A DNA stretch of 43,558 bases from Tautonia marina (GTDB lineage Bacteria; Planctomycetota; Planctomycetia; Isosphaerales; Isosphaeraceae): contig NZ_WEZF01000034.1 in the NCBI RefSeq assembly GCF_009177065.1, positions 1-43,558 on the forward strand, written 5' to 3'. The translations under genes were made by a program, and so were the position numbers. Of this stretch, positions 1 through 43,558 are shown one piece after another (within the stretch, counting starts at the first letter, position 1; each line of letters starts with the position of its first letter). The notes beneath the pieces are model-generated. The model was not told where the DNA came from. It saw only the letters and a program-made list of their open reading frames with translations, and did no database searches.

Positions 1-1873
1 CCCTCAGGGCGTCCCGCTCGCGGACATGGGCGCAGACCCAGAGCGTTGACCGATCCTGGATCTCGAACAGCGGCCCCGGGCGGAGCGACTGGCCGGGTTC
101 GGAGGGGCGGACAACCTGGCCGGGGACGACGTCGAAGTGTTCGAGCTGGCCGTCGGCCGGGGCACGGATCGGGATCGTCATTGCGAGCGACGCCGCCCGG
201 CCTTGCCGGTCGAGTCCGCTCGCTTCCAGCTCGGCGAGGACCTCCTTGCCGAGCCCGAGCGACAGGAGCTTGGCCCGGATCTCGCCGATCGTCTGGTCCA
301 TTACCTCCAGGTCCGTTTCGACGCGCCACCGATCAACACGCGAGGCGGCCTGACGCTCGGAGAGGCGCCGGGTCCGCTCGGCCGCTTCGCTGGCCCATTG
401 GTGCCGGGCCCTGGTCCGCAGCAGATCGAGTTGCAGGTTGTGCAGCGGCAGGCTCTCGACCTCAGCGAGCACCTGGCCCTTTTCCACTCGATCGCCCGGG
501 TGGACGAGGATCCGCGTGATGCGTCCCTCCACCTGCGTGGCGGCAGAGTGCCTCCGCCCCACGGGCAACTCGACGTCTCCCAGGGCCACGACCCTCGACC
601 CGGATGCCGCATCGTCGGCCTTGGCTCGGTTGCCCGGACGCAACGACACCGGGCGGACGCCCCCCGGATTCGCCCGATCGCTTCCAGCCGAAGTCGCGGG
701 GAGGAGTGAGGTCAGCAGGCCGGTCCCCGTGACCACGACCCGATCGCCCGGGAAGAGGCCGTCGAGCACCTCGACCCGATCGCCGGACCGGGCCCCGAGG
801 GTGACGGCACGGCGCTCGAAGCGGCCCGCCGCACGTTCGAGGAAGACGTGCGAGGAGTCGCCGGACCCCGCGATCGCCGCGACGGGGCAGACGATCGCCT
901 GCTCCGCGAGGCCCACCCGGATCTCCAGGAGGCCGGACATGCCGGGCTTGAGCCGATGCTCCGGGTTCTCGACATGGGCGATGACCGTCAACGCCCGGGT
1001 GGCAGACTCGACCGTCAGGTGCGTATGCTCGATGCGCCCGGAGAAGGTCGCGCCTGGCATCGCCGTGAACGTGGCCGTGGCCGGCTGGTCAACCCGGACA
1101 TCCGCCAGGTCAGCCTCCAGCACCTCTCCCGCGACATCGACCTCGGACAGATCGACCACATGGAACAAGTGCTCATCCGTGGCGACCACCCGGCCCGCGT
1201 GGACATCGGCGTGCACGATCTCGCCTCGGATCGGACTCCGGATCGGTAGGAAGCGGATCGGTTGTCCGGTCTCCCGGACCTCTTCGAGGTCTTCCTCCGA
1301 AATTTCCAGGGCCAACAGCTTCCGGATGGCGACCTCGACCCCGGCGGCGGCCTCCTGGGCGTCCCGACGTGCTTCCAGGATCTCGGCCAGGGTGATCGCA
1401 TTGCTCTGCCCGAGTTCCTCCCGCTGGGCGAGCAACCGGTCGGCGAGCCTCTGCTCGGCGATCGCCCTCAACCATTCCCGCTGGAGGGTCTCCAGTTCCA
1501 GCCCCTCGATCAGCGCCAAGGTCTGGCCGGGCTCGACGTGATCGCCGGGCCGCGCGAGCACCCGATCGATCCGGCCGGGGATCAGCGTCGTGATTAGCGC
1601 CTGCTGACGCCAGGGGAGCTGCACCTGGGCCTGGGCGCGGACCACCCTGGCAAGGTCGCCGAGGGTGACCTTGGCCGTCGCCACGCCGATCGCCTGGCGA
1701 GCGGGCTCGGAGAGCAGCAGTTGATTTCCCTGGACCGTCGCCCCCTTCGACGGGAGCGGGGCGTGTCCATCGTGGGAGAGTCCCGGCCTCGCGGCGGTCA
1801 GGCTGCCGATGACGGCCATCCAGCACGCGAGGCGGGCAACCTGCCCGCTCCGGAAGTTCCGTGATCGGTTCAC
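1..1873 (-). CDS. Tandem (double) HlyD/CusB-type efflux adaptor, 5' part; continues across the circular junction to 43326
   Basis: Periplasmic membrane-fusion protein that would link the inner-membrane RND pump encoded just downstream (40041-43322) to an outer-membrane channel. The start is GTG at 1873, with GGAGG seven bases upstream, and GTGA overlaps the stop of the lipoprotein gene by 4 bp. An N-terminal hydrophobic stretch acts as signal or anchor. A first full adaptor module follows: lipoyl half motifs (IDRVLARPGDHVEPGQTL), a helical hairpin, a second lipoyl half (IRGEIVHADVHAGRVV) and a beta-barrel, ending near VVVTGTGLL. After a linker, a second module begins (GRITRILVHPGDRVEKGQ, then ADGQLEHFDVVPGQVV). 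The frame is open through position 1 and matches the frame at 43557-43558, giving about 701 residues in total (624 codons here). Normal adaptors have 350-500 residues, so this is a covalent dimer. Substrate is unknown; a metal cation is inferred from the pump. Confidence 0.9.
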   Translation of the reverse strand, partial: MNRSRNFRSGQVARLACWMAVIGSLTAARPGLSHDGHAPLPSKGATVQGNQLLLSEPARQAIGVATAKVTLGDLARVVRAQAQVQLPWRQQALITTLIPGRIDRVLARPGDHVEPGQTLALIEGLELETLQREWLRAIAEQRLADRLLAQREELGQSNAITLAEILEARRDAQEAAAGVEVAIRKLLALEISEEDLEEVRETGQPIRFLPIRSPIRGEIVHADVHAGRVVATDEHLFHVVDLSEVDVAGEVLEADLADVRVDQPATATFTAMPGATFSGRIEHTHLTVESATRALTVIAHVENPEHRLKPGMSGLLEIRVGLAEQAIVCPVAAIAGSGDSSHVFLERAAGRFERRAVTLGARSGDRVEVLDGLFPGDRVVVTGTGLLTSLLPATSAGSDRANPGGVRPVSLRPGNRAKADDAASGSRVVALGDVELPVGRRHSAATQVEGRITRILVHPGDRVEKGQVLAEVESLPLHNLQLDLLRTRARHQWASEAAERTRRLSERQAASRVDRWRVETDLEVMDQTIGEIRAKLLSLGLGKEVLAELEASGLDRQGRAASLAMTIPIRAPADGQLEHFDVVPGQVVRPSEPGQSLRPGPLFEIQDRSTLWVCAHVRERDALR

Positions 1874-2427
1874 GAGGTTGCCTCCGGCTGGTCGGGACTC
1901 AGTGCGACGGGAATGTCCTGGAGCGATCCGATGGCCTGATCAATGGACCCGGAGACAGCGCCGTAGTCCGGATCCTGTCCGGCGTCGATCCGCGAGTGGA
2001 CCTGGTTGAACAACTCTCGGATTTCCTGTGCGGTGGTGTTCACCGCCTCCCAGTGCTCCTTCGGGACGCCGCTGTCCCGTGCGATCTCTGGCAGCCAGTT
2101 CAGGACGATGTCGAGTTCATCGAGGGCGCGATGGGCCTTGGTCGGCCGACCGGCTGCGATCTCGTCGCGGATCGTGTCACGGTAGCCCTCGATCCGCGTG
2201 AGCGCTTCCGGGTAATCTTCGGGACGCGCGACGTCCGCCTCGGTGATCGGCACGTCATCCGGGTCCGTCGCCGTCTCGGCGGCGGACCCGGGCGTCGACC
2301 CGGTAGGCGGGGCGGTCGCCTCGGGAGTCGATCCTCCGCAACCGACCAGGCCGGACAGGGATGCGAACACGAATGCCAAGCGGACGGTTGGCATCACAGC
2401 GAAACGACGGGGCATCAGGTCGCGCAT
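1870..2427 (-). CDS. Small helical lipoprotein of the efflux operon
   Basis: Predicted 185-residue secreted lipoprotein. The ATG at 2427 is preceded by GGAG at nine bases; an upstream in-frame extension has no ribosome site. The N-terminus (MRDLMPRRFAVMPTVRLAF) runs into a hydrophobic segment ending in a lipobox, LVGC, so Cys would be lipidated. A Pro/Thr/Ser/Ala-rich linker follows, then an acidic, mostly helical domain with periodic charged residues (about residues 55-175). I recognise no enzyme motif. The stop codon overlaps the adaptor start by 4 bp, so the two are translationally coupled. Position suggests an accessory periplasmic or outer-membrane partner of the metal efflux system. No outer-membrane factor is encoded nearby, but this protein is too small to be one. 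Confidence 0.8.
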   Translation of the reverse strand: MRDLMPRRFAVMPTVRLAFVFASLSGLVGCGGSTPEATAPPTGSTPGSAAETATDPDDVPITEADVARPEDYPEALTRIEGYRDTIRDEIAAGRPTKAHRALDELDIVLNWLPEIARDSGVPKEHWEAVNTTAQEIRELFNQVHSRIDAGQDPDYGAVSGSIDQAIGSLQDIPVALSPDQPEATS

Positions 2428-2527
2428 GAGCGCATTCTCCGTGGGGGACACGAGGGTGAGGTCGGACAATGAACGAACGCATTGGCTGGGGGCGTGGGGG
2501 GACGCCCGAGGAACAGGCTCCGCGAGG

Positions 2528-2561
2528 GTGGCGCGCATAGGCGCCACGCCGGTTCAACCGG
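2528..2561. promoter_or_regulatory. Two adjacent inverted repeats upstream of the lipoprotein gene
   Basis: Arms GTGGCGC/GCGCCAC enclose the six-base loop GCATAG (2528-2547), directly followed by the odd-centred perfect palindrome CCGGTT-C-AACCGG (2549-2561). They lie in the 161-bp gap between the His-rich gene (ends 2589) and the lipoprotein gene (starts 2427). The first could terminate or attenuate the upstream transcript; the second looks like a dimeric repressor operator. No regulator is encoded nearby. Function is inferred from position and symmetry. Confidence 0.4.
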
Positions 2562-2588
2562 AGCGACTCGGTTCCAGTGTCCGACGGC

Positions 2589-3233
2589 TCAGGTCAATTG
2601 CACGCCGGAGCGTTCCTGGCGCGCCCGATCGCACAGGGGAGGGGACGAGCCGCGATCGGGCTGCGCGCAAAGTAGGCGCGAGGTGAGCGCAAGGGATTCC
2701 GCCGCGGACCACGCAGGGGGGCCGTGGAGGGATTGGAGGAGGGACAGGGTCTTTGACCAACTGGAGGCGTCCGACGGTCCCTTGGGAAGGACGAACAGAG
2801 GGGTCGGAAAGCGATCGACCTCCGCGTCCTCGCCACCGTCGCAGGACGGACGAGAGTGCTCGCCCGCAAGCCCTCCGAACCACGTCAGATGCGTGTGCCA
2901 GTCGGCATCCTTTAACGACGGGGCGAACCGACCCTTGTCGGACCCGACTGCGTCATCATGATGATGGCCGGATGGCTGGTGCTCGTGATGATGCCCGTCG
3001 TGATGGCGATGCGCCTCTGCATCGCCGCGAAGCTCAGCCCAACCATGCCGGTGAGGATCGCCGCCATCCGCATGCACATGGCGCAGCTCGTACCGGGGCA
3101 GGCCGCCGAGGACAACTAATCCGGCAAACAGAACATGCAGAGCGTGATGACACAATCGGATCACGATAAGTTCCAATGCGGCTCCGAGCGAAAGTCCGCG
3201 AACTTCAATCCAATCGTACCATGCCAAGCTCAC
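2589..3233 (-). CDS. Histidine-rich putative metal-binding protein
   Basis: Predicted 214-residue protein with a GTG start at 3233. The start is uncertain because the only purine-rich stretch lies almost against it. Residues about 12-48 are hydrophobic (ALELIVIRLCHHALHVLFAG) and could be a signal anchor. They are followed by a dense His/Asp/Gly segment at about 52-100, with clusters such as HVHADGGDPHRH, HRHHDGHHHEH and HHHDD. The rest is Ser/Pro/Arg-rich without recognised motifs. Such His-rich stretches bind Zn, Ni, Co or Cu. It is first in line ahead of the lipoprotein, double adaptor and HME-RND pump on the same strand, so a role as a periplasmic metal buffer or chaperone is inferred. The C-terminal half may not be conserved. 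Confidence 0.65.
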   Translation of the reverse strand: MSLAWYDWIEVRGLSLGAALELIVIRLCHHALHVLFAGLVVLGGLPRYELRHVHADGGDPHRHGWAELRGDAEAHRHHDGHHHEHQPSGHHHDDAVGSDKGRFAPSLKDADWHTHLTWFGGLAGEHSRPSCDGGEDAEVDRFPTPLFVLPKGPSDASSWSKTLSLLQSLHGPPAWSAAESLALTSRLLCAQPDRGSSPPLCDRARQERSGVQLT

Positions 3234-3319
3234 CCTTACAATTCCGAGCGAGGCAATGTGTCGGACCCCAAGAGAAATGTCCGGTCGATACGATCTTCAG
3301 GCCAAGCCTGGAGGTCGCC

Positions 3320-3517
3320 ATGAACCCCGATCGGATTGCCATGAGTCAACGTGATCGCGATACCCTCACCGTCCTCAAGCCGGTCCTCGACGGCCTCCGC
3401 TCCCAGGCCGAGGCCGCTGGGTCCGATAATCAATCTTATGGTCTCATCTGTGATGACCTAATGGAAAACCACGCGGCCCCGAATGATCCCAACGCCGGAT
3501 GTGTGCCCTGGCCGTAA
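3320..3517 (+). pseudogene. Truncated 5' end of a transposase (ISNCY-like helix-turn-helix)
   Basis: ATG at 3320 has GGAGG five bases upstream. The first part of the 65-residue product (SQRDRDTLTVLKPVLDG, then RSQAEAA) resembles the N-terminus of ISNCY-type and related integrase-fold transposases, which usually read MSQ-x-RD followed by an HTH with QAEAA. The similarity stops at that Ala. The following residues (GSDNQSYG onward) do not continue the HTH, and the frame ends after 65 codons instead of the usual 400 or more. No transposase core or clear terminal inverted repeats are visible nearby. Family assignment is from memory of the motif. Confidence 0.45.
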
Positions 3518-3554
3518 GGAATCGAGCATTGCGGTCGGGAATTTGGTGGGGTGT

Positions 3555-4742
3555 TTACTCAAGAATGCGGAGACACGAAGGGGAAGTGATCGTCAACGGT
3601 GTTCCGAGGGGGGTAAGCGTGCCGGTCTGCTGGTCGATCCGGAAGACCGCCAGCGTGTTTCCCGGCATGTTCGCGCAAAGCAGCAGGCGGCCATCGGCCG
3701 TGATGGCGAGATTCTGAGGCCCCTTCCCAAGGCTAGGTTCGAAACCGATCAGGCGAAGTGATCCGTCGTTGGCAACGCGGTACATGGCGATGCTGTCATG
3801 ACCACGGTTCGTCCCGTACAGGAATGCCCCGTCTGGTGTGATCTTCACGTCCGCGCAATAACTTTCACCAGTGAAATTGTCAGGAAGCGTTGAGATCGTC
3901 TCCCGTTCAATCAGCATTCCCGTCTCTTGCACAAACTCGAAATGCGTAACCGAGTTGAGCAATTCGTTGATCACGTACATTCTCAAGCCGTCTGGATGGA
4001 ACGTCAGGTGACGAGGACCCGATCCTGGAGGTGTTCGCACGAAGGGTTGCGCGTTTGGCCTGAAGGCTCCGCTCGAAGCGTCAAGCGCGTAGCAGAGGAT
4101 TTGATCGAGGCCGAGATCCGCGGCATAGGCGAATTGATTGTTCGGGCTGATGACGAAACAGTGGGCATGAGGTCCCTGTTGTCGAGCGTCGTTCACGCTG
4201 CGCCCAACGTGCTGAACGAACGAGACGGGGGGAGTGAGTGATCCGTCTTCGTTGATTCGATAGGAAACCACGCTGCCGGTGGCATAGTTGGCAACCAGAA
4301 CCGTCTGGGCGCTGGAATCGATTTCCACGAAGCACGAGGCGGATCCTCTGGTCGGCTGTCGGTTCAGCAACTGAAGCGATCCGGTGGTCTTCTCCCGGCG
4401 ATAGGCCGCAATCTGCTCATCCTGCTGGCCCCCGAAGGTTTCCGCATGAATCGTGTACAGGAGCGAGTGATCTGGTATCAGATCGAAGAAAAACGGATGG
4501 GGAATGGGATCGCTCTGGTGAAGTCGCGTCAGTTCTCCAGTTTCAGGGTTCAGTGTATAAGTGCTGATTGCCCCACCCGTTCCACCTGCGAAGGAAGACA
4601 CCAGGACTTGAGGTCCTTCCGCGGCCAGGCCAGAATGACTCCACGTCATCAACACACAGACCGCGCACAGAATGATGTGTACGGCTCTCCTCCCGATTCC
4701 AAACCCAATCATCCTCAGCCCTCTGTTGCGAGTTTTCATCAA
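3555..4742 (-). CDS. Secreted beta-propeller lactonase family protein (YbhE/Pgl-like)
   Basis: Predicted 395-residue seven-bladed propeller related to 6-phosphogluconolactonase (YbhE). ATG at 4742 is preceded by GAGG about eight bases away. A signal peptide (about residues 15-40, hydrophobic, ending near GLAAEG) indicates export. That makes cytoplasmic pentose-phosphate activity unlikely and favours a periplasmic lactonase or a binding propeller. Family hallmarks are visible: QQGPHAHCFVISPNN, GPRHLTFHPDG, YVINELLNSVTHFEF, DVKITPDGAFLYGTNR and GKGPQNLAITADGRLL. Length is typical or slightly above. The gene lies 109 bp downstream of the ThuA/PVC cytochrome gene on the same strand, so co-transcription is likely. 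A shared role in periplasmic sugar oxidation (dehydrogenase makes a lactone, lactonase opens it) is inferred. Confidence 0.88.
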   Translation of the reverse strand: MMKTRNRGLRMIGFGIGRRAVHIILCAVCVLMTWSHSGLAAEGPQVLVSSFAGGTGGAISTYTLNPETGELTRLHQSDPIPHPFFFDLIPDHSLLYTIHAETFGGQQDEQIAAYRREKTTGSLQLLNRQPTRGSASCFVEIDSSAQTVLVANYATGSVVSYRINEDGSLTPPVSFVQHVGRSVNDARQQGPHAHCFVISPNNQFAYAADLGLDQILCYALDASSGAFRPNAQPFVRTPPGSGPRHLTFHPDGLRMYVINELLNSVTHFEFVQETGMLIERETISTLPDNFTGESYCADVKITPDGAFLYGTNRGHDSIAMYRVANDGSLRLIGFEPSLGKGPQNLAITADGRLLLCANMPGNTLAVFRIDQQTGTLTPLGTPLTITSPSCLRILE

Positions 4743-4851
4743 TGCACCCTCAATCTTGACCGGGCCTCGTGGATCACCTCCGGTCGTCGTTCAGCCAGGT
4801 TGGCCGCCCGACGTACAATCCTCGGCTGGCTGTCAGTGCCACGCCAATGGA

Positions 4852-7800
4852 TCAGGGGGTCGTACCAACCTCAACAGTCACGGCCATGACGATCGGAGCC
4901 GACGCATCCTGGCCTTTTCGAAGTTCGATCCGTTCGATCGGCTCCGAGGGCCGCTCGGGACGAACTGCGAGGTAACGTATTTGCCTGCCACCCAGTTCAA
5001 AGGCGAGGCTCGATCCAGGCACGTCGACACGACGAATGTAATCGGCCAGATGAACGCCATTGCGCAAGGGGTGGTCCTCGGTCGTGCCGTCAGCATAGTG
5101 CAAGCGGATGATCATCGAAACCGATCCCTCTTCACCGAGCGGGTACGACCAGCCGCCGACGCCACCCAGGAGATGAATGACCTCGGCCGGCGCATTCACC
5201 GGAAGCTCGACCACTCGAGGCATTCGGGGAGGGGTCCTGCCCTGAGGTCCGTAAAGAAGAATCGCGTTGGGCACGCGATCACCCTGGGGATCAACAAGCT
5301 GGAACGGGACCCCTTCGACGGTCTTGGTCGACCAGTCGTCAAAGACCAACCGTTCGGTTCGTGATTCCTCGTCGAAGAACATGCCGCGGGTACTGACAAT
5401 TGTGGCGGCCTTCCTCAGATCGAGGGGCAAATACTTGCCGGGCCTTGTCAAGAACGCCATCAGGTCGGCAAGTTGTTCGGGCGTTGCCTGCTGCTCGAAG
5501 CCCTCGGGCATCACCGACTTCTCCGAGGCGATGAACTCGTCGAGGTCATCCCGAAGAATCGTGTGAGATTTTCCTTCGGTGTCGATGAGTTCAATCGAGG
5601 TTCTCGTCTCCGCGGCGAGCAATCCATTGAGGATTCGACCGTCGATCGTGGCGACCGTGTATTGCACGAAATTCCCCTCAACCTCTCGGCTGGGGTCGAG
5701 GATGTGGACGAGCAGTTCCTCGGCCGGATGGGCGGCCATTCCAGTCAGATCAGGCCCCACGTTCCCCCCCTCGCCCGAATGCTGATGGCATTTGGCGCAG
5801 AGGGTTTCAAACACGGCCCGCCCTGCGGTCGGATTCCCTCCGGCCAAAACAACCGGGGCGAGTTCATCGATCACCCGCTGTCGATCCGGGCTGGGCAAGC
5901 CGCCTCCCCGAGCAAGCAGGTGTGCTGCTCGTTCGGCGATCGCCGCATCGGGGTGGCTGGTGAGAACCTGTTTCTGATCCAGGGCGAGCTGACCGACCGG
6001 GATCGTCCCCTGTTCGATCCCGTCGATGAGCGAGGCGCTCCAATCGGCCCGGCTCAGCAGAACGCGAAGGACTTCTGAACGAACCGCCGGGGTGAGTGTC
6101 GGATACGCCTCGACCAGCACCGCGCCCGATCCCGAGGCAGCGCTGCGTCCGATGGCCGAGATGAGCCCCGCGGCGAAGGTCGGCGACGCCTGCGGCGTGA
6201 TCAGGTTGATCAGATCGCTCGCGGCCCCGTCATCGGTGCGACGGAAGGTGATGAACTGACGGGCCGTTTCCAGACGCTCCTCCTCGGTTTTGGCCTCATG
6301 GGACACCTCGGCAAGCAGGCGGGCGGCGATCTCCTCCGTGTACGCCTCGAAGCCCTCGGCCCCCCAACGGTTGGCCAGGTCAACAAGCTGCCCCTGCGAT
6401 TCAGCGGGAAGTTTCGTGAGCAGCGTGACCATCGATGCCTGCTCATCCTTGCCAACCCTTGCCGTTTGCCCCTCGGGCCACCCTCGGCTGAGGCCGGCAA
6501 TCACGGCCTGCGCAACCTTGGGATCCGCATCCGCCAGCCTCGCGATTGTGCTTCCGATCGTCCCGGTCGGAGCGCCCCGGGCCTCGTGCTCGGCCACGCG
6601 ATCCGCGACGACCAGAACCATTTCGCCCGGTGTTCCATCGAACTCCTGGGTGGCGAACCGTTCCAAAAACGGTCGAGCGTGCGCGGCCGCGGCCGCGATG
6701 GCCGCATCGCCGAGCCATCGATCGCCGTCGAAGGCCCCTCTGGCAATCGCCTCGACGATCAATCCCGCGGCGGCCTCCGACTCGGGACGCTCCGACAGTG
6801 CGAGCAGCGTTGAGAGCCTCACCTGAGGGTCGTCATCGAGCAGCAGACGTGCCTGATCGATTGCCGACACCGTCTGGTCATCGTCGATCGGCAGAACCCG
6901 AACCGCATTTTGCCGAACACCGGCCGAGGGATGTCTCAGTGCCGCGAGAGTGGCGACCTTCGCTTCGCCGTCGATTGCCTCCAGTCCGTCAAGCGTCCAG
7001 AGGGCATGAATCACCCCCGGATTCAGGCCGATCGGATCGACCCGTTGATCCTTCGTCAAGTCGACGAGCGCCGGCACAACATCCGTCTTGCCCCGCTCGA
7101 CCAGTAATCGCTGAGCATGAAGCCGCCAGAACATGTTGCCATGAGTCAAGGCCGAAATCAGACCGTCAGGATCGTTCGGATCGAGCGCCATTGGCTCGAC
7201 CGGCGGAGCGCCATCGTAAACGACCCTGTAGATCCGACCGTGGGTCCGATCGCGTAAAGGGGTTTCGTAAGCGTTCCCCTTGCCCGTTTCGAATCCCTGA
7301 GGCGTCGGGTTGTGCTGAACGATGTAGTTATACCAATCGATGACCCAGACATGGCCATCCGGTCCGACCTCAGCGGCGATCGGCGCGGTCCACTCGTCAT
7401 CGCTCGAGAGTTGGTTCCAACCATAATGTGCCGCGAAGTCGGTCCCCCGACGCTCCAGGGTCATCGTGGCGACCAGGTGACCGGTCGGCTCGGCGACGAA
7501 GGCCGAACGGTTCCAGTAATGGTCCGGGTAGGTTCGGGCCGTGTACAAAGCATGGCCGGCGGCAGCCGTAAAACCACCGTGCCAATCGACCTGGCGAACA
7601 TTCTCGGTGATCGGAAAGAACCGGTTCGAATCCGCAATATTCTGGAGCACGGTCGGCGCCCATCCCCGAACGGCCTCGTAATAGCGGTTCGGGATCGACA
7701 GGAAGACACTCGGACATCCGTTGGCCGTCGAGCCGAAAATCAGCCCCTCCTCGCTGATGCCGACCCCCCAAGAGTTGTTCGACGTGGACCGGAGGAATTC

Positions 7801-9180
7801 CAGGTCCGACCCATCGGGCCGGAGCCGATAGAATCCCTGGCCGAATCGGTGCGACCGATCGCCGACCTCGCCTCGAAAGGCAGAGTAACCGACGATCCCG
7901 TAGAGCCAATTGTCCAGGCCATACCGCAGGTTACTCGGCCCGGCGTGCGTGTCGTCGGTTCCCCATCCAGTGAACAGAACCTCGCGACCATCGGCCCGAT
8001 CGTCACCGTCGGTATCCTTTAAGAACAGGGTGTCGGGGGCGTGGTGAACAATCACGCCTCCCCGAGCAAAGGTCAGACTGGTGGGGATGTTCAGCCCCTC
8101 GGCGAAGACCTTGAACGAGTCGGCCCGGCCGTCGCCGTCGGTGTCCTCACAGATTGTGATGCGATCGCGGCCTTCCCCTTGTTCGATCTTGGTGTTCGGA
8201 TAATCCACACTCTCGGCAATCCAGAGCCGGCCGCGATGGTCCCAGGCCATGCAGAGAGGCTTTCGGATGTCCGGTTCGCTGGCGAACATCTCGACATGGA
8301 ATCCTCGGGGGACCACGAGACGGTCCCTGGAGTCAGTCGGGCTGAGGGCGTTCTGCATCCGCTGAATCGGCGCTCCCTGAGTACCCCATCGCTCACCGGC
8401 CAGATAGTTCGGGATTGGCGTTTCCGTTTCGATATACGAGAAGATTTCGTCTCGATTCGATGGTCGGGGGCGGCTGTCAAACACATCTCCCCGATTAGCG
8501 GCCCATCGAATGCCTCGTTCAATGAGATCTTGAAAACCTGGTTCGGTCCAGGTTCGGTGATCGTGCCCGTATGCCGTGTAAAAGACTCGGCCGTTTCCGT
8601 GGCTCCGAACCCAGGTCCAGGGCTCCTGTCCTTCTCCTTCGGCCCGGACCTGCAAGACGTTCTTCTCGGGGTTGTGCCTGGTATGGACGTACGTTTCATC
8701 CCAGGTCCGGAACGGTTCGAACCCGTTCATGATGGCGTGGCTCGGGTCCACGATTTCCGTTTCGAACTCACCCGCCCCGTGGCGGAGGAACTGCGCGCCG
8801 ACCAGGTCAACATACGCCGGAGCGTTCAGGAAGCAGTACGAGGCGCAATGGATCGGCACGAATCCGCCACCCCCGGCCACATAGTCGAGCAAGGCCCGCT
8901 CTTGCTCGGGGGCAATCGTCTCAATGTTCGCATAGATGATCAGGGCGTCGTAGCCCTTCAACGTTTCCGGATCGAGTGCCCTGGCGATGTCCTCGGTATA
9001 GGTCACGTCGATCCCGCGTCCGGCCATCACTGGAATGAGCTGTGCCGCCCGCTCTGAGGGACGATGATGGCCCTGATCGCCGAGAAAAAGGACTTCCAGG
9101 GGAACCTCGCGCGGTTCCTCGGCAACGAGAGACCAGGGCACCATGCACAGGGCAGTTGTGAGCAGAACGCAGCGGATCAC
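4852..9180 (-). CDS. ThuA / PVC-type dehydrogenase / HEAT / heme-binding multidomain protein
   Basis: Predicted 1442-residue secreted protein. GTG at 9180 is preceded by GGAGG at eight bases. Order: signal peptide (1-20); ThuA-like domain (about 27-235; VLFLGDQGHH, GGGGFVPIHCASYCF, YGHDHRTWTEP); PVC-type membrane-bound dehydrogenase beta-propeller (about 280-640; GFHVEMFASEPDIRKP, CEDTDGDGRADSFKVF, VIDWYNYIVQHNP); HEAT-like helical repeats (about 670-1095); a Planctomycete-type cytochrome c domain with CAKCH at 1128-1132 and the distal segment SVMPEGFEQQATPEQLADLM; and a C-terminal beta-rich region (about 1250-1440) ending in a carbohydrate-binding-like PERPSEPIERIEL stretch. Such proteins are expanded in planctomycetes and are thought to oxidise sugars or alcohols in the periplasm; the actual substrate is unknown. 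The lactonase gene follows on the same strand. Confidence 0.93.
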   Translation of the reverse strand: MIRCVLLTTALCMVPWSLVAEEPREVPLEVLFLGDQGHHRPSERAAQLIPVMAGRGIDVTYTEDIARALDPETLKGYDALIIYANIETIAPEQERALLDYVAGGGGFVPIHCASYCFLNAPAYVDLVGAQFLRHGAGEFETEIVDPSHAIMNGFEPFRTWDETYVHTRHNPEKNVLQVRAEGEGQEPWTWVRSHGNGRVFYTAYGHDHRTWTEPGFQDLIERGIRWAANRGDVFDSRPRPSNRDEIFSYIETETPIPNYLAGERWGTQGAPIQRMQNALSPTDSRDRLVVPRGFHVEMFASEPDIRKPLCMAWDHRGRLWIAESVDYPNTKIEQGEGRDRITICEDTDGDGRADSFKVFAEGLNIPTSLTFARGGVIVHHAPDTLFLKDTDGDDRADGREVLFTGWGTDDTHAGPSNLRYGLDNWLYGIVGYSAFRGEVGDRSHRFGQGFYRLRPDGSDLEFLRSTSNNSWGVGISEEGLIFGSTANGCPSVFLSIPNRYYEAVRGWAPTVLQNIADSNRFFPITENVRQVDWHGGFTAAAGHALYTARTYPDHYWNRSAFVAEPTGHLVATMTLERRGTDFAAHYGWNQLSSDDEWTAPIAAEVGPDGHVWVIDWYNYIVQHNPTPQGFETGKGNAYETPLRDRTHGRIYRVVYDGAPPVEPMALDPNDPDGLISALTHGNMFWRLHAQRLLVERGKTDVVPALVDLTKDQRVDPIGLNPGVIHALWTLDGLEAIDGEAKVATLAALRHPSAGVRQNAVRVLPIDDDQTVSAIDQARLLLDDDPQVRLSTLLALSERPESEAAAGLIVEAIARGAFDGDRWLGDAAIAAAAAHARPFLERFATQEFDGTPGEMVLVVADRVAEHEARGAPTGTIGSTIARLADADPKVAQAVIAGLSRGWPEGQTARVGKDEQASMVTLLTKLPAESQGQLVDLANRWGAEGFEAYTEEIAARLLAEVSHEAKTEEERLETARQFITFRRTDDGAASDLINLITPQASPTFAAGLISAIGRSAASGSGAVLVEAYPTLTPAVRSEVLRVLLSRADWSASLIDGIEQGTIPVGQLALDQKQVLTSHPDAAIAERAAHLLARGGGLPSPDRQRVIDELAPVVLAGGNPTAGRAVFETLCAKCHQHSGEGGNVGPDLTGMAAHPAEELLVHILDPSREVEGNFVQYTVATIDGRILNGLLAAETRTSIELIDTEGKSHTILRDDLDEFIASEKSVMPEGFEQQATPEQLADLMAFLTRPGKYLPLDLRKAATIVSTRGMFFDEESRTERLVFDDWSTKTVEGVPFQLVDPQGDRVPNAILLYGPQGRTPPRMPRVVELPVNAPAEVIHLLGGVGGWSYPLGEEGSVSMIIRLHYADGTTEDHPLRNGVHLADYIRRVDVPGSSLAFELGGRQIRYLAVRPERPSEPIERIELRKGQDASAPIVMAVTVEVGTTP

Positions 9181-9616
9181 GAGTTCTCCCTCCGAAGTTC
9201 GGGCGGGCCGGTGACGTGCTCGATCTCGCTTGAAACGCGTCTCGGAGCAGAACGGTTAACACTCCGACACACTCGTCCCGGTTCGGGAACCCTTCGAAAT
9301 GGACACGATTCCCATCCATCAAGATCCTGGTCACGCCGAACCGTCAGGGTCAAGAACCTGAAGCCCTTGCGATGCAACCCCGCTCGCCGGTTTCAGAACG
9401 GCTCGGGAAACCTCAACTCAATCAAAGGCGTATCCATCATCCGAGGGGCCTTGCTTGTTCGATGCGGAACTCCCGGTTACCTTCGAGCCCGGGTGAAGCG
9501 TGCGACTCCTTTCGTCCAAGGGTCGGCCGAAGGTCCCTTCTCCCGCCTCATGGAACAACGCCTCGTGCAAAGGCCGCCCGCAACGGCGGCCAGGGGCCTC
9601 TCTGGAGACCACTACG
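9181..9616. promoter_or_regulatory. Divergent intergenic region with a leader hairpin
   Basis: This 436-bp gap separates the divergent ThuA/PVC gene and the SDR operon and should hold both promoters, although I see no convincing -35/-10 pair. Near its right end, GGCCGCC (9572-9578), a six-base loop CGCAAC and GGCGGCC (9585-9591) form a perfect seven-pair hairpin ending 25 bases before the SDR GTG. No T-run follows, so it is more likely an mRNA leader structure or operator than a terminator. Short reading frames here lack ribosome sites and family similarity. Confidence 0.4.
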
Positions 9617-10369
9617 GTGATCGGAATCGACCTCGGCGGCAAGGTGGCCCTCGTGACCGGATCGGGCCAGGGCTTGGGACGGGCCTCGGCCTCGGCCTTG
9701 CACGCGGCTGGGGCGGCCGTGGTCATTAATTACCCTCCCGACGCCACGGGGCAAAACGCCGATCGAGCCCGAGCCGTCGCCGAGACCCTCGGTGAACGCG
9801 CCGTGGCACTGCCGGCCGACGTCTGCGATTCTCAGCAGATCGACTCGCTCATGACCGCCATTCAGGATCGGTTCGGCCGACTCGACATCGTCGTCAACAA
9901 CGCCGCGATCATCCGGGATCGCACGCTCCGCAAAATGAGCGACGAGGAGTGGCAGTCGGTCATCGAGACCGATCTGAGCGGCGTCTTCCGCGTCTGTCGA
10001 GCCGCGATCGCCCGTATGGCCGATGGCGGACGAATCATCAATCTCGCGTCAATCTCCGGGGCCGTCGGCTTCTTCGGCCAGGCAAACTATGCGGCGGCCA
10101 AGGCCGGAGTGATCGCGCTGACCAAGGTCCTCAGCAAGGAGCTCGCCCCCCGTCGCATTACGGTCAACGCGGTTGCCCCCGGCGTCGTGCTCACCGAGAT
10201 GGGCAAGACGATTCCCGAGGAGGTCCGCGCCCGAATGCTCGCCGAGATCCCCCTGAACCGGTTTGGTGAGCCGGAGGAAATCGCTCATGCGATCCTCTTC
10301 CTTGCCAGCGATCTGGCAAGCTACATCACGGGACAGACGATCCACGTCAACGGGGGATGGTGGGCGTGA
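9617..10369 (+). CDS. Short-chain dehydrogenase/reductase (3-oxoacyl reductase, FabG/PhaB type)
   Basis: Predicted 250-residue NAD(P)-dependent SDR. GTG at 9617 is chosen because GGAG lies nine bases upstream and the Rossmann fold begins normally at residue 9 ([13 protein letters not shown], glycine motif at 15-21). The NNAA motif follows, then NLASISG (catalytic Ser) and Tyr158-xxx-Lys162 (YAAAK). The ending HVNGGWWA is typical of FabG-like enzymes. Classical length. It heads a tight cassette with a CoA-transferase (4-bp overlap), a thiolase and a GntP permease. In that context it most likely interconverts a 3-hydroxyacyl and 3-oxoacyl compound, such as 3-hydroxybutyrate/acetoacetate or the CoA esters. 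Free-acid and CoA-ester substrates cannot be told apart from sequence. Confidence 0.92.
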
Positions 10370-11919
10370 TCCCTCGCATTGAAAACCTGTTATGCTCGGC
10401 CGCCGAGGCCGTCGAAGTCCTCGACGATGGTCAAACCCTGGTCAGCGGTGGCTTCGTCGGCGCGGCCCATCCCGAAGCCCTCACCGCGGCCATCGAGGCC
10501 CGATTCTTGAACACCGGCCGTCCCCGAGACTTAACCCTGCTCTACGCGGCGGGACAGGGAGACGGCGCCGATCGAGGGCTCAATCACCTGGGTCATCACG
10601 GCTTGCTGGGCCGGGTGATCGGCGGACACTGGGGCCTTGCTCCTCGGATCGGTCGGCTGGCCCTGGAGAACGCCATCGAGGCGTACAACTTCCCGCAAGG
10701 AGTCATCTGCCACCTGCTCCGCGACATCGCAGCCGGTCGCCCCGGATGCATTACCGGCGTCGGCCTGGGAACCTTCATCGACCCGATCCACGGCGGAGGC
10801 CGTCTCAACACGCGATCATCCCCCGATCTGGTCCAGCGGATCGAACTCGACGGCCGCCCCTGGCTGTTTTATCGCGCCTTTCCGGTCCACGTTGGCCTGA
10901 TCCGAGGCACGGCCGCCGACATCCACGGCAACCTCATCATGGAGGACGAGGCGATCATCGGCGAGGTCCTGGCAATTGCCCAGGCCGTTCGCAATTCCGG
11001 AGGGACGGTCATTGCCCAGGTCCGCCGGCTCCTTCCCCACGCTGCCCCCCCGATGACGGTTCGAGTGCCCGGGATCCTCATTGATCGCGTCGTGCTTGCC
11101 TCGGAGGAGCAGCACGACCAGACCTTTGCCGAGGCGTTCAACCCGACCTACTGCCGCGCCGGAGACGTGGATCTGCTCGACGATCGCCCCCAATTGCCGG
11201 CGGGAGTGCGCCGGATTATCGCCTCACGAGCCTGCGACGAGCTGGAAGCCGGAGCGATCGCCAACCTCGGCATCGGCATGCCCGAAGGAATTGCCCTGAT
11301 CGCTGCCGAGCGCGGATTACTCGGAGCCGTGACCCTGACCGTCGAAAGTGGACCAATCGGTGGCGTTCCTGCCGGCGGTCTGAGCTTTGGCGCTTCGAGC
11401 CATCCCGAGGCGATCGTCGATCAACCCGCTCAATTCGACTTCTACGACGGCGGCGGCCTCGATTTCGCCGCCCTCGGCGCCGCCGAGATCGACTCCCGAG
11501 GCAATGTGAATGTCTCTCGGTTCGGCACCCGACTCGCAGGAGTGGGAGGGTTTGTGAACATCTCTCAAAACGCTCACCGAGTGGTTTTCTGTGGCACGAT
11601 GACCTCTGGCGGGCTGAAAGTCGAAGTCTTCAACGGCCGCTTGCGCATTGTCCGAGAGGGGACCGTCCGCAAGTTCGTCCCCAGCGTGGAACAACTGTCG
11701 TATGCCGCCGACATCGCCTGCCAGAAAGGCCAGGAAGCGCTTTATGTGACCGAGCGTGCCGTCTTCCGCCTGACGACAGAGGGTCTGGAACTGATCGAGG
11801 TCGCGCCGGGCATCGACCTTCAGCGTGACGTGATCGACCAGATGGGATTCCGACCCATCATCCGAACACCAACAACGATGCCCATCTCCGCATTCGACCA
11901 AACTACCGAGGGAACCTGA
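10366..11919 (+). CDS. Acetate/3-ketoacid CoA-transferase, fused alpha-beta subunits (YdiF-type)
   Basis: Predicted 517-residue family I CoA-transferase with both halves in one chain, as in E. coli YdiF and mammalian SCOT. It moves CoA between an acyl-CoA and a short keto or carboxylic acid via a glutamyl-CoA intermediate. The N-terminal half carries the GGF-type phosphate-loop region ([16 protein letters not shown]). The C-terminal half has [16 protein letters not shown] and the catalytic Glu327 in [12 protein letters not shown] at 10366 overlaps the SDR stop (GTGA) and has a G-rich stretch nine bases upstream; an ATG at 10357 is possible but abuts that stretch. It ends in TGATG, sharing one base with the thiolase start. 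It probably activates an imported beta-keto acid as the CoA thioester for thiolytic cleavage. Confidence 0.9.
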
Positions 11920-13070
11920 TGGATCGTCTCTGCATCGTCGCAGCCAAACGAACACCCCAGGGCCGATTCCTCGGGGGGCTCAAGCGGCTCTCTCCGATCG
12001 ATCTTGCCTGCGCGGCCGCCCGACCGATCCTGGACCGGATCGATGGGTCGATGATCGATCATGTCATCATCGGAAATGTTCTCGGAGCCGGTCAAGGAAT
12101 GAACATCGCCCGGCAGGTGGGCATTCACCTCGGCCTGCCGCCGGAAGTTCCGGCATACACCGTCAACATGATGTGTGGCTCGGGGTTGCAGGCCGTCCGT
12201 CTGGCAGCTCAGGCCATCCGATGCGGAGAGGCTCGGGCCGTCCTCTGCGGCGGCACCGAGTCGATGTCGGGGGCACCCTACCTGCTCCCTCGGGCCCGGC
12301 AAGGCCTGAAGCTGGGAGACGCCTCGCTGGTCGATTCAATCCTCCGCGACGGCCTGCTCGATGCCTTCGACGGCCGCCATATGGGTCTCCTGGCCGAGAC
12401 GATGGCCGAATCCTTCGACATCGATCGACGCAGTCAGGACGCCTGGGCCGTACGGAGCCAGCAGCGTTACGCCGACGCCGAGGCATCCGGCATCTTCAAC
12501 GATGAACGGGTTTCCCTCGAAGGACTCGATTCAGACGAGCATCCCCGGCCAGGCACGACCCTCGACGACCTCTCTCGCTTGAAGGGTGCGTTTGACCCCG
12601 ACGGAACCGTCACGGCTGGCAATTCCAGCGGCATCAACGACGGCGCCGCCATGCTGCTGCTGGCCAATCACGAGCTGGCCGATCGGGAGTCATGGCCGAT
12701 CCTTTGTGACTGGGTCGATTCGGTCGCCGTCGGCTGCGAGCCGTCGCAGATGGGCCTCGGCCCGGTCTACGCCTTACGTCGAATCTGCGATCGCCAGCAC
12801 CTTTCCTTGACCCACTGCGATGCGGTCGAGATCAACGAGGCGTTTGCCTCACAGGTCCTTGCCTGTATCAGAGCGCTCCCCGTCGCCGAGGAATCGGTCA
12901 ATCGCTGCGGCGGCGCGATCGCCCTTGGTCATCCAATCGGTGCCAGTGGGGCTCGTCTGGCGGTTCATGCGGCGCATCAGATCGGCCGAGGCACCGTCAA
13001 TCAGGCCGCGATCAGCCTTTGTGTCGGGGGTGGCATGGGTGTGGCCGCCCTCTTGCGAGCGGCGGATTGA
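11919..13070 (+). CDS. Thiolase (acetyl-CoA C-acetyltransferase)
   Basis: Predicted 383-residue thiolase, typical length. It cleaves a 3-ketoacyl-CoA with CoA to acetyl-CoA plus a shortened acyl-CoA, or catalyses the reverse condensation. Nucleophile Cys86 lies in NMMCGSGLQA, His338 in GHPIGASGAR and the second catalytic Cys368 in SLCVGGGMG. The NEAFA motif is also present (EINEAFASQ). The start overlaps the CoA-transferase stop by one base, so translation is coupled. With the upstream SDR and CoA-transferase and the downstream permease this completes an acetoacetate-type utilisation route to acetyl-CoA. A biosynthetic direction toward hydroxybutyrate cannot be excluded, but the CoA-transferase and importer argue for degradation. 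Confidence 0.95.
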   Translation: MDRLCIVAAKRTPQGRFLGGLKRLSPIDLACAAARPILDRIDGSMIDHVIIGNVLGAGQGMNIARQVGIHLGLPPEVPAYTVNMMCGSGLQAVRLAAQAIRCGEARAVLCGGTESMSGAPYLLPRARQGLKLGDASLVDSILRDGLLDAFDGRHMGLLAETMAESFDIDRRSQDAWAVRSQQRYADAEASGIFNDERVSLEGLDSDEHPRPGTTLDDLSRLKGAFDPDGTVTAGNSSGINDGAAMLLLANHELADRESWPILCDWVDSVAVGCEPSQMGLGPVYALRRICDRQHLSLTHCDAVEINEAFASQVLACIRALPVAEESVNRCGGAIALGHPIGASGARLAVHAAHQIGRGTVNQAAISLCVGGGMGVAALLRAAD

Positions 13071-13140
13071 CCGTCTGAAAGCGCGGAATCATGGCACTGC
13101 ATCTCGATCTGTTTCATCAACGATCCAGGGACCTGCACCA

Positions 13141-14529
13141 ATGCTGATCGAGGTGGGAGCGATTGTTCTGGCCCTTGGCCTCCTGATGACCGTGGCCTAT
13201 CGCGGCCTGCCCGTCATTGTCTTTGCACCGCTCTGTGCGTTGCTGGCCGCGGCGCTCTCGGGCATGCCGCTCTTACCCGCCTATACCGAGCTGTTCATGA
13301 CCGGCGTGGCCGGATTCGTCCGGGCGTTCTTCCCCTTGTTTCTCCTGGGAGCGATGTTTGGCAAGTTGATGGATGCCAGCGGTTCCGCCGCCGCGATTGC
13401 CGCCGCGATGATCCGGGCGATGGGGCCTCGCCACGCGATTCCGGCGGTCGTGCTTGCCGGAGCCGTCCTGACCTACGGCGGCGTTTCCCTGTTCGTAGTG
13501 GCGTTCGCCGTCTATCCGCTGGGCGCGGTCTTGTTTCGCGTCGCGGATATTCCCAAACGATTGCTCCCGGCGGCCATCGCTTTGGGAGCGTTCACGTTTA
13601 CCATGGATGCCCTGCCCGGAACGCCACAGGTTCAGAACATCATCCCCACGCGCTTCTTTGGAACCGATGCGTACGCTGCCCCCATCACCGGAACCATCGG
13701 CGGCTCGATGGTTCTCATCGGCGGCCTCGGTTGGCTGGAGCGAAGACGGGCCCGCGCGGCGATGGCCGGAGAAGGGTATGGCACCGGCCACCGAAACGAA
13801 CCCGCGGCCCGATCGGCCGATCGTCTCCCTTCGCTCTGGGCGGCGATCGTTCCGTTGCTGGTGGTGCTTGCGGTCAACTTCGTGCTGAGCCGGACCGCCT
13901 GGTCGGTGGAGACGTGGTACTCCGAGGCAACCCTCCTCCGCGACTTCCCCGAGACTCGCCCACAGGATGCGGCCTCGACCTGGGCCGTCATTGTCGCCCT
14001 CTCGGCGGGCATCCTGACCACGCTGGCCTTGAATGTCGGTCGGATGAGGGAGTCGGTCTCAGCCTCTCTCTCCGCCGCGGCGGCGGGGTCGTTACCGGCG
14101 ATTTTCAACACGGCCTCGGAGGTCGGCTTCGGCACGGTCATCAAGACCCTCCCGGGCTTCGAGATCGTTCGGTCGCTGGTCCTTGACGTAAGTCGGCATG
14201 TACTCATCTCTCAGGCAGTCGCCGTCAATGTGCTGGCGGCGATCACCGGATCGGCTTCCGGCGGCCTGTCGATTGCCCTGGAGGTGATGGGCAGGCAGGC
14301 GCTCGACGCGGCCCAGGCTCAGGGAATCAGCCCGGAGTTGCTCCACCGAATCGCCTCGATGGCCTCCGGAGGAATGGATACCTTGCCCCACAACGGGGCG
14401 GTGATCACGCTGCTTGCCATCACGGGTCTCACCCATCGGCAATCGTACCCGGATATCTTCGTGATCACCGTGATCAAGACCGCCACGGTCTTCATCCTGG
14501 CCGCGGCGGCCTCGGCCCTGGCGGGGTGA
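13141..14529 (+). CDS. GntP-family permease
   Basis: Predicted 462-residue inner-membrane permease with about 12 hydrophobic segments. ATG at 13141 is preceded by AGGGA about ten bases away and starts directly at the first membrane helix (MLIEVGAIVLALGLL). In-frame codons upstream to 12820 run inside the thiolase gene and are not used. Family signatures are visible: FFPLFLLGAMFGKLMDASG, VLAGAVLTYGGVSLFVVAF, FTMDALPGTPQVQNIIPT and SGGMDTLPHNGAVITLL. GntP-family members carry gluconate and other small hydroxy or keto acids, some of them 3-hydroxybutyrate or acetoacetate. Position 70 bp behind SDR, CoA-transferase and thiolase suggests it imports their substrate, a short hydroxy- or keto-acid. 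Its last codons form one arm of the terminator hairpin. Confidence 0.9.
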   Translation: MLIEVGAIVLALGLLMTVAYRGLPVIVFAPLCALLAAALSGMPLLPAYTELFMTGVAGFVRAFFPLFLLGAMFGKLMDASGSAAAIAAAMIRAMGPRHAIPAVVLAGAVLTYGGVSLFVVAFAVYPLGAVLFRVADIPKRLLPAAIALGAFTFTMDALPGTPQVQNIIPTRFFGTDAYAAPITGTIGGSMVLIGGLGWLERRRARAAMAGEGYGTGHRNEPAARSADRLPSLWAAIVPLLVVLAVNFVLSRTAWSVETWYSEATLLRDFPETRPQDAASTWAVIVALSAGILTTLALNVGRMRESVSASLSAAAAGSLPAIFNTASEVGFGTVIKTLPGFEIVRSLVLDVSRHVLISQAVAVNVLAAITGSASGGLSIALEVMGRQALDAAQAQGISPELLHRIASMASGGMDTLPHNGAVITLLAITGLTHRQSYPDIFVITVIKTATVFILAAAASALAG

Positions 14530-14554
14530 CGATGAGCCACCCCGCTTCTCATCG
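14521..14554. terminator. Bidirectional terminator with two alternative hairpins
   Basis: Between convergent genes (stops at 14529 and 14560). GCGGGGTG (14521-14528) pairs with CACCCCGC (14538-14545). An overlapping alternative pairs CGATGAG (14530-14536) with CTCATCG (14548-14554). Both are perfect and cannot form together. The first arm includes the last codons of the GntP gene. There is no strong T-tract on either side, so termination efficiency is uncertain. Confidence 0.6.
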
Positions 14555-14559
14555 CCACA

Positions 14560-16608
14560 TTACCAGATCTTGACACGCTGCTCAGGTGGCAGGTAAAGTG
14601 CGTCTCCTTCCTTCACCCCGAATGCCTCGTAGAACTCGGGCATGTTGCGAATCACCCCATTGCAGCGGAACTCGGCGGGGGAGTGGGGATCGGTGGCGAG
14701 GCGGCGGGTCAGTTCGGCGTCGCGGTACTTGGTCCGCCAGACCTGCGCCCATCCCATGAAGAATCGTTGATCTCCGGTCAGACCGTCGATGACCGGCGGT
14801 TCCTCGCCATCCAGCGAAATCCGGTAGGCCCGGTGCGCGATGGTCAGGCCGCCGAGGTCGCCGATATTCTCGCCGATCGTCAACGCGCCGTTGACCGTCT
14901 GGCCGGGGAGCTGGGCAGGTTCGAACGTGCTGTACTGCTCGATGAGCATCCCGGCGCGTTCGTCGAACTCCTCGCGGTCCGAGTCGGTCCACCAGTCGTT
15001 TAAATTGCCCATTCCATCATATTTCGACCCCTGGTCATCGAATCCGTGGCCGATTTCGTGGCCGATCACGGCGCCGATTGCTCCGTAATTGGCGGCGTCG
15101 TCAGCCTCCAGATCGAAGAACGGGGGCCTGAGGATCGCGGCCGGGAAGACGATCTCGTTCATCCCCGGATTGTAATAGGCGTTGACCGTCTGCGGGGTCA
15201 TGAACCACTCGCCCCGGTCGACCTCCTGGCCGAGTTTCTTCAGGTTCCGATCGACCTCGAAGGCGGTCGCGCGCTGGATGTTGCCGACAAGGTCGCCGGG
15301 CACGATCTCCAGCGCCGAGTAGTCGCGCCAGGTGTCTGGATACCCGATCTTCGGGTTGAAGGTCTCAAGCTTTTCGAGGGCCTTCGCCTTGGTTTCCTCT
15401 CCCATCCAGTCAAGACCAGTGATTCCCTGGCGGTAGGCTTCGATGAGGTTGGCAACCAGTTCCTCCATGCGCTCCTTGGCTCGGGGTGGGAAATGCTCCT
15501 CGACGAAAAGCTTGCCCACCGCTTCACCGAGTGACCCTTCAACAACCTGGACCCCTCGCTTCCACCGGGGACGGTTCTCCTCGGCGCCGGTCAACGTCTT
15601 ACCGAAGAAGTCGAAGGTCTCGGCAACGATTGCCTCGTTCAGATACGGGGCATAGGCGTGTAGGACGTTCCAGGTCAGCCAGGTCTTCCACTGGTCGAGC
15701 GGAACGTCGGCCAGCACCTCGGCCATCGCCTCGAAGTAGCTCGGCTGAGCGAGGATCACCTGCTCAATGCCGTCAGCGCCGTAGGCGTCGAAGTAGCGCG
15801 GCCAGGCGAATCCGGGAGTCAGTTCCGCCAGGGCTTCCAGGTCTTTCTTGTTGTAGGTGAGGGTGGCGTCTCGGCTCTGGACGCGGTCCCAGTGGTGCGA
15901 CGCAAGCCGGGTTTCCAGGTCCATGACCTGCTGGGCCTTCTCCTCGGCTTCGGCAATCCCTGCCAAGGTGAACATGCGGGCGATGTGAGCGACGTAAGCC
16001 TCTCGGATCGGCGCGAACTTTTCGTCGCGATAGTACGACTCGTCCGGCAGGCCGATCCCCCCTTGATAGAGGTTGAGGATGTAGGCGTCGGACTGCTTGG
16101 CGTCGGTATCGACATAGCCGCCGAAAAGGCCGTCCACGCCCACCCGCTCCAGTTCGGCGAGCGAGCGAATCAACTCATCCTTGGACTCGATCGCATCAAC
16201 CTTTGCCAGTTCGTCCCGGATCGGCTCCAGGCCGAGCTGTTCGACGCGGGCTTCATCCATGAAGCTGGCGAACAGGTCGCCAACCTTCTGGGTCTCGGAG
16301 CCCGGCGGTCCACCGGTTTCGGCCGCTCGCTCAATGAGGACCTTCAAATCCTCCTCGGCCTCGTCACGGAGCGCGTAGAACGCACCATCGGCCGAGCGAT
16401 CGGCGGGAATCTCCGCCTCGACGAGCCACTTGCCGTTGACGTGGCGGAACAGGTCGTCCTGCGGGCGGATGGCCGCATCGGCGTTCGAGAGATCAATGCC
16501 CGATCGAAGGGTCGGCTTCGAGGTGTCCGTCGGGTCGGAGGCGCGAACCCCTGGGATCGCGATCAGCAACAGCGACGCGATCATCGCGCCGCGGGCCGGA
16601 GAATTCAT
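14560..16608 (-). CDS. M13 family zinc metallopeptidase (neprilysin/PepO type)
   Basis: Predicted 682-residue secreted endopeptidase. ATG at 16608 is preceded by AAGGAG nine bases away. The frame stays open upstream, but that stretch is antisense to the neighbouring hydrolase and has no ribosome site. The signal peptide is MNSPARGAMIASLLLIAIPG with cleavage near VRASD. The M13 N-terminal domain follows (GIDLSNADAAIRPQDDLFRHVNGKW split over two short blocks). In the catalytic domain the zinc site is H517-E518-x-x-H521 (VIGHEIGHGFDDQG), with the third ligand Glu580 in GENIGDLGG and the substrate-backbone motif VNAYYNP upstream. The usual C-terminal CxxW is replaced by KIW, common in bacteria. 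Length is normal. It would cleave small peptides outside the cytoplasm. Divergent from the large hydrolase gene. Confidence 0.95.
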   Translation of the reverse strand: MNSPARGAMIASLLLIAIPGVRASDPTDTSKPTLRSGIDLSNADAAIRPQDDLFRHVNGKWLVEAEIPADRSADGAFYALRDEAEEDLKVLIERAAETGGPPGSETQKVGDLFASFMDEARVEQLGLEPIRDELAKVDAIESKDELIRSLAELERVGVDGLFGGYVDTDAKQSDAYILNLYQGGIGLPDESYYRDEKFAPIREAYVAHIARMFTLAGIAEAEEKAQQVMDLETRLASHHWDRVQSRDATLTYNKKDLEALAELTPGFAWPRYFDAYGADGIEQVILAQPSYFEAMAEVLADVPLDQWKTWLTWNVLHAYAPYLNEAIVAETFDFFGKTLTGAEENRPRWKRGVQVVEGSLGEAVGKLFVEEHFPPRAKERMEELVANLIEAYRQGITGLDWMGEETKAKALEKLETFNPKIGYPDTWRDYSALEIVPGDLVGNIQRATAFEVDRNLKKLGQEVDRGEWFMTPQTVNAYYNPGMNEIVFPAAILRPPFFDLEADDAANYGAIGAVIGHEIGHGFDDQGSKYDGMGNLNDWWTDSDREEFDERAGMLIEQYSTFEPAQLPGQTVNGALTIGENIGDLGGLTIAHRAYRISLDGEEPPVIDGLTGDQRFFMGWAQVWRTKYRDAELTRRLATDPHSPAEFRCNGVIRNMPEFYEAFGVKEGDALYLPPEQRVKIW

Positions 16609-16935
16609 CGGATGAGGCTCCTTTGGTGAATCCTGCGTGTGGCGGGCATGCTGGCGGAACCCCTGGCCCGGGTGCTTCATCTCGACGGGAGGGGAGTCAT
16701 GCCGGCCACACCGTTTGGGACCGTCAGGACCATTGCAGCCGATCACTCGATCCGATTCCAGGCCATTCGCGCGAGGAGGAGACTGGAACCGCTCGGCGTT
16801 CCCCGACGGGAACGGCCTCGGCGAGCCGGGGGAACGGTTCCCCTGACGGGGCTCGTCAGACATAATTGGCCCCGATCGACCAGGGGTTTCGCGGTGGAAG
16901 ACGCCCGGTGATGACGGATCAAGAGGAGCCTTTCT
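16609..16935. promoter_or_regulatory. Divergent promoter region with three clustered palindromes
   Basis: This 327-bp gap lies between the M13 peptidase (minus) and the hydrolase (plus). Three inverted repeats are packed into 63 bp: CGTTCCC-cgac-GGGAACG (16797-16814), GGGGAAC-G-GTTCCCC (16829-16843) and CTGACG-gggct-CGTCAG (16843-16859). The first two share the GTTCCC half-site. A CATAAT at 16861-16866 could be a -10 element for the hydrolase gene, with only a poor -35 (TTCCCC, 17 bases upstream). A shared operator is inferred. Confidence 0.4.
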
Positions 16936-19455
16936 GTGAATCGAACCCGACCTAACAGACCAAATCGCCCGGCGATTCTCGCGGCCCTGCTGACCGTGCT
17001 GACCGCATCGACGGCTGGGGCAGAGGATTCGGGAGCGATCGAAATCCGAGACGCGCTGGCCTTGCCCGGTGTCAGTCGAGGGGGACGGTCGCCGGTCCAT
17101 GTCGATCCGATCGAGGCCCAGATTGTCGCCGGGGACTGGTCGATGCCCCACCCCGGTGACGAGGTCACCCTGCCCGACGGTCAGTCGCGGACCTGGCAGG
17201 CCGTTTCGGCCAATGAGGACGGTTGGTTCCAGGGCCGGGAGCTTCGAGGGAGCTACGTCGCGGTTGAGGTGGAGTCGGAGAGTGATCGGGTGATGATCCT
17301 GGAAGCCGCCGGTCACTCGATGGTCACCGTCGATGGCGTCCCTCGAACGGGAGACCCGTACGGCCTCGGCTGGCTTCGCCTGCCAATCGCGTTGAAGGCC
17401 GGACGAACCCCCCTGCTCTTTTCGGTCGGCCGCGGTCGACTTCGGGCTCGTCTTGTCGAGCCGGAACAGCCGTTGGAGCTTGAGCCGAGTGATCCGACCC
17501 TTCCGGATCTGGTCGCAGGAGAGCCGGTCGAAACCGTGGCGGCGGTTTTGGTACGGAACGCCTCGCAGACCTCGGCCGCCGATCTGATGATCGAGGCGAG
17601 CCTCGGCGCCGTTGGGGAAACGCCAGGGGAGATCACCGCGGTCCCCCCCCTGCTCCCGCTGAGTGTCCGCAAGGTCGGGTTTGCCATCCGATCGGCCGAT
17701 GCCATCGATCACGGGGCCGAGTCCGTGCCGTTGGTCGTTCGCCTGATCGAAGGGACGGGCGAGAATCGCCGGGTCCTTGATGAGCTTCGGCTCGATCTCG
17801 GGGTCCGGACTCCCGAACAGAGCCGCAAGCAAACGTTCATCAGTGGAATCGACGGCAGTGTTCAGTACTACGGACTCCAGCCGATGACGCCCGGCGAGGG
17901 TGAAGCCGATCGCCCCCCTGCCCTGTTTCTCTCCTTGCATGGGGCCTCGGTCGAGGCGATCGGCCAGGCCAACGCATACGCTCCGAAATCGTGGGGGCAC
18001 GTCGTGGCCCCCACAAACCGCCGTCCGTACGGCTTTGACTGGGAGGACTGGGGACGGCTCGACGCCCTGGAGGTTCTGGCCCATGCTCAAACATCGCTCG
18101 GGACCGATCCGATCCGAACCTACCTGACGGGACACTCGATGGGAGGCCACGGGACGTGGCACCTGGGCGTCACCTTCCCCGATCGCTGGGCGGCGATCGC
18201 CCCGAGTGCCGGTTGGGTGAGCATGTGGTCGTATGCCGGCGCGTTGCGGCGAGACACCCTCGACGGCCCGGCCGAAGTGCTGACCCGAGCCGCCTCGCCG
18301 AGTGATACGATCGGCCTGGTCGAGAATCTCGGACGGAACGGCGTCTACGTCTTGCACGGCGATCGGGACGACAATGTCCCGGTCTCCCAGGCCCGAACGA
18401 TGCGGGCCGAGCTGGGCCGGTTCCACCCCGACTTCGCCTATTTCGAGCAGCCCGGGGCCGGTCACTGGTGGGGCAACCAGTGCGTCGACTGGCCCCCCCT
18501 GTTCGACTTCTTCCAGGAGCGGAGCAACCCCAAGGCGGGCGACGTGCTCCGGGTCGACTTCTCCACGGCCAGCCCGGGAGTTTCGAGCCGGTGCGACTGG
18601 GTGGCGGTCGAGTTACAGAACCAGCCCTTCGCACTGAGCCGGGTGACGATCGACCACGATCCCGAGGCCCGGTCGTTCCGGGGGACGACCCAGAACGTTG
18701 CTCGGCTGGCGATCGACCTGACGCACCTGGAGCCGGGGGCACCGATCGCCTTCGAGTTGGATGGCGACGCGGTCGAGACCCCCTGGCCGGACGACGGGAC
18801 GACGATCCGGCTGGCCCGATCGGACGATTCGGAGGGCTGGGCCGTCGTTCCGGAACCGGATGCGACCGCGAAGGGTCCCCATCGGTATGGCTCGTTCAAG
18901 GATGCGTTTCGTCATCGGGTGGTGTTGGTTTATGGGACGGTCGGCTCGGAGGAGGAGAACGCCTGGGCACTGGCTCGGGCTCGGTACGATGCGGAGACGT
19001 TCGGCTATCGTGGGAACGGATCGATCGACGTGATTCCGGACGTGGCCTTCGACCCTGCCGCCGACGCGGATCGGAATGTTGTGCTCTACGGTCACGCGGA
19101 GTCGAATGCTGCCTGGTCAAGCTTGCTCGGAGATGGCCCGGTCATCGTCAAGCGGGGCCGCCTGCGGGTGGGATCGGTCGATCGGGAGCAGGACGACCTG
19201 GCCTGCCTGTTCATCAGGCCCCGACCAGGGAGCAATCAGGCGAGCGTGGGGGTGGTCTCCGGGACGGGTTTGGCGGGGCTTCGGTTGAGTGATCGCTTGC
19301 CGGTGTTTGTCTCGGGGGTGGCCTATCCCGACCTGACGGTGCTCGGTCCCGAGGTTCTGGCCGAAGGGCTGGAGGCCGTGGAAGCCGCCGGGTTCTTCGG
19401 TCCCGACTGGGGGGTCGATTCGGGGGAGATCGTCTGGCGGGATGAGACGCCTTGA
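16936..19455 (+). CDS. Large secreted alpha/beta hydrolase (prolyl-oligopeptidase/esterase fold)
   Basis: Predicted 839-residue exported serine hydrolase. GTG at 16936 has AGGAG seven bases upstream. A signal peptide (RPAILAALLTVLTASTAGA) is followed by a beta-rich N-terminal region (about 30-290). The alpha/beta-hydrolase core spans about 290-540: Ser401 in GHSMGG, Asp478 in HGDRDDNVP and His510 in GAGHWWGN, a complete triad. A C-terminal region of about 300 residues is rich in beta structure and ends in a second hydrolase-like or receptor-like segment (DRNVVLYGHAESN). Similar planctomycete proteins are annotated as peptidases or carboxylesterases; the substrate cannot be told. The gene is divergent from the M13 peptidase, suggesting joint control of extracytoplasmic peptide or ester degradation, and ends at a strong terminator facing parB. 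Confidence 0.88.
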   Translation: MNRTRPNRPNRPAILAALLTVLTASTAGAEDSGAIEIRDALALPGVSRGGRSPVHVDPIEAQIVAGDWSMPHPGDEVTLPDGQSRTWQAVSANEDGWFQGRELRGSYVAVEVESESDRVMILEAAGHSMVTVDGVPRTGDPYGLGWLRLPIALKAGRTPLLFSVGRGRLRARLVEPEQPLELEPSDPTLPDLVAGEPVETVAAVLVRNASQTSAADLMIEASLGAVGETPGEITAVPPLLPLSVRKVGFAIRSADAIDHGAESVPLVVRLIEGTGENRRVLDELRLDLGVRTPEQSRKQTFISGIDGSVQYYGLQPMTPGEGEADRPPALFLSLHGASVEAIGQANAYAPKSWGHVVAPTNRRPYGFDWEDWGRLDALEVLAHAQTSLGTDPIRTYLTGHSMGGHGTWHLGVTFPDRWAAIAPSAGWVSMWSYAGALRRDTLDGPAEVLTRAASPSDTIGLVENLGRNGVYVLHGDRDDNVPVSQARTMRAELGRFHPDFAYFEQPGAGHWWGNQCVDWPPLFDFFQERSNPKAGDVLRVDFSTASPGVSSRCDWVAVELQNQPFALSRVTIDHDPEARSFRGTTQNVARLAIDLTHLEPGAPIAFELDGDAVETPWPDDGTTIRLARSDDSEGWAVVPEPDATAKGPHRYGSFKDAFRHRVVLVYGTVGSEEENAWALARARYDAETFGYRGNGSIDVIPDVAFDPAADADRNVVLYGHAESNAAWSSLLGDGPVIVKRGRLRVGSVDREQDDLACLFIRPRPGSNQASVGVVSGTGLAGLRLSDRLPVFVSGVAYPDLTVLGPEVLAEGLEAVEAAGFFGPDWGVDSGEIVWRDETP

Positions 19456-19462
19456 TCCGACA

Positions 19463-19494
19463 CCCTCCGATCCGGACTCAGCTGGATCGGAGGG
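19463..19494. terminator. Bidirectional terminator hairpin
   Basis: A perfect 11-pair stem, CCCTCCGATCC (19463-19473) with GGATCGGAGGG (19484-19494), closes a ten-base loop. It fills the 52-bp gap between the convergent hydrolase gene and parB and separates cargo from the partition operon. No long T-tract is present. Confidence 0.75.
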
Positions 19495-19507
19495 ATTGGC
19501 GGGAGGG

Positions 19508-20449
19508 TCAGGCAGCCTCAGAATTCGAGTTCATGGATGCTTCGATCTGGGTGATGATCTCCTTGAGGGCATCGAGGATGGAATCGGGGTCGGTCCCCTT
19601 GCGGTGCTCGACCGTGACCTTGTAGCCGGTCGAGGTCCGATAGGTCCGAGTCGTGACCTTGCGGGGTTTGGCCTTGCCGGAGCGGCGAGGCCCCTGCCCT
19701 TCGGCCTTGCGACGGCGGACGACCTCGGCCGTCTCGGCGCGGTTGAGTTTGGCGGAGACGACCTCGGCAGCCAGGTGGGCCTGCTCGGCCGGGTCGTCGA
19801 CCTTGCTGATCTCGTAAGCGATCGACGGGGCGAGCCGGCCGTCATCGACCGAGGCTTGCACACCGTCCGGCAGGTCGAGCAAGGCGAGGGCCCGGGAGAC
19901 CGACGCGCCGGTCAGGTGCAGGGCCTCGGCCAGTCGGGAGGCGGTCCAGCCGTTGGCGTCCATCAGGGCCTTGAACGCCCGGGCCTGCTCGACGGGCTTG
20001 AGATCCTCTCGGATGCAATTCTCGATGAGCTGCATTTCGAGGATCTGCTCCTTGGTGCGTTCCCCTTCGATGATGACGGCGGCCACCTTGGCCCGGCCGG
20101 CGTGCTTGATGGCTCGCCAGCGGCGCTCGCCGGCAACGACGATGTAACGCCCCCGGTCGGGGGCCCAGCGAACGGCGATCGGCTGGAGCTGGCCGTGGGA
20201 TTCGATGCTGGCGGCCAGGCGAGCGATGGCGTCGGGGTCGAACTCGTGGCGAGGCTGGTCGGGGTCGGGTTCGATCCGATCGACCTCGATTTCGACGGCC
20301 GTCCGGAGGCGGTTGGTCCCCTGATGCTGGCTCGGCCCGGCGGGACGATCGGACGCGGGAGCGGCCCCCTGCCCCGATCGTCGGCCGGCCCCCATCGACT
20401 CGGCGAGGTTCGACCCGAACCGGTTGAGCAGTTCGTCTCGCTTGCTCAT
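19508..20449 (-). CDS. parB: ParB family partition protein
   Basis: Predicted 313-residue centromere-binding CTPase of the plasmid partition system. ATG at 20449 overlaps the parA stop as ATGA and follows GAGGAGAGG. A flexible N-terminus (about 1-48) precedes the ParB/Srx domain: VDRIEPDPDQPRHEF (box I), IASIESHGQLQPIAVR-type segment, YIVVAGERRWRA (box II, GERR), then MQLIENCIREDLKPVEQA. The HTH lies at about 165-190 (ASRLAEALHLTGASVSRALAL). A basic linker (RRSGKAKPRKVTTRTYRT) and a dimerisation region with an acidic helix end the protein. It would load on the GTGTAAGA palindromes found in and upstream of parA. ParB and ParA are coupled and read toward the terminator at 19463. Confidence 0.96.
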   Translation of the reverse strand: MSKRDELLNRFGSNLAESMGAGRRSGQGAAPASDRPAGPSQHQGTNRLRTAVEIEVDRIEPDPDQPRHEFDPDAIARLAASIESHGQLQPIAVRWAPDRGRYIVVAGERRWRAIKHAGRAKVAAVIIEGERTKEQILEMQLIENCIREDLKPVEQARAFKALMDANGWTASRLAEALHLTGASVSRALALLDLPDGVQASVDDGRLAPSIAYEISKVDDPAEQAHLAAEVVSAKLNRAETAEVVRRRKAEGQGPRRSGKAKPRKVTTRTYRTSTGYKVTVEHRKGTDPDSILDALKEIITQIEASMNSNSEAA

Positions 20450-21285
20450 GCCGCCTCTCCTCGGGCCTCGCCCGGATCGGCATTTTGCACGGTGTAAGAC
20501 ATGCGGAGCTTCAGCTCCTCGGCCAGCGCCTTGAGGGCCTTGGCCGAGGCGCCGCGGGGCTTGCTGTACGGAACGGGTTTGCGCTGGGCGATCGCTTCCT
20601 TGAAGTCGATGGCGTGGGGGATGGTCGTCTCCAGCACGTCGGAGCCGTACAGCTCGCGGAGCATCGATTCGTAGGCGCGGTGGATGGCCGTTCGGGCGCT
20701 GAACATGGTGATGAGGAAGCCGAGGAGGTTGAGCGTCGGATTGACCTCGGTGCGCATCGCGTCGATGCAGTCGAGGATGGCGGCCACGCCTTGCGAGCCG
20801 AAGTCTTCGGCCTGGAGGGGGACGACGATGTGATCGGAGGCGGCGAGGGAGGCCCAGGCGCAAAGATGGAGGTTCGGGGGGCAGTCGATGAGGATCCAGT
20901 CGAAGCGGTCGGCGGCCTCGCTCACGAACTCGGCCAGGGCGCGCTGCTGGTCGTCGGGGGCGTCCCAGGGCTCGGGGACGTTGTGGCGGGTCAGGTGGAC
21001 GGAGCCGGGGACGATCGCCAGCCGCTCGAAGGCGGTCGGCACGATCAGATCCTCGGCGGCCGGGATGATGCCGTCACCGAAGAGGCCGGCGATCGTCTCG
21101 TGGGCCGGTCGGGCCCGCATGGCGTCGGGGCCGAAGAACCCCTGGGTCAGGCTGGCCTGGGGGTCCATGTCGAGGCAGAGCACCCGGGCGCCGTCCCTGG
21201 CGAGCGTGCCGCCGAGGTGGTAGACGGAGGAGGTCTTGCCGACCCCCCCTTTCTGGTTCAAGAAACAGATCGTCGCCGCGGGCAT
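20446..21285 (-). CDS. parA: ParA family partition ATPase
   Basis: Predicted 279-residue deviant Walker-type ATPase that drives plasmid segregation on the nucleoid. ATG at 21285 is preceded by GAGGAGG. It begins directly with the deviant Walker A box (FLNQKGGVGKTSS, with the signature Lys before GG), then Walker A' (LCLDMDPQASLTQG) and Walker B (WILIDCPP). The short N-terminus without an HTH places it with type Ib/Soj-like ParA, so autoregulation would rely on ParB or another factor. The 3' end contains one candidate parS half-palindrome (20482-20500). Overlaps parB by 4 bp; 1.28 kb of repeat-rich non-coding DNA precedes it. Confidence 0.97.
   Translation of the reverse strand: MPAATICFLNQKGGVGKTSSVYHLGGTLARDGARVLCLDMDPQASLTQGFFGPDAMRARPAHETIAGLFGDGIIPAAEDLIVPTAFERLAIVPGSVHLTRHNVPEPWDAPDDQQRALAEFVSEAADRFDWILIDCPPNLHLCAWASLAASDHIVVPLQAEDFGSQGVAAILDCIDAMRTEVNPTLNLLGFLITMFSARTAIHRAYESMLRELYGSDVLETTIPHAIDFKEAIAQRKPVPYSKPRGASAKALKALAEELKLRMSYTVQNADPGEARGEAA
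20482..20500. repeat. Candidate parS site 1, inside the 3' end of parA
   Basis: Right half GTGTAAGAC is identical to the intergenic copies and the left half (TTTTGCAC) is degenerate; the centre is at 20491. It is the only copy found within coding sequence. Confidence 0.5.
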
Positions 21286-21423
21286 GGTCCGCCTCCTCGT
21301 CCCTGGCTCGGTCGCCCTTGATTTCCGCCGAGACATACGCCCCGGAAATTCGACCGATCCCCGCTTCAAGCGATCGGCGTTTTGGGGTGGCGAGTTCAGC
21401 GAAACAGGGTCCCGATCGGATCG

Positions 21424-21440
21424 GTTTACACCGTGTAAGA
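21424..21440. repeat. Candidate parS site 2
   Basis: GTTTACAC-C-GTGTAAGA, odd-centred inverted repeat centred at 21432, one mismatch per eight-base arm. Lies 139 bp upstream of the parA start. Confidence 0.6.
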
Positions 21441-21516
21441 TGCCGACGCCGGGGGATCCGAGGCGATCGGCGTTCTCACGCATCTCGGCCCGCGGAATGC
21501 GACACCGGGGGGCACG

Positions 21517-21533
21517 GTTGACGCCGTGTAAGA
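21517..21533. repeat. Candidate parS site 3
   Basis: GTTGACGC-C-GTGTAAGA centred at 21525; the right arm is conserved and the left arm has three mismatches to perfect symmetry. Confidence 0.55.
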
Positions 21534-21562
21534 TCCCGAAGCTGGGGGTTGGATGAGCAGGG

Positions 21563-21583
21563 CGTCTTACACGGTGTAAGACG
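21563..21583. repeat. Candidate parS site 4 (perfect palindrome)
   Basis: Arms CGTCTTACAC and GTGTAAGACG flank a single central G at 21573: a perfect 21-bp odd-centred palindrome. It does not match the chromosomal parS consensus. Confidence 0.7.
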
Positions 21584-21663
21584 ACGAGGGAGACGACCGC
21601 GATCGGCCCCCGCTCGGGCGGTCGCGGATCGCCGAGACGGGCGACGATCCTCGGCGTCTCGAT

Positions 21664-21686
21664 GCGTCTTACACGGTGTAAGACGC
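21664..21686. repeat. Candidate parS site 5 (perfect palindrome)
   Basis: Arms GCGTCTTACAC and GTGTAAGACGC around a central G at 21675: a perfect 23-bp palindrome and the longest copy. It shares the ten-base core arms of site 4, 102 bp away. Confidence 0.7.
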
Positions 21687-21724
21687 CGAGGGCGGAGCGA
21701 TCGGGCAGGGGCGGGACTCCCTCC

Positions 21725-22281
21725 GGTGCGCCGATCGGTGCGCCCTCCGGTGCGCCGGGGGAGATCACGGATTCGAGGGGAGATGGAGTGGAGCGAGGCC
21801 GGGTTCCGGGGTTCGTTTCGGGAATCGGGGGTCGTTCGGAAATGGGTTCGTTTCGTACGGGAGAAGGCCGAACCCTGGGCAGGTCGGGCGAGGACGAGGC
21901 GGCAGGAATTCGGGAACGGTGCGCGGCCTGGTGCGTCGCCGGGTGCGCCTGGGCGAGCGAGATTCGATCGCCGTAAAACTTTATCTGGATAATGATTGCG
22001 GATTGTGGACCCGGTTTGTTTCGGAAATGTCGGGAAAACGAGTTCATGGCTCCGTTTCGTGCCTCGAACGACCGGAGCGAGGCCTTCCGGCACCGGGGGC
22101 GGGGGAGCGGTTCGGGGCTCGGTGCGCGGTTCGGTGCGCCTGGGTGCGCCTGGGTGCGCGGGGGAATCGAGGAAGGGAGGGGGCCAGGCGGTCGGGTTCG
22201 TTTCGGAAAACCGACGCGTGGCGGAAATGGGTTTGTTTCGTCAAGGAAGAGGGTGCTGCGGTGCGCGCGTGACGGTGCGCA
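21725..22281. repeat. Phased GGTGCGCC clusters alternating with paired GTTTCG repeats
   Basis: GGTGCGCC-like octamers start at 21725, 21737, 21749; 21918, 21930, 21942; 22121, 22133, 22143, 22153; and 22260, 22274, mostly 12 or 10 bp apart. After each of the first three clusters comes a pair of GGGTTCGTTTCG-like 12-mers 35-36 bp apart (21809/21844, 22012/22048, 22194/22229). This gives about three degenerate 190-200 bp units. The region 21286-22564 has no convincing gene: open frames there lack ribosome sites and consist of repeat-encoded residues. From 22282 to 22564 I see only one more isolated GGTGCGCA (22350). Confidence 0.7.
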
Positions 22282-22564
22282 GCGATCGACACGGAAGGGG
22301 TGAGGACGCGGGGAACGCTCCAGGGGAGAGGGCGGCGGGAGTGGCCTCGGGTGCGCATCGGCCGGGGCTCGATCGGGGAGGAGGAAAACGGAGGGGCCGG
22401 GCCGTTGGGGCGCGGTCGGGGGTCTCCATAATCATCGTTCGATCGGGCAGGGTCAGTCACACAAAATGGGGCCGGTCGGCGATCGGGGGAGCGGGTGCGG
22501 ATCGCTCGACCGATCGACCGAAGGGGCAGGGGAGGGACGGCCGGAGAGGGGCAATCGTGGAGGC

Positions 22565-23989
22565 TCAGTCGGCCGATCCCGAGTCGCCGAAGAGCAGGGC
22601 GCGGATGTGGGCCTCGCGGACGGTCTTGAGGTAGCTGCGCTTCAAGGGGGAGCGGAGGACGCCGGGCTCGGGGGGCATGGCCTCGAGCGCCTGGGCGTCG
22701 AGGGCGACCTGCGCGTCGGGGGAGAGGCGGGACCAGTAGGCGTCGATCGCCTCGGCTTCGAGCTTGCGGCGGCGCTTCTCGTCGGCGGCAAGGCGGCGGG
22801 CGTCGTCGAGGGTCTGGTGGGCCTGGAGGGCGGCCGATTGCTGGGCATCGCGGGCGGCCTTCGGGAGGTAGTCCTTCGGGGGGGCGTAGTCGTCTCGGAT
22901 GGCGCGGACGAGCCAGGCGCCGGCTTCCTTGACGTGGCCGGGCTTGTGCTCCTGGAGCCACTGCAGGAGGTCGAGCTTGGATTCGATCCGGTCGGCGGGC
23001 AGGTCGCGGACGAGGTCGGCGGCGACCCGGGGGGTGACCCCTCGATCGACGAGCCGGAGGGCGAGCGGGTCATCGGGAGCCTCGGCCGGGTCGGGCAGGG
23101 GGGGCTCCGGGGCGATCGGGGAGAAGGTCGGCTGCTGCCGGGCGATCTTGATGATCCAGTCGCGGCCTTGCTTGGTGTAACGCTCCTCGCGGGGCAGGGG
23201 GGCGATGAAGCCGGTCTCCTCGAGCTCGGTGAGGGCGGGCTGGAGCTTCTCCTTGATCTTGCCGGCGTTGGAGGCGTAGTTGCGGCTCATGCCGATGTAG
23301 TCGATGGCGAACTCGCGGAGCTCGAACGACCATTCGGGGGAGGTGTAGAAGCGCTTGTCGAGGAAACGGTACATGCGCTTCGAGATGGCGCTGCGGAAGC
23401 CGAAATAGGTGTCGAGGTCGAGCCGCTTCAGGTTGTCGGCCTGGCAGCTCTCGATGAAGGTCTTGTTCCAGACGAAGTAGGAGAAGGGCTGCGGCTGGCT
23501 CCGGCTGGTGGCCTTGTCGTCGATCATGACGGTTTCGATGACGTGGAGCTTGGCCGTGAGGTGCTTCTTGGCGCGGTTGTCCCACCAGGTGTTGTCGTAG
23601 TAGAGGGTGACGCCGGACCAGCGGTTGAGCGACTCGTCGAGGCGGCGATAGTACTTCCCCTCGTCGGGCCAGCGCAGGACCTTGAGCAGCTCGTACCGGG
23701 TGAAGTGGACCTTGGGGTCCTGAAAATCGTTCTTCTTGCGGGTGAGCTGAATCAGGCCGACCAGGACGTCGGCATCGGCGGCTGTGGGAAGGCCGTAGGC
23801 ATCGCTGCCGGAGACGGTGAGGGCTCCGTGCGGATACTCGTAGCGGATCGACTTCTTGCCTTTCAAGCCGATCGGCACACGGTCGGTCAGGAGGACAAGC
23901 GGGAACTCGGCGAAGTTCATCTCGTCTCGCCCGGCCTGAGTGTCAGGAAGGCGTGGCGAGTCGTCGGGAAAGAGCGGCAGGCGAGCCAT
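22565..23989 (-). CDS. repA: Plasmid replication initiator protein (RPA/RepA-like)
   Basis: Predicted 474-residue initiator. ATG at 23989 (MARLPLFPDDSPRLPD) has AAGGA eight bases upstream; a TTG at 24016 is less likely. The N-terminal 270 residues resemble the replication initiator protein A (RPA) family of plasmids: EMNFAEFPLVLLTDR, YEYPHGALTVSGSDAYGLPT, FTRYELLKVLRWPDEGKYYRRL, FIESCQADNLKRLDLDTYF, AISKRMYRFLDKRFY and FAIDYIGMSRNY, a winged-helix pair. A Pro-rich linker and a charged helical C-terminus (about 330-474) follow. It should bind the iterons at 24130-24508 directly upstream and open the AT-rich segment between. Same strand as parA and parB, as in rep-par backbones. Family assignment is from recognised sequence style, not a search. 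Confidence 0.9.
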   Translation of the reverse strand: MARLPLFPDDSPRLPDTQAGRDEMNFAEFPLVLLTDRVPIGLKGKKSIRYEYPHGALTVSGSDAYGLPTAADADVLVGLIQLTRKKNDFQDPKVHFTRYELLKVLRWPDEGKYYRRLDESLNRWSGVTLYYDNTWWDNRAKKHLTAKLHVIETVMIDDKATSRSQPQPFSYFVWNKTFIESCQADNLKRLDLDTYFGFRSAISKRMYRFLDKRFYTSPEWSFELREFAIDYIGMSRNYASNAGKIKEKLQPALTELEETGFIAPLPREERYTKQGRDWIIKIARQQPTFSPIAPEPPLPDPAEAPDDPLALRLVDRGVTPRVAADLVRDLPADRIESKLDLLQWLQEHKPGHVKEAGAWLVRAIRDDYAPPKDYLPKAARDAQQSAALQAHQTLDDARRLAADEKRRRKLEAEAIDAYWSRLSPDAQVALDAQALEAMPPEPGVLRSPLKRSYLKTVREAHIRALLFGDSGSAD

Positions 23990-24029
23990 ACACGTTTCCT
24001 TATCCGAAGACCGCAAAACGAGACACCAC

Positions 24030-24090
24030 CACCAACCGTCGCCAGTTGGTGTTAGTTTAACAGAGTTATTAAGGTTATGTAGTTATAGGG
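24030..24090. promoter_or_regulatory. repA leader hairpin and AT-rich segment (possible promoter / unwinding element)
   Basis: CACCAAC (24030-24036) pairs with GTTGGTG (24045-24051) over an eight-base loop, 41 bases before the repA start. Immediately beyond, 24052-24087 is strikingly AT-rich for this plasmid (TTAGTTTAACAGAGTTATTA and on). On the minus strand it offers TATAAC-like -10 sequences for repA. Lying between initiator gene and iterons, it is also the natural candidate for the DNA unwinding element. No good DnaA box was seen. Confidence 0.5.
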
Positions 24091-24129
24091 CGCGCAAATC
24101 TTTTCTTCGCTTGAACTTGCGGAACAAAA

Positions 24130-24508
24130 TGTCCCTCGAATCCCGGTATTGTGTCCCTCGAATCCCGGTAAAGTGTCCCCCGGTTCCCGGTACGATGTCC
24201 CTCGAATCCCGGTAGGAATGTCCCTCGAATCCCGGTAGGTGTCCCTCGAATCCCGGTAGGAAATGTCCCTCGAATCCCGGTGCGAATGTCCCTCGTTTCC
24301 CGGGATGGGAATGGCGTGAAAGGAAGGGGTTGGACGAGTCATCTACAGGGGAAATGTCCCTCGAATCCCGGTACGGCCGGAAGGTGTGCGGGAGGCAAGG
24401 CGAGGGCTGCCCGGATTGCCTCGATCGGATCATCTTGCCACAAGACGGTCCCTCAGATCCCGTTAGGAAAAGAGAAGGGAACCGGCTGATGTCCCTCAAA
24501 TCCCGGTG
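24130..24508. repeat. Iteron array, presumed replication origin
   Basis: Eleven direct copies of TGTCCCTCGAATCCCGGTA start at 24130, 24152, 24174, 24196, 24219, 24240, 24264, 24287, then after gaps at 24355, 24447 and 24490. The first eight are 21-24 bp apart, about two helical turns, so they lie on one face of the helix. Copies 3, 8, 10 and 11 are degenerate; the others match in at least 18 positions. Location directly upstream of repA and next to an AT-rich segment is that of an iteron-type origin. Confidence 0.9.
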
Positions 24509-24575
24509 AGGGTTTGCGGGGGAGGGACGTTGGTCGGGAGATTCAAAACGGAAACGAAACGGGGAAAGGGTGCCC

Positions 24576-27542
24576 TCAATCGGCGGCGGGGGCGGTTCCC
24601 TGGAGGTAAGAGAACAGGTCGCGCAGCTCCTGAGGGGCGAGGGAGCGGTACAGGTCGTCGGGCATGAGGGAGGCGGTGGCGTCGGCGATCTCCTCGACCT
24701 CGGCCAGGGGGAGGACGGTTCGGGTCCCGTCGGAGGTGATGAGGGTAAGATTCGTCGGCGATTGCTCGGCCAGCAGGCCGGTGAGAATCCGACCGTCCTG
24801 GGTGGCGACGACCGAGGGGAGGTACTCTTTGCGGATAACCCGAGAGGGATCGACCAGGCTGAGGAGCAGGAAATCACGGTCCGATCGGTTGGCGTGGGTC
24901 AGGTCGGGGCCGATCGCCTGCCCTTCGCCAAAAAGGAGGTGACAGGAGGCGCAGTGTTCCCGGAACAGGAGCCGGCCACGATTCGGGTCGCCGGGACCGG
25001 CGCGGAGGTCGTTGTTCAGGCGGCGGACCTCGGCCAGCCGCTCCTCGGGGGTGGCGGAAGCGATGGCTCCCCAGTGCTTCCGGACCCTGGCATCGAGCGC
25101 GGGATCTCCCAGAGCCGCCACGCGAGCGACCTGATCGGTGGAGAGGTCCTCGGCAGCAATCTGCCCCTGATCGACGGCGTTGAGCAGGGCAATGGTTCCC
25201 GATTTCCAGGAGAGTAAGAGGTCGAGCGCCCGGCGCTGCCAGTCGCTCGACTGGTCGGAAGAGGAGGCAAGCAGCGCTGGAGGGATTGTCTCGTCGTCGA
25301 AGCGTCCGAGGGCACCGAGCGCGGCCAGGCGGAGACTGAGGGAGGGGTCGCCGGTCGCCAGGAGGAGCAACGGTTGCACGTGGGAAGGGTCGTGCCGTTC
25401 GGCGATCAAGGCGAGGAAGGCGAGGCGGTCGGCGAAGGGTTGAGAGGGGTCGCCAGCGCACTTGAGGGCACGATCGAGGGCGTCGCGTTGGCCGGCTCTG
25501 GCGGCAAGGCGGATCAAGGAAACGCGGTCGGGGTGGGCAGCGGCCAGGTTGGTGAGACGATCGGCCAGAGGTGAGGCGATCGGAGCCGGGCGGCTGGTGG
25601 TGGCGGTGTCGAGGGCATCGATCAGGGGGACGCGAAGCGCATCGGTCGGGCTCGAATCGATCAGGCGGAGGCAGGCCAGATCCCCCTCGAGGGTTCCCTC
25701 CCCGGCGAAGCGGCGGAGCAGACGATCGGCAATCACCGAGCGAAAGAGGGAGGATTTCCAGGACGTGGCGGTTGCGAATTCGTCGAGTGTTTCGGCCGGT
25801 GCTTCGGTCGCGCAGCGCTCGATGGCCCACCAGAGGCGGAGCGGGATGAAGGGGTCGGCTTCGTCCTCGTCGCGCTGGAGGAGGGCCGAGGTGATCGGAA
25901 GGCCGAGGGTTGTGGGATGGCAAGCGGCCACGCCGAGGAGGCATGATCGCACGTCGACGCTGGAATCCGATTCCGCGAGCGTGACGAGGCGATCGGCCAG
26001 AGCGGGGCTGATGGTGTCCCGGTCACCGAGGAGGCGGGCGACCCAGGAGCGGACGTCGGGCTCGGGATGATCGAGCAGAAGGAGGGCAGTCTGCTCGTCG
26101 AGCCCGCCGACTCCGTGCAAGGCCCAGAGGCCGATCAGGGCGGCAGAGCCTCGGCCGTCGAGGGCTCGGGAGCGGAGGTCGGGGAGGAGGGACTCGTCCG
26201 GATGTTCGCGGAGCAGGCGTAGGGCTCGGCGCACAGACCAGGCGTCGGGGTGGTCGAGCAGGGCGACCCATTGAGATGAGTTGAGTGATTGAAGGTCAAA
26301 GGATACGTCGATTGATCGTCGGCCAGGGCCGTCGAGGGCGATGATGCGCCCGTTGGAGCGGTCCCAATCGGCGTCGGGGTCGGGGTGGGCGGTGCGGCGG
26401 TCGTGCCAGTCGGCAAGGTAGAGAGAGCCGTCGGGACCGAGGGTCATGTCGGAGGGAGCGAACCAGGTGTCGTTGGCTCGCATCAGATCGCCGACTTGCC
26501 GGGCCTGGTAGGTGGATCCGAGGCGGGAGAGCTGGTGACGATGTGCGGAGTGGTCGAGCAGATCGGCGGCGAGATACTGGCCGAGGAGGGAATCGGGCAG
26601 GGCATCGGTCATGGCAAACAGGCCACCGACGGCGACGTGTCCTCCGGTGATTCCTTCGTGGGGAACATGATCGAAGTATCCGAACGTATACGGATTGTGA
26701 AGCGGTCCATGTTTGCCGAATGACTTCCAGTAATACCCGCCGGGGACCATGTGCAGCATGACGTTGCCGCCGACGTTGGTGCTGGCGATCAGTTCGCCTC
26801 GGGCGTCGAAATCGAGGCCCCACATATTGCCGCCGCCTTCGGCGAACAGCTCGAAGCGGTTGGTGGGGCGGTGGTAGCGCCAGACGCCCTGCTGGAACTC
26901 GATGCCTCGAATCCGGGCGGTGACCGTGCTTCCCTGCAGCCCGTAGAGCCAGCCGTCGGGGCCCCAGGTGAGCGAGTTGGCGACCGAGTGCGCGTCTTCC
27001 ATGCCGAAGCCGGTGAGCAGGACCTCGGGATCGGCATCGGGCTGGTCGTCGCGGTTGCGGTCGGGATAGAAGAGGAGGTACGGGGCGTTGAGGACGTAGA
27101 CGCCACCGTCGCCGAAAGCGAAGCCGCTGGCGAGGTTCAGGCCGGAGACGAAGTCGCGGGATGCGTCGATCCGGCCGTCGCCGTCGGTGTCTTCGAGGAT
27201 CGAGAGGCGATCGCTGCCCCTGGGGCCGTGGGGAGGAGGCTCGGGGATGCGGTCGTAGACGGTTCGGGAGTAGCGATCGACCGCGACGCGGTCCAGGCTG
27301 GCGGGGTTGGGGTATTGAAGATACTGGAGGACCCAGAGGCGGCCCCGGTCGTCGAAGTCGAGGGCGACCGGCTGACGGACGAAGGGTTCGGCCGCGACGA
27401 GGCGAGGCGTCAGGCCTTCGGCAACGGTCATCCGCGCAACAGCCTCGTCGGGGGGATGACCCTGGCTTCGGGCCGATTCCGGGAGAACGAGCACGAGCAT
27501 TGAAACGAGGGGAACGGCGGTCCGCCAGGCAAGCTGCATCAT
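24576..27542 (-). CDS. PVC-type membrane-bound dehydrogenase / HEAT / cytochrome c protein
   Basis: Predicted 988-residue exported protein, the second PVC-type cytochrome of this plasmid but without a ThuA domain. ATG ATG at 27542/27539, with AGGA about ten bases upstream. Signal peptide (about 1-26, ending SARSQG). The propeller (about 35-410) carries the family motifs LVAAEPFVRQPVALDFDDRG, LEDTDGDGRIDASRDFV, GPDGWLYGLQGS, GGNMWGLDFDARGEL and PDGSLYLADWHDRRTAHPDP. HEAT-like repeats span about 420-830. The cytochrome domain has CASCH at 864-868 and a likely distal Met in TASLMPDDLYR. It presumably oxidises an organic substrate in the periplasm and passes electrons through the heme; substrate unknown. 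Its 3' end borders the iteron array, and its promoter lies in the AT-rich gap shared with the MFS gene. Confidence 0.92.
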   Translation of the reverse strand: MMQLAWRTAVPLVSMLVLVLPESARSQGHPPDEAVARMTVAEGLTPRLVAAEPFVRQPVALDFDDRGRLWVLQYLQYPNPASLDRVAVDRYSRTVYDRIPEPPPHGPRGSDRLSILEDTDGDGRIDASRDFVSGLNLASGFAFGDGGVYVLNAPYLLFYPDRNRDDQPDADPEVLLTGFGMEDAHSVANSLTWGPDGWLYGLQGSTVTARIRGIEFQQGVWRYHRPTNRFELFAEGGGNMWGLDFDARGELIASTNVGGNVMLHMVPGGYYWKSFGKHGPLHNPYTFGYFDHVPHEGITGGHVAVGGLFAMTDALPDSLLGQYLAADLLDHSAHRHQLSRLGSTYQARQVGDLMRANDTWFAPSDMTLGPDGSLYLADWHDRRTAHPDPDADWDRSNGRIIALDGPGRRSIDVSFDLQSLNSSQWVALLDHPDAWSVRRALRLLREHPDESLLPDLRSRALDGRGSAALIGLWALHGVGGLDEQTALLLLDHPEPDVRSWVARLLGDRDTISPALADRLVTLAESDSSVDVRSCLLGVAACHPTTLGLPITSALLQRDEDEADPFIPLRLWWAIERCATEAPAETLDEFATATSWKSSLFRSVIADRLLRRFAGEGTLEGDLACLRLIDSSPTDALRVPLIDALDTATTSRPAPIASPLADRLTNLAAAHPDRVSLIRLAARAGQRDALDRALKCAGDPSQPFADRLAFLALIAERHDPSHVQPLLLLATGDPSLSLRLAALGALGRFDDETIPPALLASSSDQSSDWQRRALDLLLSWKSGTIALLNAVDQGQIAAEDLSTDQVARVAALGDPALDARVRKHWGAIASATPEERLAEVRRLNNDLRAGPGDPNRGRLLFREHCASCHLLFGEGQAIGPDLTHANRSDRDFLLLSLVDPSRVIRKEYLPSVVATQDGRILTGLLAEQSPTNLTLITSDGTRTVLPLAEVEEIADATASLMPDDLYRSLAPQELRDLFSYLQGTAPAAD

Positions 27543-27896
27543 CGAACAGAGGTCCTGGGTGTTCGGCCTTCAGAAAAGGAGGGCGGCGCTGAAGCCGATC
27601 CGCGAGCGTTGATCGTCGTCGGTCGAGCCGTCTGGATCTTAATCCGACCTCAGTGAAGGAGCCAGCGAGGGGGAAGCTATTCGGGGAATCGATTTCGTTC
27701 ACGAGACTGATAAAATTCAATTCAATGAAAGATCGTTAAAAGTAAAAAGCGTTGGAATTTATAAGAAACGGTAACGGTGAGGGGAGACATCCGTTTGGTC
27801 GATGGATCGTATCATCGTCGCCGAGGTCGGTGGTAGGCTCGTCGTGTGTCGAGTCCAGGGACGGGGGTCTTGGATCGAGGTCTTGGGGTGGGTGGC
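27543..27896. promoter_or_regulatory. Divergent intergenic region with AT-rich core
   Basis: This gap lies between the PVC cytochrome (minus) and the MFS transporter (plus). Positions about 27692-27772 are AT-rich (for example AAAATTCAATTCAATGAAAG and GGAATTTATAAGAAACGG), in sharp contrast to the flanks. It very likely holds both promoters, but several TATAA/TAAAAT-like strings overlap and I cannot assign -35/-10 pairs. No gene is evident here. Confidence 0.45.
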
Positions 27897-29297
27897 ATGG
27901 GCAATCCTTCCGAAGGGCGGTACGAGGTGGTCTTGAAGCGAGGATTCCGGGGGCGGATCGGCCTGGATCGGCCGGAGCTGGTGGCCTGGACGCTGTACGA
28001 CTGGGCGAACTCGGCGATGGTGACGGTCGTCGTGGCGTCGGTCTTCCCGATCTACTTCCTGAGGGTGGCGGGGGCCGACCTGCCGCCGGCGGTGGCGACG
28101 CAGCGGTTCGCGATTGCCAGCACGATCGGCCTGGCGTTGGTGGCGGTGACGGCGCCGATTTTGGGGGTGATCGCCGACCGAGTCGGGATCAAGAAGCGCT
28201 TACTGGGCGCGTCGATGTCCGTTGGGGTGTCGGCGGTGGCGGGGATGTTCTTCATCGGGCATGGGGATTGGCTGCTGGCCTGTGTGCTTTTGATTTTGGC
28301 CGAGGTGGGGGCGGGGTTGAGTTTTGTCTTCTACGACGCGCTCTTGCCCCACGTGGCGAAGCCGGAGGAGATGGATCGCGTGTCGGCGGCGGCGTATGCG
28401 CTGGGCTATTTTGGCGGAGGGACGTTGCTGGCGGTGAACCTGGCCTGGATTCAGTGGCCGGGGTTGCTCGGGATTCCGTCGGGGGAGGGGATCTCGGAGG
28501 CGCAGGCCACCTTGCCGGTTCGCCTGGCGTTTCTGTCGGTGGCGCTCTGGTGGGTGGTGTTCTCGATCCCCTTGTTCGTGCGCGTGAAGGAACCGGCGGC
28601 GGTACTGGGGCCGGAGGAGCCGGATCGGGTCAACCCGGTGCGGGTCGCCTTCCGTCGGTTGGGGAGGACCTTGCGAGCGCTTCGGGGGTATCGGGAGGCG
28701 TTTGTGATGCTCCTGGCGTTCCTGCTCTACAACGACGGGATCGGGACGATCATCAAGATGGCGGCAATCTTTGGGGCGGAGATCGGGATCGGGCAGGGGG
28801 CGATGCTGTCGGCGATTCTGGTGGTGCAGTTCGTGGGCGTGCCGTTCACGTTTTTGTTCGGGATGCTGGCCGGTGGCCTGGGGGCGAAGCGGGCGATCTT
28901 GCTGGGCCTGTTAGTGTATACAGGAATCAGCATGCTTGGGTATCTGATGACGAGCGAGTCTCACTTTTTCCTGCTGGCAATCCTCATCGGAATGGTGCAG
29001 GGGGGGAGCCAGGCCCTGAGCCGATCGCTCTTTGCCAGTCTGATTCCGAAGGCTCGATCGGGTGAGTTCTTCGGATTCTTCGCCATCGCGGAGAAGTTCG
29101 CGGGGATCCTGGGGCCGGCCTGTTTCGCGGCCGTGATCGCGGTGACCGGGTCGAGCCGCTCGGCCATCCTCTCGGTCATCGTCTTTTTTCTGGTCGGAGG
29201 AGGGTTGCTGGCCCTCGTCGATGTCGAGGCCGGGCGAGCGAAGGCACGCGAGGAAGATCGTGAGCTGGAATCGGCCGACAACCCGCTGGCGACCTGA
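27897..29297 (+). CDS. MFS transporter, UMF1 family
   Basis: Predicted 466-residue inner-membrane transporter with about 12 helices. The start at ATG 27897 (MGNPSEGRYE) is preferred; a GTG at 27846 in frame is possible, and neither has a clear ribosome site. The UMF1/Atg22-like hallmark WTLYDWANSAM sits at the first helix. The MFS loop motif follows (GVIADRVGIKKRLLG), then GYFGGGTLLAVNL and GGSQALSRSLFASLIPKARSGEFFGFF, characteristic of the family. The C-terminus is charged and cytoplasmic. Substrates of UMF1 proteins are mostly undefined; no neighbouring enzyme indicates one. Divergent from the PVC cytochrome gene and followed after 162 bp by the ribbon-helix-helix regulator. Confidence 0.88.
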   Translation: MGNPSEGRYEVVLKRGFRGRIGLDRPELVAWTLYDWANSAMVTVVVASVFPIYFLRVAGADLPPAVATQRFAIASTIGLALVAVTAPILGVIADRVGIKKRLLGASMSVGVSAVAGMFFIGHGDWLLACVLLILAEVGAGLSFVFYDALLPHVAKPEEMDRVSAAAYALGYFGGGTLLAVNLAWIQWPGLLGIPSGEGISEAQATLPVRLAFLSVALWWVVFSIPLFVRVKEPAAVLGPEEPDRVNPVRVAFRRLGRTLRALRGYREAFVMLLAFLLYNDGIGTIIKMAAIFGAEIGIGQGAMLSAILVVQFVGVPFTFLFGMLAGGLGAKRAILLGLLVYTGISMLGYLMTSESHFFLLAILIGMVQGGSQALSRSLFASLIPKARSGEFFGFFAIAEKFAGILGPACFAAVIAVTGSSRSAILSVIVFFLVGGGLLALVDVEAGRAKAREEDRELESADNPLAT

Positions 29298-29352
29298 CCG
29301 TGGCCGGCCTTATTGCTCGGCGGCAAAACCCCAGGACATCACCGCTGCTTGG

Positions 29353-29380
29353 TTGACAATCGTGGAAGGCGATGGACAAT
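29353..29380 (+). promoter_or_regulatory. Putative sigma70-type promoter of the carbon-uptake module
   Basis: A consensus -35 TTGACA (29353-29358) is followed after 16 bases by GACAAT (29375-29380, four of six to TATAAT). It sits about 80 bases upstream of the ribbon-helix-helix gene and in front of the whole plus-strand module. This is the best match to a standard promoter that I saw in the window. Confidence 0.45.
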
Positions 29381-29409
29381 GTCCTCAGATGTCATTCGAT
29401 GTCCCTGTC
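29379..29409 (+). promoter_or_regulatory. Putative RHH operator: ATGTC direct repeats at 10-bp spacing
   Basis: ATGTC begins at 29379, 29389 and 29399, exactly one helical turn apart, with a further TGTC at 29406. It starts at the -10 box of the putative promoter and lies 51 bp before a gene for an Arc-type repressor. Ribbon-helix-helix dimers typically bind tandem subsites 10-11 bp apart, so autorepression is inferred. Confidence 0.45.
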
Positions 29410-29459
29410 CGTCGTTTGGCGTTCCCGAACGTTGACCGGGCTCGCTCTGAGGAATTGAG

Positions 29460-29633
29460 ATGCCTGAAACCGTTGTCCATTTTCAGATCCGGATGCCTCC
29501 AGACCTGCATGAGCAGCTCTCAAGTCGGGCCCGGGAGGAAAAGAGTTCGCTGAATGCCCTGATCGTTTCGATCCTGAAGGCTGCCGAGGATCGAGCCGCC
29601 TCCAATGGATCGTCTTCTGGGGCCACAGGATGA
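29460..29633 (+). CDS. Small ribbon-helix-helix (Arc-type) DNA-binding protein
   Basis: Predicted 57-residue protein. ATG at 29460 has GAGGA about seven bases upstream. It shows a beta strand (VVHFQIRMP) followed by two helices (PDLHEQLSSRAREEKSS and LNALIVSILKAAED) and a Ser/Gly tail, the Arc/MetJ ribbon-helix-helix arrangement. QIRMPPDLHEQL with SLNALIV is typical of Arc-family regulators that bind DNA as dimers of dimers. No toxin gene follows, so this is more likely a transcription factor for the downstream module than an antitoxin. The phased ATGTC repeats upstream are its likely operator. It precedes the HTH-EIIA gene by 79 bp. Confidence 0.8.
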   Translation: MPETVVHFQIRMPPDLHEQLSSRAREEKSSLNALIVSILKAAEDRAASNGSSSGATG

Positions 29634-29712
29634 TGGTCCTGGCCGGGCTCTGGGGAGGAGTCCCGAGCCCGGGTCAGATGCTCAACAACCGGAGCCGGAT
29701 GGGGATGGTGCT

Positions 29713-30399
29713 GTGAATCTTTCGGTGAAGGACGCGGCTCGCATCCTGAGTGTGTCCGAGAAGACGATCTATCGCTGGATCAAGCAGCAGTCGATCCCGG
29801 CGTATCGGGTGCAGGATCAGTACCGATTCAATCGGGCCGAGGTGCTTGAGTGGGCCACGTCTCGGAGGTTGAAGGTTTCGGACGAGATTTTCTCAGAGCC
29901 GGAGGCCGCCGGTCTGCCCGTGCCGTCGCTGGTCGAGGCGATGGAATCCGGGGGTGTGCATTATCGCGTCTCGGGTCATGACCCAGCGTCGGCGCTGCGA
30001 GAGGTCGTCCAGCTGTTGAGGCTTCCCGGGGAAGTGGATCGCGAGTTCCTGTTGCGGGTTTTGCTGGCTCGGGAGGCGATGGCGTCGACGGCCATCGGCG
30101 AAGGCATTGCCATTCCTCACGTACGGAACCCCGTGGTCCTGCACATTGATCGGCCGACCATTGCGCTTTGCTTTTTGGAGCAGCCGATCGCGTACGGTTC
30201 CCTCGACGGGGAGCCGGTGCACACGCTCTTTACGATCATTAGCCCAACGACCCGGGCCCACCTGCACCTGCTGGCCAAGCTGTCGTTTGTGCTAAGAGAT
30301 CCTGATGTTCGGAATAGCTTGCGGGTGCAGGATCCGCGGCAGAGTATTCTCGATCTGGTCCGGGCGGCCGAGGACCGATTAGTGGGGGCCTGCCCGTAA
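29713..30399 (+). CDS. HTH (excisionase/MerR-like) - PTS EIIA fusion regulator
   Basis: Predicted 228-residue soluble protein. GTG at 29713 (VNLSVKDAARILSVS) has GGGGA eight bases upstream; an ATG at 29605 would overlap the RHH gene and lacks a ribosome site. Residues 1-52 form an excisionase/MerR-type winged HTH (SVKDAARILSVSEKTIYRWI, then VQDQYRFNRAEVLEW). Residues about 75-220 form a PTS EIIA type 2 (fructose/nitrogen) domain with the phosphorylatable His136 in GIAIPHVRNP. No EIIB or EIIC is near, so it would act like PtsN(EIIA-Ntr), linking phosphorylation state to regulation rather than sugar uptake. It lies 61 bp upstream of dabA on the same strand, which suggests control of inorganic-carbon or ion transport. 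Confidence 0.85.
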   Translation: MNLSVKDAARILSVSEKTIYRWIKQQSIPAYRVQDQYRFNRAEVLEWATSRRLKVSDEIFSEPEAAGLPVPSLVEAMESGGVHYRVSGHDPASALREVVQLLRLPGEVDREFLLRVLLAREAMASTAIGEGIAIPHVRNPVVLHIDRPTIALCFLEQPIAYGSLDGEPVHTLFTIISPTTRAHLHLLAKLSFVLRDPDVRNSLRVQDPRQSILDLVRAAEDRLVGACP

Positions 30400-30460
30400 C
30401 AATTTGCTCGTCGCAATTTTCTGCGTTGCGAGATACCACCGCCGATTCGGTACGACCGTG

Positions 30461-33400
30461 ATGCAAGACGGATCAATGCCGCAGGCCCCTGATCGATGGG
30501 GCGGCGACGAGGGAATACCGTTGGACGGACTGGACCAAGAGATCGAGCACGCGGCGCACGTGTTACCCACGCAGGGACCGATCACGGTCTTTGTTCATCA
30601 TAATCCGCTGCATGCGTTTGAGGAGTTGCCGTTCGACGAGGCCCTGGCTACGGCTTCGGCGCTGTACGGTTGCCATCCCTACCTGCCCGAAGATCACTAC
30701 CGAAGCGAGGTCGATCGGGGGCGGATCGCTCGCGAGGATCTGGCGGAGGTTCTCATCGACGACCTGGGCGAGGATGCCGATGTCCTGATCGGATTCATGG
30801 GCACGCGGTATCACCTACGGCTGGCGATGCTTGAGTACCCGTTGCGCACGGGGACCGACGACGAGCTTCGCTGGTTCATTACCGGAACCGATGCGCTGGA
30901 GCGGTTTCGATCGGAGGCTCCGGTTGATCTCCGCCGTCGGATGATTGATCAGACGAGGCAGTGGGTCTTGCGGGAGCATCAGGCGAGGCGGGCTGATGAT
31001 TCGGCTGGTCACGATGGCGACATCTTGAAGCGTTTGCTGGACCAGTCTCAGGGGGCTCGCATTGATCGGTGGGACGATCGGGCCTGGGAGGCGTTTACGT
31101 TGCGCCTTCTCTGGAGAGTCTGTCACGCCGGAGTGCATGGCGTGAAGCGGCACGGCGATCCCCCGCCGTCGCCGATCCGGCACCGAGACTGGTTGCTCCT
31201 GGCAACCGGCCGAGACACTGATCGCCTGGTTCATGATCTGCTCATCAAACTTTGCTCGGCGTTTCTTGATCAGGGGCTTGCCGCCTGGAGGATGCCCGGC
31301 CGGTCGCTTGGGTTTTTCGGGGCCTTCGTGGAACTTTACCGTGATGCTCGGCCGGTCGAGCCCTGGTTACGGGGACTGCCGGAAGCGCTTCGGGAGATCG
31401 ATCGAACGGGACGATCGGCGACGGCGTCGCTGGAGGAGTCACTTCGGGACCTGGGGGTTGCCGAGTCGGAGCGCGGCCCGTTCCTCTCCGCAACGCTCCT
31501 GGCGCTTCCCGGATGGGCCGGGATGCTGTGGCAGATGGAAACGAATGCCGAGTGGGCGGTCCGGCCCGCGCCTCCTGGAACGCTCCGAGACTTTCTGGCC
31601 GTCCGCCTGATCCTTGAGCGGCTGGCCCTGAGCCATGTGGCTCGGGAGGAGCTGGCCGCGGCTCCGTCGCTGAGCGAGTTGCGGCACGAGCTGCACCATC
31701 GAGTTCCACACCCTCCCCGGGTGAGCGTGGACCAGCGGACTTATCTGGTGTTTCAGCTCGCCCAGGTTCGGGGCTGGAGTCCTCCGGATCTGAACCGCCT
31801 TTCGAAAGCTGAGTGGTCGCAACTTGTCGAGGAGATCGAGGCGTTCGGGAGTCTGGCCCGCCGTCGGGTGTATCATCGCGCATTCGAGCGTCGATATCGG
31901 CATCAAGCACTCGACGCCGTGGTGACGCAGGCTGCCCGAACGGGATCGGGAAGCGACGACACGCGGCGGCCTGAGGTCCAGGTGGTCACCTGCATCGACG
32001 ACCGCGAGGAGTCGTTCCGAAGACACCTCGAAGAAGTGAATCCCCAGGTCGAGACCTTCGGCGCGGCCGGGTTCTTTGGCGTGGCGATGTATTACCGGGG
32101 GGTGGCCGATGCCCACTTTCGCCCGCTCTGTCCGGTGGTGGTCAGACCTCGCCATTACGTCCGGGAGCAGGCAGCTTACTCGCTGACGAGCAGCAGCCGA
32201 CAGCGGGCAGAAACGAGGAGACTGCTGGGGACCGCTCTGAGGCACTGGCACCAGAGCAGCCGGGGCCTGCTCGGAGGAATCGCCACGGCCATGCTCGGCT
32301 CGCTCGCGTCGGTTCCGTTGGTGACGCGTATCCTCGTTCCCAGGCTCACCTCCCGGATCAATCGACAGGCCATCGGGTTTGTGCAGGCTCCCCCGGTGAC
32401 CGAACTCTCGATTCAGCGAGTGGTTGATCCGCCTGGACCGGATGACGATCACCTCGGGTTCTCCGATGAGGAGATGGCCGACATTGTGACTCGGCTGCTT
32501 CAGGACATCGGGCTGACCCAAGGGTTCGCAAAGCTGGTGGTGGTGGTCGGGCATGGGTCGAGCAGCCTGAACAATCCGCACGAGTCGGCCTATCACTGTG
32601 GCGCGTGCAGCGGAGGGCTCGGCGGACCGAATGCCCGTTCCTTCGCCTTGATGGCGAACGATTCCCGGGTCCGGTCCATCCTGAAGGATCGAGGGCTGGT
32701 CATTCCTGAAGGAACGGTGTTTGTCGGGGCCTTTCACAACACCTGTACCGAGGACGTGATCTTTTACGACCTTGATCGGATTCCGTTCTCGCATCGTCGG
32801 GCGTTTGAGCAGTTCCGGAAACAGATCGACCTGACCCGAGAACGGAACGCGCACGAACGCTGCCGACGGTTCGAATCGGCCGATCTCGGACTCTCGTTGC
32901 CCGAGGCGCTCGAACACGTGGAGACCCGAGCCGAGGACCTTTCGCAGGTCCGCCCGGAATACAACCACGCGACCAACGCCCTCTGCTTTGTGGGGCGTCG
33001 CTCCTGGAGCCGAGGGTTGTTTCTCGATCGTCGAGCGTTTCTTGCCTCGTACAATCCGAGGCTTGATGACTCGGAGCATTCGATTCTCTGCCGCATTTTG
33101 CAGGCGGTGATTCCCGTTTGCGCGGGGATCAGCCTGGAATACTACTTCTCGAGGGTTGATCCTGCCGGGTTCGGTTGCGGGTCGAAGCTGCCGCACAACA
33201 TCACCTCGATGCTGGGGGTGATGGAAGGGGCCTTGAGTGACCTTCGCCCCGGTCTTTCGCAACAAATGATCGAGATTCATGAGCCGCTGCGTCTGCTCTT
33301 CGTGGTCGAGACGACGCCGGAAGCGCTGGAGTCGATCATGGATCGGGTCGAGCCGATCGGTCGTCTGGTGCGCAACGCGTGGGTCCAGATGGCGACGATC

Positions 33401-33571
33401 TGTCCGGACGGGCTGACTCTTCACCTTTACCGCGATGGCGGATTTTTCCCCTACACCCCGGAATCGAGTGGGTTCCCTGAGGTTTCGTCGTCGCTCGACT
33501 GGTATCGAGGCCGACGAGACGCGGTGGGGTTTGCCTCGATCGGCTCCCGGGCGGGACGAGGCGACCGATGA
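30461..33571 (+). CDS. dabA: DabA, inorganic carbon accumulation zinc protein (DUF2309)
   Basis: Predicted 1036-residue DabA. With a complex-I-like membrane partner, DabA is known to drive energy-coupled CO2 hydration and bicarbonate accumulation through a beta-carbonic-anhydrase-like zinc site. The expected zinc residues are all present: Cys511 and Asp513 in [11 protein letters not shown], His698 in [15 protein letters not shown] and Cys713 in [10 protein letters not shown]. The His-Cys distance of 15 equals that of the characterised DabA. The N-terminal family motif is [21 protein letters not shown] at 30461 was chosen; 30404 and 30476 are alternatives, and none has a strong ribosome site. 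It is longer than many DabA proteins (about 830). Its last four bases overlap the start of the membrane subunit (ATGA), so the two are coupled. Confidence 0.95.
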
Positions 33572-34956
33572 GCGATTCCCTGCTGTTCCAGGTGTTGGGG
33601 ACGGCCGTTCTGGCCTTGCCGGCGTTGCTGCTGGCGATTTTGGGGATTGCCTTGCTGGTGGACCGGCCCTGGAGCGAATCGGCCATCGCTCGATGGACCG
33701 AGGCGAGTGTGGTGACGGCGCTGGTCGCCGCCGTCGGGGTGCTTGGAATGATGCTGGTCACCGGCGATCGGGAGCTTTCCCTGGAGTTGGGATCGCTGAT
33801 TGCCATTCCGAGCGAGCACTTCCACTTCCGCCTGAAATTTGTGTTCGATCGGCTCTCGGTGCCATTCGTTATCCTGTCGCTGGTTCTGATCGGCACGGTG
33901 GGGGCATTCGCCAATCGGTATCTGCACCGCGAGCCGGGCTACGGTCGGTTCTTCCTGTTTTATGCCGTGTTCTTGCTGGGAATGGTGGTTGCGTCGCTCG
34001 CGGGAACGATTGAAACCTTGTTTCTGGGATGGGAACTGGTGGGGCTGTCGTCGGCGTTGCTGGTGGCATACTTCCACGAACGGGCCGCGCCGGTGCTCAA
34101 TGCGCAGCGGGTCTGGTCGGTGTACCGAATCTCCGATGCCGCGTTTCTGCTCGCCGCGGTGGCGCTGCATCACGTCTCGGGAGCGGGCGATTTCGAGTCA
34201 ATGACTGGTACCGGCCTCTGGCCGGATGCGAAGGCGACGTTGACCTCGACGCAGGCGCTCGGGGTGGGGCTGCTCTTGCTGCTGGCCGCTGCGGGGAAGT
34301 CTGGGCTGATTCCGTTCTCGGGATGGCTACCGAGGGCGATGGAGGGCCCAACCCCTTCAAGCGCAATCTTTTACGGGGCCCTTTCAGTGCACCTGGGGGC
34401 GTTCTTGCTGCTCCGGGTCAGTCCGATTCTGGAACGATCGGCCGTGCTTTGTGGGGTTGTGGTGGTCCTCGGACTGGCGACGGCCGTGTTCGCGGCGATC
34501 ATCGCCCGGGTGCAGTCGGACGTGAAAGGGGCGCTCGCCTTCGCCTCGCTGACCCAGGTCGGAATCATCGTCGCAGAGATCGGGTTGGGTTTGCGGTACA
34601 TTCCCTTGATTCATATCATCGGCCACGCCTGCCTGAGGACCTTGCAGTTGCTTCGGGCCCCCTCGCTGCTGAGGGACTATCACCAGATAGAGAACGCGGT
34701 CGGTCGGCGGCTCGAAAACCACGAGGGATGGTTTGAGGGGCTGCTATCGGGGCCGTTGAAGCTACGCCTGTATCGGCTTGGGTTGGATCGTGGCCAGTTC
34801 GATGCCGTGCTCGATCGTTTCGTCGTCGCTCCGTTCACACGGGTCTTCCGATGGTGTGACGGAATGGAGCGGCGATGGACGGATTTTCTTGCAGGGACGG
34901 GCTCCCGAGAATCGGATCGGGTCCCGGCCTCCTCTCCGATGGTCGAGGAACTGTGA
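33568..34956 (+). CDS. dabB: DabB-like proton-conducting membrane subunit (NuoL/MrpA type)
   Basis: Predicted 462-residue polytopic membrane protein of the complex-I antiporter-like family, the presumed cation-driven partner of DabA. It overlaps dabA by 4 bp. The ion-path residues are intact: Glu156 in [17 protein letters not shown] (helix 5) and Lys244 in [27 protein letters not shown] (helix 7), with the conserved GPTPSSA loop. [17 protein letters not shown] is the usual second-domain start. The C-terminus after about residue 390 is soluble and charged, and the usual final helices of NuoL are absent, so the protein is shorter than full-length relatives. Inner membrane. TGATG couples it to the next gene. 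Proton versus sodium use cannot be decided. Confidence 0.9.
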
Positions 34957-36485
34957 TGTCCGGCCTGCACCAGCCTTGGCTGGAACTCTGCGTTTTGATC
35001 CCCGTGCTGGGGGCTTTGGTGGTGCGGTTCACGAGCCGCCCGGAGTCCGCCCGTCGGCGGAGCCTCTTCGTGTGCAGCCTGACGCTGGTCTGCGCCGTCG
35101 CCGCCTGGCAGGACTTCGAGTTCCTCCGGGTTCGAGAGGCGCACGATCCTGAAGATATGATGATTTGGTCGATCGGAGGGCGCTTGCTCGTGGTGGATGA
35201 GTTGAGCGCGCCGCTCTTACCGCTGGCGGCGCTGCTGTTTCTGCTCACCCACCTGGCGACTCTGCGGACCAAGGTTCGTGAATTTTCGTTCGCGCGATCA
35301 CTCGTTTCGGAGGCCATCTTGCTGGCGACCTTCTCCAGCAAGCTTCCCTGGTTGGTCGGGATCTTGCTGGCGGCCGGGGTGATCCCTCCCTATCTGGAGT
35401 TGCGCAAGGCTCGGAAACCGACGCGGGTCTATGTCATTTTCATGGGGGGATTTGTTGCCTTGCTCGTCCTCGGGCAGGCGATTTTGGCCATTGCTCCCGA
35501 CAACAGCGGGTTTTCGGGGGTGGCTGTGGTGCTACTGACGGCGGCGGTCTTGCTCCGAAGCGGGATTGCGCCGGTCCATTGCTGGATGACCGACCTGTTC
35601 GAGCATGCGAGCTTTGGCACTGCCCTGCTGTACGTTTCGCCCATGGTCGGGGCCTATGGTCTGGTCCGACTCGTGTTGCCGGTCGCGCCGACCTGGGTCT
35701 TGTCGGCGGTGGCCCTGGTCTCGCTGGTGACGGCGATTTACGCGGCGGGCATGGCCCTTGTGCAACGTGAGGCGCGTCGGTTTTTTAGCTATCTCTTTCT
35801 TAGCCATTCGTCACTGGTGCTGGTGGGATTGGAGACGGCCACACCGATCGGCCTGACCGGTTCGTTGAGTCTGTGGCTATCGGTCTCGGTCTCCCTGACC
35901 GGGTTCGGTCTGGTGATGCGGTGCGTTGAGGCGAGGACGGGGCGGATCTCGCTCCTGAACTTTCACGGCCTCTCCTCGCAAGTGCCAGGGTTGGCCGCCT
36001 TGTTCCTGCTGACGGGGTTGGCAAGTATCGGCTTTCCCGGAACGGCCGGGTTCGTGGGCCTGGAACTTCTGGTCGAGGGGGTCATCCAGGCCTTCCCAAT
36101 CGCCGGAGCCTTTGTGGTGATTGTCGCGGCCCTGAATGGGCTTGCCGTGATGTCTGCGTATTTTCTGATTTTCACAGGTCGTCCCCATTCCAGCACGATT
36201 GATCTGCGGATTCGACCCTCAGAGCGGATCGCGGTCCTGATCTTGACCGCGTTGATCTTGATCGGGGGGGTGTTTCCCCAGCGGGGGGTCGACACGCGCT
36301 ATCGAGCCGCCGTGAGGCTGGCTCAGCCGCACGCCGACCTGGGGAGATCCCACCTGAGCAAGACCCAGGAGACCGGATCGAACATCGAGCCGGCCGTTGC
36401 GCTGACGGCTCATGCTCGAAACGCTCGGCCAGCGCAATTGCTAGACCCTGCCTCTGCTCGATTGACGGTTCCTCCCCAGCCTTGA
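34956..36485 (+). CDS. Second complex-I-like membrane subunit with altered ion-path residues
   Basis: Predicted 509-residue polytopic membrane protein related to NuoM/NuoN. ATG at 34956 shares a base with the previous stop and has GAGGA seven bases upstream. About 13-14 hydrophobic helices. The helix-7 loop is recognisable (LRSGIAPVHCWMTDLFEHASFGTALLYVSP), but the usual Lys is Arg201. The helix-5 WE motif is missing: Trp132 is followed by Leu133 (LPWLVGILLAAGVIP). It may therefore be a structural or modulatory paralogue of the preceding subunit rather than an independent pump. The soluble C-terminal tail of about 70 residues is rich in Ala, Arg and Pro. It lies between the DabB-like subunit and a SulP transporter, implying one membrane complex or shared physiology. 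Confidence 0.85.
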   Translation: MSGLHQPWLELCVLIPVLGALVVRFTSRPESARRRSLFVCSLTLVCAVAAWQDFEFLRVREAHDPEDMMIWSIGGRLLVVDELSAPLLPLAALLFLLTHLATLRTKVREFSFARSLVSEAILLATFSSKLPWLVGILLAAGVIPPYLELRKARKPTRVYVIFMGGFVALLVLGQAILAIAPDNSGFSGVAVVLLTAAVLLRSGIAPVHCWMTDLFEHASFGTALLYVSPMVGAYGLVRLVLPVAPTWVLSAVALVSLVTAIYAAGMALVQREARRFFSYLFLSHSSLVLVGLETATPIGLTGSLSLWLSVSVSLTGFGLVMRCVEARTGRISLLNFHGLSSQVPGLAALFLLTGLASIGFPGTAGFVGLELLVEGVIQAFPIAGAFVVIVAALNGLAVMSAYFLIFTGRPHSSTIDLRIRPSERIAVLILTALILIGGVFPQRGVDTRYRAAVRLAQPHADLGRSHLSKTQETGSNIEPAVALTAHARNARPAQLLDPASARLTVPPQP

Positions 36486-36494
36486 GGAAGGTTC

Positions 36495-38414
36495 ATGACC
36501 ACCACCGAACGCCGTCCGCCTCGCGGTGACCTTGCCGGACTCGTGGCCTGCTGGCGACGTGATCTGCTCTCCGGCTTCCTGGTCTTTCTGATCGCGCTGC
36601 CGCTCTGCCTCGGGATTGCGCTGGCCAGCGGATACCCGGCGATTGCCGGGGTGTTCACGGCCATTGTCGGGGGGCTGATTACGCCCTGGATCAGCAACTC
36701 GGAACTCACGATCAAAGGGCCGGCGGCCGGTCTCATTGTGATCGCACTCGGGGCAATCACAGAGTGTGCCGAGATGTACGGCCCGGATCAGAGCTACCGC
36801 ATGGTGTTGGGGATCGGGGTCGCGGCCGGGGTGCTTCAAATCGTATTCGGTCTGACACGATCGGGGATTCTCGGCGAGTTCTTTCCCTCGTCGGTGGTTC
36901 ACGGGATGCTCGCGGCGATCGGCGTGATCATTGTGTCGAAGCAAATTCATATCACGCTTGGGGTGAACGATGTTGGTGGCGAGCCGCTGGAGCTGCTCGC
37001 GGAAATTCCTCGGTCGCTCACGCGGTTGAACCCCGAGATTGCCTTGATTGGTCTCTTGAGCCTCGTGATTCTTTTCGGCATTCCGCTCATCCGCAATCCC
37101 TGGATCGGGAGGATTCCCGGGCCGATGCTCGTACTACTGGTCACGGTGCCGATTGGCATGTATTTCGATCTGACGCACGAGCACGACTACACGCTTGCAG
37201 GTCATCAGTACCATCTTGGAGAGGAGTACCTCGTTGCAATTCCCGGCAACTTGTTCGCGGCGATCACGACGCCAAGGTTCAATGCGCTGGCGGAATGGGC
37301 CGGTTGGAAGTGGGTGATTCTGTTTGCGTTGATTGGTTCGGTCGAATCGTTGTTGAGCGCCAAGGCGGTCGAGATGATTGATCCCGACCGGCGGAAGACG
37401 AACCTGAACCGCGATCTGCTGGCGATCGGGGTCGGCAACGTCGCCTCGGCCGCGATCGGTGGGCTGCCGATGATCTCGGAGATCGTTCGGAGCAAGGCGA
37501 ACGCGGACAGCGGAGCGCAGACACGGTTCGCCAACATGTACCATGGGCTGTTCTTGCTGGGGTTTGTGGCCTTGCTGCCGGGCCTGATCCACCAGATTCC
37601 GCTGGCAGCGCTCAGCGCAATGCTTGTGTACACCGGCGCTCGGCTGGCATCGCCCCGAGAATTTCAGAACGTCTTTCGGATCGGCAAAGAGCAGCTTGTT
37701 ATCTTTCTGGCGACGATGATCGGGGTGCTTGCAACGGACCTTCTCATCGGTGTCGTGATCGGCATTGTTGTGAAGCTGACAATCCATGTGCTGAACGGTG
37801 TGCCGTTTCGATCGCTCTTCAAGCCCTACCTGCATATTGAGCAGCGGGGGGATGGTCCGTCGGTGATCTTCGCCAAGGACTCGGCTGTGTTCAGCAACTG
37901 GATTCCGTTTAAACATCAGATTGAGCAGATCGGACTGAACCAGCGGAACAACCTGATTGTTGATCTGTCGGAGACGAAGCTGATCGATCATAGCGTGATG
38001 GAGAAGCTCCACGAGCTTCAGGAGGAGTTCGGTCGCGAAGGCCTTTCGCTCGAACTCGTCGGCCTTGAATCCCATCGCAAACTGTCGGAACACGACTTCT
38101 CGGCGCGGCGGAGGGGGCTGACCCAGGTCCGTCGCCTGACGCTCGTCTGCCCCTCGGATCGCTCGGACGAGATTCTCGCGGAGCTGGTGCAGCATGGAGC
38201 TTCCGGTTATACGATCACCGACTGCCGCGGAGCCGGACGAACCAGCCTTCACGATGGCTCCGGCACGCGAGCCAGCATGGTTCGAATCGAAGTGCTGATT
38301 GCCCCGGAGAAAGTGGGTGAGATCGAGGCCTTGATCCGAAGACGGTTGCGATCGGAACCCCCGATGACGGTCAGCTTCGAAACCGTGAGTGTGGTGCGTC
38401 CTGATCATTTCTGA
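36495..38414 (+). CDS. SulP anion (bicarbonate/sulfate) transporter with STAS and PII-like domains
   Basis: Predicted 639-residue transporter. ATG at 36495 follows GAGGA. The transmembrane part (about 20-435) has SulP motifs: DLLSGFLVFLIALPLCLGIALASG, GPAAGLIVIALG, VGNVASAAIGGLPMISEIVRS and LAALSAMLVYTGARL. A STAS domain (about 443-535, NNLIVDLSETKLIDHSVMEKL) follows. Residues about 541-639 look like a PII-like domain: RRLTLVCPSDRSDEILAELV, GYTITDCRGAG, a T-loop-like stretch and RIEVLIAPEKVGEIEALI. SulP members include the cyanobacterial bicarbonate importer BicA, and PII-like SbtB controls a different bicarbonate importer; covalent fusion here suggests built-in nucleotide control. It sits ten bases behind the second membrane subunit, in a cluster with dabA and a diadenylate cyclase. 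Bicarbonate as substrate is inferred; sulfate is possible. Confidence 0.9.
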   Translation: MTTTERRPPRGDLAGLVACWRRDLLSGFLVFLIALPLCLGIALASGYPAIAGVFTAIVGGLITPWISNSELTIKGPAAGLIVIALGAITECAEMYGPDQSYRMVLGIGVAAGVLQIVFGLTRSGILGEFFPSSVVHGMLAAIGVIIVSKQIHITLGVNDVGGEPLELLAEIPRSLTRLNPEIALIGLLSLVILFGIPLIRNPWIGRIPGPMLVLLVTVPIGMYFDLTHEHDYTLAGHQYHLGEEYLVAIPGNLFAAITTPRFNALAEWAGWKWVILFALIGSVESLLSAKAVEMIDPDRRKTNLNRDLLAIGVGNVASAAIGGLPMISEIVRSKANADSGAQTRFANMYHGLFLLGFVALLPGLIHQIPLAALSAMLVYTGARLASPREFQNVFRIGKEQLVIFLATMIGVLATDLLIGVVIGIVVKLTIHVLNGVPFRSLFKPYLHIEQRGDGPSVIFAKDSAVFSNWIPFKHQIEQIGLNQRNNLIVDLSETKLIDHSVMEKLHELQEEFGREGLSLELVGLESHRKLSEHDFSARRRGLTQVRRLTLVCPSDRSDEILAELVQHGASGYTITDCRGAGRTSLHDGSGTRASMVRIEVLIAPEKVGEIEALIRRRLRSEPPMTVSFETVSVVRPDHF

Positions 38415-38554
38415 TAGGTCTGAAGGAGAGGAGGCCCGCGTCGAGGGTGGAGTTGGCAGTTCCTGGGCCCCCGAGGCCTGGCTCCCTTGGAACCGGTTGC
38501 CTGTCAGTTGGCCTCGGCTGAAAGTGACCGTACGGCCCGATTGGGGTCCCGACC

Positions 38555-40021
38555 ATGCCCGCGATGCCCGACCCGAGCTGGAGAGAGGTGGTCGATGTCC
38601 TGGCCCTCAGCTACCTCGCCCACCGCGTGCTGCTCCTGTCGCGAGGGACTCGGACTCCGCAAGCATTGCTGAGTCTGGCCGCCCTCTGGGTTCTCTGGGA
38701 GCTCGCTCGCCGACTCGGCCTGGAGTTGACGGGCTGGGCTCTTGGTGCCGTCTTCAAGCTGGCACCGATCGCCCTGATTGTGGTTTTCCGCAACGAACTC
38801 CGCGACGTGCTGATCCACGCCGGTCCCCTTCGGCTGCTGGCCGGACAGCGATCACTGGCCGGGACGATCGCCCCGGCGGTCGTGGCCGAGGCCGCCTTCC
38901 GCCTGGCCGCGACTCATACCGGTGCCTTGATGGTGTTTCAGGGGCGAGACCGCCTGGACCAGCTGGCCCACGAGGGCGAGCGGATTGATGCCCGGTTCAG
39001 CGTTCCGCTCATCGAAAGCCTTTTTGGAAAAGAAAGTCCCGTTCACGACGGCGCCGCGTTGATTCAGAAGGGCCGGATCGATCGGGTCGGGACGCTGCTC
39101 CCCTTGTCAACCCGCGCCGGCCTTCCCTCGCAGTTCGGCACTCGCCACCGGGCCGCGGTCGGCCTGAGCGAGCGCTGCGATGCGGTGGTGGTGGTGGTCT
39201 CGGAAGAACGTGGCGAGGTCTCGGTGGTCCGAGACGGACGGGTCGAGCGGGTCGCAGCTCCCGAGGATCTGGAGCGGGCACTGGGGGCCGATTCGGGCGG
39301 ATTGGGTCGGGCCGAGTCGAGCGGCGGACGAATCAGGGGACTGGCTTCGGGCGTGGGTGGTTTTTTGCTGACAACACTGGCGGTCTCGGCGTTGTGGGTC
39401 CTCTATGACCTCCAGCAGGTCGCCCGAAGGACGGTCACAGCCACGGCCCAATTTCAGGGTTTGCCCGATTCGCTGGAGCTGGTCGATCCGCCCGAGACGC
39501 TCGATCTTCAGGTGTGGGGCAAACGAGCGTTGATCGATAACCTGGCCTCCGAGGGAATCAGCGCATCGGTTGATCTGTCGGGGGCCGAGCAGGAGGGAAC
39601 CTACACGATTGAGCGCGGCGATATGACCATCGCGTTACCTGCGGGCGTCGAGTGGTCGCTATCCGACCCCTCGTTGCGCGTGGGGCTGGTCGAGCGGATC
39701 GAGGTGACGGTGCCGGTTCGCGTGCGACTGGAAGGACGGCCGCCGCCGGGCTTTAAGTTCACCGTGTCGCGGGCCGATCCGGCGAGGGTGGTGCTCCGTG
39801 TGCCGAAGTGGGTGGGCGAAGAACTGGAGGCAGTGGAGACGCGACCGATCGACGTCGGCACGCTGGGGCTCGATGCCAACACTCCGGAAACGGCGGTCGA
39901 GATCCCGCTGGAACTGGGTCGCCATTCGGCCCGACCCGCGGCCGGCTCGACCGATACGGTTCGCGTGACCGTCGGTCTGCGGCCGGCTGATTCCTCCAGC
40001 AACCCGGAAGCGATCCCGTAA
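38555..40021 (+). CDS. cdaA: Diadenylate cyclase (CdaA type) fused to a YbbR/CdaR-like region
   Basis: Predicted 488-residue membrane protein making c-di-AMP from two ATP. ATG at 38555; a G-rich GGGG about eight bases upstream is the only ribosome site. Three N-terminal helices (about 12-80, ending in VVFRNELRDVL) are typical of CdaA. The DAC domain (about 85-235) has the catalytic D165-G-A in PVHDGAALI and R197-H-R in GTRHRAAVGL. A further helix (about 257-280, GFLLTTLAVSALWVLYDL) leads to an extracytoplasmic region (about 285-475) resembling YbbR repeats, the domain of the separate regulator CdaR in Firmicutes. Cyclase and regulator thus appear merged. It is the last gene of the plus-strand carbon-uptake module, 140 bp after the SulP-PII gene. 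Confidence 0.92.
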   Translation: MPAMPDPSWREVVDVLALSYLAHRVLLLSRGTRTPQALLSLAALWVLWELARRLGLELTGWALGAVFKLAPIALIVVFRNELRDVLIHAGPLRLLAGQRSLAGTIAPAVVAEAAFRLAATHTGALMVFQGRDRLDQLAHEGERIDARFSVPLIESLFGKESPVHDGAALIQKGRIDRVGTLLPLSTRAGLPSQFGTRHRAAVGLSERCDAVVVVVSEERGEVSVVRDGRVERVAAPEDLERALGADSGGLGRAESSGGRIRGLASGVGGFLLTTLAVSALWVLYDLQQVARRTVTATAQFQGLPDSLELVDPPETLDLQVWGKRALIDNLASEGISASVDLSGAEQEGTYTIERGDMTIALPAGVEWSLSDPSLRVGLVERIEVTVPVRVRLEGRPPPGFKFTVSRADPARVVLRVPKWVGEELEAVETRPIDVGTLGLDANTPETAVEIPLELGRHSARPAAGSTDTVRVTVGLRPADSSSNPEAIP

Positions 40022-40040
40022 TGAGGGTCTCGCCTGACTG

Positions 40041-43000
40041 TCATGAGTCCTGGTCGTCGAGGTCGGAGAAGACATCGTCATGCGCAGCACCCCGGGTTGA
40101 TGGCCTCCCGAACCGCAGGAACAGGGCGGGAGTGACGACCTGGTCGAGCAGCGTCGAGCTGACGAGGCCGCCGATAACGACGATCGCCAGCGGGTGGAGC
40201 AACTCCTTGCCCGTCTGGCCGGCGCCGAGGGCCAGCGGGATCAGGCCGATGGCTGCTGTGAGGGCCGTCATCAGCACTGGCGCCAGCCGCTCCAGGCTCC
40301 CCCGGATGATCATCTCGGGGCCGAATAGCTCCCCCTCCTCGCGCATCAGGTGCTGGTAGTGTGAGATCATCAGGATGCCGTTGCGGGAGACGATCCCCGT
40401 CAGCGTGATGAAGCCGACCCAGTGGGCGACCGAGAGGGTCACCGCGCCCGTCCAGACGCCCGGCCATCCCCACCAGGGCAGACCGCGAAACGCGTCGATC
40501 CCCGGCCACTCGACGATGAGCAGGGCGATGATCGAACCGACCGCCGCCAGTGGCACGTTGGCCAGGACCTGGAGCGAGGCCCGCCAGGAATCCAGGCCCT
40601 TGCAGAGGACGAGGAAGACCCCGAAGAGCGCCAGCGGGCCGAGCAGGAAGAGCTGGCGGTTGGCCCGACGCTGGGCCTCGAACTGCCCGCCCAGGTCGAC
40701 GAAGTCGCCGGTGGGCAGGGCAGGGGTCACCGATTCGGCGATCGTCCGGCGAATGTCGCTCACGACGCCTTCGAGGTCGCGATCCGCGACGTTGGCCTGG
40801 ACCACGATCCTTCGCAGCACGTTCTCGCGGTTGATTGTGTTCGGGCCGTCGGTCTCGACCACTTCCGCGACGTTGCCGAGGGCCACCCGAGCCCCCGACG
40901 GCGTGCTGACGCGCGTCGAGCGGATCGCCTCCACGTCATTCCGGGCCGACGGGTCGAACCAGACGACCAGGTCGAACGTGCGCTGGCCTTCGAGGACCTG
41001 GGAGACCGTCCTCCCCTGGAAGGCGGTCTCCAGGGCCTCGGCCACCTCCGCGGGAGTCAGGCCGTATCGGGCGGCCGACTCGCGGTCGATCCAGACCCGC
41101 ACCTGGGGCACGCGCACCTGGGGCTCCACCTGGAGGTCGACGACGCCCGGGATCTCCGCCATCTCCAGGGCCAGCTCGTCGGCCGAGTCCCGCAATGTGT
41201 CGAGATTCGGGCCGAAAATCTTCACCGCGACCTGCGCCCGGATGCCCGACATGATGTGGTCGAGCCGATGGGAGATCGGCTGGCCAATGTTGAAGACCAC
41301 GCCGGGCACTTCGGAGAGGACCTCGCGCACCTCGTCGCGGACCTCATCCCTCGGACGACCGACGTGCTCCACCCCGAGGTGGTGCAGGCCGGGGACCGCC
41401 CGCAGGATGCTCGCCGCGAGACCGGGCTTCGGCCGATTGGGCTCGATCAGGTTGACGTCGATCTCGGAGACGTTGACGTTCTCGGCGTGCTCGTCCAGTT
41501 CGGCGCGGCCCGTCCGCCGCGAGACCCCGGTCACCTCGGGGATGGCCAGCAGCGTCTCCTCGACGCGGCGGCCGATGCGGTCCGACTCGGCGAGGCTCGT
41601 GCCCGGCGGGCAGGTCGCGGCGATCGTCAGCGTGCCCTCGTTGAATTCCGGCAGGAACTCGCCGCCCATCCCGGTCAGGGTTGCGAGCGATCCCACGACG
41701 AGCACGAGCACCGCGAGCAAGACCGCCCCCGTGTGGCGGAGCGTGAACCGTAGGACCCGCGTGTCGAGCCACTTCAGCGTACGGAGTAGGATCGGATCGC
41801 CGGGCCGCTCCAGGAAGCGGGCGCCCGGCAGGACGTATGAGGCCAGCGCCGGGGTCACCGTCAGCGAGACCAGCAGCGAGGCGAGTAGCGTCACGAGGTA
41901 GGACAGGGCCAGCGGCGCGAACAGCCGCCCTTCCAGGCCGGGCAGCGCAAACAGCGGCAGGACCACGAGGACGACGACCATCGTCGCGTAGACGATGCTG
42001 CCGCGGATCTCCGATGAGGCGCGGAAGACGACCCGCAGGGCCGGATCGGGCCGCGCTTTCGCCCGGTTCTCCTTGAGGCGGCGGAAGACGTTCTCGACGT
42101 CCACGATCGAGTCATCGACCAGCTCGCCGATCGCCACAGCGATGCCGCCGAGCGTCATCGTGTTGATGGTCAAGCCCAGGTAGTCGAAGACCAGGGCCGT
42201 GATCACCACCGACAGCGGGATGGCCGTGAGCGTCACCACGCTCACCCGGAGGTTCCAGAGGAAGAGGAACAGGACGATCACGACCCAGATCGTGCCGTCA
42301 CGGATGGCCTCGACCACGTTGGCGATCGCCGCGTCGATGAACCGCTGCTGCCGGAAGATCCCAGCGTCGAGGGACACGTCGTCGGGCAGGCTCGCCCGGA
42401 TCGCGTCGAGCGTCGCGTCGATGTCCGCCGTGAGCCGGAGCGTGTCCGCCCCCGGCTGCTTCTGGACCGAGAGGATGACCGCCGCCGCACCATCGATGCT
42501 CCCCTCGCCGCGTTTGACCGGCGGGCCGAAGCGGACGTCGGCGACCTCGCGGACAGTGATCGGCACCGGCTCGCCCGGCCGGACCACCGTCGAGGCGATG
42601 TCGTCGAGCGTCTCCGCACGCCCCACGATCCGAATGACCGCCTCGCGGTCCTTGCCCAGCAGGAACCCGCCTCCGGTCGCCTTGTTCGCGCGTTCGACCG
42701 CCCGGTTCAGCTCGTCGAGCGTTACGTCGTGACGCGCCAGGCGTTCGGGAGAGGTCAGCACCTGGTACTGACGCACCTCGCCCCCCATGACGGTGACTTG
42801 CGCGACCCCCGAGACGGCGAGTAGGCGAGGGCGGATGACCCAGTCGGCCAGCGTCCGCAACTCCATCGCATCGGTCGGCCCGTCGGCCTGGAGCCCAATG
42901 AGCAGGATCTCGCCCATGATCGAGGTGATCGGCGCGAGGACCGGATTGACGTCGTCGGGCAGCCGCGACCGCACGAGCTGGAGCTTCTCACTCACGACCT

Positions 43001-43322
43001 GGCGGGCGCGATAGATGTCCGAGCCCCAGTCGAACTCGACCCAGACGATCGACAGACCGACGGCCGAGGCGGAGCGCACCCGGAGCACGCCGCTGGCGCC
43101 GTTGAGCGAGGACTCGATCGGGAAGGTGACGAGCGTCTCCACCTCCTCGGGCGCCAGGCCGTGGGCCTCGGTCATGACGGTGACCGTCGGGCGGTTCAGG
43201 TCCGGGAACACGTCGATGGGGATCTGCGTGGCCCGGAAGCCGCCGTAGGTGGCCAGGGCCAGGGCGGCGACCAGGACGAACGCCCGGTTCGCGAGCGAGA
43301 AGCGGATCAGGGCGTCGAGCAT
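40041..43322 (-). CDS. HME-RND heavy-metal efflux pump (CusA/CzcA family)
   Basis: Predicted 1093-residue inner-membrane pump exporting metal cations by proton antiport as a trimer. ATG at 43322 lies three bases after the adaptor stop, with a G-rich site about ten bases upstream. RND topology: helix 1 (FVLVAALALATYGG), the first periplasmic loop (PIDVFPDLNRPTVTVMTEA), a block of helices 2-6 and the second loop from about 570. Helix 4 carries the acidic relay GELVDDSIVDVENVFRRL. FLPEFNEGTLTI and GIRAQVAVKIFGPNLD are typical of the HME class. The metal (Cu/Ag, Zn/Co/Cd or Ni) cannot be told reliably; the His-rich first protein of the operon fits Zn, Ni, Co or Cu. It ends only 19 bp from the convergent cyclase gene, with no clear hairpin between. 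Confidence 0.95.
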   Translation of the reverse strand: MLDALIRFSLANRAFVLVAALALATYGGFRATQIPIDVFPDLNRPTVTVMTEAHGLAPEEVETLVTFPIESSLNGASGVLRVRSASAVGLSIVWVEFDWGSDIYRARQVVSEKLQLVRSRLPDDVNPVLAPITSIMGEILLIGLQADGPTDAMELRTLADWVIRPRLLAVSGVAQVTVMGGEVRQYQVLTSPERLARHDVTLDELNRAVERANKATGGGFLLGKDREAVIRIVGRAETLDDIASTVVRPGEPVPITVREVADVRFGPPVKRGEGSIDGAAAVILSVQKQPGADTLRLTADIDATLDAIRASLPDDVSLDAGIFRQQRFIDAAIANVVEAIRDGTIWVVIVLFLFLWNLRVSVVTLTAIPLSVVITALVFDYLGLTINTMTLGGIAVAIGELVDDSIVDVENVFRRLKENRAKARPDPALRVVFRASSEIRGSIVYATMVVVLVVLPLFALPGLEGRLFAPLALSYLVTLLASLLVSLTVTPALASYVLPGARFLERPGDPILLRTLKWLDTRVLRFTLRHTGAVLLAVLVLVVGSLATLTGMGGEFLPEFNEGTLTIAATCPPGTSLAESDRIGRRVEETLLAIPEVTGVSRRTGRAELDEHAENVNVSEIDVNLIEPNRPKPGLAASILRAVPGLHHLGVEHVGRPRDEVRDEVREVLSEVPGVVFNIGQPISHRLDHIMSGIRAQVAVKIFGPNLDTLRDSADELALEMAEIPGVVDLQVEPQVRVPQVRVWIDRESAARYGLTPAEVAEALETAFQGRTVSQVLEGQRTFDLVVWFDPSARNDVEAIRSTRVSTPSGARVALGNVAEVVETDGPNTINRENVLRRIVVQANVADRDLEGVVSDIRRTIAESVTPALPTGDFVDLGGQFEAQRRANRQLFLLGPLALFGVFLVLCKGLDSWRASLQVLANVPLAAVGSIIALLIVEWPGIDAFRGLPWWGWPGVWTGAVTLSVAHWVGFITLTGIVSRNGILMISHYQHLMREEGELFGPEMIIRGSLERLAPVLMTALTAAIGLIPLALGAGQTGKELLHPLAIVVIGGLVSSTLLDQVVTPALFLRFGRPSTRGAAHDDVFSDLDDQDS

Positions 43323-43325
43323 CGC

Positions 43326-43558
43326 TCAGGAATCCCCCCCGGGGCGACCCGCGATTGACGGTGCAGGCGGGAACACGTCGATGACGGCGCGGGCCTGCAT
43401 CCCCTCGAAGAGCCGCCCTTCGGCGTTCTCGACCTCGATCCAGACGGGCATTACGCGGGCCCCCTCCTCGAAGACCGGCGAGACCCGGACGACCGAACCC
43501 GGGACGCTCAGCCCGGGGGCGCCGGGGAAGGTGACCCGGACCGGCTGGCCGGGCCGAA
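43326..43558 (-). CDS. 3' end of the tandem HlyD/CusB-type adaptor (continuation of 1-1873 across the circle)
   Basis: The last 77 codons of the double adaptor (76 residues plus stop). Phase fits exactly: the codon formed by bases 43557, 43558 and 1 reads Val, giving ...ERDALR-V-RPGQPVRV..., the normal sequence of an adaptor beta-barrel. The domain continues VTFPGAPGLSVPGSVVRVSP and ends IAGRPGGDS. The stop at 43326-43328 is three bases before the pump ATG. This is the direct evidence that the molecule is circular and complete. Confidence 0.9.
   Translation of the reverse strand, partial: RPGQPVRVTFPGAPGLSVPGSVVRVSPVFEEGARVMPVWIEVENAEGRLFEGMQARAVIDVFPPAPSIAGRPGGDS

Follow-up and report, generated by a model that had tools for sequence, protein, structure and literature searches.

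The adaptor gene that spans the contig ends of a Tautonia marina replicon encodes two periplasmic adaptor modules in one polypeptide and lies directly upstream of an HME-RND pump gene. The arrangement is conserved, with one covalent tandem adaptor to each pump gene of the CusA/CzcA family: such a pump adjoined the tandem adaptor in 11/11 tandem loci. The gene product is rather likely to be a covalent dimer of periplasmic adaptors serving the adjoining pump, with the two modules taking unequal roles in a six-module ring. The DNA analyzed here (the window) was the whole contig NZ_WEZF01000034.1 of T. marina (G000:C34), 43,558 bp in length.

Reading frame, contig ends and neighboring genes

The minus-strand frame of the adaptor opens at position 1873 and, 624 codons later, leaves the contig at position 1. 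Another 77 codons follow in frame at 43558-43326(-), so that the joined ORF encodes 701 aa and terminates at a stop codon at 43328-43326; the ATG of the pump gene follows at 43322 after a gap of 3 nt. The features of the window were as follows.

1..1873, minus strand: tandem adaptor, 5′ part, residues 1-624, with a signal-like N-terminus, HDGH, module 1, linker and most of module 2 (open frame; HlyD_D23, HlyD_3, Biotin_lipoyl_2; TIGR01730)
1..592, minus strand: module 2, left-end part, about residues 428-624, with lipoyl halves, hairpin and barrel start (AlphaFold, Biotin_lipoyl_2, module-1 profile)
593..712, minus strand: linker, about residues 388-427 (pLDDT below 50 at 394-427)
713..1723, minus strand: module 1, about residues 51-387, with MPD, barrel, lipoyl halves, alpha-hairpin and the HADVHAGRVVATDEH signature (ZneB and CusB matches, AlphaFold, profile)
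1870..2547, minus strand: 225-aa protein directly upstream of the adaptor (phmmer matches in pump loci)
2589..3233, minus strand: 214-aa histidine-rich frame upstream of the adaptor (sequence)
20446..22047, minus strand: ParA-type partition ATPase of a plasmid (PF13614, PF01656)
22565..24016, minus strand: plasmid replication initiator RepA (PF10134, E=3.7e-18)
40041..43322, minus strand: HME-RND pump, 1093 aa, with the TM4-type motif AIGELVDDSIVDVEN (TIGR00914, CusA match, motif)
43326..43558, minus strand: tandem adaptor, 3′ part, residues 625-701, with the rest of the module 2 beta-barrel and the stop codon (in-frame join)

Continuation of the adaptor frame across the contig ends and the presence of genes for RepA and ParA make it very probable that the contig represents a circular plasmid of 43.6 kb, linearized within the adaptor gene. 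The length of 701 residues given in the preliminary description was borne out as a single open frame once position 1 was joined to 43558; the interval 1-1873 given there holds the left part of the gene and omits 43326-43558. A stop codon or frameshift between the modules, which had been set as the observation that would speak against a fusion, was looked for in the joined frame and none was present.

Alignment through the join ran without a gap against 4 of 10 relatives (L030, L031, L032 and L082), and each of the remaining six carried its own short insert a few residues beyond the join position. No identical stretch of at least 10 bases was shared by the two contig ends, and with inserts so close by in 6/10 relatives a short in-frame loss at the join is conceivable; both points would suit an assembly artefact, with a chance joining of the ends and no real fusion. 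However, frame and homology both run through the join, the stop codon followed by the pump start reproduces the operon order of the relatives, and the junction between module 1 and module 2 lies at 401-943 of the window, away from the join, and occurs in 10 other genomes. An artefact is thus extremely improbable.

The RepA and ParA genes lie near each other (20446-24016). Elsewhere in the window, 30404-40021 encodes a DabA inorganic carbon transporter, two Proton_antipo_M proteins, a sulfate-permease-type transporter and a DAC-domain protein. The 225-aa protein had no Pfam or NCBIfam family at E<=0.001 and matched frames in the pump loci L033 (1.2e-9) and L084 (1.6e-6) and, more weakly, in L036, L124 and L116 (phmmer); it is a possible accessory of these pumps. 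The 214-aa histidine-rich frame, likewise free of a Pfam or NCBIfam match, may encode a metal-binding protein.

Domain layout of the two modules

RND periplasmic adaptors (MFP/PAP) are defined by a barrel-sandwich (lipoyl) domain, an alpha-hairpin, a beta-barrel and usually an MPD. The Tautonia protein belongs to this family by its TIGR01730 match (207.1 bits; cut-off 94.9), and its 624-aa part matched PF16576 at 202.6 (cut-off 30). It fell below the cut-offs of the CusB subfamily NF007303 (71.8 vs 390) and the CzcB subfamily TIGR00999 (152.3 vs 319.3). In Pfam, HlyD_D23 and HlyD_3 matched the first half, and residues 446-472 gave a second biotin-lipoyl match (Biotin_lipoyl_2). The best PDB sequence match was ZneB, over residues 56-386 (E=7.4e-30), and CusB matched residues 59-389.

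Across 284 aligned columns the two modules of the Tautonia tandem were 32% identical (E=1.6e-26); in 8/8 tandem proteins tested by BLAST and profile, module 1 aligned to module 2. Against the module-1 profile, module 2 of seven full-length relatives matched from position 42 or 43 (54 in L035) to 378-380, and module 2 of the Tautonia tandem matched positions 63-310 only. The latter has a degenerate MPD segment on the N-terminal side and none on the C-terminal side, while the lipoyl domain, hairpin and barrel are kept.

Structures were predicted with AlphaFold for the Tautonia 624-aa part (mean pLDDT 76.5, pTM 0.44) and for the relative L047 (5 sequences; mean pLDDT 80.6, pTM 0.38); because these pTM values are low, the arrangement of the modules relative to each other is not readable from the models. 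The L047 model contained MPD strands, barrel, lipoyl halves and hairpin each twice, amounting to two complete adaptor layouts, with predicted hairpin helices at 116-145/152-179 and 447-478/484-510. Foldseek returned ZneB as its top fold match, and AcrA, CusB and MexA were also matched. The Tautonia model ran from module 1 through a low-confidence stretch (394-427) into the lipoyl halves and hairpin of module 2 (helices 475-506 and 512-538), without the preceding strands seen in L047. Since the profile match is confined to 63-310 and MPD strands are missing, the Tautonia protein is read from sequence and model as a complete module joined to an MPD-less one. For the C-terminal MPD segment the loss is read from the sequence, because the 624-aa model ends at the contig end: even when the final 77 residues are added, module 2 does not extend past the barrel. 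Of the two complete modules originally proposed, the presence of two adaptor modules in one chain therefore stands and the completeness of module 2 does not. By profile coverage both modules keep the MPD in the other tandems, and the MPD-less state has so far been seen in the Tautonia copy only.

The Tautonia linker, with its pLDDT below 50, would suit a chain that is cut after export into two adaptors, in which case the fusion would only set equal amounts. In L047, the one relative modeled, the modules instead abut, and the low-confidence stretch covers just residues 370-376. Cleavage of this kind is improbable, and an uncut covalent dimer remains the preferred reading.

Distribution and descent of the tandem adaptor and its pump

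The phylum was searched with a profile of the module 1-module 2 junction (176 positions; a match was counted over at least 156 of them). The junction was found in at least 11 of 392 sampled Planctomycetota genomes, Tautonia included, spread over eight families; each phylum-wide search scored part of its first-look candidates. The full protein as query gave at least 8/392 genomes at E<=1e-45, and a whole-length profile at least 10/392 at E<=1e-100. The search for other HlyD-HlyD fusions, suggested in the preliminary description, thus returned tandem adaptors beside a pump in all of the junction-bearing genomes counted, and these proteins form a small family of joined adaptors in Planctomycetota. 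A single assembly error as the source of the fusion was ruled out by the same count. No relative was found at E<=1e-40 in 44 other genomes of Tautonia's own family.

Among 72,556 plasmids queried with the junction, four had any match at E<=1e-5 and none covered 80% of it. Plasmid matches that seemed to span both modules, inspected for the top five of one listing and 12 of another, were single adaptors matched twice over about 0.8-1.3 kb of target. Single-protein scans of genome contigs and viral contigs with the 624-aa protein gave no relatives. A further genome-contig scan that included other phyla, made with short exact patterns, gave one match outside Planctomycetota, a single adaptor in Muribaculaceae.

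The adjacent Tautonia pump is an HME-RND protein, scoring 762.9 bits against TIGR00914 (CusA/CzcA; cut-off 701.45) and matching CusA at E=1.3e-137; its substrate is probably a metal ion. The motif of HME1 and HME2 pumps is DFGX3DGAX3VEN in the accessible text of PMC3637150, and the Tautonia pump carries AIGELVDDSIVDVEN in its place. The genome encodes three further HME pumps, which have the DFG...VEN form and are 33-35% identical to the tandem-linked pump. The motif AIGELVDDSIVDVEN, or a close variant, recurs in tandem-linked pumps, but it is no marker of the tandem, since it is also present in most pumps of this branch that have single adaptors.

Pump searches gave matches at E<=1e-220 in 73/372 genomes, and 20 neighborhoods other than those of the tandems were fetched. 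A pump of the same branch stood with a single adaptor gene in 18 of these 20, a figure that is no census, the neighborhoods having been picked among the best-scoring pumps, two of them coming from one genome (G413) and one, L133, having a poor adaptor match. Related plasmid pumps of Magnetospirillum, Hymenobacter and Salinibacter (three among 25 records listed) had one annotated adaptor gene of 381-547 codons next to the pump gene. In a tree of 34 pumps, the 11 tandem-linked pumps grouped as a single clade (97/96), separate from the 18 pumps that stand with one adaptor gene; L133, whose adaptor frame was poorly matched, was treated as single in this tree and was used neither for counting the signature nor in the second module tree.

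The single adaptors of these related pumps, and the loss of the MPD from Tautonia module 2, would fit a situation in which one module serves each pump protomer site and module 2 stays on as a passive relic or as a spacer extending envelope reach, with no fixed 2:1 ratio. Against this, module 2 was open and matched the adaptor profile in 11/11 tandems, in 10 of them at nearly full length, and its GQVV motif was kept in 9/11. We therefore consider a relic or spacer unlikely, and favor a second module that works in the adaptor ring.

In a first module tree (39 modules), the 11 first modules and the 11 second modules each formed a clade, with support of 96/95 for the former and a weaker 58/87 for the latter. 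Three subgroups (the f69 trio, L033 with L036, and L031 with L032) recurred in both module sets and in the pump tree. In a second module tree (48 rows) the clade of first modules held (98/93) and the second modules did not fall on one side of a branch; neither the second modules as one clade (p-AU 0.162) nor first and second modules together as one clade (p-AU 0.108) was rejected. Most simply read, the tandem arose once and then descended together with its pump. The trees would fit either doubling of one adaptor or fusion of two related ones as the source of the modules.

Two outlying loci were excluded from the tandem counts. L117:7827-9866(-) encodes a 680-aa tandem in which both modules are without the alpha-hairpin. 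At L116, two adaptor genes, L116:7523-8659(-) and L116:10105-11298(-), lie by one pump; one product has an MPD and no hairpin, the other has a long hairpin and ends after the barrel, without an MPD. The L116 and L117 pumps paired at 100/99 in the pump tree. This tree suggests a separate origin for the L117 tandem; grouping of its first module with the first modules of the other tandems was not rejected (p-AU 0.08). The two L116 genes were placed with different adaptors in the second module tree. Tentatively, one metal RND pump branch may have moved more than once from six equal adaptors to fixed unequal pairs, namely the tandem that would pair a pump-docking module bearing the His-Asp-His signature described below with a hairpin module, the hairpinless L117 tandem and the L116 gene pair.

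Unequal modules and a proposed adaptor ring

The second lipoyl half of module 1 carries an H-x-D...H signature (HADVHAGRVVATDEH in Tautonia), a putative metal-binding site. The pattern was spotted in the alignment first and counted afterwards: all three residues were present in 9/11 first modules, 1/11 second modules and 0/22 single adaptors. For the first His the counts were 9/11, 2/11 and 1/22, and for the last His 10/11, 1/11 and 0/22. The last His occurred in exactly one module of each tandem (11/11), and no tandem had the full signature in both modules (0/11). L082 (6686-8980(+)) carries the signature in module 2 and lacks it in module 1. In module 1 of L033 Glu replaces the first His, and Tautonia module 2 has the first His and Asp but lacks the last His. 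The proposal that fusion allows the modules to specialize is supported by the loss of the MPD from Tautonia module 2 and by this one-sided signature. The outlying L116 and L117 loci point the same way.

CusB and ZneB, the adaptors of CusCBA and ZneCAB, share their fold and partner pump family with the Tautonia tandem but are single-module proteins, whereas the tandem has two modules in one chain. In the CusBA structure, two CusB copies per CusA protomer are said to take different conformations at their binding sites, and with identical CusB subunits it is hard to tell what each copy does. The engineered tandem AcrA-AcrA reportedly consists of identical modules; it is man-made, and the Tautonia tandem is natural. 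In the accessible text of PMC4446572, the AcrA-AcrA fusion complements AcrA loss and the CusBA crystal has a 2:1 adaptor:pump ratio.

DSY0927 of Desulfitobacterium hafniense is a natural fusion of two adaptors, taken as evidence for adaptor dimers in the parts of PMC4338810 and PMC4446572 that were available. As far as those descriptions go, it is a natural covalent adaptor dimer like the Tautonia tandem, which also has two adaptor modules in one chain. DSY0927, by the same descriptions, works with an ABC-type transporter in a Gram-positive organism and its N-terminal half is of another adaptor type, without the coiled coil, whereas the Tautonia tandem partners an HME-RND pump and its modules are alike. 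The combination of an ABC-type partner with two different adaptor types was accordingly not found in the Tautonia tandem, given its RND partner and the mutual alignment of modules in all eight tandems compared. TriA and TriB of TriABC-OpmH (Pseudomonas aeruginosa) are two non-identical adaptors for one RND pump (PMC4338810, accessible portion); they are encoded by two genes and serve a drug pump, whereas the Tautonia tandem is one gene beside a metal pump. According to the available portions of PMC4158417, PMC3807786 and PMC4446572, EmrA is without an MPD, like Tautonia module 2, and BesA is without a hairpin, like the L117 modules, but both are single-module proteins. No description of a tandem adaptor of an HME-RND pump was found in the literature covered, which was available in part, held few subscription papers and included PMC4446572, PMC4338810, PMC8277102, PMC13328181 and PMC3637150. 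Judged by these sources, fused adaptors are already in print (DSY0927 and fused AcrA, with TriA and TriB related), and the tandem family tied to metal RND pumps appears to be new.

The one-to-one pairing of tandem and pump genes fits the known 2:1 adaptor:pump ratio, and hard-wiring of this ratio by the fusion is plausible. The fusion is not needed for a 2:1 ratio, because a single adaptor gene accompanies pumps of this branch in most of the other neighborhoods fetched. In the mechanism we propose, three tandem chains per pump trimer would make up the usual six-module adaptor ring, and the two modules would be fixed at two non-equivalent, alternating ring positions. Module 1, with its MPD and His-Asp-His residues, would dock on the pump and gate it, acting in metal gating. 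Module 2, which has lost the MPD here and kept hairpin and barrel, would mainly complete the ring and contact the outer-membrane channel. Of the 21 OEP-domain matches in the genome none lies on this contig, and a tripartite assembly would therefore depend on a channel gene located elsewhere. The frame immediately upstream was examined in two relatives, L030 and L036, and in both it matched TolC-type families below the curated cut-offs.

These results place a natural tandem adaptor on what is very probably a plasmid in Planctomycetota. If the proposed mechanism is true, the two adaptor positions per pump protomer would have distinct jobs, one in metal gating and the other in channel contact. 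A natural chain with the two positions as separate, mutable modules would make the role of each position directly testable, and the MPD-less module 2 and the one-sided His-Asp-His signature show where to look for position-specific roles.
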